Assembly (NCBI RefSeq): GCF_027942865.1 | Contig: NC_134524.1 | Location: forward strand, 4,388,036-4,452,035 | Length of the DNA: 64,000 bases | Source: Odontesthes bonariensis | Taxonomy: Eukaryota; Chordata; Actinopteri; Atheriniformes; Atherinopsidae | Reading direction: 5' to 3' | Shown: piece by piece, positions 1 to 64,000 of the stretch | Layout: every line of letters begins with the position of its first letter | Position numbering within the stretch: the stretch's first letter is position 1 | The notes under the pieces: generated by a model | Databases searched by the model: none | Told to the model about the DNA's origin: nothing | What the model saw: the letters and a program-made list of their open reading frames with translations, nothing else | Translations under genes and position numbers: made by a program

Positions 1-165
1 GTAAACAGCCGGTATTTTGTCAGGTTTTCAACACGTTGGGGATCTAAACGACTACTTTCTCTCCTGAAAATGTTTCAAATGTTGCTAAAGTTTACAGAGT
101 TTAGAGCTTAAGCGAAATCAGCTTCAGGCCGGCTGATTTCGGCTCGGGCAGGAGCGAAATGCATT
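1..165 (-). repeat. Dispersed repeat end, inverted copy of 63,760-63,920
   Basis: This stretch is the near-identical reverse complement of the sequence at about 63,760-63,920, so the window starts and ends in opposite-facing copies of one repeat. The copy at the far end continues into a region beginning CAGTGTTGCC, which resembles a DNA-transposon terminus. No coding capacity is seen. Confidence 0.7.
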
Positions 166-198
166 GTAGGTAAACGCTCTGCATACTGTCTGATCGAT

Positions 199-269
199 GA
201 GTATGCAGTATGTAGTATGTAGTATGCAGTATGTAGTATGTAGTATATAGTATGTAGTATGCAGTATGT

Positions 270-303
<34 letters not shown>

Positions 304-1356
304 TAGTATGTAGTATGCAGTATGTAGTATGTAGTATGCAGTATGTAGTATGCAGTATGCAGTATGCAGTATGTAGTATGTAGTATGCAGTATGTAGTAT
401 GCAGTATGCAGTATGTAGTAATGCAGTATGTAGTATGTAGTATGTAGTATGCATTATGTAGTAATGCAGTATGCAGTATGTAGTATGTAGTATGTAGTAT
501 GTAGTATGCATTATGTAGTAATGCAGTATGCAGTATGTAGTATGTAGTATGTAGTATGCAGTATGTAGTATGTAGTATGTAGTATGCAGTATGTAGTATG
601 CAGTATGTAGTATGCAGTATGTAGTATGTAGTATGTAGTATGCAGTATGTAGTATGTAGTATGCAGTATGTAGTATGCAGTATGTAGTATGCAGTATGTA
701 GTATGCAGTATACAGTATGCAGTATGTAGTATGTAGTATGTAGTATGCAGTATGTAGTATGCAGTATGTAGTATGCAGTATGTAGTATGTAGTATTTAGT
801 ATGCAGTATGTAGTATGTAGTATGCAGTATGTAGTATGTAGTTTGTAGTACGTAGTATGTAGTATGCAGTATGTAGTACGTAGTATGTAGTATGTAGTAC
901 GTAGTATGTAGTATGCAGTATGTAGTATGTAGTATGTAGTATGTAGTACGTAGTATGTAGTATGCAGTATGTAGTATGTAGTACGCAGTATGTAGTATGT
1001 AGTTTGTAGTACGTAGTATGTAGTACGTAGTATGTAGTATGTAGTACGTAGTATGTAGTATGCAGTATGTAGTATGTAGTATGTAGTACGTAGTATGTAG
1101 TATACAGTATGCAGTATGTAGTATGTAGTATGCAGTATGTAGTATGTAGTACGTAGTATGTAGTACGTAGTATGTAGTATGCAGTATGTAGTATGCAGTA
1201 TGTAGTATGTAGTATGTAGTATGTAGTACGTAGTATGTAGTATGCAGTATGTAGTATGTAGTATGTAGTATGTAGTACGTAGTATGTAGTATGCAGTATG
1301 TAGTATGTAGTATGTAGTATGTAGTACGTAGTATGCAGTATGTAGTATGTAGTATG
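199..1356. repeat. 7-bp minisatellite (GTAGTAT and variants)
   Basis: About 165 copies of a 7-base unit, GTAGTAT, alternate with the variants GCAGTAT and GTAGTAC. A few 8-base units (GTAATGCAGT steps near 420-520) shift the phase. The unit contains no stop codon in some frames, which is why long artificial reading frames cross the array. Variant units cluster: GTAGTAC dominates the right half and GCAGTAT the left, as expected from local slippage and unequal exchange. Confidence 0.95.
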
Positions 1357-1418
1357 ACGTTTCGAACACAGCCAAAGACCAAAAACCAGAGAAGTTTTAT
1401 TTCATGTGTGGCTCTCAG

Positions 1419-2856
1419 CAGAGGTGGGTGGTAACAAATTACATTTACTTGAGTAAGTTTATAGTTTCAACAATTTTTTATTGATTTTTAACGATGAATT
1501 ATTGAACAGACACACATACGGCAATAACAATAATGAAATAAAATAAGTAATAAATAAGTACATTCAGATATCTTAAGAAATATAGTATATACAGTATATA
1601 TATTTAAAAAGGATAAATAAAATAAATAAATGTGTAATAACAATAATAACAATAGTAGTAATAATAATGATTATAAGGGTAAAATAGAAAAAATAAAAAT
1701 AAAAATAAAGTCAATAATAATAACACTAGTTTGAAGAGGGAATGGGGGGATGTTCTGTTCTCACTTCTGTTTTGGTGTCTTAATCCTCATTTAACGGAGT
1801 TTGTAAGCTTTTGTAATATTCTAGAAAGGGGGTCCAAGTCCTCTCAAATTTTTGCAAGGAGCCTTTGAGGGTATATCTGATTTTCTCAAGTGTAAGAAGG
1901 TGCATTATATCTTTTTTTACTTTTGCTTGAGTAGATGTGTGCAGCAGAAACTGTCCTCTTACTCCGCTACATTAGGCTACAATGAGCTGGTTACTTTTCT
2001 TCTTACCTCTTTGGTATTCTGCGCCTCATTATTTTTATCCCCCCGCGTACGCCTCATTTTAATGTTTTATTCTGACAGAGAGAGAGACTTCCGCCAAAGG
2101 CTCTACCACCTGACTGTGTTCCACCAATCAGACGCAGCCGTGCAGTCTGGTCACGTGACCGTACTCGATCTCAGCGGCGGGACGGGTTAGCTTTAGCATT
2201 AGCAGTCGTAGCAAACAAACAAAGAAACAGATGAAAAATGTCAGAACCAACGGTGGGAAATGAAGACGCAGACGAGGCCTCATACTGAAAGCATGTTTAC
2301 CTTACAAAGAGTGAGAAACAGCAGCTACATTATGTGTCTTCTGTGGCAACCAAAACAAACGCACATTTCAGCAGAAACTCAACATCTAACTTGAGGAAAC
2401 ATGTAGCGCTAAGTTTCCTAAACTCGTTTTTCCCCCCATGGATAGGTGAATGTTTGTTTTTTAGGTTACATATGGGTTACATATGTTTTAAACATTTCCT
2501 AAGTCTCTTTTATTTTTTATTGAAGTTCTTGAATTTACCTGGATTATTTTAATATAAGCTTTTTTTTGTAATTAATTAATTCGTTTTAATTTATTTTATC
2601 AATTGGATGAACTCTAATTTGCCTAAAGATGATTATTTAGTATTTTTGTCTGTCTGATTGAATGCTTGTGTTAACAAATAAATCAGACGTTACTCAACAG
2701 TTACTCAGTACTCGAGTAGTTTTTTCACCGAGCACTTTTTTACTCTTACTCAAGTAATTATTTGGATAACTACTTTTTACTTTTATACTTTCATATTATT
2801 CTGAAGTACCAGTACTTTTACTTGAGTCAAATTTTTGGCTGCTCTACCCACCTCTG
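1419..2856. mobile_element. hAT-type nonautonomous element 1 (CAGAGGTGGG ends)
   Basis: The ends are inverted (CAGAGGTGGGTGGTAAC on the left, CTACCCACCTCTG on the right) and are flanked by GCTCTCAG (1411-1418) and GCTCTCGG (2857-2864), an 8-bp target duplication with one mismatch, as hAT transposases make. Subterminal stretches repeat ACTTGAGTA-like words. The interior is A/T rich and contains a decayed N-terminal zinc-finger exon at about 2238-2435 but no transposase catalytic region. Confidence 0.85.
2238..2435 (+). pseudogene. BED-finger exon remnant of a hAT transposase
   Basis: An ATG at 2238 opens MSEPTVGNEDADEASY and then hits a stop. After a frame change the text reads SRNSTSNLRKHVA, which matches the end of BED-type zinc fingers (the usual TSNLRKH followed by a histidine). 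The cysteine pair expected upstream survives only as fragments in other frames. It cannot make a protein as it stands. Classification rests on the TSNLRKH signature and its position inside a hAT-like element. Confidence 0.55.
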
Positions 2857-3043
2857 GCTCTCGGCTCGTTTCGTTTGCCAAGAACGAACATCTCAGCAGT
2901 TTCTGCTACAGGTTTTATCAAAGTTTTAGCTGTAGATGGCAGATGATTTTAAACTCAAAACAATGGCTTTACACACGTTTCTCTGCACGTTACAAACAGG
3001 CTCGTACATCAGGTGCTTTTGGATCGCAGGAACCTTTTCATGC
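2857..3043. other. Spacer with no recognisable gene
   Basis: Flanking DNA of the hAT insertion. It continues the unit interrupted at 1411-1418. No motif recognised. Confidence 0.5.
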
Positions 3044-3405
3044 TGAAAGCAATCCATCCATCCTTTATCTTCCGCTTATCTGAGACTGAGTCGCATGGGG
3101 AACGTGTCCGGGAGGGAAATCCAGACATCCCTCTCACCAGTGACACTTCCCTGCTCTTTCTTGGGGATCCTGAGGCCTTTCCAGGCCAGCAGTGATGAAT
3201 AATCGCTCCAGCGAATCTGGCCCATGGCCTTCTTCCAGCTGCAAGGCAGAACAACCAGGATGCATCCCCATCAGATGCCCGATCCACCTCAGCGGACGCC
3301 TTTAGGAGGAGCGACAGTCTATTCCACAAGTTTCTCACCTCATTCCCAAGGCTGAGCCCAGCCTCCCTCCGATGGAAACTCACTCGAGCCATTAAAAGTG
3401 GCTTC
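3044..3405 (-). mobile_element. Non-LTR retrotransposon 3' end (reverse orientation)
   Basis: Read on the minus strand, this is the degenerate C-terminal coding part and tail of a LINE. The translation contains a rearranged WPGKASGSPRKS stretch similar to the C-terminus typical of fish LINEs, and the tail ends in GGATGGATGG-type repeats. It appears to be the same family as the better preserved reverse-transcriptase fragment at 32,405-32,990. Several frames are broken. Confidence 0.6.
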
Positions 3406-3579
3406 ATTATTAATGTGGGAAGGTTTTAATATATTCTATCAAAAGGTTTGTCCAGTGATTAATATTTATACATTTTTTGGGGGGATTTCCAGTTTTGAAT
3501 GATTGTTCTCTTGATGATAGTTGGAGAAATGAGGAAGGGGTTTCTGTGTTTGGTTGGGAGGTATTACCAGCGCCCTGTG

Positions 3580-3660
3580 CAGGGTGTACCCTGCCTCTGG
3601 GATCGGCTCCAGACCCCCTGAATTGGACTAAGCAGGTCTGGAAAATGGATGGATGGATGT
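3580..3660 (-). mobile_element. Short LINE-tail fragment (GGATGGATG end)
   Basis: The sequence around the words AGGGTGTACCCTGCCT and GGATGGATGGATG matches the dispersed CATCCATCC repeat seen at 11,505 in the other orientation. Only the last 80 bases or so remain, directly abutting the target duplication of the next hAT element. Confidence 0.55.
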
Positions 3661-3676
3661 TACCAAGCAGACAGAG

Positions 3677-4502
3677 TAGTGCTGGGCGATATGACCAAAA
3701 ATACATATCACGGTATTTTTTTTTCATGCATAATTAGGTGTTCACAGGATTTTCTACAGATTGAGAACAGAATTACTGCAGTAGATTAACTTAGGATGGT
3801 CTATTTTACCGTCATAGAATAACGCCCCACAAAATGATGCTGTTTACACAGAAGTGCTACTCATGATTCTAATGAAGTGAGGAATCGGAATGCAAACACA
3901 ATTGCAGTAAAAATACAGAACTTTTACTGTGCGTCTTGAAGTGACATTTGGCTCGACTTTTCTTTTGCTTTCCCCGTGTTACCTGCTGGCGGGTGCTGAC
4001 CTTAACTTCATGCATTCTTGATATTCTCAGACATGCTGACGGCTAAGGTGATGGAGCAAATTGCTCGTGTTGCCACCTCCAGCGACAACTGTAGCCCGAC
4101 GACACTTGCCTAAAGTGGTTGTTTGGTCGACGTGGGATTTTTTTAAACCAAAAAACTTCCAAACTACAGACACGGCTCCTTTTTTTGGCACAAGTTCTTC
4201 TGTGTCAGCATGTTCTACTAGTTCTGCAGCTTCGATTTCGGAACTTTCCACGTCTATCCTATCCACCTTCACCTTCACGTAACGCAAGTGCTTATTACCA
4301 CCTCGCACCCATAGACAGTAAACATGCGTATTTAGAAGCACAACATTGAAAAGGGTCCCGTCTCAAACGATGTCGCGCGACGCAGCGTCCCCCCCCCCCG
4401 TTGTGTAATCAAATACACCGGTATGGCGGTATATTAAAAATTCATATCATAACGAAATTATAAACCGGTATTCGGTGTGAACCGGTATACCGCCCAGCAC
4501 TA
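3677..4502. mobile_element. hAT-type element 2 (TAGTGCTGGGCG ends)
   Basis: The inverted ends TAGTGCTGGGCG and CGCCCAGCACTA are flanked by a perfect 8-bp duplication, AGACAGAG, at 3669-3676 and 4503-4510. Subterminal sequence is rich in ACCGGTAT-type words. The interior encodes a BED-finger remnant on the minus strand (4027-4341). Confidence 0.9.
4027..4341 (-). pseudogene. BED-finger N-terminal fragment of a hAT transposase
   Basis: A 104-residue minus-strand frame ends with VVWKFFGLKKSHVDQTTT followed by RRATVV and NTSNLLHHLSRQHV, which is the layout of a BED zinc finger: aromatic WKFFG, then a cysteine pair, then H-x(4)-H. The cysteine pair is damaged (one Cys left in LGKCRRA), so metal binding is doubtful. 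No dimerisation or catalytic domain follows; the element keeps only this N-terminal part. Confidence 0.7.
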
Positions 4503-4621
4503 AGACAGAGGGACGGTGACGGAGGAATTCTACAGGACGGCTGTAGGTGCTTCGTCCTTGGGCAACACACTGAACCCCATGTTGCCTATTGATGCATCCA
4601 TTGGTGCATTAATTTACCAAA

Positions 4622-5273
4622 TTAACCCTTTGTGCGATCTTAACATTGTGTTTACTCCCCTTTTCTTTGTCCTATGGGTCAAAAATGACTCGCCCTACCA
4701 AAGCCCCAAAATAAAGCAACTTAATTGAATTTTAAATACAAAATCTATTTTGTATGATGAAACCACCTGTTATTTATCTATTCAACTCAATTCAATACAT
4801 TTTTTATCATGTAGTTTTTGTTACACAATACAAAAAGACAATCACCAGTTTTCAGGATTACACTTTTTTTTTTTTTTAACCACAAACCAACTGTCAGTTG
4901 GACCAACAGTTTTCTTGTTTTCTCAGTTTTCTTTTACATAATAAAGGTTTATTATTGCTATTATATAAATGTGAAGTAATTACTTCTGAATTAATTATAT
5001 TGAAAGGGAAAAAAACAGTGAACTTTTTTCTGCTGTTTAAATGTTTTTATAATTCACGGGTCAAAAATGAGCCATAAGACAATCTTTGTACCCTAGTGGT
5101 GTACAGCCCACATGGAAACATAAACAAAAATAAAGTGTGACTTTTTCTAATGATGGGGTCCCTTTAGGAAAAGTCATAACATTTCAAGTTGGAAAAAGAT
5201 AGTTTAAGGTATTTTTTCTACAGCTTAACATGGTAGTGGGTCACTTTTGACCCGCAAGACAACAGGAAGGTTT
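4622..5273 (-). mobile_element. piggyBac-like TTAA element, copy 1
   Basis: It starts TTAACCCTTTGTGCG and ends near GACAACAGGAAGG. It matches, in inverse orientation, the copies at 28,931-29,578 and 59,854-60,556, whose outer ends are TTAACCCTCCTGTTG and CAAAGGGTTAA. The words GGGTCAAAAATGA near both ends form part of the subterminal inverted repeats. The right end here has lost its TTAA. No transposase is encoded. Confidence 0.8.
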
Positions 5274-5539
5274 ATGCAAAGCTTCGCTCTTACTGTCATT
5301 GATAAAGAGTATGACTATAGGAGGCTGTTCCCCCTTTTTGTGTCCACACCAAACAAACTGCGGCTGATTTGCAGTCCGTACAACTTTTATAGATTTATTT
5401 TTAGCTCCTACTTCAGAGTAAGAGCTTCCTCAACACAAGACATCCATCTGCAGTGCAGCTGTTCAATGACTGGTTGAATGTATGAGCACGACACCAAAAC
5501 CCATCGCCAACAAAAAAGTTGTTAACATCAGCTGAAAGT

Positions 5540-5700
5540 AGGTCACGTAAGTAAGAGCTCTTAACTTTAGCCTCTAAACACATAAACAAACCACAGATGG
5601 ATAGAGGGTGGATAGAAGCCCAGCCCAATCTTAGGGCTATAGGGTGGTAATTCACCTGGTCATATGTCCGTGGTGTGAATGCAACCAAAGAAAAAGCCAA
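5540..5700 (-). pseudogene. Possible SLC6-type transporter C-terminal relic
   Basis: On the minus strand the words FSLVAFTPRTYD and YHPIALRLGW occur in one frame. Their spacing fits the loop between the last two membrane helices of SLC6 neurotransmitter transporters (F-S-L-V, P-x-T-Y, then Y-x-P-x-A and G-W/F, with a Cys about nine residues later). The neighbouring helices are not recognisable in frame, and the region has stops in its other exons if any exist. A relic is the best reading; chance similarity is not excluded. Confidence 0.35.
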
Positions 5701-6871
5701 TAAAGATATGCTGTCCATTGGGGAGCTCCCCAATCCCCATAAATGGGACCAACCCAAGCATGGTTTGGTCCGAATGTGCCTATTATTGTGACCCTTTGAG
5801 GTCCTCGTAGACTCGATGGTTTCTGTAGCGGCAATGGTCAGAATACATGCAAACTGCAAGTGTTTGATTGACAAAATGTGACAATAGATAACATGTGCAG
5901 AGCACAATATGCTCAATATTAATCCAGAGGGGGAAAAAACGCTCAGAGCTCAACCAATAGGGTTTCTAAACAGGCCATTAATCTTTAAATGGCTCTTAAA
6001 TGTATAGTTTCTTGTTTAAAAAGGTTCAGTAATTTCCAAAAGTAGTAGCCAGCATTCATTGGGGACTTTTAAGTGGTGCTTTTTGAATATTTGTGGCAGC
6101 TGGATGGCACATGGGTGATTTAAGGGTGATTTAGTTCAACTTTAGGGGAAAATGGAGAATAAAGGAAAATCAAATGTACAAATTTCGTGCAACAGTTCTT
6201 GGTATTTTCAACAAGAAAAATATCAAATATCAGCAAGTTTACCCAAAGGATTCTCAGAATAAGAACACAAGACTCTGTAGTAACATAAAATGAATACACG
6301 GGGGTTTTATTTGCTGTGTGCGAATACTTAAAACAAGACCGTCTCCGGCTTTCGTGCATCGGGGATTCATTTCAGTGTGAACTGAAGGTCTGAGAGGGGA
6401 TTTCGTTTGGAGAGGCTTAGAGGGATCTGCAGGAGTTTAAATCAAAGAAGATAAAGGCGTGAACGACCTTCTGCAGGGCAGGAGACGATAAGAAAAGTCC
6501 AAATCAAAACATTCTTATCAGCTCAAATAAACAAACAGCCTGCAGGCCCTAGAAAAGTTCTATCAAGCCACGTTACGTCACCCTGATCTACCCACCCAGC
6601 GCTGACTGTGCGACTGAATCAACACCGTTGTAAAGAATATCAGACTGGTTGGATTGGCATCAGATCATGAGGTCCAGAGGACATATTCCCAGTTTGAGAC
6701 ATCCTACAGAAGATCTAATACACATGTTTGTTGTCATGCCATTGGATGGCCACTGTCAGTCAAAGATATGGCCGGTGGGTGCCCTCCGTCATCTCTTAGT
6801 AAGCTAAAAGGGTCAGTGGAGGGATACATCTATTACTGGACTTTCAGGAGATTGGCTTGTTGTTTTACCTC
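5701..6871. other. Spacer with no recognisable gene
   Basis: No conserved protein motif, terminal repeat pair or RNA gene was recognised on either strand. Reading frames here are short and lack codon structure. Confidence 0.5.
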
Positions 6872-8756
6872 TTAAAGGGACAGTTTGCCTCTTTTGACAT
6901 GAAGCTGTATAACATCCCATATCAGCAGCATCATTTCTGAACATCTTCTTACCCCCTGCTGCGTCCTGTGAGCAGAGTTCCAGCCTCGTTTTGGTGTTGA
7001 TGAAGGTAGTCCGGCTAGTTGGCTGGGGTTTAAAAAATAAAGCGTTTTGCTTCTCAAAACAATATGCGTTCAACAGAGTAATACATTTGCATCACAAAAT
7101 GGTTCTCCAGGAAAAAGTCAGAGCTCACAATCTCTTGGCCCTATTTTCTCTCCCTTCGTATCACTGCCTGCTGCCGCCAGCCGCACCTGTTACGCTGTTT
7201 GCTGCTCGGAAGCAGGGGACTGCTTGGTCTGCACTTCGGTCTGCACGGTCTACACAGCACATAAACAAAAGAAAAGGAAAAGAAAGGAAAGGAAATAATG
7301 GGAAAGGAAAGGAAAGGAAACAAAAGGAAAGGAAAGGAAACAAAGGGAAAGGAAAGGAAACAAGAGGAAAGGAAAAGAAACAAAAGGAAAGGAAACATAA
7401 GAAATGAAACAAAAGGAAAGGAAACAAAAGGAAAGGAAAGGAAACAAAAGGAAAGGAAACAAAGGGAAAGGAAAGGAAACAAGAGGAAAGGAAAGGAAAC
7501 AAAAGGAAAGGAAACATAAGAAATGAAACAAAAGGTAAGGAAACAAAAGGAAAGGAAAGGAAACAAAAGGAAAGGAAAGGAAACAAAGGGAAAGGAAAGG
7601 AAACAAAAGGAAAGGAAAGGAAACAAGAGGAAAGGAAAGGAAACAAAAGGAAAGGAAACATAAGAAATGAAACAAAAGGAAAGGAAACAAAAGGAAAGGA
7701 AAGGAAACAAAAGGAAAGGAAACATAAGAAATGAAACAAAAGGTAAGGAAACAAAAGGAAAAGAAACAAAGGGAAAGGAAACAAGAGCAAAGGAAAGGAT
7801 ACAAAAGGTAAGGAAACAAAAGGAAAGGAAAGGAAACAAAGGGAAAGGAAAGGAAACAAGAGGAAAGGAAAAGAAAGGAAACAAAGGGAAAGGAAACAAG
7901 AGCAAAGGAAAGGAAACAAAAGGTAAGGAAACAAAAGGAAAGGAAAGGAAACAAAGGGAAAGGAAAGGAAACAAGAGGAAAGGAAAGGAAACAAAGGGAA
8001 AGGAAAGGAAACAAGAGGAAAGGAAAAGAAAGGAAACAAAGGGAAAGGAAACAAGAGCAAAGGAAAGGAAACAAAAGGTAAGGAAACAAAAGGAAAGGAA
8101 AGGAAACAAAGGGAAAGGAAAGGAAACAAGAGGAAAGGAAAAGAAAGGAAACAAAGGGAAAGGAAACAAGAGCAAAGGAAAGGAAACAAAAGGTAAGGAA
8201 ACAAAAGGAAAGGAAAGGAAACAAAGGGAAAGGAAAGGAAACAAGAGGAAAGGAAAGGAAACAAAGGGAAAGGAAAGGAAACAAGAGGAAAGGAAAAGAA
8301 AGGAAACAAAGGGAAAGGAAACAAGAGCAAAGGAAAGGAAACAAAAGGTAAGGAAACAAAAGGAAAGGAAAGGAAACAAAGGGAAAGGAAAGGAAACAAC
8401 AGGAAAGGAATGGAAACAAAAGAAAAGAAAAGAAAGGAAAGAGAAGGAAATGCACAGCAGGCAGTGATATGAAGGGAGAGAAAATAGTGCCAAGCGATTG
8501 TGAGGTCTGACTTTTTCCTGGAGAACGATTTTGTGATGCAAATGTATTACTCTGTTGAACGCATATTGTTTTGAGAAGCAAAACGCTTTATTTTTTAAAC
8601 CCCAGCCAACTAGCCGGACTACCTTCATCAACACCAAAACGAGGCTGGAACTCTGCTCACAGGACGCAGCAGGGGGTAAGAAGATGTTCAGAAATGATGT
8701 TGCTGATATGGGATGTTACACAGCTTCATGTCAAAAGAGGCGAACTATCCCTTTAA
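6872..8756. mobile_element. TTAA-flanked element with 300-bp inverted arms around a purine satellite
   Basis: It begins TTAAAGGGACAGTTTGCC and ends GGCGAACTATCCCTTTAA. The two arms (6872-7171 and 8457-8756) are reverse complements over about 300 bases with few mismatches. TTAA at each end fits the target duplication of Kolobok or piggyBac-type transposases. The core holds about 90 bases of unique sequence and then the AAGGAAAC satellite. No transposase is present, so mobility would have to come from elsewhere. Arm-only copies lie at 9574-9848 and 48,222-48,514. Confidence 0.85.
7265..8445. repeat. Purine-rich satellite (GGAAAGGAAACAAAA-type units)
   Basis: Units of 10-15 bases built from GGAAA and CAAA(A/G) repeat for almost 1.2 kb with essentially no pyrimidine except single C and T bases. 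Higher-order blocks recur: the stretch with CAAGAGCAAAGG and AAAAGGTAAGG appears at about 7780, 7890, 8050, 8165 and 8325. The long open frames across it are artefacts of the low-complexity sequence. Confidence 0.95.
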
Positions 8757-9573
8757 TGACACTTTTTATTTTCAGTCATTGTTTTATTTATTTAATTGAG
8801 TTTATGACCTTAATCACATTTACTCTTTGACAGGAGACTTTAAATGATGGCTGGAAGTCATCTAATCTGGTTATGATGGATCAGAATGGGTGACATGCAC
8901 CTTCGGACCAACTCTTACGGGATGTTTAGCCCGTCGGAAGCACAGTTATGGAAGTGATGACTAAAAGCGAACATATAGTGGGCTCACAATGAGCTTAAGT
9001 GCAAACATTGTGTGAATGGAGACACATTTGAAAAGCTGAACAATTAAAACTCAGACGATCCGCAGGGAGTTTGCAGCAGAGCGAAGTGTGAAATTACATT
9101 CACTGCCGCATTGTCAAGGTAATATAATCACATAATAAAAGCAACGTATGAGAAGTCCTTGCCAATAATGTTATTAACTCAAAACCTCGGGAGATTTCCA
9201 AATGAGATCCAGACTCTGTTCCCTGCTGAGCGGCGTGCTGAGCCTCAGAGGGTTGAGAAGCTTAATGGAAAGAGTTATCACAACTTTTAGTTATTCATAT
9301 GCAGTTAATCACCAGGAGCGGCTGAGCTTACAGGTTTTTCTTATCCTTATATTTCTCGTTTAAACAGATACTACAATTATGTTTTGCATCAAAACATCAT
9401 TTTCCCGGATTCACTGGTTGCTGAATCCGTCTCAGCTGAACATAAAAGATAAATAGTTGGATGCACAGACAACGCATCAAACGTGCACGGCATGGAAGAA
9501 ATACAGAAGTAATGTTCATCAGCCGAGATCCAATCTAAGGCCCAATCCCAATCCTATTTTGCCTTTCAAGGGA
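8757..9573. other. Spacer with no recognisable gene
   Basis: Moderately A/T-rich sequence without a conserved motif, repeat pair or RNA gene that I can identify. Confidence 0.5.
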
Positions 9574-9848
9574 GGCAAAAATAGGGCCAAGGTAAGGTCT
9601 GACTTTTTCCTGGAGAACGATTTTATGATGCAAATGTATTACTCTGTTGAACGCATATTGTTTTGAGAAGCAAGACGCTTTACTTTTTAAACCCCAGCCA
9701 ACTAGCCGGACTACCTTCATCAACACCAAAACGAGGCTGGAACTCGGCTCACAGGACGCAGCAGGGGGTAAGAAGATGTTCATAAATGATGTTGCTGATA
9801 TGGGATGTTACACAGCTTCATGTCAAAATAGGCGAACTATCCCTTTAA
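9574..9848 (+). mobile_element. Single right arm of the TTAA-flanked inverted-repeat element
   Basis: It is nearly identical to the right arm at 8457-8756, ends GGCGAACTATCCCTTTAA, and lacks a left partner. It could be a solo arm left by deletion or a truncated insertion. Confidence 0.85.
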
Positions 9849-11504
9849 CTTCTGTACCAGAGATACTCATTGTGCGGCTCCTCAAGCTTTAATTGGCGGC
9901 TCTCACTCGCATAGCAGCTTATAACAATATGGTAACAATAACAATAGTTTTTTTCAAATAACACACAACGAATACTGCACAGTATTAAGTATTTTTATTA
10001 AGTTTGCGTTTTTGTAGTATTAAGTATTTTTATTAAGTATTAATTAAGGCTTAATGGTGTTTCCTAAAGGGGGAACTGTTAAACCTGGCAACGCAGCCCG
10101 CTTAAACCACCTCACACCTGACCGCAGAGCGACGCTAGCTCCTTTAGCCAGCGCGAGATGCAGGCACAATGGATCGGTTTTTAATTAAAAAAGGGTAAAA
10201 ACCAGCACAAAAACCATGCTCATCCTGAATGTCTCACTATGATTACAACAACAAACTACAAATACAACATGAAGAAAGTCAAGCACATGCACGCCAGCTT
10301 CCGCTCATCCCAGTATTAAAGGTAAATGTGGTCTGAATTGAAAATGTATTGGCTGTGTTGTTTCTTTTTTATATGTAGAACTACATATTTGCAAAAGGGG
10401 ACTTTAGTATGTTGTGGTAAAAGTGTCTCTTCCCTTGATTTTGCTGCCAATGTGGCTCTTGTGAAAAAAATAGTGAGTATCACTGCTCTGTACAATGGGA
10501 CGGTGTGGCCAAATGGTCGGGCCGGGCATGGAAAAACGAGCTTTAAATCGTTTTATGTAGGTGTGTTTATCCTATCCTTAATCCACATTTGTGGCCACGA
10601 GTGATGTGAAACCATCATTACTGCTGCAAACTTGAGATTTTTCCACAACATTTTGGCAGGAATTCTGTTAGTTTGGCAGCCAGCAGGATGTCTGATTAAA
10701 CTGTTAACGTTTGGGACTTAGATGTTTGTCTCCTCGGTACTTTTCCCCCAAAGCTGTGCTTGTAATTGCCTGAAAGAACATTCAAATGTTGTTGTTGAGA
10801 TTCAAAACAGCGTGACTAGTTTGTTGTCCTTCTCTACACCTAGACGTTCCAGTTCATCTTTTTACAGAGCTCGACTCACTGAACACGTAACGCTGCCACA
10901 TCCATGACAAAGCTGTAGGACGCATACACTGAGAAGAAGTTTGTAGTTACTGTTTCTGTGGAGTTTAATTTCTTTTTATCCCTTTGAGGTTTGGTTCAGA
11001 GGTGCAGGCGATGCGCAGAAGTCCCACGGTGAGATCATTAACATTCTCCCTTCACCCTACCTTTATTTCCCTGCAGCCGCCGCTGTTTGTTTTTCTAAAT
11101 TACTTTGAGATGTTGGGAGAGGCGGCAGCAGTGTGTGTTTGTGTATGATCCCAGATCAGCAGCTACTTAAGACTGCTTCGCTCGGGTAGAAAACATCGGC
11201 GCCCCAGTGTTATCTGCTCAAACTGTCAGACAGCAGAAGTCATTAAAAGTTCCTGCTGCCTCTATCTTCACAGCTCCAAGACATTATCAGAGGAAACAAG
11301 GTCCTGGCGAACATCCTGTTTACCGAGATGTTTCTGATGAACAACACAACTTCTTTTCAAACAGTAAGCTCCGTAAAGGCGCTCTAAAGGGAATCTTTTC
11401 TACTTAGGGGGGGAGGGGGGTGCAACAAGGGGGCAGATCAATCAGTTCAGGTGTCAGTTATCGGGGGAACAAGCTTTTTATTTTGAGCGTCATTGCCTTT
11501 CAGT
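9849..11504. other. Spacer with no recognisable gene
   Basis: No coding similarity recognised. Frames such as 10,326-10,604 have no domain or family signature and no splice context that would support a gene. Confidence 0.45.
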
Positions 11505-11679
11505 TGGATCCATCCATCCATCCATCCATTTTCTATACCCGCTTAATCCAGTGTAGGGTCACAGGGGGGCTGGAGCCTATCCCAGCTGTCATTGGGCGAG
11601 AGGCGCACCCTGGACAGGTCGCCAGTCCATCACAGTCACTCCTTAGGACAAATTAGGACAAATTTAGAGACACCAGTTA
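11505..11679 (+). mobile_element. Dispersed CATCCATCC repeat, left part
   Basis: The segment begins with (CATC)n, then TTTTCTATACCCGCTTAATCC, GGGCTGGAGCCTATCCCAG and CACCCTGGACAGGTCGCCAG, a repeat common in teleosts. Its continuation (AACATGCTAACTCCACACGG and CATCGAACCAGGAACC) resumes at 13,176, so about 1.5 kb of other elements has been inserted in the middle. Confidence 0.7.
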
Positions 11680-12190
11680 AGGCTGATTTATGGTTTGTCT
11701 CCGGAGACGCTCTCCGTCCTATCTATCCGCCGAGGAGACGGAGACTCGCGGAGACCGCAAGGGTTGTGATTGGTCGGCTAACAACATCATTTCCGTAATC
11801 ACTTCTCCGGTTTAGCTCCTTCCTCTCAGAACAACAACGCCGCCATTTTTGAAAGAGTTTACTGTGTGCCGGTCAACATTTGGTCAAAATTATTTGCATT
11901 TCAACATCAACAAGCTCCGACTCCAACAACAGTCTTTCTCTGTCGGTCGCCATCGTTCGCTGTGAGGAGTGGAACGGAGCCAGAAGGTAAACCATCAATC
12001 AGCCACTTTCACCATAGACGTCGCCAGATTGGGTCGTCTAGCGTAGCGCCGCCTACTGATCGGGAGGTGAACTGCCTTGCGTATCCGACAGCCCGACGGA
12101 GAACTTCGAAAGGTTTAACAGCCTCTGCGTGATCACGGAGTCGGATTGACGGATAGCGATGGAGAAGCATACCGAGGCCTTTACCCCTCA
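11680..12190. mobile_element. GGCTGATTTATGG nonautonomous element
   Basis: It starts right after TTAA with GGCTGATTTATGGTTTG and contains a block (TAGCGTAGCGCCGCCTACTG ... CATACCGAGGCC) that recurs at 12,728-12,853 and 25,203-25,316. The GGCTGATTTATGG end and the CCGAGGCC end are typical of a teleost miniature element; its superfamily is uncertain. Frames inside are not conserved. Confidence 0.55.
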
Positions 12191-12726
12191 TACCTGATTT
12201 AAAACACAACTTAATTTATGAAAAGGGACATTTTTGTCCCCTTTTTAAAAGGACCTAAAAACATCATATATTAATATTTTTTTCCACTTTTCTTTCCATA
12301 AATCTTTTATTCCACTTCAGTTCTGATCATAACTACCAAGTTTTCAATTATTTAAAAAAAATTAACCCTTTAGATGCCAATTGGAACTTTTTAGCCTTTA
12401 GGTGCCAGTATTTTCAAAATATGGAATACAAAGTGGAATTATTGAGTAGGGATAATTATGGTCTGGGATATGTCAATGATCAGCAACAACATTGATTTTT
12501 AGGGATTTTTAGTTTTTTTGTTATGCCTGATTTAAAAAAAAAATAAATAAAAAATCCTTAATTTCTGAAAAGGGCCATTTTTGTCCCCTTCTAAAATGAT
12601 TCCCAAAATACCATATGTTAATATTTTTTTCCACTTTTTTTTAATAAATATTTTCTTCCACTTCAGTTCTGATCATAACCACCAAGTTTTCAATTATTTA
12701 GAAAAAATTAACCCTTTAAATACCAG
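12191..12726. repeat. Two direct copies of a 180-bp AT-rich segment
   Basis: The blocks at about 12,191-12,375 and 12,535-12,717 are direct repeats. Both contain TTTTTGTCCCCTT, TCCACTTCAGTTCTGATCATAA, CCAAGTTTTCAATTATTTA and TTAACCCTTTA. The latter resembles a piggyBac-like end, so this may be a tandem pair of TTAA-element fragments. Confidence 0.7.
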
Positions 12727-12727
12727 T

Positions 12728-12853
12728 GTAGATCCGGAGGTTAACTGCCTTGCGTATCCGACATCACGACGGAGAACTTCGAAATGTTTAAAGCCTCTGC
12801 ATGACCACGGAGTCGGATTGACGGATAGCGACGGAGAAGCATACCGAGGCCAC
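12728..12853. mobile_element. Fragment of the GGCTGATTTATGG element
   Basis: A second copy of the CGGAGGTTAACTGCC ... CATACCGAGGCC block found at 12,060-12,180, interrupted by the direct repeats. Confidence 0.6.
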
Positions 12854-12857
12854 TAAA

Positions 12858-13176
12858 CAAGGTGAGGCTGCGTTTCAGTTTCATGCTCCTAAAATCTGGA
12901 ACAGTCTTCCAGAAGATGTGAGACAGGCCTCAACTCTGACAATGTTTAAATCCAGGCTGAAAACAGTTCTGTTTAGCTGTGCATATGACACCTGAAAGTA
13001 TTTTATCTGCACTCTTCACTTTTAAATTAATTAATTATTGATTATTTTTAATGGGTTTTTTATTTTTTATTCTTTTTTTAAATGATTTTATTGCCTTCTC
13101 GTGATTTTATGTAGCTGTAAAGCACTTTGAATTACCTTGTGTACGAATTGTGCTCTATAAATAAAATTGCCTTGCT
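12858..13176 (+). mobile_element. L2-like LINE C-terminus and 3' tail
   Basis: Translation gives APKIWNSLPEDVRQAS followed by FKSRLKTVLFS, the usual C-terminal end of teleost L2-type reverse transcriptase proteins (A-P-x-x-WN-S-L-P, then F-K-S-R-L-K-T). A noncoding tail with AAAGCACTTTGAATTACC and ATAAATAAAATTGCC follows. This is only the extreme 3' end, as after typical 5' truncation. Confidence 0.75.
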
Positions 13177-13315
13177 TTTAACCTAACATGCATGCTTTGG
13201 GGGGGTGGGAGGAAGCCGGAGTACACGGGGAGAACATGCTAACTCCACACGGAAAGGCCCCAGCTGGGCATCGAACCAGGAACCGCCACCCCACCGTGCT
13301 GCCGGCTTCAGTTGG
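13177..13315 (+). mobile_element. Dispersed CATCCATCC repeat, right part
   Basis: Continuation of the repeat left off at 11,679. It carries GGGAGGAAGCCGGAGTAC, GAGAACATGCTAACTCC and ATCGAACCAGGAACC. Confidence 0.65.
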
Positions 13316-13808
13316 ATATTCTGTTTATCGTTGTAGATTTGCTGTTGGGCAGCGTGCTCATTACTGTCGAGCAGCTACGAACATATGGGGCAGCAGCGTT
13401 TTACCCGTTACGTTTAATGGATGCACTTAATCTTCACGACTCTAATTTAAGAAGGTGACGTTCTTTCCACTCATCAACCCTTCAGCAGCTGAAAAGTCCT
13501 CAAACTTCATTAAGCTTTGATATTCTGCCGTCTCAACAGGAGGTAAAGTATTCGTGATGTTGCCATCAACACCCAGCCCGCATGTCCATGTGGGGCCCAT
13601 GAGGTTTAAATTTGGGCTGCAGATAAGGGTCCCAGGTGGGTTTGTCCGCAGTTTCCACGGTGGCCTCACCTGTGTTTGCCCATATGGGTTTCAAGTTGCT
13701 GTGTGGCTTTAGTTGGACTTTGCATCTAGCCAATTTGAATGTGAACACTCTTTTACTTTGTGTGATGTGTTTATCTGTGTTGCCTTTGGAATAATTTAAG
13801 GCTTAGGG

Positions 13809-14443
13809 CAGTGTTAATTTCATCAACCAGGACTATGACGAAAATATTTTGTTAACGCCCCTTTTTCCCGTGACGATGACGCACAAAATTGCTTCCAGAA
13901 AATAAAAATATGACAAGAATAAAAATGATTTTCGTTAACGAGACTAAGACAAGACGAAATTTACAATCCACGGACGAATGGACATTAAAAAATTTAATTG
14001 TTTATAACTGATTTGTAATTTGTAATTGTTAATATAAGTGTTTCTTGAACTTCATAGAAGATTACGCGCTGTTGCCCTGTTTGTCCTGCACGGCGTTGTC
14101 CAGTTCAGTTGAGTTTAGGCCCTTCCCATGTCAAGTAACGTAGCCGGTAGCTAGCTATAACTTAACCGTAGCTAGTTCAACTTTGCAGTCCAGTCATGGC
14201 GTCGGGCTCGGATACCGGTGTACGGTTTGTTGGAGCTGGGCGAAAAGAACGCCTGGATGTATGGAGCCATTTCGTTTACAACGCGAAGGACAACAAAACA
14301 ACCTGCATGATAATGATTGATCATGCCGCCGTGTGCGGAGAAGTTCTATTCTGCACAGTGTTGACTAAAATGACTAAAATTGATTTTCGACATTGTGACT
14401 AAGACTAAGACTAAATTAAAAAAGGCTGACGAAATTAACACTG
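13809..14443. mobile_element. hAT-type element 3 (CAGTGTTAATTTC ends)
   Basis: The inverted ends CAGTGTTAATTTC and GAAATTAACACTG are flanked by a perfect 8-bp duplication, GCTTAGGG, at 13,801-13,808 and 14,444-14,451. It carries a short BED-like coding fragment on the plus strand. Confidence 0.92.
14196..14402 (+). pseudogene. BED-like N-terminal fragment of a hAT transposase
   Basis: The 68-residue frame begins MASGSDTGVRF and contains RKERLDVWSHFVYNAKDN followed by a single conserved Cys (TTCMI). This is the opening of a BED finger (D-V-W-x-H-F); the second cysteine and the histidine pair are lost. The frame then runs into the element's terminal repeat. It is too short to act as a transposase. 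Confidence 0.6.
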
Positions 14444-14603
14444 GCTTAGGGTAACCCTAACCCCGAACCCTCAAGCTGCACTTTGAAACCCATATGGGCA
14501 AACACAGGTGAGGCCACCGTAGAAACTGCGGACAAACCCACTTTGGACCCTTATCTGCAGCCCAAATTTAAACCTTATGGGCCCCACATGGACATGCTGG
14601 ATG

Positions 14604-15655
14604 GGTAAGTTTTAAAAATGTTGTAGCAGCAACTAAAGTTGATGAAGGATTGCTGTGCCTCGTTGCTGTTGCATCTAATTTATAGGATTTACTGTTGAGA
14701 TGTATCAGAACATCCGTGTGAATGTTTCATCCTAACGAGGCTGTTATTCATGCTCCGAGGTCCTGTTTTTGGTTTATATGAAGGTAAAATCAAGATGCAA
14801 TAAATCACTTAAATTTAATTTATTGCACTCATAAGCCCTCTGGAGTGTGTTGTATTTTTAGAAAGCAAGCTAACTCACTCTGATCTTATGGTTGGGAAGC
14901 TGTGACAGTAAATTTGTGGATAAATGGCAAAATGTCTCATAATGGTGTTCGTCCTTCGAAGGTATAATTTATCTTTGAAGTCCTCATGAAACAGAGATTG
15001 ATGCTTGTGTTTTTTTTGCACGTTTTTCTCAGCACACATTAGCACAAGGCCCAGCAACCACAGACAAAAAAAAAAAAAGGTCATTCTGTAGGTGTTCTTC
15101 TTGGTATTTCAGAGTCATTCCCTGAATAACAGTGTAAGAATGTTGATGACTCATCCTGCACTCGGGGGCTTTGATTTTCAGCAGAGCTGATGTTGTATGG
15201 TGGGAGTAATGCCCCGATCAGGGCACCAGAGTTGATCGGTACAACACATTCACATCCCCCTTCTTCACATACATGCTCACATTTGGTCTCTGTCCGAGTT
15301 TTCACTACTGGGCATCTCTTTATTGTCCTTTTTTACAGCACAGGAAACTCTGCTCTGCCACTGCATGTTGTCCACCATCCTTCTTCAACAGTAACTCACA
15401 CATCGGCTGTACCAAAAAGTGAAAACAGATAGGAAACATCTATCTTTAACATCTAAACCAGAGAGCTTTCTCATTGACAGTTAACTGGTAAGGATGTCCA
15501 AAGCATGGGTCATGTGTGTGACTGCTGCCTTCCTCCTCTCCCTCTTCTACCGTACCACCTCTTACCCGTTAAATGTACTTGATTGCTCTGAAACAATAAA
15601 GGTACTTGGTTAAGGTTGGAAAACATCATGGTCAGTGGGTCTATCAAAGCACCAT
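14604..15655. other. Spacer with no recognisable gene
   Basis: Nothing with coding or RNA structure was recognised here. Confidence 0.45.
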
Positions 15656-15822
15656 GGCTACCACGTAGCAGACGGGTCTGGGCCAGATCTGGCAATGGTG
15701 GCCCACAGCTGGCCCACTGCTGGCCCAGCCCTGGCAAACCGGATCTGGGCCAGTAAAGGGGGCCAGATGTAAGTGCATCATCCTGGCCAGAACTGGGGCA
15801 GACCAATTTTGCTACGTGACTG
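15656..15822. repeat. GGCCAG-rich miniature element with CACGTAGCA/TGCTACGTG ends
   Basis: The segment starts CCACGTAGCAGA and ends TTTTGCTACGTGAC, giving short inverted ends. Its core is a run of TGGCCC and GGCCAG words in near-palindromic order. It resembles a miniature element, but no target duplication is clear. Confidence 0.5.
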
Positions 15823-17296
15823 GCAAGACGTAACTAAAACCGCCAAGGTGGCGTAAAAACACAAACTATGGGCCCTACATTAGGTTGGTCCGACAGATGA
15901 GGGTGCTAACCACAACTACTTTTCAATGAGTTTTGACAGGCATCAATATGGAGACATTTTTTGGGATTTATTTATTTATTTATTTATTTTAAAGCCAATT
16001 TTGCACACAAACCGTTGTTTGGACCCCAGCCGGAGAGTATAGAAGAACCTCCAGAGAAAGTGTTCCTGAAAAGCCAATAGCTTTTTTGTTGAAATGTTTT
16101 ATCAAACTGAGACAATTCAAAGCATGATTCATGAAGAAATTATACCTGAAAGGTTGGTCAATAGAAGGTTGTCTGAAATTGTGTTAACCTATGAAGGAAG
16201 GGCACTATTTATCCTTAAATGAGGATATATATATTTATGTCTCATTTAAGGACTTTCCACTTACAATTTATGACATAACATGCTGAGTGTTTAGATGAGA
16301 TTCCATCCATCTTTACGCATTTCAAATTTGTGTTCAGAAAAGCTGAAATTGGAAATGCCAAAACGTCAAAAGCATTGCATAAATATCTGTACCCTCGGCT
16401 GGCATTGAAAAGCTGCCCGAAGAATTAAAGCCCAGCAGAACGGCTCATAAATAAACACTGATGCACATAAAGCATGTCGCTGCTCAGGCTTGAGTTGCAG
16501 TAAAACGACCAGACAGAAAACATGAAAACGTCTACTGCATACAGTTTAACCTTTCCTCCAACAACTTAATGAACACATTCTTATGTTTTCTCCTAAATTG
16601 GCACCACCTGCTGTTTTTCTCAATCTCACTCTTCTTTTGTGCGTAGCTTTCGTAGATGGGAACCCATTAAGTTGCATTTTATTTGGCAGATTCTTTCATG
16701 AAATGGGGTTAAAAGATGTATCATCAGGTTGAAATGATGCCATCCGTCCCAAAGTGGCCAATTATCAAAACCATGCTGCAGTGGCAAATAGCCATTAGGA
16801 CCTAAGGTACCATCAGGGGCTCTTATGTTTCATTTAGCCATAACAGATTAAACGCGATCGAGAAAATGATGTTGTGGATGTACTTGTCTGTGGAGTCAAA
16901 CAGTAGCACATATCCACAGTATTCAGACAGAAGCTTGTCAAAGCAGAATAAAAGCTGCAGACTGAGCTCAGGCCACAGCCTGGTTAAAAAAAACAAAAAA
17001 AAACAGGATTCTTGGATAATCTAAAGAGACAGGCTGTGTTCTTCCTGCTGAACTCAAGACCTCTCTCCTCCTTAGGGAAGCCGTTCTACTTGTTTAACAT
17101 GCACTATCGGAACAACCCAGCCATGATGCTCAGAAATTTAGAGGTCCTCGGAATTGAGCAAATGCATTTTTCATGTTGTAGTCTCGAGTCCTGTTTTGTT
17201 TCCACATTTTCGTTTCACAAATGTAAATCTAATGAATCTTGTTTATGATCCACCACTTTGATCTGAAATACATCACCAACATCTATGACATATTAT
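15823..17296. other. Spacer with no recognisable gene
   Basis: Contains a short (TTTA)n run near 15,970. No protein family, RNA gene or terminal repeat pair recognised. Confidence 0.45.
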
Positions 17297-17464
17297 GTCA
17301 TTTTTAGGGCTGGGCTAGTTAACTCGTCGTTAACTCGTTAATTATTTAACGCTGATAAATATTTTATCGCGCATTAACGCGGGTTTTATTTATTTATTAA
17401 ATCTTTTTTTTTGTTTTTTTTAATTACATTTTTTTTCTTCTTAAAAAAAAACAAAAAAAACAAT

Positions 17465-17595
17465 TTGGCAGAGAGAGGGGGAACAACATGCAGCACAGGG
17501 CCGTCCAATGCGGGACTCGAACCGGGGCCAACTGCAGCGAGGACTATAGCCTCTGTACATGGGGCGCCTGCTCAACCTACTATGCCACAAACCAC
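17465..17595 (-). mobile_element. tRNA-derived SINE fragment carried inside the hAT element
   Basis: On the minus strand it reads GGTTGAGCAGGCGCCCC ... CCCCGGTTCGAGTCCCGC, with an internal-promoter box B (GGTTCGAGTCC), followed by TTCCCCCTCTCTCTGCC. The same piece occurs in all four copies of this hAT family, so it was acquired before the family spread. Confidence 0.7.
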
Positions 17596-17778
17596 CCGTT
17601 TTATTATTTATTTCATTTTTGTAAAGTCTGTTGCTCACAGGCTTTTATTTTGTAAAAGTCTGTTGCTCACAGGCTTTTATTTTGTAAAAGTCTGTTACTC
17701 ACAGGCTTTTATTTTGTAAAAGTCTGCTGCTGTCTGCTGTGGAACAGGAAAAGAAAGTAATCTTTGGATCCATCAAAC

Positions 17779-18084
17779 ATGGAGAAGGGTACGGAACTTT
17801 TACTCGGCCATTTTCATGTTAAAGTTCTTCCAGACGGCGGAGTCGACAGAACCAAAGTCATCTGTAAACTCTGCCAAGTTGAATTGTCTTCTCAGCGTAG
17901 TAGTTCCAGTCTAAAATATCACTTAAAGGCAAAACACACAACTGATAGCAGCAAGTCATTCAAGGAAACAGACAGTGGAGCGAGGCTTCTACATAAAAAC
18001 TACAGAAAGATGCTGATGTTAAAAGTGTGTTTGCACAACAAATGTTATGGCACTTTCATTCATATGGCAGCACATTTAAAATAA
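17779..18084 (+). CDS. BED-finger-only protein of hAT element 4
   Basis: An intact 101-residue frame starts MEKGTELLLGHFHVKVLP. It contains C-x2-C in VICKLCQVEL, then a spacer of serines, and H-x(4)-H in LKYHLKAKH, so all four zinc ligands of a BED-type finger are present (about residues 29-57). A short basic tail follows and the frame stops; there is no dimerisation or catalytic domain. Such a product could bind the element's ends without cutting, but expression is unproven. The homologous frame at 30,305-30,610 has the same length, with few changes. The start is the ATG after GGATCCATCAAAC; an in-frame ATG five codons upstream is also possible. Confidence 0.6.
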   Translation: MEKGTELLLGHFHVKVLPDGGVDRTKVICKLCQVELSSQRSSSSLKYHLKAKHTTDSSKSFKETDSGARLLHKNYRKMLMLKVCLHNKCYGTFIHMAAHLK

Positions 18085-18215
18085 AGCTAAATGCTAAAAG
18101 CTATACACTACTTTTGGATTCATTTTTGGAATTTGCATACAAATGCGATTAATCGTGATTAATCAGGGAAATCGTGATAAATTAGATTAAACATTTTAAT
18201 CGTTGCCCAGCCCTA

Positions 18216-19172
18216 GTAATTTTGTAGATATTAAGGGGATAAACTTAGTGGTGATCCCAGGACATTTCCTGTGAAATGTGTTAAAAACGGGACCTCGAAT
18301 GGCTTGAAATTTGCATCGTTATCATCAAATTCTTCCTCAACATGAAACCCCCATCAGCATCAGCTGTAATTAGGTTGATTTTGGTGTTTGAATTACCTTT
18401 GATGTCACTCTTGGATGGTTTTACACCGTTGGTGAGGATATTTATAGAGAGCAGGCATGTTTTTAAGAAGACATGTGGAGCATCGCTGGAGATTGGGGAC
18501 ACGGCCTTCTTCTTCTTCTCTTTGTTGGGGGGATTGCTGCGTTCCAGGTATTTCTTTATGCTTTCAAACCCCTTTTTTTCCAGGGTTGTCTGGTTCCTTT
18601 TTTCTCAGATTCATAGAAAAGCCCCCCCCCCCCCCCCCCCCCAGCAGTTCAGAGTGCCCCACCACAGCAGAAAAGCTGCTCAGGAAAGACTCAGAGAACA
18701 TGATAAATACAACTGAACATCCACATAAGATGCTGTGGAGCCCTCGCACTTTAACTTTAGGATTTTCTGTCAATGTATGTGATACACTCGCTTATTTAAA
18801 TGATTTACTTGCTGTTTATCCATTTAAATTGATTGATTGATTGATTTGCTGGGAAAAAAATGCAGTTTTATGTAAAACTGGAGCTTTTTCTATCTGTAAA
18901 CAGAAGAAATGGTTACAAGTTACATTTTTCTAGAAGGAATTATTTGGAAAAGGAGAACGTTTGGTGATTTGGTGAGTTACCACCTTTACCCTACAAGACT
19001 TTCAATGATGCCCACGTCAGTGATGCCTACCCTAGGATTCATAGTTTGGAAGAAAAAAAACTAGAGTAGCTCCATTCTTTTTTTAAACTACACACCCTTT
19101 CTGCTGTTAATGGAGTGGCAGAAAGGTCTCGGTTTCTAATTTTAAACATAAATATACATATATTACATATAT
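18216..19172. other. Spacer with poly-C tract
   Basis: No gene recognised. A run of about 22 C bases lies at 18,620-18,642. Confidence 0.45.
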
Positions 19173-19290
19173 AGCTGAGCCAGAAGGCGAAGCTCTCGAT
19201 TTACCGGTCAATCTACGTTCCTACCCTCACCTATGGTCACGAGCTGTGGGTAGGGACCGAAAGAACGAGATCACGGACACAAGCAGATAC
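19173..19290 (+). mobile_element. Short LINE reverse-transcriptase fragment
   Basis: The bases encode the same stretch as 32,740-32,845 (LSIYRS ... VPTLTYGHELW), with a few changes. This is an approximately 115-bp piece of the non-LTR element seen more fully at 32.4 kb. Confidence 0.75.
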
Positions 19291-20829
19291 AATATCATCT
19301 CTCTTTCGACCTGTAACTGACCGGAACAGATTTATTAACACACCGACTCATTTTTACTGGTTTAAAACGGGGCAAAAATCTCTATACGAACCATCATTTC
19401 CCGACTAACAATGAGAAGCTCGGTGTACAGCCCTCTTTTGGAGAAACAGAAACCTTTAAAGGTGATAAAGAATCAAAATCATCTTTTTCACGTTTTTGGT
19501 GTTAGTTCTGAGTCTCCCCGCTGTGGGGAGTACACACGAAGTGCCAGCAAGTGTCAGAACCTCTGTTTCAAGTACTCCCCCTTTTTTGAATTGCCACCAG
19601 AAAATGGACCAATCCGTGTTTGAGCATAAAGTGACGTATCTTTTGGCGCAATCGCCCCCCCACACCCAAATCCACAGCCACCCCCTTTCAGACACGCCCC
19701 TTGCACGATTCCAAGCAGGCTTCAGTCTGAATTTAATGCTCAGTAGAGGGTCAGTTCCGACTTTGCAACAAAATCAACCCCAGCAACCAGCACAGCCTGT
19801 AAGTATCACATTTTATTTAGTTTTAAATGTGTGTTGTGCCATATTCCTGTTGTAAGAATTGCACGTTAGCTCTGGCTTGTTCATCTAAAGGGAATGAGCT
19901 TTCTTTTCAGTGAGAGCAAGGGCAGCCAATCAAGCAACGGCAACCGAATAGCGCCAACACCTACCTGCATTTCATAATGAGGTTGCCAGATAAGCTCTGA
20001 AACGACGCCAATAAGGGCAAACGACGCATTCTAAACCCAGCATAGTAACATAGCGGTTTCAGAGAGCCTTTTAGGGAGGTTCTGAGCCATTACAGACCCA
20101 ACCAATTTTTTTTGGGCTACATATCACATCACAGAACAAGGATTAATGCCCCATTCAACCTTTCTCTATCACCTTTAAACTGAATTATTTTCATGGCAGC
20201 GTCGTGGTAAAGTTTGAGTCTTGGTTTCAGTTCAGACTAGTTAAAGGTTCAGATTTAAGGCTGGGGAATGTGTTTCAGGTGTCTCAATTCCGCCTGCAGC
20301 CTCCTATCAAGCGAAGCCATGTGTTAAGTCAGGGAACATTATTTCAAACCTCGAATACAAAAACCTGCTCGGTCAGCGTGGCTATCCCACAAATCCTTTC
20401 AGCTTATTAAATGCACACACAGACACGCACGTACTTAAAGACGTACTCGGTTAGAGTCGCACAGGAATAAGAATTAGTCATGCAGCGAGCAGAGTGAAGC
20501 CGTTTGAAAAGCCTCGAGGTAACAAATGTGTGTGAAGGGCTCCGACTCGCTTTACAAACTCTCACACACAAACACACACATCGGTTCATATTTTAACCAT
20601 CCAGACACGGTAAAAAGTGCTCTCGGGTGTGTGACAGCAGAAACTGGATTTATTTAATGCAAACCATTAAAACACAAAGCAGTTAAAGGTTCATTACGTG
20701 ATTGATGTGAACTCTAGTGCAGACGGTTAATTACTGTGTGATGGCAGTAAAATCATCTTCTGCAGTCAGGGAGACGGATGAGACCCGAGTTGTTGGTTTG
20801 ATGGCAAGGTGACATATTGTGCCCTTTTA
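19291..20829. other. Spacer with no recognisable gene
   Basis: No protein family, RNA gene or repeat boundary recognised. Confidence 0.45.
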
Positions 20830-21216
20830 TTAACCCCTTAACGCCTGAATTTATATAGCTGTATGTAAAAAAAATGTTTTGTGTGTGTTTTAGCCTTTAA
20901 GTGGATGGTAAATAATGCTGATATTATTAATTTCACTTTTGCACAAAAAATAAATAGAAATTTTGGTATGTTGCAAATATGCGACAACAGGCATAATGGT
21001 CAATAATAAGATAACAACAACACAGTAATATAGTAGTGAAAAAACAATGTTTCTTTGTTCACCCTTTTTTTTTTTACATATTTATTCATATAAAGGTTCC
21101 TAGGTCCGTAGTGAATATGGACTAACCGGCATTGGGGAACAAAGATGCTATCTCAGCTGGTTGATTGAGTCAAACGGTTTGTAGCATATATGTGACAATA
21201 GGCGTTAAGGGGTTAA
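20830..21216. mobile_element. piggyBac-like miniature element (TTAACCCCTTAACGCCTG ends)
   Basis: It starts TTAACCCCTTAACGCCTG and ends AGGCGTTAAGGGGTTAA, giving 16-17 bp terminal inverted repeats with TTAA at each edge. The 387-bp interior is noncoding. Confidence 0.85.
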
Positions 21217-21360
21217 CGATCTGTCACAATTTTCTGAGTTCTTATTGAGATGTACGAGACAGACGTTGGTAGAAAAACCATTGGTTTGAGCACAGCGGCC
21301 TTTCTCCCAGCCCTGTTTTTAGGTTTAGGAGGATTTACTCGGTGGTCTCCCTCCGCCGCT

Positions 21361-22016
21361 CGATAGCTGCCGGGGTAGAAACAGTTTTTGGGGAAAATTA
21401 TTAAGATTAATTTTCCAATTGTGGCATGGAGGGGGGAACTTATGGTTAGGGCCGGGTCCTGTGACCCTTAAGGTAAGGGTATGTGGAAGGGTAGGGTATA
21501 CAAGGGAATAGAAATAGAATAGAAATAGAAAAATACTTTATTTATCCCCCAATGGGGGAAATTCAAATTCGTCAAGTAGCTCAACATTTTTTTTTAAATA
21601 TTTACAATGATTGAATTAACAACAATAAAACAACAATAATAATACTACTACTAACTAAATAATAATAAATGACTAAATGGCAAAATAAACAAACAAACAA
21701 ATAAATAAATACATAAAGAGTAGAAGGTCAAATTTTGAGGTAGAAACAGTTTTTGGGGAAAATTATTAAGATTAATTTAACTTTAGGGGGGAACTTATGG
21801 TTAGGGCCTGTGACCCTTAAGGTAAGGGTATGTGGAAGGGTAGGGTGTAAATAAAAGAAGGGACGGGGTCTCATTTAAGGTACAAAAGTTTTTTTGGGGG
21901 AAAAATGATCAAAATGATTAAAATTAATTTTTCCAAAATGTGGCATGTAAACCCCAAGTTAAGGTTAGCCGTGTAAACCTGTGACCTAGTATAGGGTTAG
22001 GGTAAGGGGCTAACCC
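21361..22016. repeat. Three imperfect copies of a TTAGGG-bearing segment, split by a LINE/SINE tail
   Basis: The text GGTAGAAACAGTTTTTGGGG ... TTATGGTTAGGGCC ... GACCCTTAAGGTAAGGGTATG occurs at about 21,372-21,490 and 21,738-21,855, and more loosely at 21,880-22,015. Between the first two lies 21,500-21,730, with AATACTTTATTTATCCCCCA and GGGGGAAATTCAAATTCG, a common retroelement tail. The TTAGGG words are part of a longer unit and do not form a telomeric array. Confidence 0.65.
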
Positions 22017-23193
22017 TAACCTCTCTGATTGAGGGGTGGAGACTGAGCGAGTGCTCAGCCCCACTCACATTTCATCCATCTGGTGAGGTCGATTAACAGA
22101 GTAATGTAGAAGTATTGTTCATGTCAGAGTCTTGTCTTGTTTTTTTTTCTGTGTTCCATGTTCCTAGGTTGGTGGTGGCGATGCTGAGCTAATTATGGCT
22201 CCAACTCTGTGAATACGAAGCACTGCTGTAAGCTTCTCAAAACACCTATACATATCCATGTTTTTTAGTTTTACTATATTTAAACTTTACCTTTCTATGT
22301 TCATATTTGCAACCTTTGTTTGCTTTTTCACCTTCTAAAACAGTTCAATGAGCATGTTTGTGGTTTTTATTGGAATAAATAGCTTTTTTTTTGTTTTAAA
22401 ACTCAGATTTTAAGTCTATTTTTGGGCCCGATATGTTAATTAAGTAAGTTTAAGTGAAAAAAATAACTACCAGATCCTTTAGATGAAGCTGTGCCGAATT
22501 GAAAATACCAAGATGAGGGTATATGAAACATTTCTTTATGTGGTACATAAAGGCAAAATCAAAAGTATTCAAAAACGTCCCAGATAGGCTCGGACCCCTG
22601 AAGGGTAACGACACACAAATGACCCAGTTTACTGTAAGTTGACTTAATGAAGTCACCTTCAAATAGTTTTAGGAAAAGCTGTTGACTTCCTGCCTCCTCA
22701 ACTCTCGGCTCGGCCATTACGGCCTCCGCTGGGACTGAAGCGAGAGAAGATGAGTACAAATTGACTTCATGTCCTTAAAAAGAGGGACAAACACCGACAC
22801 TACGGACGTGATTTATGAACACACTGATGACACACAATTGGCAAACTGTGGTTTGGGTGGCTGGACATTAAAAATGCATCAGAAGCCAATTAGCAAGGCG
22901 GAGGATGGGGAGGAAGAATCTGGGAGGGAAGAGACACGGATGGGAAGAGGTGATCGATATCAGAAGGAAAAGAAAGGAGGAAACGGCAGGAAAAAGGTAA
23001 CTGGTGAGGAATAAGAGATCAATTCTTAATCTTGGGTACCTCCAGATTAGCTTTGCACTTCATGACTGCTAATAGTTTGTAATTAGTCCGGAACAGGGGG
23101 GGAGTGTTAACTTTAACGACCCGGTTAAAGTGTCCTCTGATTGGTTGAATTCCTGGAGGTTTGTCCAGGGGGCGTGGAAGGAGATGACGGTGA
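22017..23193. other. Spacer with no recognisable gene
   Basis: No supported gene. A minus-strand frame at 22,559-22,759 has no family signature. Confidence 0.4.
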
Positions 23194-23201
23194 CTCGTTA
23201 A

Positions 23202-24038
23202 TAGGGATGGGAATTGATGAGATTTTTACGATTCCAATTCCATTTTCGATTCTGCTTAACGATTCGGTTCTTTATCGGTTCCCTTATCGATTCTCATTTG
23301 GAGAAAAAGGACAACAAACCGGTCGATTAGCATCAACTTTGTTTAGTTTAGAAGTAACACGAGTCATGACCTCACAAACCCAACAACGGTGAGGTCCACA
23401 TTGGTCTATCATGGCCTGGGTAATTTAACTCTTCCTGCTCTGGTGAAAGGAGAAGCTGGAGGTAGAGGTGAACTGGGGGTAGTACCACCAGCCTCTGGCT
23501 CTGAGCCAGTCAGGCTCTGTCTCTCATGATTTCATCTAAATGTAATGCCTGAGAAGGCATTCATTTAACCTTAACCGTTACTAATAGCAGCTTTTACAAT
23601 GAGGCAAATGGTGCTAACATGATAGGCAGTGTTTGTTAGTTAGTTAGTGACCTGCAGTGTTAGCCGAGGACATGCTAACGTTGCTAACGTTGCTAACGTT
23701 GCTGGGTTCAGATTCACCGACGTTAATCATTCATTCATAGTTATTGCATGTTGGTAGTATTTCCTCCCTTTGGTGAAATATTCACTTTGCAAGTTGCCCT
23801 GTTGTCGTCTTTTTTAGGGATGTGTAATAAAACTTTCGAGCGTTTGTACCGCTTGGGCTCCATGTTTACTGTTGGCTGCTGGCTGCACTGGACTCGCCAC
23901 GCAACGTTGCGTGGTGACGTCATTCGCGCCCACTGGAATCGATAAGGGAATCGTTTGCAAAATGGCCAAACGATTCCAAGGAATTGAAACACTGGGAACT
24001 GGTTCTCAACAAGAACCGGTTCTCGATTCCCATCCCTA
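23202..24038. mobile_element. hAT-type element 5, copy 1 (TAGGGATGGGAATTG ends)
   Basis: Inverted ends TAGGGATGGGAAT and ATTCCCATCCCTA are flanked by CTCGTTAA (23,194-23,201) and GTCGTTAA (24,039-24,046). The subterminal regions alternate CGATTC and GGTTC words. A minus-strand BED-type frame is inside. Copy 2 is at 41,324-42,374. Confidence 0.85.
23741..24000 (-). pseudogene. BED-finger fragment of hAT element 5, copy 1
   Basis: The minus-strand frame reads KRYKRSKVLLHIPKKDDN, then RATCKVNISPKGGNTTNMQ. This follows the RSKVW-x(2)-F...C-x2-C...GGNTSNMQ pattern of BED fingers, with the second Cys replaced. The downstream histidine pair is outside the frame. Confidence 0.6.
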
Positions 24039-24472
24039 GTCGTTAATAAAAAGTAGGAGGCTGCAAGACATGAACAAGAAAACACTTTGAGAAACGTTAC
24101 GTTTTCAAGCGTGATGTGGAGAGTGTGTTAAAACACCAGCTGAGGTTCAGACTCGTGACCTTTTAGTGTTGGAACGGCCTCGACTTTCAGCCTCAGTCTT
24201 CCTGCAGAGCTGACGTCGTACTGGTTCTCACCACTAGGGGCACTAGTGGAAATAGGGAGATACCATAGGTGGGTTCTCCAAGTATGGAAATATTCTTGCC
24301 GTTAACTACACGTTCATTTGGTGCATGTCCTCAGAACTGAACGTGACACAAGTTGCAATATGTAGGTGACCAGTAGGGGGCCTGCTTTTGATGTTTCTGT
24401 GTTTTGTATCGTCAGTTTCCCGCCTCGTGCTTGGTTTATTGGACCTCACAAACCATCTGTCGCAGGGGTTCC

Positions 24473-25200
24473 CGAACTTTTCCATGCCAAGGCCCCCCAA
24501 ACAGTATTAGCTTCTGGCCCCCTTTGCAAACCACAAACAATGCTACAAAATATGTAAAGAAACATCAACTTTTAGAACGTATTTTCTTTCTTTTCTTCAC
24601 GGACAGCAGCTCGCTGTGTGAATGCAGCCTGACTAAATGCTCTTCTTTACGTCTGAAGACGTCTGCCGTTTTTTCAGACTCTGCCAGATGTTTTTGTATC
24701 AAGTGACGCTGAAGTTTCGAAGGTTTTAAACACTCATTTGAGAGGGTCTCCAGACAGAGGACGCCATTTCGGGCAATCGTGGCCATTTTTCTGTACGGCT
24801 GTAAAGCCAAACTTAATGTATGCTGCCTCATACTTTCTGATTTTAGTCGGCCAGTTCTTTCAGTTTCTTCCAAGTCAAAAATCTGTCCATTTTGGCTAAG
24901 CTAGCTACATGCTAGCTTGAGGAGCAGAGCAGCTTGAGAACAGGCGCAAACCGCCAGGTCTACGATGTTTTGACTGGCAGCCAATCAGAAAGACAAGCAT
25001 GGCAACTAACATTTCGATATGATATATTATTATAAATTGTATTTTACAATACTGAATAAAAAAAAATGTGACAATTTTTTATAATGATGTTTAAAAAAAA
25101 ATGTAATTCTATTTTTTTATTTTTGCATTTTTTTCATCTTCACTCCAATTTTCTGAGGCCCCCCTTGCGCCCTTGGCATGGAAAAGTTTGGGAACCCCTG
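24473..25200. mobile_element. hAT-type element 6 (CAGGGGTTCCC ends)
   Basis: The ends CAGGGGTTCCCGAACTTTTCC and GGAAAAGTTTGGGAACCCCTG form a long inverted repeat that continues inward through CATGCCAAGG. The flanks ATCTGTCG and GTCTAGCG match only partly, so the duplication is decayed. A ZBED5-like fragment is on the minus strand. Confidence 0.8.
24565..24873 (-). pseudogene. ZBED5-like finger fragment of hAT element 6
   Basis: The frame contains LSNECLKPSKLQRHLIQKHL, the signature found after the cysteine pair in the ZBED5/Buster branch of hAT transposases (N-x-x-x-K-P-S-K-L-x-R-H-L-x-x-K-H). The first cysteines are degraded. The region after the finger (K..DVFRRKEEH) also matches the family layout, but the frame stops soon after. 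Confidence 0.65.
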
Positions 25201-25202
25201 GT

Positions 25203-25316
25203 CTAGCGTAGCGACGCCTACTGATCGGGAGGTGAACTGCCTCGCGTATCCGACATCCCGACGGAGAACTTCGAAAGGACGGACTATGGAGCGACGGAGA
25301 AGCATACCGAGGCCTT
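25203..25316. mobile_element. Fragment of the GGCTGATTTATGG element
   Basis: Third copy of the TAGCGTAGCG ... CATACCGAGGCC block, adjoining the hAT end at 25,200. Confidence 0.6.
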
Positions 25317-25320
25317 TACT

Positions 25321-27047
25321 ATGGCAACAGAGACGGTTGCTTGCGTGAACAAGGTGAAACAGGAAGTCCGTCCCGACCGTGTCACAGGGAAGACGTTCCC
25401 CCCCAACACCGCGGTGCTGCCCATTATGTTGGCTGCAGAACCAGCCTTTTATGCAGCACCTGAACACAAAAAAAACACGTTTATTGTATAATGTAGTGGC
25501 CACAGAGTAATGACGCCATTAGCATTTAGACTGGTTCTCTATAAGCCTCCCTTTCATCACACGCTTCTATCAACGGGTAAAAAAAAATCTCCCAGAAAAA
25601 TGAAGGCTCCATTAGCCGCTGAGAGGAAATCCGTCTTCTTCTGCCCACGAACAGGCTGCTGTTTCATCTTATTGAGCGCTTTCCGTGGCTTTCTCCATGA
25701 AGCTGAAATGGCAGACGGACGGTCGGACAACCAGGGTGACTGGGAGAGTCGGCCTGTTGGTGCCCTGCGGGTCTGAACATCTGTTTCTTCATGTTCTGAA
25801 TCGAACCGGGTCGTATTTGTTGCAGATTTTACGGCTTTAGCTGCAAAAAAAAGTGAACTGAAAACAGAAGGCAGGGATTTGCTACTCCCACAAATCAACA
25901 TTTTATTCACGAGAGAACACGGAAAACACATCGAACATGCCAAAAATATCAGCTACATTAGCATCCGCTCTTCTTTTAGCAACATCTGGACCTGTCTGAT
26001 GGAGGATTCCGGGCTCTTCTTTGTTGTGTTTCAGGCGGTGAAACATCTGGACTGCGGGCAGCTCAGTCCAGCAGGAACAGATGCAGGATGTGGGTTCATC
26101 TTCCGTGTCTTACTTTGGATTAGTGACTTCAACTTTTCTCCGTTCAGAGATTTAGTTTCATTTGTTTTTTCATTTCCTGTGTTCCTGTTTTATTTCCTCA
26201 GTCCTGCTTTCTGCCCCCCCCCCCCCCCCCCTGCTGGCTTATTCCACACCCTTAAATCCAAGTTGTTGTACCAGTTTTAAGGATGTTTTTTCCTCTTCTA
26301 CGCATTTCTGTATCCATAAACATTTGTGATAATTTCATTTTTCCTTGAACATGGCTAATTGAATTTAGTTAGCATAATATTTGTGCCGTTCGGGGGATTT
26401 CTTGCTGTGTATTCGTGCATGAATGTATTTTTTAAGCCTCTCTATGAAATGAATCAAAGTGCAGACACATGTTTGCTGTGATTGATTGAGCCAATTTAAA
26501 GTCATGTTGTGGCTGTGCAGCATTTCAGGAAGTGTGCGGCTCACAGATAAACACACGGCTGATGTTTTCAATGCTAACAACTCACTCAAGATGTCAAATA
26601 TTAGAGTTATCTTCAACTCCAGGCAAAGTGTGAAATGACTTCCTGAAGCGGTGGATTTTTTTTTAGTTTTCTCTAGCAGGAAGTGATGTTTTTAGGAGCC
26701 AATCAGTCCTCAGGAAGCAAAGATCAATTATTTCATGCTCTGTGTGTCTAAATGTATGCATTGCATTTACCCGCAGCGTTAATATGTCGAACTGTGGGAG
26801 AGGAACTGATGAAGATCGGCAACGTTTTCTGCTTGCAGCTTCTCATAAGTGAAGATTTGCATCTTTTCTTCGGAGTCATATCGCTGTGAACTGACGATAT
26901 TTAAGTTTTTTAGGGCACTTTTTCATCAAATATCAGCTTTTTAGAAACAGTGTGACGTGTTCATAATGTTCGGAGCATTGATGCATTAAGCTGAATTATG
27001 TTTTGGAGAAACCGCTTCTTTAATCACCTGCCAAGACTTGTTGTATC
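25321..27047. other. Spacer with no recognisable gene
   Basis: A poly-C run lies at about 26,214-26,231. No gene or element border recognised. Confidence 0.4.
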
Positions 27048-27055
27048 TTGTTCTG

Positions 27056-27862
27056 TAGGGATGCACCGATCCGATATTTGGATCGGATATCGGTACCGAT
27101 GACAATGGGCTGATTTATATCGGCTGATATTTTTTTTAAATGTATTTATTTATGTATTTATTTATTTATCTATTTTTATTTTTATTATTTATTCTTTTTT
27201 TTACATTTGTTTTGACTTTTTTTTTTTTTTTTTTTTACATTTTTTTAATTTATTTTTAATTTATTATTATTATTATTTTTTATTTGATTTATCTATCTAT
27301 TTTTCCTCCTTATCCTGTCCAGCATTGGCATTCATCAAGGGCCTTCTGCACCCTCTGGTGGTGAAAAACTTTGGACTACCTGATTTATTTATTTATTTAT
27401 CTATTTCATTTTTTACCAAGCTGGAGAAGCTGTTGTTTTGTTCAGATGCTTTTTTTTAAATGTATGTTTAATTCCTATTTGCACAAAGAGCTAATTGCTA
27501 TTTATTTTGAAAGTCTACCAACCAAGCTGGTGAAGCTATTGTTTTTGTCTCCTCAATTTCAGCTCCTTTATTATCTAATATTTTGTTTTACATTTTATTT
27601 TGAATCCCTAATTGCACTGACTGAACCAGTTGCACCAGTTTATGGTTAAGATTGTTTTACTGGTGCACAATTATTACATAAATAAGTAATTCGGTACATT
27701 TATATCTGATTTTATAAAAATAGGAAAGAAATATTTAAGTTAAGTCTGATGTAGCCTTGCACAAAAGATTGATCCCAGTCTTTTCCACACGAGGAAACTC
27801 ACCGTTTGTTACCATGATTCTGCGCTGTTTTGCTGTATCGGCATCGGGTTGGTGCATCCCTC
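27056..27862. mobile_element. hAT-type element 7 (TAGGGATGCACCGAT ends)
   Basis: Ends TAGGGATGCACC and GGTGCATCCCTC are flanked by TTGTTCTG (27,048-27,055) and TTGTTCAG (27,863-27,870). Subterminal words GATCGGATATCGG recur. The interior is dominated by T runs and lacks a recognisable BED frame. Confidence 0.85.
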
Positions 27863-27959
27863 TTGTTCAGCCATTCGGCACTAATTGTTTGGCATCCCAG
27901 GACTAAGACATCTGAACCAATCACAGCAGTTTTAAAATCTTTAAAATCCCAGAACGCTT

Positions 27960-28375
27960 TAGGCCCAAATGCATCTGTGATCTGTTCAGAGAATATAAAG
28001 CCAGCAGAGCTCTTAGATCCAAGGACTCAGGTCAGCTGGTCCAGTCCAGAGTCCAGACTAAACATGGAGAAGCAGCATTTAGCTGTTATGCTGCAAACAA
28101 GTGGAACAAACTGCCAGTGGAGATTAAACTTTCACCAAATGGAGACATTTTTAAATCCAGGTTAAAAACATTTCTGTTCTCATGTGTCTATGCATGAAAT
28201 CTGCACGCTATCTTTGAACTTATCTGGACTGTTGCTGGTTTTTAAATTCATCTAAATAATTTTATTTGTTTCTCTTTATATTCTTTTATGTATTTTTAAT
28301 GCTTCTTACACTCCCTGCTGCAATGCTTTTATTTTATGTAAAGCACTTTGAACTGTTTTGTACATGAAATGTCTT
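27960..28375 (+). mobile_element. L2-like LINE C-terminal fragment
   Basis: In one frame the text ends AANKWNKLPVEI ... DIFKSRLKTFLFSCVYA and a stop, the usual end of an L2-type ORF2 protein. A tail with GTAAAGCACTTTGAACTG follows. Upstream frames are shifted. Confidence 0.7.
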
Positions 28376-28739
28376 CAGCGTGGTGGGATGCTAACTGCTC
28401 GTAAAGACCCACACAGACACGTCTGGCTTCCCGAAATGTGACAAAGTCACACGCTTACTGACGTTCGATCCAAATAAATCCCAAACTTAAGACGGTAAAA
28501 TGGCCTGTAAGAGGCAGCGTACACATTTACTTTCAGAGGATTGTTCCTGTTCCTCTTACTCTGCATCGCATTCAATCAATGAAACACCAGAAAACCACCA
28601 GTCTTTGAATCTGAAATAATGGAGTTGCTTAAATGAGGCTCTCAAAGCAAGAAATATCAGTAAAAGTCGCTTCAAAGGGACTTCAAAAAACGTCCCGTCT
28701 TCAAACGAGCAAAATGATCAAAGGGCGCAGCCTGTGGAC

Positions 28740-29656
28740 GTGTGTTTAAATCCAGGCTGAAAACAGTTCTAGTTAGCTTATATACATATATTTATTTAGC
28801 ATATGACACCTGTAAGTATTTTATCTGCACTCTTCACTTTTAAATTAATTAATTAATGATTATTTTTTTTTATATTTTTCTTTCCCCCCTCTTCTTTGAT
28901 GGCTTTTAACTGTGTTTTAATTTTTATCTTTTAACCCTCCTGTTGTCTTGCGGGTCAAAAGTGAGCCACTACCATGTTTAGCTGTAGAAAAAATACCTTA
29001 AACTATCTTTTTCCAACTTGAAATGTTATGACTTTTCCTAAAGGGACCCCATCATTAGAAAAAGTCAGACTTTATTTTTGTTCATGTTTCCATGTGGGCT
29101 GTACACCACTAGGGTACAAAGATTGTCTTATGGGTCATTTTTGACCCGTGAATTATAAAAAAACATTTAAACACCAGAAAAAAAGTTCACTGTTTTTTTC
29201 CCCTTTCAATATAATTAATTCAGAAGTATTTACTTCACATTTATATAATAGCAATAATAAACCTTTATTATGTAAAAGAAAACTGAGAAAACAAGAAAAC
29301 TGTTGGTCCAACTGACAGTTGGTTTGTGGTAAAAAAAAAAAACTGTAATCCTGAAAACTGGTGATTGTCTTTTTGTATTGTGTAACAAAAAATACATGAT
29401 AAAAAATGTATTGAATTGAGTTGAATAGATAAATAACAGGTGGTTTCATCATACAAAATAGATTTTGGATTTAAAATTCAATTAAGTTGCTTTATTTTGG
29501 GGCTTTGGTAGGGCGGCTCATTTCTGACCCGTAGGACAAGAGGAGTAAACACAATGTTAAGACCGCACAAAGGGTTAAATGCCTTGTCTTTATGTAAATA
29601 AAGCACTTTGAGTTGCCTGTGGTATGAAATGCGCTGTATAAATAAAGATGCCTTGC
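28740..29656 (+). mobile_element. LINE 3' tail split by a piggyBac-like insertion
   Basis: The left part (28,740-28,930) starts TTTAAATCCAGGCTGAAAAC, and the right part (29,579-29,656) carries AAAGCACTTTGAGTTGCC and ATAAATAAAGATGCC. Together they form the same tail seen at 12,950-13,176. The TTAA element at 28,931-29,578 sits exactly between them, giving the order of events: LINE first, then the DNA element. Confidence 0.75.
28931..29578 (+). mobile_element. piggyBac-like TTAA element, copy 2 (complete ends)
   Basis: Starts TTAACCCTCCTGTTGTC and ends GCACAAAGGGTTAA, with TTAA intact on both sides. It contains GGGTCAAAAGTGA and GGGTCATTTTTGACCC words and no transposase. Confidence 0.9.
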
Positions 29657-30163
29657 CTTGTGTTTGTGGGACTTTTGTGTGCCATTGACCTGTTCGACTC
29701 GAGGCTCGGAGGCCGTTTCTGCCTCCGTTGTTCCGTCTCAGTGCAGAAATATTTGTGTCTTCAGCAGCACGACTCTCACGTGCTCACTCGTGTTATTTAT
29801 TCTGCACATTTACAGCCGGAGACGCCTCCCTCGCTCGTCTTTCCAAATGGATGCAAAGTGTTCATTCCAACCAGACCTGCAGTACAGAGGAGGCCCAGTG
29901 AGGAACAGCCGATAACCCGACGTGTGTCTCCATCTGGTGGTGATCAGAGGAACGACACCTTTCTCCCATCTCCACACCGGCTTGTTTAATTCAACTTATA
30001 TTCGTGTTTGTCTTTGCCTGAGTGGAACCAAACCATTTCTGAGCAGGAATATGAACATTTTGAAGGTAATTTTTTCTCTTAAAACCTACCGTGTGCAGCT
30101 GAAAGCTTAAAAACCACAAAAAGAACGAGTTGAAACACCTCCTACAGTTTCCCTGCATCTGAA
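29657..30163. other. Spacer with no recognisable gene
   Basis: No conserved motif recognised on either strand. Confidence 0.45.
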
Positions 30164-30171
30164 GTTATTAT

Positions 30172-31070
30172 TAGGGCTGGGCAATGATTAACATCTTTAA
30201 TCTCATTAATCTCATGATTTCCCTGATTAATCACGATTAATCGTATTTGTACGCAAAATCCAAAAATTAATCCAAAAGTAGTGTATAGCTTTTAGCATTT
30301 AGCTTTATTTTAAATGTGCTGCCATATGAATGAAAGTGCCATAACATTTGTTGTGCAAACACACTTTTAACATCAGCATCTTTCTGTAGTTTTTCTGTAG
30401 AAGCCTCGCTCCACTGTCTGTTTCCTTGAATGACTTGCTGCTATCAGTTGTGTGTTTTGCCTTTAAGTGATATTTTAGACTGGAACTACTACGCTGAGAA
30501 GACAATTCAACTTGGCAGTGTTTACAGATGACTTTGGTTCTGTCGACTCCGCCGTCTGGAAGAACTTTAAAATGAAAATGGCCGAGTAAAAGTTCCGTAC
30601 CCTTCTCCATGTTTGGTGGATCCGCCGATTACTTTATCTTCCTGTTCCACAGCAGACAGCAACAGACTTTTACAAAATAAAAGCCTGTGAGCGACAGACT
30701 TTTACTAAATAAAAGCCTGTGAGCCACAGACTTTTACAATAATAAAAGCCTGTGAGCAACAGACTTTTACAAAATAAAAGCCTGTGAAGAACAGACTTTT
30801 ACAAAATAAAAGCCAAAATAAAAACCCGGTTTGAGTCCCGCATTGTACAGCCCTGTACTGCGTGTCGTTCCCCCTCTCTCTGCCCCCTGCTTCCTGTCTC
30901 TCTGAACTTTCCTATCCATTAAAGGCACAAAAGCCCCCCAAAAATTATTATTTTTAAATTTAAAATAAAATAAAAAAAGCGTTAAAAGGCTAATGCACGA
31001 TAAAATAATTATCGGCGTTAAATAATCAATGCGTTAACGCGATAATAACGAGTTAACTCGCCCAGCCCTA
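30172..31070 (-). mobile_element. hAT-type element 4, copy 2 (perfect target duplication)
   Basis: Ends TAGGGCTGGGC and GCCCAGCCCTA are flanked by GTTATTAT on both sides (30,164-30,171 and 31,071-31,078). It is in reverse orientation to copy 1 and holds the same BED frame, five direct copies of the 31-bp CAGACTTTTAC unit (about 30,660-30,815) and the SINE piece with its longer tail (30,830-30,950). The exact duplication suggests a fairly recent insertion. Confidence 0.93.
30305..30610 (-). CDS. BED-finger-only protein of hAT element 4, copy 2
   Basis: The 101-residue frame is the counterpart of 17,779-18,084, starting MEKGTELLLGHFHFKVLP. C-x2-C (VICKHCQVEL) and H-x(4)-H (LKYHLKAKH) are intact. 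The shared length and stop in two dispersed copies show that the truncation belongs to the family and is not damage to one copy. Whether it is translated is unknown. Confidence 0.6.
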   Translation of the reverse strand: MEKGTELLLGHFHFKVLPDGGVDRTKVICKHCQVELSSQRSSSSLKYHLKAKHTTDSSKSFKETDSGARLLQKNYRKMLMLKVCLHNKCYGTFIHMAAHLK

Positions 31071-31078
31071 GTTATTAT

Positions 31079-32400
31079 GAAACTGAATTTTATCTAAACA
31101 AGTTAAATAATGTGGGCTGCGTGACATCAACAATTACAAAGCATTTTAAATTAAAGGTGCATTACAAACGGTTGCCTGTTCACCACTAAATGACCCATGG
31201 GGCTCCAAGTTTGACGAGCTTTTAACTATCTGGACAGATCATCAATATAAAGATTAAAAAGAACCTCGTCTGATTTCATTTCTGACCTCGACTGGAGCTG
31301 AAACACTTTCAGCCCATTTAATTATTATGGTCTGGTATGCATGATCTATAAACAGCTCTTTAACTGTAGTTAGCCCCATCAGGAGCTTCAGAGGCATCAG
31401 TGAAACGCGAAATAATGTTGTTTACAGTTTAAAAACACACGTCGGTAACATGTTTGGAGCCCGAGCAGAAAAATACGACTCTTAGAGGATGTTTATCCAG
31501 GTTTTTTTTAATTCTGTTTTGGGAAATTAAATTTAAAAAATGAGACGAATATTCCGAATATTCCGAATATTCCGGCTTCGTAAAAAATACCCAAAATAAT
31601 TCAAACTGTATCCCTTTAATGCATAAATTAGACTATATTTCACTTCCAAGGACATGAGGATCCTCTTTATTTTTCTTGTGCACATCATGCAGACCTTTGA
31701 TAAATGAGTGATACTTACTCTGGTTTTTGTCGATTTTTTTTGCTGCTCTCTGAGCTGAATTATCCTCCTGAAGGAGTTTTATAATCCTTTCCATTGATCC
31801 CACTGACAGATCTCTTGTTTAGGTTCATGTTTCCTGTGAGTCAGCAGATTTAGCTCTGCGTGCACGCTCTCTTAACCGCAGGCTCATTTGCATATTTAGG
31901 CTAATGCAGATGTTTGCTTTAGAAAGTAAAAGCTGATTCCATTTCCTCTTCATAATGTGGGAAAATGCTGCTAATTGCGACAGTTTTTATTTTATTTTCT
32001 GAGGCACGTTTTGTTTTAAAAAAGCCAAAATGTTCAGCTAATAAGTAAAGTACTTGTTGCTTTAAATTAAACTTATTTATTCAGACTGATTCTTTTAAGA
32101 ACTGATATATAATGAAATAAAAAGACGAGCAACTGAACGAACAGGCGGATGAGTGAAGAAATGTAGAAATATCTTTAATTTACCATAACGGCCCGTCTTC
32201 TTCTGACGGAAACCGAACCTGGAAAAGCAAACTTGTGAGTTTTCTTTTTTTTTTCATTTTTCGACATGAAAATAAAATCCACGACTGGACTAAAAACAAA
32301 ATACCAACCAAGAACTGAGGAAACCGTTAAAGACCCAAAAAGCCACGACTGTTTACTCCGTTAGGAAGGCTTATCATCGTCGTGTCAGAGTGTGCTCAGT
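31079..32400. other. Spacer with no recognisable gene
   Basis: Holds a small triple repeat of GAATATTCC near 31,550-31,572. Otherwise no recognisable feature. Confidence 0.4.
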
Positions 32401-32404
32401 AGGT

Positions 32405-32990
32405 CGGTTTGAGGGGGTCCGGTTTGGCGAGAATCGGGTCTCTGCACTTTGCGGATGATGTGGTTCTGTTGGCGTCCTCAGGCCGTGACCTTCAGCTCTC
32501 ACTGGAGCGGTTTGCAGCCGAGTGTGAAGCGGCTGGGATGAGAATCAGCACCTCCAAATCTGAGACCGTGGTCCTCGGCCGGGTTGGGAACGAGTTCCTT
32601 CCCCAAGTGGAGGAGTTCAAGTATCTCGGGGTCTTGTTCACGAGTGAGGGACGAATGGAGCAGGAGATTGACAGACGGATCGGTGCGGCGTCTGCAGTGA
32701 TGCGGCCTCTGCACCGGCCCGTCGTGGTGAAGAAGGAGCTGAGCCAGAAGGCGAAGCTCTCGATTTACCGGTCAGTCTATGTTCCTACCCTCACCTATGG
32801 TCACGAGCTGTGGGTAGTGACCGAAAGAACGAGATTGCGAATACAAGCGGCCGAAATGGGTTTCCTCTGCATGGAGAGGAGTCAGATGAGGTGGCTCAGG
32901 CATCTGGTTAGGACGCCTCCCCGGTGAAGAGACCCCGGGGGAGAACCAGGACACGTTGGAGAGACTATAGCTACTCCTTCCTTTGGGTGA
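32405..32990 (+). mobile_element. Non-LTR retrotransposon reverse-transcriptase fragment
   Basis: The 172-residue frame 32,409-32,927 begins just before the catalytic motif FADDVVLL (reverse transcriptase motif C, with the two metal-binding aspartates). It continues SGRDLQLSLERFAAECEA, KYLGVLFTSEG, RRIGAASAVMRPL and VPTLTYGHELW. After AAEMGFL an internal deletion joins to ERSQMRWLRHLVRTPP, and the tail ends in a broken RTRWRDYS-like stretch. The piece is 5' truncated and lacks an endonuclease. Fragments of the same family lie at 3044-3405 and 19,173-19,290. Confidence 0.85.
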
Positions 32991-33491
32991 ACCGTGTTCA
33001 TTATTCATGTTTTATGGGATAAATAAGCTGTTCTCGTGGTGGCTTTTACCAAAGCGTCGGCAGACGGCTACAGCTAAACCTGCTGAACAAGATGTCAGGT
33101 GCATGATCGTTGTCATTGTCACGCCATCGTGGCACCAGCTGCAGAAGCCAATAGAAATGTAGAACGGCTGAGGCTGTGTACTTAAATGAACACGGAACAA
33201 GGAAGATTTCCATTTCAACGACCGCCCAGTTGGATTGAAAAGAAGCTCAGCCCGTCTTAGATTTGCATTCACTCCACAAGGTGCGTGAGGTCGTCACTTC
33301 TATCTGATTTTACAGACTGAAGCCAAGGTAAGACTAAAGCTTTCTCTTCAAGTTCAAGTCCAACTTTAAAGTCACTTTTTTCCCCTGAATTTAGTTCAAC
33401 ATGTTTTTTTAAAGATGCTGAAATCAGAAGGAAGGATTCAGTATTATCTTTGACTTTATCGACACCTCTGATTGTTTCATCTGTGCTACAG

Positions 33492-33590
33492 ACCGTCAGC
33501 GTCGGAGCTCTCGGTGCCCAGCGTTGTTTTTACAGCCTGAAAGTTTGACGAGAGGAACCTGCTGAAACCTGCAGAGCCTGCTGAAACCTG
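33492..33590 (+). pseudogene. FAM111 untranslated exon 2, unit A copy
   Basis: Acceptor TGTGCTACAG precedes the exon and GTGAGTCGGC follows. It is 8 bases longer than the unit B and C copies because GCTGAAACCTG-like text is repeated at its end. No coding exons follow it in this unit. Confidence 0.5.
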
Positions 33591-33888
33591 GTGAGTCGGC
33601 AGTTTTTACTGACTCCTTTCAACAGATTAATGTTTCAACTGATCCACGTTAATGTCTGTTAAGTTTAAAAAAACACCACACAGATTGTTTCAGGCTGTGT
33701 CAGGGTTAAACCTGTCATCAAATATGTATCGGGCTAAATAATATATCTCCGCTACACAAAGTTCCAGTTCTATCGTTCTCAATCGATAAATTATAGTTTT
33801 TGTGTTCTTCAAAGAGTTTGTTCTAACATAAAAACAACAGAACTTTTGAAGTGTATTTTCTTTCCTCTAAATAATGTTTGGCAACAAT

Positions 33889-34399
33889 CAGGGCCGGCCC
33901 AAGCCTTTATGGGGCCTTAAGCAGAATTTCATTTGGGGCCCCCCTACCATCACCTCAGCTCCAGATGCCTCATTATTCCACAGGCTAAACTGTTATGTGT
34001 GTAACGGACCCACAATCATTAGCATTATTTGTAATCCTCTTACATTATACAGGTGTCATTCTTGTTTTTAACCTTAAAGGGAAAGCAAACTCATAAATAT
34101 GGTTTAATTAACTTCTACATAAAGAGTGATGTATAAGTATGGCTCATTAATTTAACTATTTGAAAGTAACATCAGCAGGCTGGAGACTGCATTTATAGTA
34201 AACATGTTAAATAGTTTAATTTCTTTCAGATGTGCAATGGTGTGCAAAATGTCCAAAATACAAATACAAAATAGAATCAAATGACATCTTACAGAAAAAT
34301 AAAGTTGTAATAAAATTAAATTCAAAATTGCTCTCGGGGCCCCCTGGTGGCGTGGGGGCCCTAAGCGACCGCATAGTTGGCATATGCCTTGGGGCTCTG
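33889..34399. mobile_element. hAT-type element 8 in unit A (CAGGGCCGGCCC ends)
   Basis: Starts CAGGGCCGGCCCAAGCC and ends TTGGGGCTCTG, flanked by GCAACAAT (33,881-33,888) and GCAACAAG (34,400-34,407). The same element sits at the same place in unit C, so it was inserted before the units were duplicated. Confidence 0.85.
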
Positions 34400-35235
34400 G
34401 CAACAAGTCAAGTATTTTGTGTGTTTCGTCCTTTTCACTCACACAGAGCTGTGTTGCTGCATCGCATTCCTTTTCTCGCAAATGGAAACTTAAGGCAGTA
34501 ATTTCTGGAAATGGGTCACATGGTTTGTGATGTCATGCAGGGCTTGCATAGAGCTGTGCATGCAGTGACATGCGGCTTCACTTAGGTCCGGGGCCCGGGG
34601 GTTGGGGACCGCTGCTCTACAGGACCTTTTAGCTGAGAAAACAACTTGTTGAACATTTATATCGTTGTCTTCCTCGCCATGCTGGACTCTACCTGTTGGA
34701 CTCTTGCTCAATAAAAATGTTTGAGCAATACCATCTCATTGTTGCATCAGTTTATGAAGCCACGAGAGAGCAAAGGCGACTGAAAAGAGCTCCCAGCTTG
34801 ATTCAGTAGCAGGTAAACGTGCCTGAAAGTAAAAAGCAGACGTCGGAGAGGACTGTTTGAAATTAATGAGAGAGTTTCTGTGCCTTTGAATGTTTTGCTT
34901 TGGATTATCTTGAGATAAAAGTTTGGCCATTTTTATTGTGACGCTTCAGCTTTCAGCTGAATCTGAGTAGAACAAATATCCAACTGTAATTCCTGTGTGA
35001 CTGAGTGTAACTGAAAACCAGGCAACACGCTGCCTACAGGTGTGTTACAGATGATGTAACTTTTACTGTTCAAAGTCCACAACATACTTCTTTTTTCTTC
35101 CAGGCAAACATTGCTGTTCCAGAGTTGCTCAGCCTTTTTTGAACAAATTAATGTTTCAACTGACCCACGTTAATGTCTGTTAAGTTTAAAAAAACACCAC
35201 ACAGATTGTTTCAGGCTGTGCCAGGGTTAAACTAT

Positions 35236-36231
35236 ATATATATCAGCCGGGGCTATTCAGAGACAACACGGGAAGCCGGGCAGCCTCTCCCATTCTCTGG
35301 CGAAATTGCTACATCTTCAATGTTAAATTGACGATAAAACAATTATTCACAAAACACAAGATATGCCCAATACTGCATTTACTTTCATAACTACAACATG
35401 TTGTCCTGTAGCTTAATGAAGTGATTTGTTCTGAAATCGCCGCCGTTCACTGAGGAAATCATGTTATGAAGCCGCCACTAACAGCCGGGCTTCCGAGCCG
35501 AGGGACGCCGGCTTCAGGAGGGGGGGGAGAGTCAAGTTTTTTTTCTACAATTCTAGGTCATCATTGGCTAAATCGACAAAAACTCATCACTTCCGGAAGC
35601 CCGGCGTCTCTGGGGGTAGATTAGACGTGGGCGTGTCAATATGAGGGGCTGTGTCGTGATGATTGGAGTTAGTGTTTGTCCATCATGAGAGATGTTGTGG
35701 CAGCCGAATTTTTAAGCGGGGAGAAGCACGCTGGAACTTCAGTCCCAAAGCGGGTACGAAAGAGACTGGTTGTCTGTGAAAGTGCTGTCGGAGTTTCACT
35801 CATTTCCCATCGTTTCCATTTCCATCCTCACACACATACACTTTTGTAAATATTACACTGTAAATAAGAAACACGTCCTTGTTTAGAAGTTTTGTCAATC
35901 ATATTCCTGTTGTGCATTTGTTTGTCGTGTTAGCTAGTTAGTTTTGTTTGTCGTGTTAGCTAGTAGTTTTGTTTGTCGTGTTAGCTAGTAGTTTTGTTTG
36001 TCGTGTTAGCTAGTAGTTTTGTTTGTCGTGTTAGCTAGTAGTTTTGTTTGTTGTGTTAGCTAGTAGTTTTGTTTGTCGTGTTAGCTAGTAGTTTTGTCAC
36101 AATGGCGGCTATGCTCGCAGCTAAGCAGTTAGCAACACCAAATGTAGTTGACATGCTTTTAGCCAAGTGTTTTGATAGTCTATTATACGCATAATATGGG
36201 CTTCCCCTGTTTTAAAAGTCAGCAGCCGCCA

Positions 36232-36235
<4 letters not shown>
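35236..36235. repeat. Unclassified element with a seven-copy 25-bp repeat
   Basis: Begins with CAGCCGGGGCTATTC and ends near GCAGCCGCCACTGATATATA, inside a TATATA context. Between 35,918 and 36,098 a 25-base unit containing TTTGTCGTGTTAGCTAGTA repeats about seven times almost perfectly. No coding similarity is seen. The outer ends resemble a hAT miniature element, but the border is not certain. Confidence 0.5.
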
Positions 36236-36304
<69 letters not shown>

Positions 36305-36362
36305 GTATATATGAGATGACATACTCATATATATAATTTTTATATATATATATATATATATA
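36236..36362. repeat. (TA)n microsatellite
   Basis: Nearly uninterrupted TA dinucleotides with a short break around 36,303-36,340. Confidence 0.9.
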
Positions 36363-36472
36363 TAATTTTTGAGGTTACTGTTGGTCAGCATTTTGATTTA
36401 AAGGATTTTATAAGCAGAAAATGTGTTTTCCATTAGGTTCTAAAGTCAAGAGCAAACACCGACTGCAACAAG

Positions 36473-37392
36473 ATGACACAGACTACAATTGGGTAACAAA
36501 TATATTTAGCGACATTTTTTAAAATTTTCTCTGATTCTTCATTTAATCCCCTTTATCGATGTACTCTGTTGTATGAAAAATTCTTTGCAGGTTTGGACGC
36601 CACAATGATCCCCTTCAAGAAGAAAGTACGCAGCGCCGTGACGCAGAACAGAGACCAGCACTGCCTCTGAAGACGTCCAAGCTCTTACCATCAGAGTGTG
36701 TGTTTGTGCCTACAGAAGAGGAGCAGGAATTACTCACAAGCTTATCTGTAACTTTAGAACAAGCTCATGAAATTGAGGAGAGAACACGTGAGCAAAGCCA
36801 TTATCCTAAATGGCATGAGCGCCGTAGAACCAGGGTGACCGCCTCTACGTTTCGTGAGGTGTGTCATTTCACAAGTGACGAGACTGCCGAATCAGGGATA
36901 AAACGCATAATACAGACAGTGAACCCGACAGAAGACATGCAGAGAGGTCTTAAGAAGGAGCCTAAAATAATAGCTGAGTATAAGAAGCTGATGAATGTTA
37001 CCTGTTACCCCTGTGGTCTTGTCATTCATCCTGACACCCCTTGGCTTGCTGCTTCCCCCGATGGCGTTGTTTTCGACCGCGATGAAAAGCCAACATTTGG
37101 CCTCGTTGAAGTCACATCCACCAAGAAGAAAAAGTTTGCAGAGTGTAAGTACATAGAAGGAGAAAATGAGCCTTATCGTCTTAGGGAGAACAGTCGATAT
37201 TACTGGCAAGTGCAGGGACAGCTGCTCATCACTGGGATGCAGTGGTGCGACTTTGTTGTCTGGGCCAAGGATGATTATCTCATATTACGAATACGTACCG
37301 ATGAAACAGTGCAAAGGGAAATCAGACAGAAAGTTGACCCTTTATTTTTCTACAAATACATGCGAATTTACCTGTCTTGGAAAAGAGAATAA
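36473..37392 (+). CDS. YqaJ/lambda-exonuclease-like protein, copy A
   Basis: Two exons are proposed: 36,473-36,492 (MTQTTIG, donor GTAACA) and 36,591-37,392 after acceptor TTCTTTGCAG, joined in frame to give 273 residues. The protein has the layout of the YqaJ-type recombinase/exonuclease fold (PD-(D/E)xK superfamily): W81-H-E-R-x-x-R near the N-terminus, G126-x3-E130, S-P-D164-G, L-V-E180-V, and Y-W-Q213-V-Q-G-Q217. The lysine normally two residues after the glutamate is Thr182 here, so catalysis is uncertain. In this family the enzymes resect double-stranded DNA 5' to 3'. Its cellular role in fish is unknown. It may be part of a larger mobile element or a domesticated host gene. Confidence 0.7.
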
Positions 37393-37424
37393 GAAAACAT
37401 GGCTGAAGGAAACCCCCAGAGATG

Positions 37425-37890
37425 GGGACTCGAGTCACTGTGACTTGGACTCAAGTCGACTCGAGTCGCTGTTTTGAAGACTTGTGACTTGACTTGACAT
37501 AAAATAAAAGACTTGAGACTCGACTCGGACTTGGAAGTTAAAGACTCGGCACTTGACTTGAGACACGATGACTTGAATGACTTGAGTGTTAAGCATCTAG
37601 CATAACTTCGAACTTTGTTCGTCATTTTAAGATCCATTCTGACCAGTAAGTGCTCGTCAAATTAGCTAATATTATCCTGTTAGCCTAGCCGGTAGTTAGC
37701 TAACGTTAGCTTGATATGATACGGGGTGGACAGGTTGGACACATTGGCCAATGATGTTTACTGACAGTTACTTATATCTTTACTTATAACTTTATTAAGA
37801 TCAGATTCTGCAGGTAAAATTGCAATAATAAGGTGACTTGACTTGACTTGCCAAAGAAAAAATTACTTGGGACTTGCACATGCCGGCTAC
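37425..37890. mobile_element. GACTTGA-rich miniature element downstream of YqaJ copy A
   Basis: Starts near CAGAGATGGGGACTCGAGTC and ends near TTACTTGGGACTTGC. Both flanking regions are dense in GACTTGA and GACTCGA words in alternating orientation, as in a known style of teleost hAT miniature element. An equivalent copy follows YqaJ copy B (46,465-46,930). Confidence 0.6.
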
Positions 37891-38846
37891 ACACTTCCCA
37901 CTTCCTGCATATTGTTGCTCGATTGTTTAGGCTTCACCTCTGATGACTCTTCACACTCTCAAATGATAAAAACGTGATTAAAACATGCATTAAACAGACG
38001 ATGCTATGAATTGCTTTTAAAACACTGCATTTTAAATAAAATATGAAATGTTTAGGCTCGTCCAGCCCTTAATGGTTTGTGTCATGTTTCCTGGTTTCTG
38101 TTGAAGTTTCTGGTTTTGGTTTAGTTGTGTGATTTTTGTTAAGTTTTGACTTTTACTTATATATAACTGGAGTGGGGGACTGGATTGTGTCGTGGTAAGA
38201 TTGCCACCTTTCATGTGGGTGATCTGGTTTTGAATCCTTGCTGTAGCAACTGCAGTTTAAATATCAATTAAAGTATTTTCTCTGCCTCACCTGCCTCCTG
38301 TGTCCTGCATTTTGTTTCACTCGTGCAGTTCCACACAGCAGTTTGGACCGTCACAGGTACATATGTAAGTGCTTTGAGTAAGAAATTAAGTGCTTTTCAC
38401 ACAAGCACCATCCTCCTAAGGTCCCGAAACACTGATTTTATAACGGTAACCTGCGCTCGATCCATATTTAAATCACGAAAAATGACATTAAAGAAAATCT
38501 ATGGTTGAAACTCCATATGTTTGAGGTAGACTTTGAACTTAAATATATAAATACAAAACACTTTAAATACATTTTCATTGAGAAAATCAATTCAATAATT
38601 GTTGATTAAACCCAGAAGGCAACAACTTAGCTGATGATGTCACACACATCAGGCCAATCAGACACTCATCAAGAAAGTCAATGAAAACTTTTTAAATTTT
38701 TATTATAAAGCAACAACAAAAGCTTAATGAAATAGGAAAACTTTGGTCATGTCGTGTTTGTTTAATTATTCCAGTTTATGTTGGTTTAGTAAAATATTAT
38801 TCGCCGCACAAACAATCGCATTTAACAGACGATTATAAGTTTTATT
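37891..38846. other. Downstream spacer of unit A
   Basis: Nearly identical to 46,931-47,896. Its last 190 bases (about 38,655-38,845) also match 59,055-59,185, the spacer just upstream of fga. This ties the duplicated units to the FAM111-fga interval. Confidence 0.65.
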
Positions 38847-39150
38847 TAGGGCTGGGCTAGTTAACTCGTTACTATCGCGTTAACTCGTTAATTATTTAAC
38901 GCCGATACATATTTTATCGCGCATTAACGCAGGTTTTATTTATTTATTTAAATCTTTTTTTTATTTATCTTAAATTTAAAAAATAATTAGGTAAATAAAA
39001 AAAATTGGCAGAGAGAGGGGGAACAACATGCAGCACAGGGCCGTTCGATGCGGAACCTGAACCGGGGCCAGCTGCAGCGAGGACTATAGCCTCTTTTCAT
39101 GGGGCGCCTGCTCAACCCACTACGCCACGGACCCCCCCTGTTTTATTATT
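38847..39150 (+). mobile_element. hAT element 4, truncated left half (unit A)
   Basis: Starts TAGGGCTGGGC and runs through the SINE piece, but breaks off after CTGTTTTATTATT. The identical breakpoint occurs at 48,180 in unit B, so the truncated element was duplicated with the unit. Confidence 0.85.
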
Positions 39151-39489
39151 GGGGCCTGCCATAGCATTGCATAGGAGAGCAGTGCCTCCATGCAAATGCA
39201 TGGCAAGGCACCTATTACTATTCCGTTGGCAAAAGTCTATGGGATTTAACATTGAAAAGGGGTCTCTTTATTTATTTATAGATTTACATATTTATTCCTC
39301 CGTCCACATTCACCTCTTTAAAGGGACAGTTCGCCGCTTTAAATTTTTAAATTTAAACGGCTTTGATGCCGTTTAGGCTTGAATGCTTCTTCTTTAGACC
39401 TTGCGAACCATTCCTGAGCAGCCGTGATTGGTTGAGCGATACGCACACTTTGGCAGGCCCCTTCTAAATTTCTTCAGAAATTTTCTAGT
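39151..39489 (+). mobile_element. Helitron-like segment ending in hairpin plus CTAG
   Basis: The right edge carries AAATTTC-TTCA-GAAATTT, a hairpin, followed by TCTAG and then T (39,466-39,489). This is the 3' arrangement of Helitrons. The left edge is not defined; GGGGCCTGCCA at 39,161 and TGGCAGGCCCC at 39,451 are inverted. A lone copy of the 21-bp satellite unit lies at 39,317-39,340. No Rep/helicase is present. Confidence 0.55.
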
Positions 39490-39627
39490 AGATATATTTA
39501 TTCTTCCGTCCACATTAATGCGGGCCCATCCCAACAATATATATATATATCAAAACGACCGACTCGATGAGTTTTCGCAGGCTATTAATTTTATTGAAAA
39601 TTGGAGTTACCATGGCGACTTAATAAG

Positions 39628-39749
39628 CAAAAAACAGTCCCCCAAAGCCCCGCTGGTGACCCCCCATGACTACATGCTGTCCCTGTCCAGCGGGGAGCTG
39701 AACGGCAGCCTGGCCAACACCATCACCAGCTTCGTGGACAAAGGAAAAG
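39628..39749 (+). pseudogene. gdf5: gdf5-like exon fragment with splice donor
   Basis: Translation contains APLVTPHDYMLSL, then SSGELNGS, and LANTITSFVDKGK. This matches the end of exon 1 of the GDF5/6/7 branch of BMP prodomains (T-P-H-x-Y-M-L-S-L and A-N-T-I-T-S-F-x-D-K-G). The residues usually found between (Y-R-T/W-x-L) are deleted, so the product would be abnormal. The fragment ends exactly at a GTAAC donor in phase 1. It is flanked by Helitron-like ends and by the satellite at 39,779, and no other gdf5 exon is nearby. A captured gene piece is the best explanation; GDF5 is the closest member by eye. Confidence 0.75.
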
Positions 39750-39778
39750 GTAACTGCCCCTTTTTCACTAGTGGGGCA

Positions 39779-40680
39779 TTAAAGGGACAGTTCGCCTCAT
39801 TAAAGGGACAGTTCGCCTCTTTAAAGGGACAGTTCGCCTCATTAAAGGGACAGTTTGCCGCTTTGAAGGGACAGTTCGCCTCTTTAAAGGGACAGTTCGC
39901 CTCATTAAAGGGACAGTTTGCCGCTTTAAAGGGACAGTTCGCCTCTTTAAAGGGACAGTTCGCCTCATTAAAGGGACAGTTCGCCTCTTTAAAGGGACAG
40001 TTCGCCTCTTTAAAGGGACAGTTCGCCTCATTAAAGGGACAGTTCGCCTCTTTAAAGGGACAGTTCGCCTCATTAAAGGGACAGTTTGCCGCTTTAAAGG
40101 GACAGTTTGCCGCTTTAAAGGGACAGTTCGCCGCTTTAAAGGTACAGTTGGCCGCTTTAAAGGGACAGTTCACCTCTTTAAAGGGACAGTTCGCCGCTTT
40201 AAAGGCACAGTTCGCCTCTTTAAAGGGACAGTTCACCGCTTTAAAGGGACAGTTCACCTCTTTAAAGAGACAATTCGCCGCTTTAAAGGGACAGTTCGCC
40301 GCTTTAAAGGGACAGTTCGCCTCTTTAAAGGGACAGTTCACTTCTAAAGGTACAGTTGGCCGCTTTAAAGAGACAGTTCGCCGATTTAAAGGTACAGTTG
40401 GCCGCTTTAAAGGGACAGTTCACCTCTTTAAAGGGACAGTTCGCCGCTTTAAAGGCACAGTTCGCCTCTTTAAAGGGACAGTTCACCGCTTTAAAGGGAC
40501 AGTTCACCGCTTTAAAGGGACAGTTTGCCTCTTTAAAGGGACAGTTCGCCGCTTTAAAGGGACAGTTGGCCGCTTTTAAGGGACAGTTGGCCGCTTTAAA
40601 GGGACAGTTCGCCTCTTTAAAGGGACAGTTCGCCTCTTTAAAGGGACAGTTCGCCTCTTTAAACGGACAGTTTGCAGTTT
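39779..40680. repeat. 21-bp satellite built on TTAA plus a transposon end
   Basis: About 43 head-to-tail copies of a 21-base unit, TTAAAGGGACAGTTCGCC plus CTC/A or GCT. The first 18 bases equal the outer tip, TTAA included, of the TTAA-flanked element at 6872-8756. Variants (GTTTGCC, GTTCACC, GGTACAG, GGCACAG) are interspersed, and one 118-bp block at 40,141 recurs at 40,391. The unit is a multiple of three without stops, which explains the long open frames in three readings. Confidence 0.95.
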
Positions 40681-40736
40681 GAGCGATACGCACACTTTGG
40701 CAGGCCCCTTCGAAATTTCTTCAGAAATTTTCTAGT
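40678..40736 (+). mobile_element. Second Helitron-like 3' end
   Basis: A direct copy of 39,432-39,489 (TTTGGCAGGCCCCTT, then hairpin GAAATTTC-TTCA-GAAATTT and CTAG at 40,732-40,735 followed by T). Together the two copies bracket the gdf5 fragment and the satellite. Confidence 0.7.
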
Positions 40737-41315
40737 TTGTTTTACTCTTCCACAAACCTCTGCTGGCGTAGGCTATAACTTGAGGCTTCCCACCTTGCTC
40801 TTGATTCAGAGCGGCTCCCAGACATGAAGAGGAAGCATCTAATTGTAGTATATGGTGGATCCACAAAAGGGAAGAATGGGGGCAAATGTTAACTTGTTAA
40901 CTCACGCTCGGATGTCCACTCTGCATCAAAGGGGGCGCAAGGTTTACACAGTCCTCGTTCATTTGTATAGTTCATCTTTTTGGCTGGATTATTCATCAGT
41001 GAGATCATTGAGGAGCTTGATGATCTTAGGTTAGGCTTCCACCAAACCAAGGAGACTCTTCAGCTCCTCTCAGTTCTTAGAACGTGGTATTTTACATGAT
41101 TAAAAGAACTGACACTTCTCGTGGGACAATTTCAGACGCTAGTCCTCGAGATGGTGTAGCACCTCCATGAGCCTGAGCTCGTGCTAGTTGAGGGTCTCGG
41201 AGAAAGACAACGAGGTGATCTAAAGACACACCAACTCTGCTTGGATGGCGTTCTCCAACACACTTTTTAATTAGGCCCTGGAAAGTACTGGAAGTGTTGC
41301 TCACATCTTTTGGTC
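40737..41315. other. Spacer with no recognisable gene
   Basis: No conserved motif or terminal repeat recognised. Confidence 0.45.
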
Positions 41316-41323
41316 TACATTAG

Positions 41324-42374
41324 TAGGGATGGGAATTGTTAAGAATTTAGCAATTCTGGTTCCATTATCGATATCTTTATCAATTCGGTTCCTTGTTGGT
41401 TCTCTTATCGATTCTCATCCAGCTATGTAAAGTACAAATTGCTTTGGTTGCAGTAACACTTTAACACATTGACTCCCAAGTCACGTAAAACTACGTTTTT
41501 ACTGCCCATGCGTTGGCTCCCAAATGGTAAAAATACGTTTTTACGTTTTTTTTATGGATTCTGAATCTATACATTCTTAGAATCCCTCCACCTACTTGGT
41601 GGTTTTATGAACATGTAAACTCCTTTGACACAAGGACACGACGCAAATCCTCTGACCTGGATATGTAAGTATCTAAAGTGCGACAGGCTGAAAGAGCGCA
41701 CGTTTCACAAAAGCCCCAATATCTCAGTTTGTTGTTGATTTTGGTGGATACCCACCTTGGTTTAGCTAAGGATAGCTCGCTAATGGCGGCACCTAGAGAC
41801 ACGCAGTTTTGACCCACAACGAGTTTAAAGTCTCAGCTTTCAAACGAGCCATAACATGTTTCAGTGGCCCTATCACATAATATGCTGTGACTGTACAAAA
41901 AACGTAAAAAAAAAAAGGTTTAGAACGCTGGGAGTCTACGACATAATTCCGTAAACACCGCCGGTATTCAATGTGTTAATTTCAATTATGCACCAGCATT
42001 TAATCTATGTCCACCTCTGTCATCGCTTAGCAGCGTGTCAAAGACTTTACATTCGTGCAAAGTAGCTGCATGCTGTGTGGTCAAATGTTTCTGCATGTTG
42101 GAGGTATTTCCCCCTTTGATGTGATCACAGCTCTGCACGTGTCGCAGCTGGCCCTAGTATTGTCCTTTTGGGTGAAATACAACCAAACTTTGGAACGCTT
42201 CTGCCTCGACGCCATGTTAGAAACATTCTGAGCCAAAATGCGAAGCTTGCACATGATGTCATCGCGCAAATGCGTCAGACGTTAGCAGAACCTATAAACG
42301 GGATCGTTAGGCAGGCGGATTAACGATTCTGCAGAATCGAACTACTGGGAGCCGGTTCTCGATTGCCATCCCTA
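41324..42374. mobile_element. hAT-type element 5, copy 2
   Basis: Ends TAGGGATGGGAATTG and GCCATCCCTA are flanked by TACATTAG (41,316-41,323) and TACATCAG (42,375-42,382). It has the same subterminal CGATTC/GGTTC words as copy 1, with about 200 bp more interior. Confidence 0.85.
42081..42269 (-). pseudogene. BED-finger fragment of hAT element 5, copy 2
   Basis: The frame includes RSKVWLYFTQKDNTRASC and DTCRAVITSKG, so W, F and the C-x2-C pair of a BED finger are intact. The histidine pair is lost by frame change after SKGE. Confidence 0.65.
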
Positions 42375-42714
42375 TACATCAGAACTCCTATAAGCCCAAC
42401 GGACATGCAAATGCTGTGGAACCTGTTGGGTGTAGTTCAGTTGCTTTGGATTACAGCCAGGTAAGCTGCTTTTCATATTAAGGACTATTGTACACGGGCC
42501 TGTTTCTCAGCTGTGGAAGAATAACACCAACCTTTGAATGCTGCTGTATGACAGCTCAGACACCCATTAGGGTCGTCCCTTCAATTGTATTATTTTGACT
42601 GAAATAGGTTCTCATTGATGTCAAATTCATACTCTGGATGCCCAGAGAAACATGATGCCCATTAAAAAACCACACCAAAACCATAGTTGTCGGCTACAGT
42701 CTAAACAATATGCC

Positions 42715-43312
42715 ATTGTCACGCCATCGTGGCACCAGCTGCAGAAGCCAATAGAAATGTAGAACGGCTGAGGCTGTGTAATTAAATGGACACGGAACAA
42801 GGAAGATTTCCAATTCAACGACCGCCCAGTTGGATTGAATAGAAGCTCAGTCCGCCTCAGATTTGCATTCACTCCACAAGGTGCGTGAGGTGAGGTCGTC
42901 ACTTCTATCTGATTTTACAGACTGAAGCCAAGGTAAGACTAAATCTTTCTCTTCAAGTTCAAGTCCAACTTTAAAGTCACTTTTTTCCCCTGAATTTAGT
43001 TCAACATGGTTTTTTAAAGATGCTGAAATCAGAAGGAAGGATTCAGTATTATCTTTGACTTTATCGACACCTCTCTGATTGTTTCATCTGTGCTATAGAC
43101 CATCAGCGTCGGAGCTCTTTGTGCCCAGCGTTGTTCTTACCACCTGAAGGTTTGACGAGAGGAACCTGCTGAAACCTGCAGAGCCTGAGGTGAGTCGGCA
43201 GTTTTTACTGACTCCTTTCAACAGATTAATGTTTCAACTGACCCACGTTAATGTCTGTTAAGTTTAAAAAAAACACCACACAGATTGTTTCAGGCTGTGT
43301 CAAGGTTGTGAC
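42715..43312 (+). repeat. Duplicated unit B: FAM111 5' region
   Basis: Matches unit A from CATTGTCACGCCATCGTGGC onward. The first noncoding exon ends at 42,932 (AGCCAAG then GTAAGA). The second is 43,099-43,189 (acceptor TGCTATAG, donor GTGAGT). Homology stops at about 43,312, close to a Harbinger insertion. No FAM111 coding exon follows in this unit. Confidence 0.8.
43099..43189 (+). pseudogene. FAM111 untranslated exon 2, unit B copy
   Basis: Same length (91 bases) as the unit C copy. Orphaned unless spliced across the interval to unit C. Confidence 0.45.
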
Positions 43313-43642
43313 AGGAGTACAATATACATATATATTGTAAGGTACATATAGGTTGAAACATTGGGCCTCATGCAAGTACATTTTCGTATTTTTATTCTAA
43401 ATTTCTCTCACTTTTTTCGTATGAAGGTCTCGTACGAACACGCCACGTCAGATTCAACAAACGCTCTTAACTTCGGAAAAAGTGTGTAAACGACCTGCGT
43501 AAATGATGAATCACACCTGTGCGTATCTAAGTTCACGTGCACGAGGATACAGTAGTAGATTTGCATACTCCACGCCCTAAATTATACCAATGTAAGGCTG
43601 TGCTTCCTCGCTCCTATGCCAGGAAGTGTTGAGTGTTAAGTC

Positions 43643-43920
43643 ATGAAAATGACATCAAGGCGCAAAAAGAACAACTTTAGGGGCTCTGAGATTGAAATTC
43701 TGCTTTCAGAGATCCAAAAAGGAAAATCTGTCATTTTTAGCAGTGTAAGCAGTGGACGGGACCTGCTAAAGCGAAGAAATGGGAAGCAATTAGTGCTATT
43801 GATACCATGTCACCTGTAGTTCGTAATGTCACCGAAATAAAAAATAAATGGTTTGATATGAAAATGGCTTAAATAAAACGTCTCGCCATGGCCAGGCGAT
43901 CGATGGCTGCAACTAAAGCC
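43643..43920 (+). pseudogene. Harbinger Myb/SANT-like DNA-binding protein, broken
   Basis: Starts MKMTSRRKKNNFRGSEIE and continues LLSEIQKGKSVIF. A frame change near 43,745 leads into KQWTGPAKAKKWEAISA and EIKNKWFDMK, then a stop. The order (F-x-x-S-E-I-E-x-L, then W-E-x-I-x-x-x-V, then K-W-x-D-x-K) is that of the Myb/SANT-like accessory protein needed for Harbinger transposition. One frameshift and an early stop disable it. Confidence 0.7.
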
Positions 43921-44089
43921 GTGCAATCAGCTGTTGCCTCATCATGATGGCTCTTTGATGGGGCGGTCCATGGGGGGGGTCTTCTGGCACCACACTTTCT
44001 GGTCTGCCTGGGCTGGTTCAGGTGGAGACCCTCGTTCATGGCAATATTGCGCCATGAACGAGGTATCGAGACACACCCACCTGGCCTTC

Positions 44090-44541
44090 AGCTCAGTGCG
44101 CTCCACAACAGCACGGGTGCTTTGATGCGTATATGTGTGCAGTCTATTGCTCCAATTATGATTGGCAGTCCAGCCACGGGATGAAAGTCCCTCTTAATTT
44201 GTACTTGTTGGACAGCGGCGTATGGGAATCTGATGTACCATGGGTGATAACCTGATGAGAGTTTTGATGACCAAGGGGAGCGCACGACTCACAGAGGACT
44301 GGGACACCCCCGATCTGTCTCCAGTCTCCCTCTGAAAGGTTCCAGTGGCCAAAAATCCAAGGGTGGTGACCTGGACGTGTGGTGGAATTGGGTTTGATCG
44401 GCGTGTTTCTCTCTGGAGTTGTGGCTCTAGCAAGCTGCATATTTGCAGCAGCACAGTCCTTTGGAATCTTAATCGCGATGTCAGCCATTCGTCTGTCTCC
44501 ACATGGATATCTACACGGTCTCTTCCAAGAGCCTGACGCAC
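44090..44541 (-). pseudogene. HARBI1-like transposase N-terminal half, frameshifted
   Basis: The minus-strand frame from 44,541 reads RLRFQRTVLLQICSLLEPQL and LGFLATGTFQRETGDRSGVS, followed by a frame change near 44,250 to YIRFPYAAVQQVQIKRDF and GLPIIIGAIDCTHIRIKAP. The last piece carries the first catalytic Asp of the DDE triad (G-A-I-D-C-T-H). The rest of the catalytic domain is missing because the element has an internal deletion, so it cannot transpose alone. Confidence 0.85.
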
Positions 44542-45060
44542 TAAGGCATCCGAAAGTAGAAAGTCAGCCGCTGGTTACACTTCCTATTGACCTTGTTATA
44601 TACAGATTCAAATGAACCTTCAATTAGTGCACAATTTAAGTCAAACAGAATAATGTCAGCATAATTATGGGGTATAATGTATATTTATTTATGTTTTCTT
44701 CAAAGTAATTAAATATACAATCCATTAGTCAAGCAAACGTGATTTGAATAACAGCGGACTATTTTGGGAAACTCCTACGACAGGTCTGGATCGCTCGTAA
44801 ATTCTGTTTGTACCTGAAAGAAAACGTAAAATACGAAAAGATTGGTGAATGCGCAAATTCTCTTAAATCACTCGTACGGACGATTTAAGAACAAATCTGT
44901 GCGTACGAACGCTTCTTGCATGAGGCCCATTGAGTTTGAGTGTGTGTGTGTGTTGCAGAGGGGGAGGTTCACATGGGAGTAGGCGTGTGTGCGTAAAGGT
45001 GTAGACTCACCGGTGACACAGGTGTGAGAGTCAGGGTTGGGAGTAGCCATAATTTTGTTG

Positions 45061-45138
45061 ACCGCCACGCTACGCCACGCCACGCCACGCCACGCCACGC
45101 CACGCCACGCCACGCCACGCAACGCCACGCCACGCCAC
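45061..45138. repeat. Pentanucleotide (CCACG)n microsatellite
   Basis: About 15 units of CCACG (read ACGCC in another phase) with two single-base changes. Confidence 0.9.
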
Positions 45139-45379
45139 ATTTATTCATTCATCACCTTATGTTTCCGTTTAATCCGCTGGTTTTCATCTTTACATTAATC
45201 CATATTTGCTGCGCTGTGATAACTCTGTGCGGTTTGATTATAATAAATGAAACAAAAGCATATCTTGGATCTCAGCGTATCTCTTGCCATAAACCAGTAG
45301 CGCGTCACAAATAAAGGAACCTAAGGACCCAACCTTAAACTCTGAGCGGCTAAAAGGTTTGTGTTGGAAGCCGCAACAT

Positions 45380-45406
45380 ATTTATATATATATATATATA
45401 TATATA
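45380..45406. repeat. Short (TA)n tract upstream of YqaJ copy B
   Basis: Counterpart of the longer TA run upstream of copy A, marking the left border of the homologous segment. Confidence 0.8.
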
Positions 45407-45514
45407 ATTTTTGAGGTTACTGTTGGTCAGCGTTTTGATTTAAAGGATTTTATACGCAGAAAATGTGTTTTCCATTAGGTTCTAAAGTCAAGAGCAAGCA
45501 CCGACTGCAACAAG

Positions 45515-46434
45515 ATGACACAGACTACAATTAGGTAACAAATATATTTAGCTACATTTTTTAAAATTTTCTCTGATTCTTCATTTAATCCCCTTTATCG
45601 ATGTACTCTGTTGTATGAAAAATTCTTTGCAGGTTTGGACGCCACAATGATCCCCTTCAAGAAGAAAGTACGCAGCGCCGTGACGCAGAACAGAGACCAG
45701 CACTGCCTCTGAAGACGTCCAAGCTCTTACCATCAGAGTGTGTGTTTGTGCCTACAGAAGAGGAGCAGGAATTACTCACAAGCTTATCTGTAACTTTAGA
45801 ACAAGCTCACAAAATTGAGAAGAACACACGTAAGCAAAGCCTTGATCCTGAATGGCATGAGCACCGTAGAACCAGGGTGACCGCCTCTACGTTTCGTGAG
45901 GTGTGTCATTTCAGAAGTGAGAAGACTGCCGAATCAGGGATAAAACGCATAATACAGACAGTGAACCAGACAGAAGACATGAAGAGAGGTCTTGAGATGG
46001 AGGCTGTAATAATAGCCGAGTATGAGAGGCTGTTGAATGTTACCTGTTACCCCTGTGGTCTTGTCATTCATCCTGGCACCCCTTGGCTTGCTGCTTCCCC
46101 CGATCGCGTTGTTTTCAACCGGGATGAAGAGCCAACATTTGGCCTCGTTGAAGTCACATCCACCAAGAAGAAAAAGTTTGCAGAGTGTGACTATATAGAA
46201 GGAGAAAATGAGCCTTATCGTCTTAAGGAGAACAGTCGATATTACTGGCAAGTGCAGGGACAGCTGCTCATCACTGGGATGCAGTGGTGCGACTTTGTTG
46301 TCTGGGCCCAGGGTGATTATCTCATATTACGAATACGTACCGATGAAAGAGTGCAAAGGGAAATCAGGCAGAAAGTTGACCCTTTATTTTTCTACAAATA
46401 CATGCGAATTTACCTGTCTTGGAAAAGAGAATAA
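45515..46434 (+). CDS. YqaJ/lambda-exonuclease-like protein, copy B
   Basis: Same two-exon structure as copy A: 45,515-45,534 and 45,633-46,434, giving 273 residues with no stop or frameshift. The N-terminal W-H-E, G-x3-E and Q-V-Q-G-Q motifs are kept. The otherwise invariant S-P-D-G is S-P-D-R here (Gly165 to Arg), and Thr replaces the catalytic lysine as in copy A, so nuclease activity is doubtful. By hand count, about 29 of the last 230 residues differ from copy A, concentrated at residues 67-85, 100-107 and 124-141. Intact length despite these changes suggests either recent duplication or selection for a noncatalytic role. Confidence 0.68.
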
Positions 46435-46464
46435 GAAAACGTGGCTGAAGGAAACCCCCAGAGA

Positions 46465-46930
46465 TGGGGACTCGAGTCACTGTGACTTGGACTCAAGTCG
46501 ACTCGAGTCGCTGTTTTGATGACTTGTGACTTGACTTGACAAAAAATAAAAGACTTGAGACTCGACTCGGACTTGGAAGTTAAAGACTCGGCACTTGACT
46601 TGAGACACGATGACTTGAATGACTTGAGTGTTAAGCATCTGGCATAACTTCGAACTTTGTTCGTCATTTGAAGATCCATTCTGACCAGTAAGTGCTCGTC
46701 AAATTAGCTAATATTATCCTGTTAGCCTAGTCGGTAGTTAGCTAACGTTAGCTTGATATGATACGGGGTGGACAGGTTGGACACATTGGCCAATGATGTT
46801 TACTGACAATTACTTATATCTTTACTTATAACTTTATTAAGATCAGATTCTGCAGGTAAAACTGCAATAATAAGGTGACTTGACTTGACTTGCCCAAGAA
46901 AAAATTACTTGGGACTTGCACATGCCGGCT
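46465..46930. mobile_element. GACTTGA-rich miniature element downstream of YqaJ copy B
   Basis: Equivalent of 37,425-37,890, with about ten single-base differences. Confidence 0.6.
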
Positions 46931-47896
46931 GCACACTTCCCACTTCCTGCATATTGTTGCTCGATTGTTTAGGGTTCACCTCTGATGACTCTTCACACTC
47001 TCGAATGATAAAAACGCGATTAAAACATGCATTAAACAGACGATGCTATGAATTGCTTTTAAAACACTGCATTTTAAATAAAATATGAAATGTTTAGGCT
47101 CGTCCAGCCCTTAATGGTTTGTGTCATGTTTCCTGGTTTCTGTTGAAGTTTCTGGTTTTGGTTTAGTTGTGTGATTTTTGTTAAGTTTTGACTTTTACTT
47201 ATATATAACTGGAGTGGGGGACTGGATAGTGTCATGGTAAGATTGCCACCTTTCATGTGGGTGACCTGGTTTTGAATCCTTGCTGTAGCAACTGCAGTTT
47301 AAATATCAATTAAAGTATTTTCTCTGCCTCACCTGCCTCCTGTGTCCTGCATTTTGTTTCACTCGTGCAGTTCCACACAGCAGTTTGGACCGTCACAGGT
47401 ACATATGTAAGTGCTTTGAGTAAGAAATTAAGTGCTTTTCACACAAGCACCATCCTCCTAAGGTCCCGAAACACTGATTTTATAACGGTAACCTGCGCTC
47501 GATCCATATTTAAATCACGAAAAATGACATTAAAGAACTGAAGTAAATCTATGGTTGAAACTCCATATGTTTGAGGTAGACTTTGAACTTAAATATATAA
47601 ATACAAAACACTTTAAATACATTTTCATTGAGAAAATCAATTCAGTAATTGTTGATTAAACCCAGAAGGCAACAACTTAGCGGATGATGTCACACACATC
47701 AGGCCAATCAGACACTCATCAAGAAAGTCAATGAAAACTTTTTAAATTTTTATTATAAAGCAACAACAAAAGCTTAATTAAATAGGAAAACTTTGGTCAT
47801 GTCGTGTTTGTTTAACTATTCCAGTTTATATTGGTTTAGTAAAATATTATTCGCCGCACAAACAATCACATTTAACAGACGATTATAAGTTTTATT
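46931..47896. other. Downstream spacer of unit B
   Basis: Matches 37,891-38,846 nearly base for base. The last part also matches the sequence upstream of fga near 59,055-59,185. Confidence 0.65.
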
Positions 47897-48180
47897 TAGG
47901 GCTGGGCTAGTTAACTCGTTATTATCGCGTTAACTCGTTAATATTTTATCGCGCATTAACGCAGGTTTTATTTATTTATTTAAATCTTTTTTTTTTAAAT
48001 TTGAAATTTAAAAAATAATTAGATGAATTAAAAAAATTGGCAGAGAGAGGGGGAACAACATGCAGCACAGGGCCGTCCGATGTGGAACCTGAACCGGGGC
48101 CAGCTGCAGCGAGGACTATAGCCTCTTTTCATGGGGCGCCTGCTCAACCCACTACGCTACAGACCCCCCCTGTTTTATTA
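47897..48180 (+). mobile_element. hAT element 4, truncated left half (unit B)
   Basis: Same element and same breakpoint as 38,847-39,150, with a small deletion after TTAACTCGTTAAT. Confidence 0.85.
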
Positions 48181-48221
48181 TTGGGGCCTCAACTCTAGGC
48201 TGTCGCTAGGTGGTTGAACGC

Positions 48222-48514
48222 ATTGATATGAAGGGAGAGAAAATAGCTCCAAGCGATATGAGGTCTGACTTTTTCGTGGAGAACGATTTCGTGATGCATA
48301 TGTATTACTCTTTTGAACGCATATTGGTTTGAGAAGCAAAACGCTTTATTTTTTAAACCCCAGCCAACTAGCCGGACTACTTTCGTCAACGCCAAAACGA
48401 GGCTGGAACTCTGCTCACAGGACGCAGCAGGGGGTAAGAAGATGTTCATAAATGATGTTGCTGATATGGGATGTCATACAGCTTCATGTCAAAAGAGGCG
48501 AACTATCCCTTTAA
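48222..48514 (+). mobile_element. Single right arm of the TTAA-flanked inverted-repeat element
   Basis: Matches 8457-8756 and ends GGCGAACTATCCCTTTAA. No partner arm is nearby. Confidence 0.85.
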
Positions 48515-48668
48515 CTTCAAAGAAGCATAATGAGCCATTAGACTCAGACTCAGCTAATAAAGTCATATTTTGATGGTTTATTCTTCCATCATGGCTGCCA
48601 CTCGTGCATAATCAGCACGGCTGCAGCTGAACTGTAGTCGTGTTAATGTTTGTCACCATGTGGTTGTA

Positions 48669-48776
48669 CCTGCTGACTCCGCTGACGGGGGGAGGGGAAT
48701 ATCTGTTTCGACTGTACGTTTCTCTGCCTTTCATCAGAGGCCGATGACCACGAGCATCTACAGCGGTTCCTCCGCC
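48669..48776 (-). pseudogene. fgb: Fibrinogen beta chain exon 2 fragment
   Basis: On the minus strand, after a GACCCGCAG acceptor, the frame reads GGGTAVDARGHRPLMKGRE and then RYSPPPVSGVSRY. D-A-R|G-H-R-P-L is the thrombin cleavage site and B-knob of fibrinogen beta, and S-P-P-P-V-S-G matches the conserved proline-rich stretch after it. The exon normally continues to the first cysteines of the disulfide ring; here homology stops at a CAG-GTAC position. Exon 1 is not found: a Penelope-like element begins at 48,881. No other fgb exon is recognisable on this strand, so it is a relic or captured piece. fga lies 11 kb away in the opposite orientation. Confidence 0.72.
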
Positions 48777-48880
48777 CTGCGGGTCCAGATGTGATGAGAA
48801 GGAATTAATGAATGTGACACGCTGAATGAAGACGATCAGTTTGAGTTTTACGTACCGTCGCGTTCTTCCCAGATGAAGCC

Positions 48881-49834
48881 TTGGTGTCCAACTCAATTTA
48901 TTTCAGGAAAAAGACATCTCGCAACACCATTCTTAGAGCCGATTCCTTTCACCCACAGCACCTTATTGATAACATCCCTTTTGGTCAGTTCCAGCGCTTA
49001 CGCCGCATCTGCAATGATGAGGCGGAGTTTGAAAGACAGGCCAATGACATGACTGACCGCTTCAGGAAGAGAGCCTACAAGCCTGATACGGTGGCGCAAG
49101 CCCGGTCAAGAGCGCAGGCTCTGAAGCGCTCAGACACTCTGATTAAAAAGAGCCGTAATCGAAATAAACAATCTCGCCCCTTTTTTGTTACACAATACAG
49201 CTCAGAGGCCAAACAGGTTACACGGATCATCAGGAATAATTGGGCCATTATTAACTCGGACCCTGATCTGCAACAGATCTTTCCTGAACCCCCGTTAGTC
49301 TCTTACAAAAGAGCTCCGACACTGCGCGACAGACTCGTACACACCCATCTTCCTCCTGAGAAAAAGGAGAGTTGGCTCAAGAGACCGGTGGGAGTCTACC
49401 GTTGTTATAATTGCCCTCACTGTGCTCATCTTATTCCTTCAAAAGCACTTACTGATTTCAAATCCAACAAGGAATATAAAATAAAAGATTTTATAAATTG
49501 TAACACCACGTTTGTAATTTACCGTCTGTCCTGTCCGTGCCCAGGTGTGTTCTATGTAGGACGCACTAAAAGGCGCCTACGTGATCGGCTTGCTGAGCAT
49601 AAATATGCGATACGCACTGAAAATGCTGACTACCAGATGGCCCAACATTTCCTACAAGCGCACAATAAGAACGACTCCTTGCTAAAAATTGAGGCTTTGG
49701 AGCACATCAGGCCTTTAGATAGAGGCGGTGACCGGATCCGCAGGCTCAACCAACGTGAGACGTTGTGGATCCACCAGTTAGATGCGCTTAGGTATCCAGG
49801 CCTTAATGAAGATATCGAGTTTAAGTTTTTATGA
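48881..49834 (+). CDS. Penelope-like ORF: reverse-transcriptase end plus GIY-YIG endonuclease
   Basis: A continuous frame of about 317 codons has no upstream ATG; the first codon in the frame is TTG, so it is a truncated gene. Residues 1-40 (SIYFRKKTSRNTILRADSFH, IPFGQFQRLRR) are the end of the Penelope-type reverse transcriptase. A linker with a cysteine-rich finger (CYNCPHC and later CPC) follows. The endonuclease has V-I-Y at 212-214, F-Y-V-G at 224-227, R-T-K-R-R-L-R-D-R at 228-236 and the catalytic Glu293 in NQRETLW. In the intact element this enzyme nicks target DNA for reverse transcription. The endonuclease reads as intact, but the protein cannot retrotranspose without its polymerase. 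Confidence 0.85.
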   Translation: MVSNSIYFRKKTSRNTILRADSFHPQHLIDNIPFGQFQRLRRICNDEAEFERQANDMTDRFRKRAYKPDTVAQARSRAQALKRSDTLIKKSRNRNKQSRPFFVTQYSSEAKQVTRIIRNNWAIINSDPDLQQIFPEPPLVSYKRAPTLRDRLVHTHLPPEKKESWLKRPVGVYRCYNCPHCAHLIPSKALTDFKSNKEYKIKDFINCNTTFVIYRLSCPCPGVFYVGRTKRRLRDRLAEHKYAIRTENADYQMAQHFLQAHNKNDSLLKIEALEHIRPLDRGGDRIRRLNQRETLWIHQLDALRYPGLNEDIEFKFL

Positions 49835-50106
49835 TATTTTGTCTGTATGTTGTATTGATGTCAATATCTGCCCACTTGTTATTTTGAATATCTAAGGGGT
49901 ATATTGTTTTGTCATGCTGTAACTTTGACAACAATTATTGTATTGTGATCTATGCCCCCCCCCCCCCCTCCCTCCCTCCCTCCCTCCCTCCTCTATGATA
50001 GGTGTGCCTTAGTCTCCCAATTGTATTGGTGGCACACTAATTTTACGCCTGATTCAGGGGTGGGGTTAAACCGTTTTAACCGTTGTTCATTCTTTGTCTT
50101 CTGCTT

Positions 50107-50148
50107 TGCCCTGATGAAGACCACGGAGGTGGTTGAAACATGTTGGCA
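50107..50148 (+). ncRNA. Hammerhead ribozyme-like motif of the Penelope-like element
   Basis: The core CUGAUGA (50,111-50,117) is followed by a hairpin (ACCAC-GGAG-GUGGU, 50,120-50,133) and GAA. Then AC-AU-GU makes a two-pair stem III, U144 is the cleavage position, and GGCA (50,145-50,148) pairs with UGCC (50,107-50,110) as stem I. This is the minimal hammerhead layout reported for Penelope-like elements. Cleavage after GUU would be weaker than after GUC, and stem II has a one-base asymmetry. Activity is inferred only. Confidence 0.5.
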
Positions 50149-50297
50149 TTTTATTATGATTAGCCAAAGTCATTAAAGGCTTTTTAATTTAATACCTTCT
50201 TCCTGTTCTACTTTTGAGTGCCTGGGACTTATTTCTTTTCGATCCAGTATTATCTTTGACTTTATCGACACCTCTGCTTGTTTCATCTGTGCTACAG

Positions 50298-50388
50298 ACC
50301 GTCAGCGTCGGAGCTCTTTGTGCCCAGCGTTGTTCTTACAGCCTGAAGGTTTGACGAGAGAAACCTGCTGAAACCTGCAGAGCCTGAG
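50298..50388 (+). other. FAM111 untranslated exon 2 (unit C)
   Basis: Acceptor GTGCTACAG and donor GTGAGTCGG bound a 91-base exon conserved in all three units. It probably forms part of the 5' UTR of the FAM111 gene, spliced to 53,535. Its conservation with flanking splice sites is the support; transcript data would be needed to prove it. Confidence 0.5.
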
Positions 50389-50686
50389 GTGAGTCGGCAG
50401 GTTTTACTGACTCCTTTCAACAGATTAATGTTTCAACTGACCCACGTTAATGTCTGTTAAGTTTAAAAAAACACCACACAGATTGTTTCAGGCTGTGTCA
50501 GGGTTAAACCTGTCATCAAATATGTATCGGGCTAAATAAGACATCTCCGCTACACAAAGTTCCAGTTCTATCGTTCTAAATCGATAAATTATAGTTTTTG
50601 TGTTCTTCAAAGAGTTTGTTCTAACATAAAAACAACAGAACTTTTGAAGTGTATTTTCTTTCCTCTAAATAATGTTTGGCAACAAT

Positions 50687-51197
50687 CAGGGCCGGCCCAA
50701 GCCTTTATGGGGCCTTAAGCAGAATTTAATTTGGGGCCCCCCTACCATCACCTCAGCTCCAGATGCCTCATTATTCCATAGGCTAAACTGTTATGTGTGT
50801 AACGGACCCACAGTCATTAGTATTATTTGTAATCCTCTTACATTATACAGGTGTCATTCTTGTTTTTAACTTTAAAGGGATAGCAAACTCATAAATATGG
50901 TTTAATTAACTTCTACATAAAGAGTGATGTATAAGTATGGCTCATTAATTTAACTATTTGAAAGTAACATCAGCAGGCTGGAGACTGCATTTATAGTAAA
51001 CACGTTAAATAGTTTAATTTCTTTCAGATGTGCAATGGTGTGCAAAATGTTCAAAATACAAATACAAAATAGAATCAAATGACATCTTACAGAAAAATAA
51101 AGTTGTAATAAAATTAAATTCAAAATTGCTCTCGGGGCCCCCCGGTGGCGTGGGGGCCCTAAGCGACCGCATAGTTGGCATATGCCTTGGGGCTCTG
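50687..51197. mobile_element. hAT-type element 8 in unit C
   Basis: Same element as 33,889-34,399, with a perfect duplication GCAACAAT at 50,679-50,686 and 51,198-51,205. Confidence 0.88.
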
Positions 51198-51700
51198 GCA
51201 ACAATTCAAGTATTTTGTGTGTTTCGTCCTTTTCACTCACACAGAGCTGTGTTATTGCATCGCATTCCTTTTCTCCCAAATGGAAACTTAAGGCAGTAAT
51301 TTCTGGAAATGGGTCACATGGTTTGTGATGTCATGCAGTGCTTGCATAGAGCTGTGCATGCAGTGACATGCGGCTTCACTTAGCTCACCACATCGTGACT
51401 GTTTCTGGGTTCTGTTCAAGCTGTGATGCTGAAATGCTCTACAGGACCTTTAGCTGAGAAAACAACAAACTTGTTGTTTGAGCAATGCCATCTCATTGTT
51501 GCATCAGTTTATGAAGCCACGAGAGAGCAAAGGCGACTGAAAAGAGCTCCCAGCTTGATTCAGTAGCAGGTAAACGTGCCTGAAAGTAAAAACAGACGTC
51601 AGAGAGGACTGTTTGAAATTAATAAGAGAGTTTCTGTGCCTTTGAATGTTTTGCTTTGGATTATCTTGAGATAAAAGTTGGGCCATTTTTAGTGTAGTCT

Positions 51701-52148
51701 GTGAATAGTTCAGTTCTTCTAGTACCACTCCCATTTTCTTTAGGCAACTGTCTTGATAGCAAAGTGACTCAGAGGTATTTCAAAGCCACAGCAGATGATT
51801 TACTGAAATGCTTAATTGTGCATACACTTAGCCATCTATACTGGTGATGTAACAGCTCTAATTTAGCTTTTTCTTCCACTTTTGGCACCTTGACGTTGTG
51901 TCTATCTCTGAGCGTTACTGACACGATTTAAGTGTGCAACAGAGGTCCGTTTTCATCAGCTAGTGTTAGCACAGTGATACAAATTCATTCTAAAGTTGTT
52001 AAACTACAACATTAATGTTGAGTAAAATCAAGACTGAAGTTTGAAGATTTTGAGGAAGAAATGTTCCTAAAACTGAATCTTGGTTAGGAAGGAACTGTTA
52101 AATGAAGAGGATGACTCATCACTACAACCCAAAACTGACTCAGTCTTA
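51701..52148. other. FAM111 first-intron spacer
   Basis: No motif recognised. It belongs to the block missing from unit A. Confidence 0.4.
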
Positions 52149-52705
52149 GGTGCTGTTTACACATACCCGGGTATTTTGATAAACGAAGACCTTTCCCTTC
52201 GTTTGTGCCTTTCGTTTATACACAAACAGAGTTTTTTCCTCCGAAAACGAGGCATAAAAAAAACTCCGGCAAAAGTGGAGATTTTTTAAAAACTCTGTTT
52301 AGCGTTTGTGTGTAAACTGGTTGAAAGAGACAAAAATGGAGTTTTGGGCAATTGAGAATGAGGAGTTGTCGTCATAGTACAGAGCCCCGCCCCTATCCGC
52401 CATGTTGGCAGGAGTCCACACACATGAGCCTGGCGCCATACTTTCTTCTTGAAAAGGATCCGGAAGTTCTTCCTGTCAGCAGTTCTCTATTTGGCTTCTG
52501 ATTGGCTTGTGTGGAATTCTCATTGTTCTAACATTGCCACCGTCAGGCTTGGCGTAATTTAACAGCTCTTGATAGCGTATTTATGCGGATCAATGTAGAT
52601 GTGTTTTTTTTTTTTAAACGGGGCTGTGTGCACCAAGTTATTTTTGCAAGCGAAGGTTAGAAAATATGAGTTTATCAAAATACCCGGGTATGTGTAAACA
52701 GCACC
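52149..52705. mobile_element. Miniature inverted-repeat element (GGTGCTGTTTACAC ends)
   Basis: The ends are inverted over about 36 bases: GGTGCTGTTTACACATACCC on the left and GGGTATGTGTAAACAGCACC on the right, both continuing through GGGTATTTTGATAAA. A short interior mentions no known gene. Flanks TTA and TGA may be a 3-bp target duplication, pointing weakly to Harbinger. Confidence 0.85.
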
Positions 52706-53559
52706 TGAGGCCTTTCAGAGACTTTGAGGCAGTTGTCACCACCTTGACATTTTCAAGTATTTCAACTAACTGTAAACATCTATGCAAAAGTGACACATAT
52801 GGTTGTATTCTGAAAAGCCTAACAAAAAACAATATGAGAGTGAAGTGAATGTAATACAAACAAGTTTTATTTAAATTGAGGGGAAACACAACTGTACAAA
52901 AAAACAAGTTTTAGAGGTCTTCAAACAGTGCAAGAAAACACACTATAAATATATCTAGCCAAGACTTTTGAAGGTTGAACCTTGTAAACAAAAGTGTTGG
53001 CTGCATAAAAGTAAAAAGTGCAGTCAGAAATGTTTTGTTGTTTCCACACAAACTGTAAAAAAGTCATTGTAACTCCAGGCAGTGTCTCTGTTAGTTGAAT
53101 ACTAATTAGATGGGTGTGTAACACCCCTGATTGCCCCCACCCCCCTGTCACTCTCCATGTGATAAAGTGTGTTTATGCTGGCTGAATGGGGCGTGTTCTC
53201 ACCTGTGAATAGCCACTCAATCACCTGGTACTTTACATGTGAATAGCGATAGGTGTGGCCTAGGAGGCTGCTGCAGTTAGAGAGTACAGGAAATCCAAAG
53301 ATTTCTGTTCACTCTCTTTAAAAAGGGCCAGCTATATCATTTATTTTAATATATATATATTTGAAAAGTAGAAGTTTCAAGGTTTTTAATGGTGTCACTT
53401 ATATGTTTGAATGACAAAAACTCACAGAGTTACAGATGTGTTTTTGGAGACGTGTCAAAAATCCCGCCGGCGAGTTCTTAGACTCCAGAAGAGCTGAGAC
53501 TATCTGTCATTGAAACGTGATGATTTCTTTTCAGAATACATCTGTATACATCTGGAAAC

Positions 53560-56500
53560 ATGGCAGAAGGAAACACCAGCTCCAGGGTAAGCAAAAGGGT
53601 AATGTTTCCTAAAAATGATGGAAGAGTTAAGTTTTTTTCTGTACACTAAAACGCCAGTTTCATAGCTAATCTCAGGAAGTGTTATGCATATCCAACTGTA
53701 ATTCCTGTGTGACCGAGTGTAACTGAAAACCAGGCAACGCGCTGCCTACAGGTGTGTTACAGATGATGTAACTTTTACTGTTCAAAGTCCACAACATACT
53801 TATTTTTTCTTCCAGGCAAACATTGTTGTTCCAGAGTTGCTCGGCCTTTTTTTTACTTTGTTTCTTTTTTTTATTTGTTTCTTTTGAACAGTCTAATCAC
53901 CCATTAGTGTAGTTTACTCTAGAGAAACTAGTTTGTTTGCTGCTTATAACAGGTTTATGCCAGCCACTGTATTATGTGTCCTACCAATACAGAAGGGGGG
54001 ACAATATGGGTCCAAGTGACAGGGAGACCTTGGTCACAATACAATATGACTATAATATGACAGCTTCTGTCTCTCAGCGGGCAGTAGCTCCATTGGCACC
54101 CATCAAAATTTCTTGAGCAATTTTCTAGTTTTCTAGTTTTCTAGTTTTCTACCGTTTCACTAGGTCTTTCCTTAGGTTTAGCCATCTCAGCTACCAGCCT
54201 GTTCTCACTCTTAGCTCCTCACATCCTGGGTGTCAGAACACTTTCATCTTGGCTAACTTAAGTGTAGTTTTCGGTAAATATTGACCAATAATGTGCATTG
54301 ATTACTACACTGACTATGTATTTTATCAACATTTTTCTTTTTTGGAGCGGCAGAGACACATTTATCACCGTTTTAAATCCACAAGATCCTCTACGAGGTA
54401 CCCTCCACAGTAAATTATTTTAAAGAAGATTTAAATGACTTTGAGGGAAATATGTGGCTGTAGATGCTTTGACTGATGAGCCGGGATGAATTCTTCTTTT
54501 CTGTAAAAGACATAATTGTTCTATATTTCTCATGTGAACTGAATACATACATCTGTAACCCTGTTTATTGTGCTTCAAGTCAGAAAACTATTGTAAAATA
54601 TGAATTAATTGATTAAAATATTAATCTAAACTTTTTTTCTGATTAAAACCATATTATTGACAAAATAAATGTGTCGTAGGCCCAACTAGACGAAACACTG
54701 ATGAAAGGAGGTTCCCACCTGATGACCCCAATGACATGTTGGTCAGCACGGCTCACTATATCTATATAGGGAGTATAGGGAATTATTCACTGGTCTGGTC
54801 CATTTTTTTTTCTTTAGCACAAGTTTATTCTGTTTACCTTAAATCCAAATCTAGCCTAGCTAGTGACTGAATAGGGCAGCTGACAACAAGGGACCCTGGG
54901 GTCGTAACAAGGATGTAGAGGATTTGTTGCAAAGTCTGTTGTCTCATTGTTGAGGGAGCTGGGTGTAAGTGGACAGAGTGTGAGGAAAATAGTGAAGGAA
55001 GTGTCAGATGAGGCAGTAAAGTCTAGTCAGTGGATTTGGATTAGAAGAAGCAATAGTAGCTGGGGGCCCAGCAGGGGGAGCACTTAGGGAGCACTAAGGG
55101 TCCTTCTGTTACCCCTCCTCCCCCCTAGTGAGGAGTTAAACAGTTTGACGGCACGGGGGACGAAGGAGTTCCTCAGTCTGTTGCACTAGGGGAGAAGCAG
55201 CCTCTTGCTGAACAGGCTTCTCTGGCTGCTGATGACAGTGTGCAGAGGGTGGCTGGCATTGTCCAGAATAGCCAGGAGTTTGTGCATTGTTCTCCACTCT
55301 GCCACTGTCGCCAGAGGGTCCAGCTTCGTGCCAACCATGGAGCCAACAGAACTGGTCTAGGACTAGGTCTGTCCCTCAAAAAGTCGATGACCAGTTCCTT
55401 AGTCTTTGAGGTGTTGAGCTGCAGATTGTTCATGTGGCACCACACAACAAAGTTCCTCACCAAGCTCCTCTACTCCTCCTCTTTGTCATCTCTGACGTCA
55501 CTGTAGGGGCAGTGTTGATCTGGGGTTGCTGCAGTTGGTCAGGTCTAGATTCAGCAACATTACGTGCCCAAAGAATGAGGACAGCTGACGACCTGAATAT
55601 ACTGAATAGTTATTCCATCAGTGGATTTTCACTTCCCATATGGCTCAGGTATATTCCAAGATGACAATGCCAGGATTCATGGGGCTCAAATTGTGGAAGT
55701 GGTTCAGGGAGCATGATGGATTGGCCCCCACAGAGTCCTAAATCCATTTGAGAATCCGTCTCTTCCATCGTCACTACAAGATCTTGGCGAAAAATGAATG
55801 CAACTCTGGACGGAAATAAATGTTGTGACAACAGAATCTGCAGAATCTTATCGAAACAATGCCACAGCGAATGTGTGCTGTAATCAGAGCCGAAGGCGGT
55901 CCAACACAATATTAGAGCGTGGGACTTTTTGTTTTGAACAGGCAGTTTATTTGAACTTTCTCAAAATCTAAATCTCTCTCTTGCTTTGCAGAAGGCTCAA
56001 AAGAGGGTGAAGGAGGAGTCCACAAAGGATGCTGTTTCATCGGTGAGTGCACTCACTGTCATAAATGCTGCATAAGCTGTGCTTTTATTGTACTATAACC
56101 TTCATTTTCTCTTCTGATTCCCTGCAGGGAAAACATGAACATCGCTTCAAAGTGAAATTCGGTTCAGATGACCAGAAATACACCATTGACTGTCATCAAC
56201 CACAAACATTGCTGGAGGCCATAAAATTCCATCTAGCAGATGAGTTCAATGAAAAGATAAAGGGAACAGATGAGAACATTTACATTAGGTTGGGTGAAGG
56301 GGCCGATGCGTCTCTTCTTGCAACAAATTTTCCTTGTTGTTGTGTTGACGAAGATGAATGTCTGACCATACGTTCATCAAAAAGGGTTATAGAGGCCCAA
56401 AACCAAACAAAGTACCGGCTCCAAGAGAAAGAACATTACTGTGTATTCTATATTGAAAATGTGGGAGGGAAAGACAGTAAATCCAAGGCAAAGCAGATCT

Positions 56501-58026
56501 TTAGATGCACAGATATTCGTGAAGAGTTTAGGTATTTCTGTGTTTATGGAGAGAAGAGTGAGATGACCGTGGAGCAGGCTCTGAAACAAGATGGCCGCTT
56601 TGAGAAACATCTCAGCAACTTCACTTTGTGCGATAACAAAAACAACGACATCACCAAGTGCACAGCATCTCTCAGTAGAAAGATGAACAACAGGTATTTC
56701 AGGATTCAACTTACAAGATCAACAACAAAAGGCACAAAACAACCGGCCAGTAATGTAAAACAGGAACAGCAGAAAACCCAGTGTGCATCAAATGATTCAC
56801 AAAGCAAGAGCGAAACAATATCAGTCCTAGAGCGAGCACAGGAGAAGGGTATCAGTGTAAAAGAAGCTATTAGAGAGACAGGCACCAATGTCAACATGCA
56901 GGAGATCTATGACCTTCTGCGTGAGCAGTTCCAGGGCCTGAAAGGATGGATGGAGAACAGGTTTCCTGGTCAGTCCTTTCAGAAAGCACTGAAGGTGAGC
57001 AAGGAGAACTTTGGAAAGATCCAGCAGTCTTTTAGGAAAATGTCCACAGTGAGGGAGCTGGTGAAGCTCGGTGAGTCAGTTTGTCTGTTGAGGATATATG
57101 ACACCAGATCCTCTTTGTCAATGCAGGGCACAGGCTTTGTGCTGTTTGGCAACTTCATCCTGACGAATGCCCACTTATTCGAACCCTTTGCCAACCGGGG
57201 AATAGAAAAGTGGTGGGAATATATTAAAATCACTGCTGAGTTCCACTTTGAAAGTCATGCTGTTGGATCGAAGAAAATGCTTGATGCCAAAGTGTTTATT
57301 GACAATCCCTCCATCCATCCATTTTCTACAATAACTTCAGGGTCCCGACAAAGCTGGAACATCCCAGCACCTGTTGGCAGTGAACAACTAGATTATGCCC
57401 TGCTTGAGCTCATCCCTGAGAGCCACAACGCTGAAACACAACAATCTGAGACATCTGTTGTACCACCAGGGCTCCTGAAGAGGTTTGGTCCCCTGCCTGG
57501 GGATGGGGGGGCCTGTGTTGTTGGTCACCCAGCAGGTGGGGTGAAGGAAACAGATCCCACATGTATCATCAGAAAAGATAAGAGGGATCAGGCTGTCGAC
57601 CAGAGTTTAGAGGACTACCAGAATTACTTATTTACGGTCTGCTCGATCAAGCAAGCGATCGAAACGCACCAGCTGGCAGATGTTGTTGTGACCTACAACA
57701 CTTTCATGTATCACGGCTCCTCAGGCTCCCCGGTGTTTGATGCTCACGGTCAGGTTTTCTGTTTGCACTCTGGTGGCTTTTTCTTCGGCTATCCAAAGCC
57801 AGATCACAGTGTGATTGAGTACTGCTATCCTCTGCTCGGTATATTTAAAGAGCTTGTGAGTTCTCTGAAGAAAGCCGGAAGCACAGCGTTGTTGGCGAGA
57901 GTTTGCGAGGAAGCAAAGGGAAATCCACACCTAGAAAAGATCATTGAAGTTGTGGCTGGCCCAAAGGATGAATCCTCTAGAGAGGGGGAGTCATCAGATT
58001 CTGAGGAACTGATGGACACACATTAG
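53560..58026 (+). CDS. fam111a: FAM111A-like serine protease (spliced, 658 codons)
   Basis: Coding exons: 53,560-53,586 (MAEGNTSSR), 55,992-56,042 (KAQKRVKEE...) and 56,128-58,026, all phase 0 with GT/AG borders. Two ubiquitin-like regions (about residues 31-112 and 127-219, the latter with [20 protein letters not shown]) precede a trypsin-like domain (about 336-600). Its triad is intact: His375 in LTNAHLF, Asp448 in LDYALLEL and Ser558 in [10 protein letters not shown]. Known FAM111 proteases act in the nucleus on DNA-protein adducts and restrict some viruses. The PCNA-binding box of human FAM111A is not seen at the N-terminus, so this fish branch may recruit differently. Length is close to human FAM111A (611). 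Candidate poly(A) signals ATTAAA lie at 58,094 and 58,523. Only unit C keeps this gene. Confidence 0.9.
54090..54146 (+). mobile_element. Helitron-like 3' end with repeated TTTTCTAG
   Basis: AAAATTTCTTGAGCAATTTT forms a small hairpin, followed by CTAG at 54,125, 54,133 and 54,141. The 8-base spacing repeats the end itself. It lies in the first coding intron of FAM111. Confidence 0.5.
54147..55134. other. FAM111 intron spacer
   Basis: No gene or element border recognised. Confidence 0.4.
55135..55480 (-). mobile_element. LINE reverse-transcriptase C-terminal fragment
   Basis: The minus-strand frame reads [20 protein letters not shown], typical of L2/CR1-type reverse transcriptases just after the catalytic motif (W-C-x-x-N-x-L-x-L-N-x-x-K-T-K-E). 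After an internal deletion it continues with [18 protein letters not shown], the end of the same protein family. It lies in a FAM111 intron in reverse orientation. Confidence 0.7.
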
Positions 58027-59530
58027 GTTTTTGGATCAGACCGTTCTCAGATACATGGCACATCTGGCAGGACAGAAAAGTGAGATCAGAATGATTAAAC
58101 CAAACAGAAACCCTTTATATTTAGTCTGAAGCTCCACCTGCTTACATGTTGTTCATACATGTTGTTTTCTTATTTAAAAAAAGTTTGAAAAGAAGAGGGT
58201 TAATAGACATGTACCAGAGAGCCTAAAGCATCTAAAGTACTTTACTGTTGTGCCTAAGTTAATGCCGGTCGGACCATCGGTGCTAGACTAGTAGCGCGCC
58301 CAAATTCATGATGGAAACGAGAAAATAATATTAAGTATACACAAGAGTAATATGTGTGTCTAATGCCTTCGGCATTGGCAACTGTTGTTGCTCTTTTTTC
58401 TAATTGTAGAAGCTCTCTGCATCTGCTGTAAACCTATTTATGAAAGTTTAATTTCCATAATCAAGTCAAGTTTAAGGCTTTGTAAACCATTTGATTTTAT
58501 TCTCCTGTTTTGTTATCCTGGGATTAAAGTAAACTCACCTTTTGAGTCCTCTGTATTACCTGCTTTTTTTATTTCTTTGATTTCTACAAGGAAGCTCAAC
58601 AGGCTGCACCTTCGGAAAGCACATGCAAATAGACAAAACGCAAGCAAAAAAAACTAAAACATCGTCATAAACTTGACAGCATGTGCTGCAAATCATCACA
58701 GCAGATACAACAAATACTGAAACATGCTGCAAAGCACAAACAACAGCAAAGTGTTTCCAAGGATGCAAAAACTGGATGAACTACCATGAACGTTTTAACA
58801 CCTATGTAGCTAATTACCTGAAATCAGTCTCGGTGCTACTTTTAGAGTTCTCGTTTGAATGGACCGAAATTACACAAAGAAACATTCAACCACAACTTGT
58901 TAACTAGACATTGGTTCTTTATTGAATACTAACCAGAAACATGAGCCTTAAAATGCAATCAGAAAAGCAAATGAAAGAACATCATATGCACACGTTAAAA
59001 ACTTGATTTTGCTCAGATGGATCTTTAACGGAGACGGATGAGAGCAATCTGCTGATTGAACACTCCTCAAGAAAGTCAATGAGAACTTTTTCATTTTTAT
59101 TATAAAGCAGCAAAAAAAAGCTAAATTAATAGAAAAATGTTTGTTTATGTTGGTTTGGTACCAAACGATTATAAGTTTTATCCAAGTTGTTTAAATCTTA
59201 TAAGAAGCAGTAATAACTCTAAGTTCATGTAAAAACCAAAAGAAATAAAGCAAAGAATTTGTTCAGAATTGTTGTTTTTCTTTTGCTTGTCCCTCTCTTA
59301 TTGATTTATTTGTGACAGCTTGAGTCACCGCTGCCTCATAATTATTGTTCCTGTCAGAGAGATTTGTCATTATTTGCTTTGGGAGATCAAACGGTGTCGA
59401 ATGCCAGTAAATGCTGCAGCATGTTTGAGTTCACCGTGCGTGCACTTTATCACAGCAAAGACAGACGCAGTACAACAAACAGTCGATCAGCGTCGGCAGG
59501 AGTTGTTGCTCAACTCCGATCTGACCTGAC
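58027..59530. other. FAM111 3' region and FAM111-fga spacer
   Basis: Starts with the presumed 3' UTR. The stretch 59,055-59,185 (AAGAAAGTCAATGAGAACTTTTT ... CGATTATAAGTTTTAT) matches the ends of the YqaJ segments in units A and B. No coding exon recognised. Confidence 0.55.
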
Positions 59531-59539
59531 AGACGTTTC

Positions 59540-59643
59540 CCGGTGAGTCAAAGGTTTGTCACACTGAGGCTTCAAAAAGTCCAACAGCAGCCGGGTGAAG
59601 CAGAGACGAGTCTGCACACAGAAGAAGAACGACGGGAAGAAAG
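59540..59643 (+). promoter_or_regulatory. Putative fga promoter and 5' UTR
   Basis: Upstream of the fga start codon lie GAGTCAAAGGTTTG and AAAAAGTCCAA, which resemble HNF4-type half sites (CAAAG and AAAGTCCA). Liver factors of this class control fibrinogen genes in mammals. No clear TATA box is visible, and the transcription start is unknown, so this is only a candidate. Confidence 0.3.
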
Positions 59644-62600
59644 ATGAAGTGGTTTGGTGTTCTCATCTGTCTGGTTCCTGTGGCCTTCACACAGGTGAGT
59701 TTACTTCTTAAACAATCGTACATTATTTAACAGCTTTAGTCCTGGATTATGTGTTTTGAAGTAGATTTATTAGAGCAATAATTCATTAATTCAGTCCAAA
59801 TCTATTTATTACTAATCTATGATGGAAACTGTTGCCATAACCCTTCAACCCTCCTGTTGTCTTGCGGGTCAAAAGTGACCCACTACCATGTTTAACTGTA
59901 GAAAAAAATACCTTAAACTATCTTTTTCCAACTTGAAATGTTATTACTTTTCCTAAAGGGACCCCATCATTAGAAAAAGTCATACTTTATTTTTGTTTAT
60001 GTTTCCATGTGGGCTGTACACCACTAGGGTACAAAGATTGTCTTATGGGTCATTTTTGACCCGTGAATTATAAAAACATTTAAACACCAGAAAAAAGTTC
60101 ACTGTTTTTTTTCCCCTTTCAATATAATTAATTCAGAAGTAATTACTTCACATTTATTATATAATTAATTTACAAACTTAAATTAATTTAAATTTAAATT
60201 AATACCAATTTTATTAATTAATTAATAAACCTTTATTATGTAAAAGAAAACTGAGAAAACAAGAAAACTGTTGGTCCAACTGACAGTTGGTTTGTGGTAA
60301 AAAAAAAAAAAAAAGTGTAATCCTGAAAACTGGTGATTGTCTTTTTGTATTGTGTAACAAAATATACATGATAAAAAATATATTGAATTGAGTTGAATAG
60401 ATAAATAACAGCTGGTTTCATCACACAAAATAGATTTTGGATTTAAAATTCAATTAAGTTGCTTTATTTTGGGGCTTTGGTAGGGCGGGTCATTTCTGAC
60501 CCGTAGGACAAAGAAAAGGGGAGTAAACACAATGTTAAGACCGCACAAAGGGTTAAAAAGAGTCATTCGACTCAATGTAAATGTAACAGTTGAACGTTAA
60601 ATAAATGATAATTAATATTTAAATTCTATCGTTGCTTTGCTGGATTGATCCGTCAAACTGACCAAGTAGAATAATTTTCTTGTCTGTCGTTTGTCGAGGT
60701 GCAGATCGACCCCAGAGGAGCTCGTCCGGTGGAGCAAGGCACCAGATCCGATAAATGTGCCCCTCAGAGGGAGTGGCCTTTCTGCATAGACGATGACTGG
60801 GTACTTCTTCTTCTTCACTTCTACACTTTACCCCGTTTCTCCAACTAAATCAACTGAGAAAACAGATGGTGGTTTTAAATTGATAGGCCTCACCCAAGAG
60901 CATTTCGACAGAACTATGCACCACGTATGTCTGAGGATGTGAGCCTTTTTAACTTTTTGACCAAAGCTAATTTAAATTTTATAAAAACCGAGAGTGTAGC
61001 CTGACTTTGAGCTCGTCACCTCAACGTGGAAAGAGCACGACTCATGAACCGGATGTTTTTGCTAATTTACTGCCTCACTTTTAGCATTACAAGACACAAA
61101 TATTTTTGGATCACGACGAAGCCTTTTACACATTTAAAGACTCTCATGTCAGCCGCTGTAGCTAGTTTTATCTGCTAGCATCGTATCTGCTGGCAACCAA
61201 CGGCTTAGAGTCGCTTGGCCAAGACAGCACTGTCAAATTTGTTCTCAAGGTGTTATAAACCATACGTTTATGGCTATTTTAGTGGCTCAATATCTCTAAA
61301 AGCCGCCAACTTTCACTGTAACTCATGTCATATGCTAGCTTCTTCCTGCGTGTACATCCATCAACACGATTAGCAAACACACTATCTTGGATTATGTTGG
61401 CTGGAACTAACTCTCATTAAAAAGCACGACAGTCAGCCTAAACTTTTGATTGTGACACTTCATGCCACAAAGAATGGACTCTGACATGTTTCTTTTCATT
61501 GAATTAATCCTAAATGAACACTTTTGGTTGTAAGCTAGTTAGCTACCAACTAGCTTACACCAACTAGCTTAGTTTGCTTTGAAGATACTTTAGCTCTACA
61601 TTTGATGAAGATAATCAATAAACAGTTCATTTTATGTTAGTTGTGAGCACATAAACGAGATTTATATATGATTTGATAAATGTTTTCAGACCAGCAATGG
61701 GTTCTTTTACCTTTAAATCCTGATGTAACGCTAACACAACATTAACATTTTCAAGACTCAGGAAAATATAGACAAACATAAACTGAAGATTTAATCTCTT
61801 GAACTGTTTTCATACACTGTTTATATATTTTTACAGTCTGAGAAATTAAAGTGGAATATTCAAAATTTTCCAGATATCCTTCAAGTTATGCAAAGTCTCA
61901 GTGGGTTTGATTATTGATGAGTCATAATAAATTCTGTCTTCTAATTTCATCCGTTTCTTCTTCTGTCAGGGCTCTAAATGCCCGTCGGGCTGCAGGATCC
62001 AGGGTCTGATGGACAAAAACGACCACGAACTGCTGAAAAAGATCGAGAAGATCCGTATCCTGCTGGATCAGAACAAGGCAAAGCATCGCTCCGCCGATCA
62101 GGTGTCCAAACAGACCTACAACTACCTGAAGGAGAAGCTCACCATCGATGCTGGTCAGTGTTTAGTCATCACAGAAAAAAACAAAAAACATGCAAGAACA
62201 AATCTGAAACTGAAATAACACCCAAAGATCTGGTTTCCTCACATAAATGTTGTTTTGCCATGATTTAGTAAACATTTATTTATTTCCAATGTTCTCACCA
62301 AAAAGGTGGAAACCTTGGAGTTGGGAACCCAATAAGTTAATCGTGTATTAGAGTACAGATAGAGTAATATTTCGAAACATCTGATTTAAAAATGAATCGG
62401 GATGTGTGAAAACTACAACTCTGAGTGTGCTGAATCAGGGGCTGTTTGATGAAAATCTCAAAAAATAAATATTTCACTAAATAATTTCTGTTATTTTATT
62501 AGACTTTCTGGATGGAAAGGATTAACACAAACACAAACTTCTTCCACCAGGTCACGGCAACAACTACTACGACTTGGCCCAGAGTCTGCGTCAGAGGATC

Positions 62601-62696
62601 TCAGACATGAAGGTCAAGATTGACAGACAGCTGAGGATCCTCTCCGCCCTGAAGGATCGGGTCAAAGACCAGGTCACTGAGATGCAAAGGCTGGAG
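59644..62696 (+). CDS. fga: Fibrinogen alpha chain, exons 1-4 (partial)
   Basis: Exons: 59,644-59,694 (signal peptide MKWFGVLICLVPVAFTQ), 60,699-60,800 (or 60,705 as alternative acceptor), 61,970-62,153 and 62,551-62,696; phases agree throughout. Exon 2 holds a short fibrinopeptide ending PR, then GARPVEQ, and Cys37 and Cys46 (REWPFCIDDDW). Exon 3 adds KCPSGC (Cys55, Cys59), completing the cysteines of the N-terminal disulfide ring, and starts the coiled coil, which continues through exon 4 to EMQRLE. The secreted liver protein assembles with beta and gamma chains; thrombin cleavage exposes the knob that polymerises fibrin. The knob here is G-A-R instead of the common G-P-R. Later exons lie beyond the window. 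Confidence 0.93.
59854..60556 (+). mobile_element. piggyBac-like TTAA element, copy 3, in fga intron 1
   Basis: Starts TTCAACCCTCCTGTTGTC and ends GCACAAAGGGTTAA. It matches 28,931-29,578 plus about 50 bases of extra ATTAATTTA repeat near 60,170. The left TTAA has one extra base (TTCAA). Confidence 0.88.
60801..61969. other. fga intron 2
   Basis: Donor GTACTT and acceptor TTCTGTCAG bound it. A direct repeat of AGCTAGTTAGCTACCAACTAG-like words lies near 61,535. No element border recognised. Confidence 0.7.
62154..62550. other. fga intron 3
   Basis: Donor GTCAGT, acceptor CTTCCACCAG. No feature recognised. Confidence 0.75.
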
Positions 62697-63180
62697 GTAC
62701 GGAGAGCCAACAGGGACAAAAACACAGATATACTCTTTGCATTCACACAGTAAACAACAACAAAATAGCCACAGAGGCAGAAGCTTTTCTTTTACCCTTA
62801 AACTACAATTTAGCTTTCTTTGAATTCCAGTCAGATCTTAGGTCTTTTAGGGCGCTAAAAAGTAAGTTAAAGGCCTACAGAAAGCTGACACTACACCCAA
62901 TACATAATGATAATACATACACAGAGGAACAATAATGATCATTGGACTCTACACCAAAACATTTCATAAACGCATGAAATTTGGGATTTTGAATTTGCCG
63001 CTTGGAAATCCTTCCTGGAATTACAGACTGGGGGCGGGGCTTCCGTGTGACGTCACAGGTGCACTGGATTTTCCTGACTGCCGCTATTAGTATGCTTGTT
63101 GAGTGGTGAAGGCAATAAAACGTTGGGTTCAGTGCAGTTTTTATTGTGAGTAGATGTACGAAGTGCTGTGGGTGCGTGTG
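62697..63180. other. fga intron 4, first part
   Basis: Donor GTACGG. The following exon is not found before the window ends. Confidence 0.6.
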
Positions 63181-63184
63181 TTGC

Positions 63185-63643
63185 CCTCAGCAGCAGCAGC
63201 TCACACCACCGGGGACAGAGGAAGCAGAGAGACCCGCGGTCTTGTGTCTGTGTCTCCCTGTCTGCCTGCCTCCTCTCTGGTGAAATCAGCCGGAGCCATC
63301 CCGCCGTGTTCAGCTCCCTGCGGTGCGGACGCTCAGGGGGAATCCACCTGGCGGAGAGCGGACATACCGCGGGATGGTTGCCCTGAAATCAGCCGGCAGA
63401 GCGACGACGTGTGTCCACGTCGGGGCTCTTGATGATCGCTCTGCCGAGATTTCCACTCTCCACCTGGCGGAGAGTGTGTCCGCTCTCCGCCAGGTGGATT
63501 CCTGTCCGCACCGCAGGGAGCTGAACATGGCGGGATGGCTCCGGCTGATTTCACCAGAGAGGAGGCAGGCGGACAGGGAGACACAAGACCGCAGGTCTCT
63601 CTGCTTCCTCTGTCCCCGGTGGTGTGAGCTGCTGGTGCTGAGC
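63185..63643. repeat. Near-palindrome of about 460 bp
   Basis: The left arm (CTCAGCAGCAGCAGCTCACACC ... GAAATCAGCCGGCAGAGCGA, 63,185-63,404) is complementary to the right arm (TCGCTCTGCCGAGATTTC ... GGTGTGAGCTGCTGGTGCTG, 63,436-63,643), with a 30-base centre and small gaps. It is GC rich unlike its surroundings. The long frames on both strands come from the mirrored sequence. Confidence 0.85.
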
Positions 63644-64000
63644 AGTGTTGCCAAAAAAAAATCACAAGAAGTCGCTATTGGCTCTCTGAAAAGTCGCTAG
63701 AAGTCGCTAGATTGCGTCATGACGTCATAAGTGACGTAACCACGGCCATATTATATTTTTTCGCTCCTACCCGAGCCGAAATCAGCCGGCCTGAAGCTGA
63801 TTTCAGCTCTAAACTCTGTAAACTTTAGCAACATTTGAAACTTTCCAGGCCAGAAAGCAGTCGTTTAGCTCCCCAACGTGTTAAAAACCTGCCAAAATAC
63901 CGGCTATTTACTATTTTGTTCCCATGAATTCGGCGCTACTAAAGCTAGCCGCAGTGAGCAACGCACTTCCGGTTATTTTGACAAAATAAAATACCCGTTG
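63641..64000 (+). repeat. Dispersed repeat with CAGTGTTGCC start
   Basis: Begins CAGTGTTGCCAAAAAA followed by AGTCGCTA words, then the 160-base stretch (CGCTCCTACCCGAGCCG ... ACCGGCTATTTAC) whose reverse complement opens the window. The element probably continues beyond 64,000. Confidence 0.6.

Follow-up and report, generated by a model that had tools for sequence, protein, structure and literature searches.

A tandem pair of YqaJ-like genes beside a FAM111-like gene in Odontesthes bonariensis: candidates for transposon co-option and diversifying selection

Lambda exonuclease assembles as a ring-shaped trimer, and the fold predicted for a pair of YqaJ-like proteins encoded in the genome of Odontesthes bonariensis matches this toroidal enzyme. 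The pair (copies A and B) departs from lambda exonuclease and LHK-Exo (6m9k, 1avq and 3syy) in that the E-x-K motif reads E-x-T in both copies, which recalls the crystallised K131A mutant (3sm4), and in that the SPDG motif reads SPDR in copy B. The herpesvirus alkaline nucleases (EBV, 2w45; KSHV SOX, 3fhd; PF01771) are related to the pair by fold, not by family membership, and the proteins described here are half as long.

The coding content of ISL2EU transposons is given in two papers as ORFs for a transposase, a THAP protein and a YqaJ exonuclease (PMC4482050, PMC9179366), the last of which shares the PF09588 domain with the pair. An ISL2EU-type relative on C13 of the same genome has an intron and a splice-acceptor sequence resembling those of the pair. 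In contrast to ISL2EU, the locus is without transposase, THAP or upstream YqaJ exons, the catalytic Lys is replaced and protein identity reaches 60% at best. FAM111A, an antiviral protease described in one report as an inhibitor of poxvirus replication in human cells (PMC13245274), resembles the gene next to the pair, which itself belongs to a FAM111 pair with ω of about 3; it is a protein unrelated to YqaJ, and the FAM111-like gene is a physical neighbour that shares a 5′ segment only.

Organisation of the locus

The window, that is, the whole stretch of DNA analysed, comprises 64 kb (C24:4388036-4452035 of the 945-Mb assembly). It contains two duplicate units, A and B, each holding one YqaJ frame, and these alternate with copies of the 5′ region of the FAM111-like gene (Table 1). 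The predicted YqaJ gene has 273 codons and one intron, and the coordinates of copy B are those of copy A plus 9042. The left ends of both units sit in (TA)n. A 597-base 5′ segment (33111-33707) is matched in four places, all within the cluster, and in U3 it precedes the FAM111-like gene, whose ORF matches FAM111A structures with a best E of 2.3e-17.

Table 1. Positions of the features within the window
Feature	Position	Strand	Evidence or remark
Unit A, 2.8-kb duplicate holding YqaJ copy A	36336..39157	+	self-BLASTN, 96.3% to 45378-48189
YqaJ-A upstream exon	36437..36492	+	ATG 36473, donor GT 36493; predicted by eye
YqaJ-A main exon	36591..37392	+	PF09588, stop TAA, frame open
Span of all 37 coding differences, nearly the whole YqaJ domain	36768..37326	+	pairwise alignment
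Thr codon at expected catalytic Lys of E-x-K, copy A	37114..37116	+	alignment with relatives
Unit B, duplicate holding YqaJ copy B	45378..48189	+	self-BLASTN against unit A
YqaJ-B upstream exon	45479..45534	+	ATG 45515; predicted by eye
YqaJ-B main exon	45633..46434	+	PF09588, stop TAA, frame open
Thr codon at same E-x-K site, copy B	46156..46158	+	alignment with relatives
U1a, copy of FAM111 5′ region, exon-like stretch and donor (by eye)	33111..35140	+	self-comparison
U1b, partial copy of FAM111 5′ region	35138..35232	+	self-comparison
U2, copy of FAM111 5′ region ahead of YqaJ-B	42711..43307	+	self-comparison
U3, region upstream of FAM111 ORF	50241..53852	+	self-comparison
ORF of the FAM111-like protease; its coding exon probably begins at 56128	56065..58026	+	Trypsin_2

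An acceptor-like sequence, TTTTCCATTAG, was identified by eye at 36426-36436, ahead of the YqaJ-A upstream exon, and would allow a further exon upstream; from the donor and acceptor sequences one may guess that the gene is spliced to a 5′ exon of FAM111 type. The acceptor sequence resembles that of the transposon copy on C13. Separately, a 22-base stretch at the 3′ end of YqaJ (37395) agrees with the start exon of FAM111 at 20 bases, which might point to a fusion, but the sequence after the stop codon of the C13 copy is somewhat like this match.

Loss of the catalytic lysine and kinship with a transposon gene

Both proteins match PF09588 well above the cut-off (70.0 and 70.8 bits against 22), and their predicted fold is that of lambda exonuclease. 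The catalytic Lys is present in 33 of the 36 YqaJ copies checked in the same genome, the exceptions being the pair itself (Thr) and one broken copy on C26 (Gln), and in 52/52 aligned phage and prokaryotic relatives. The Gly of the SPDG motif is present in 46 of these 52 relatives; the Arg found there in copy B is such as a decaying gene might carry. Since the E-x-K lysine is lost, the pair is probably cleavage-deficient. The relatives were obtained by searching IMG/VR and GTDB with an alignment query, 80 loci being kept from each at about 25-33% identity, and these 160 loci gave 155 usable ORFs, of which 58 were non-redundant and 52 were aligned. With a single-sequence query no close relatives were found in IMG/VR and GTDB, and no DNA match was found in phages.

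A protein search of the whole genome (945 Mb) returned 69 YqaJ matches, 30 of which were retrieved; the best after the pair itself have 60, 60 and 59% protein identity. Two copies on C13 are near-identical (99.9% over about 8 kb), and beside one of them, on the opposite strand, lie ORFs with DDE_Tnp_4 transposase and THAP domains. This transposase also carries a sub-threshold HTH match. The units in the window are 71% identical in DNA to the C13 element along 36683-37401 together with a short piece further upstream. The DDE and THAP proteins of the element found no counterpart in the window by tblastn (best E 0.30 and 0.40), and both domains were absent from the 10 of 179 stop-to-stop ORFs scanned near the pair. 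No terminal inverted repeats stood out in the C13/C28 transposon relative. From these sequence comparisons, the best explanation is that the pair would be truncated, co-opted descendants of the YqaJ gene of an ISL2EU-type transposon.

Divergence between the two copies

According to the preliminary description, the two copies differ at about 37 of 693 coding positions and at about 22 of some 1,450 positions in the downstream flank. Global alignment of 36336-39200 with 45378-48250 reproduced both counts exactly, with 37 substitutions and no indel in the coding bases (36700-37392) and 22 substitutions in the 3′ flank (37393-38842). The accompanying claims that most changes are replacing, with about five silent, and that both frames are open were also borne out: the spliced frame holds 33 nonsynonymous and 5 synonymous changes, and neither copy contains a stop or an indel. 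That the frames are open is a weak argument for function, since the probability of no stop at the age of the pair is 0.14-0.18. A scan statistic placed the hottest segment at 36768-37152 (32 differences in 385 bases), with a log-likelihood gain of 21.6, where the highest value among 300 permutations was 11.9. Hypermutation, in the sense of one-way base changes, was set aside, there being 21 transitions and 16 transversions in the coding region and 14 and 8 in the flank.

Across the spliced 273-codon frames dN is 0.053-0.055 and dS is 0.026-0.029. The pairwise GY94 estimate of ω was 2.48 for the whole frame (LRT p = 0.042) and 2.25 for codons 66-273 (p = 0.075), and a one-sided Fisher comparison of nonsynonymous with synonymous changes was borderline (p = 0.07). 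Flank, intron and outer exon sequence pooled together differ at 27/1,868 positions (1.45%). The nonsynonymous rate exceeds this figure (odds ratio 3.8, p = 5e-7), and the silent changes (5 in 198 sites) show no significant excess over it (p = 0.23). The neutral baseline is, however, debatable, and divergence among the remaining repeats in the cluster is 2.3-3.6%, above the flank figure: U1a differs from U2 at 21/589 positions (3.57%) and from U3 at 27/1,143, and U1b, the 5′ piece adjoining copy A, differs from U2 at 4 of ~91 bases, a small sample. The excess shrinks if the true neutral age is the ~3.6% of U1a and U2 or that indicated by U1b and U2; with 3.57% as baseline it falls to p = 0.02. 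The 3′ flank opens with 465 bp that match a high-copy repeat and, among the matches listed, only units A and B run past it.

A branch model was fitted, with an imposed tree, to the pair and six of its relatives in this genome. For the A and B branches ω was 1.90, and for the background 0.175 (p = 5.5e-9), a clear loss of former constraint. The value of 1.90 does not significantly exceed 1 (p = 0.16), and the case for an excess over neutrality comes from the flank comparison and from the kind of changes. When polarised by the bases of the nearest relative, 14 replacements fall to A and 10 to B, with 8 receiving no call, and the silent changes divide 2 to A and 3 to B. In the alignment with 52 relatives the A/B differences favour variable columns (p = 0.025), yet they also fall in 3 of 58 well-conserved columns.

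A distinctive feature of the divergence is its effect on charge. Among the 30 amino-acid differences between A and B, 23 change charge and nine reverse it, where neutral simulation from the same sequence leads one to expect about 39% charge-changing and 4-7% reversing. The observed charge-change fraction was reached in 0 of 5,000 simulations at each of three κ values, and the reversal count in 0, 0 and 1 of 5,000; in an earlier, smaller simulation with six settings, P for the charge-change fraction was 0.0014 under one of them and 0 under the others, and two amino-acid matrices gave agreeing expectations (binomial p from 1.4e-4 to 2e-8), all of these p-values being somewhat generous because the charge test was chosen after the changes were in view. 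Other YqaJ pairs in the genome, which are not independent of one another, follow the expectation, with 181/493 charge-changing and 25/493 reversing differences, and hand-picked non-overlapping pairs have 29/88 and 3/88. At the amino-acid level, six of the ten listed changes on the A branch are to Lys. The net charge is −1 in both proteins, and locally it moves from −2 in A to +2 in B over residues 60-110 and from +4 to −1 over residues 111-145. Charge divergence so far beyond neutral drift suggests that conflict has shaped the pair as a host gene. The preliminary description would have dropped its selection argument at dN/dS near or below 1 across many paralogues. Within this genome other YqaJ pairs span ω of about 0.3-2 (up to 1.95), so an ω above 1 is not in itself distinctive, whereas the charge pattern is.

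Under relaxed constraint, the pair would be two dying transposon fragments that drift, with their changes clustered by chance. The lysine lost from both copies (and likewise, to Gln, from the broken C26 copy), the broken SPDG motif of B, the missing transposase, THAP and N-terminal exons, and a branch-model ω not significantly above 1 are all consistent with this. Sequence that merely drifts can change no faster than the flank, but the nonsynonymous changes outpace it with the odds ratio of 3.8 given above, and the charge-changing excess, the absence of stops and indels from the YqaJ frames and the preference for variable columns also argue against it. We consider this explanation unlikely.

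In the conversion considered in the preliminary description, one copy was overwritten from a more diverged paralogue. Had conversion or recombination replaced one YqaJ domain in this way, with a third copy since lost or missing from the assembly as donor, the block of differences would be older than its flanks. This block is sharply bounded (36768-37326), silent divergence is somewhat above that of the flank, though not significantly so, and the flanks are patchy, with a 371-bp run devoid of differences (p = 0.03). However, the nearest other copy that the protein search found in 945 Mb is only 60% identical, an excess of dN over dS combined with a charge bias is unexpected from a donor that was constrained or drifting neutrally, and the bias is absent from the other YqaJ pairs of the genome. 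Conversion from a living paralogue is not supported by this search, and an extinct or unassembled donor is, in our view, similarly unlikely. Subfunctionalisation rather than parasite conflict, in which opposite charge patches insulate the duplicates so that each copy assembles only with itself, would suit the equal net charges with their opposite local shifts and the fold matching a toroidal enzyme, and appears more improbable still.

Diversifying selection on the YqaJ pair, as the preliminary description had proposed, is likely but not proven. An ω of about 2-2.5, replacements in excess of the flank, changes on both branches, a charge excess absent from other YqaJ pairs and an ω of 3.0 in the adjoining FAM111 pair all speak for it, and the branch-model test of ω against 1, at p = 0.16, does not. 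Host-parasite conflict may be the driver of this divergence.

The FAM111 neighbourhood and a possible role for the pair

A second FAM111 copy, 90% identical to the first, lies about 100 kb away (C24:4546349-4548304). The two differ by 76.5 nonsynonymous and 9.5 synonymous changes, which gives an ω of 3.03 (p = 0.001), and their replacements exceed the divergence of nearby, mostly noncoding sequence (15/511; p = 0.019). Their charge changes are ordinary (31/67, with four reversals). Since two unrelated neighbours have ω well above 1, a conflict affecting the whole locus is a likelier reading than a chance event in a single pair.

Taken together, the best reading, to which we would give about an even chance, is that diversifying selection acts on a YqaJ pair that was co-opted and is probably unable to cleave. 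The pair would represent truncated exonuclease genes of ISL2EU type. The tandem cluster that holds them is small and adjoins a FAM111 gene, with the YqaJ copies placed downstream of copies of the 5′ segment of that gene. The lambda-exonuclease fold would have been kept and cleavage probably lost with the catalytic lysine. A recent duplication would have been followed by change in both copies under diversifying selection, mainly through charge swaps. If expressed, the proteins may act by binding through a changing surface, on which the replaced residues would lie, either to DNA ends or to the YqaJ or alkaline-exonuclease rings of a parasite. The parasite could be ISL2EU itself or a DNA virus, and the pair could serve as a decoy or as a dominant-negative subunit.

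A bolder and rather speculative proposal, which we think probably goes too far, is that a cleavage-dead transposon exonuclease became a defence protein binding DNA ends or exonucleases, and was duplicated into an antiviral FAM111 locus together with the FAM111 5′ segment. Its charge reversals would then track or evade the exonuclease of a parasite, and FAM111 and YqaJ would form one rapidly evolving defence cluster.

Host genes derived from transposons are already known. Searches of the open-access literature showed no report of a lysine-less, open, duplicated and charge-reversing YqaJ gene in an antiviral-protease cluster. The FAM111 pair flags FAM111 as positively selected in this lineage. 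If real, the YqaJ pair would be a dead-exonuclease factor supplied by nature, and its two proteins would make a simple system in which the purpose of fast charge switching could be tested.

Bases 3' of the YqaJ stop codons

The 22 bases that directly follow the stop codon of each YqaJ gene resemble the start-codon exon of FAM111, with 20/22 bases identical for copy A and 19/22 for copy B. Since the tail of the YqaJ copy carried by the C13 transposon is also somewhat similar to this sequence, the likeness is possibly due to chance.

Features discussed, in window positions unless a contig is named
Feature	Position
Post-stop bases, YqaJ-A	37395-37416
Post-stop bases, YqaJ-B	46437-46458
Matching stretch in the FAM111 start-codon exon	53556-53577
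FAM111-like ORF	56065-58026
FAM111-like paralogue (L221:3347-5305, minus strand)	C24:4546349-4548304
Repeat, ~465 bp	37417-37882
Repetitive stretches	1-1400; 7100-8640; 39600-40600
Inserted element	43362-44933
ORF with weak GIY-YIG match	48845-49831
Fibrinogen-family exon	61931-62215
YqaJ-transposon copies L169, L170	C13:27265552; C13:28498373
Broken YqaJ copy L218	C26:20178042

YqaJ copies elsewhere and other elements

The two C13 transposon copies lie 1.2 Mb apart and are 99.9% identical across ~8 kb, flanking retroelement-like ORFs (identified by eye) included, which points either to a segmental duplication of recent date or to a region that was duplicated in the assembly. In the broken C26 copy, as in the window pair, the catalytic Lys is lost, here to Gln.

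The ~465-bp repeat has 2,354 first-look candidate matches across the genome, and the 40 that were scored share ~93-96% identity. The three repetitive stretches yield long artificial ORFs. The inserted element, whose inverted ends contain GGGCCTCATGCAAG (by eye), is perhaps Harbinger-like; a Pfam scan of two ORFs returned no match. The ORF with a weak, below cut-off GIY-YIG match (E=0.003) may represent the terminal part of a Penelope-like retroelement, and the exon of the Fibrinogen alpha/beta chain family (E=2.5e-14) likely belongs to the next gene.

The FAM111-like pair

The two FAM111-like copies show several in-frame length differences. Comparison of the pair gave a dN/dS of 3.03 (p=0.001). 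This marks the FAM111-like gene as a second positively selected gene of the cluster.
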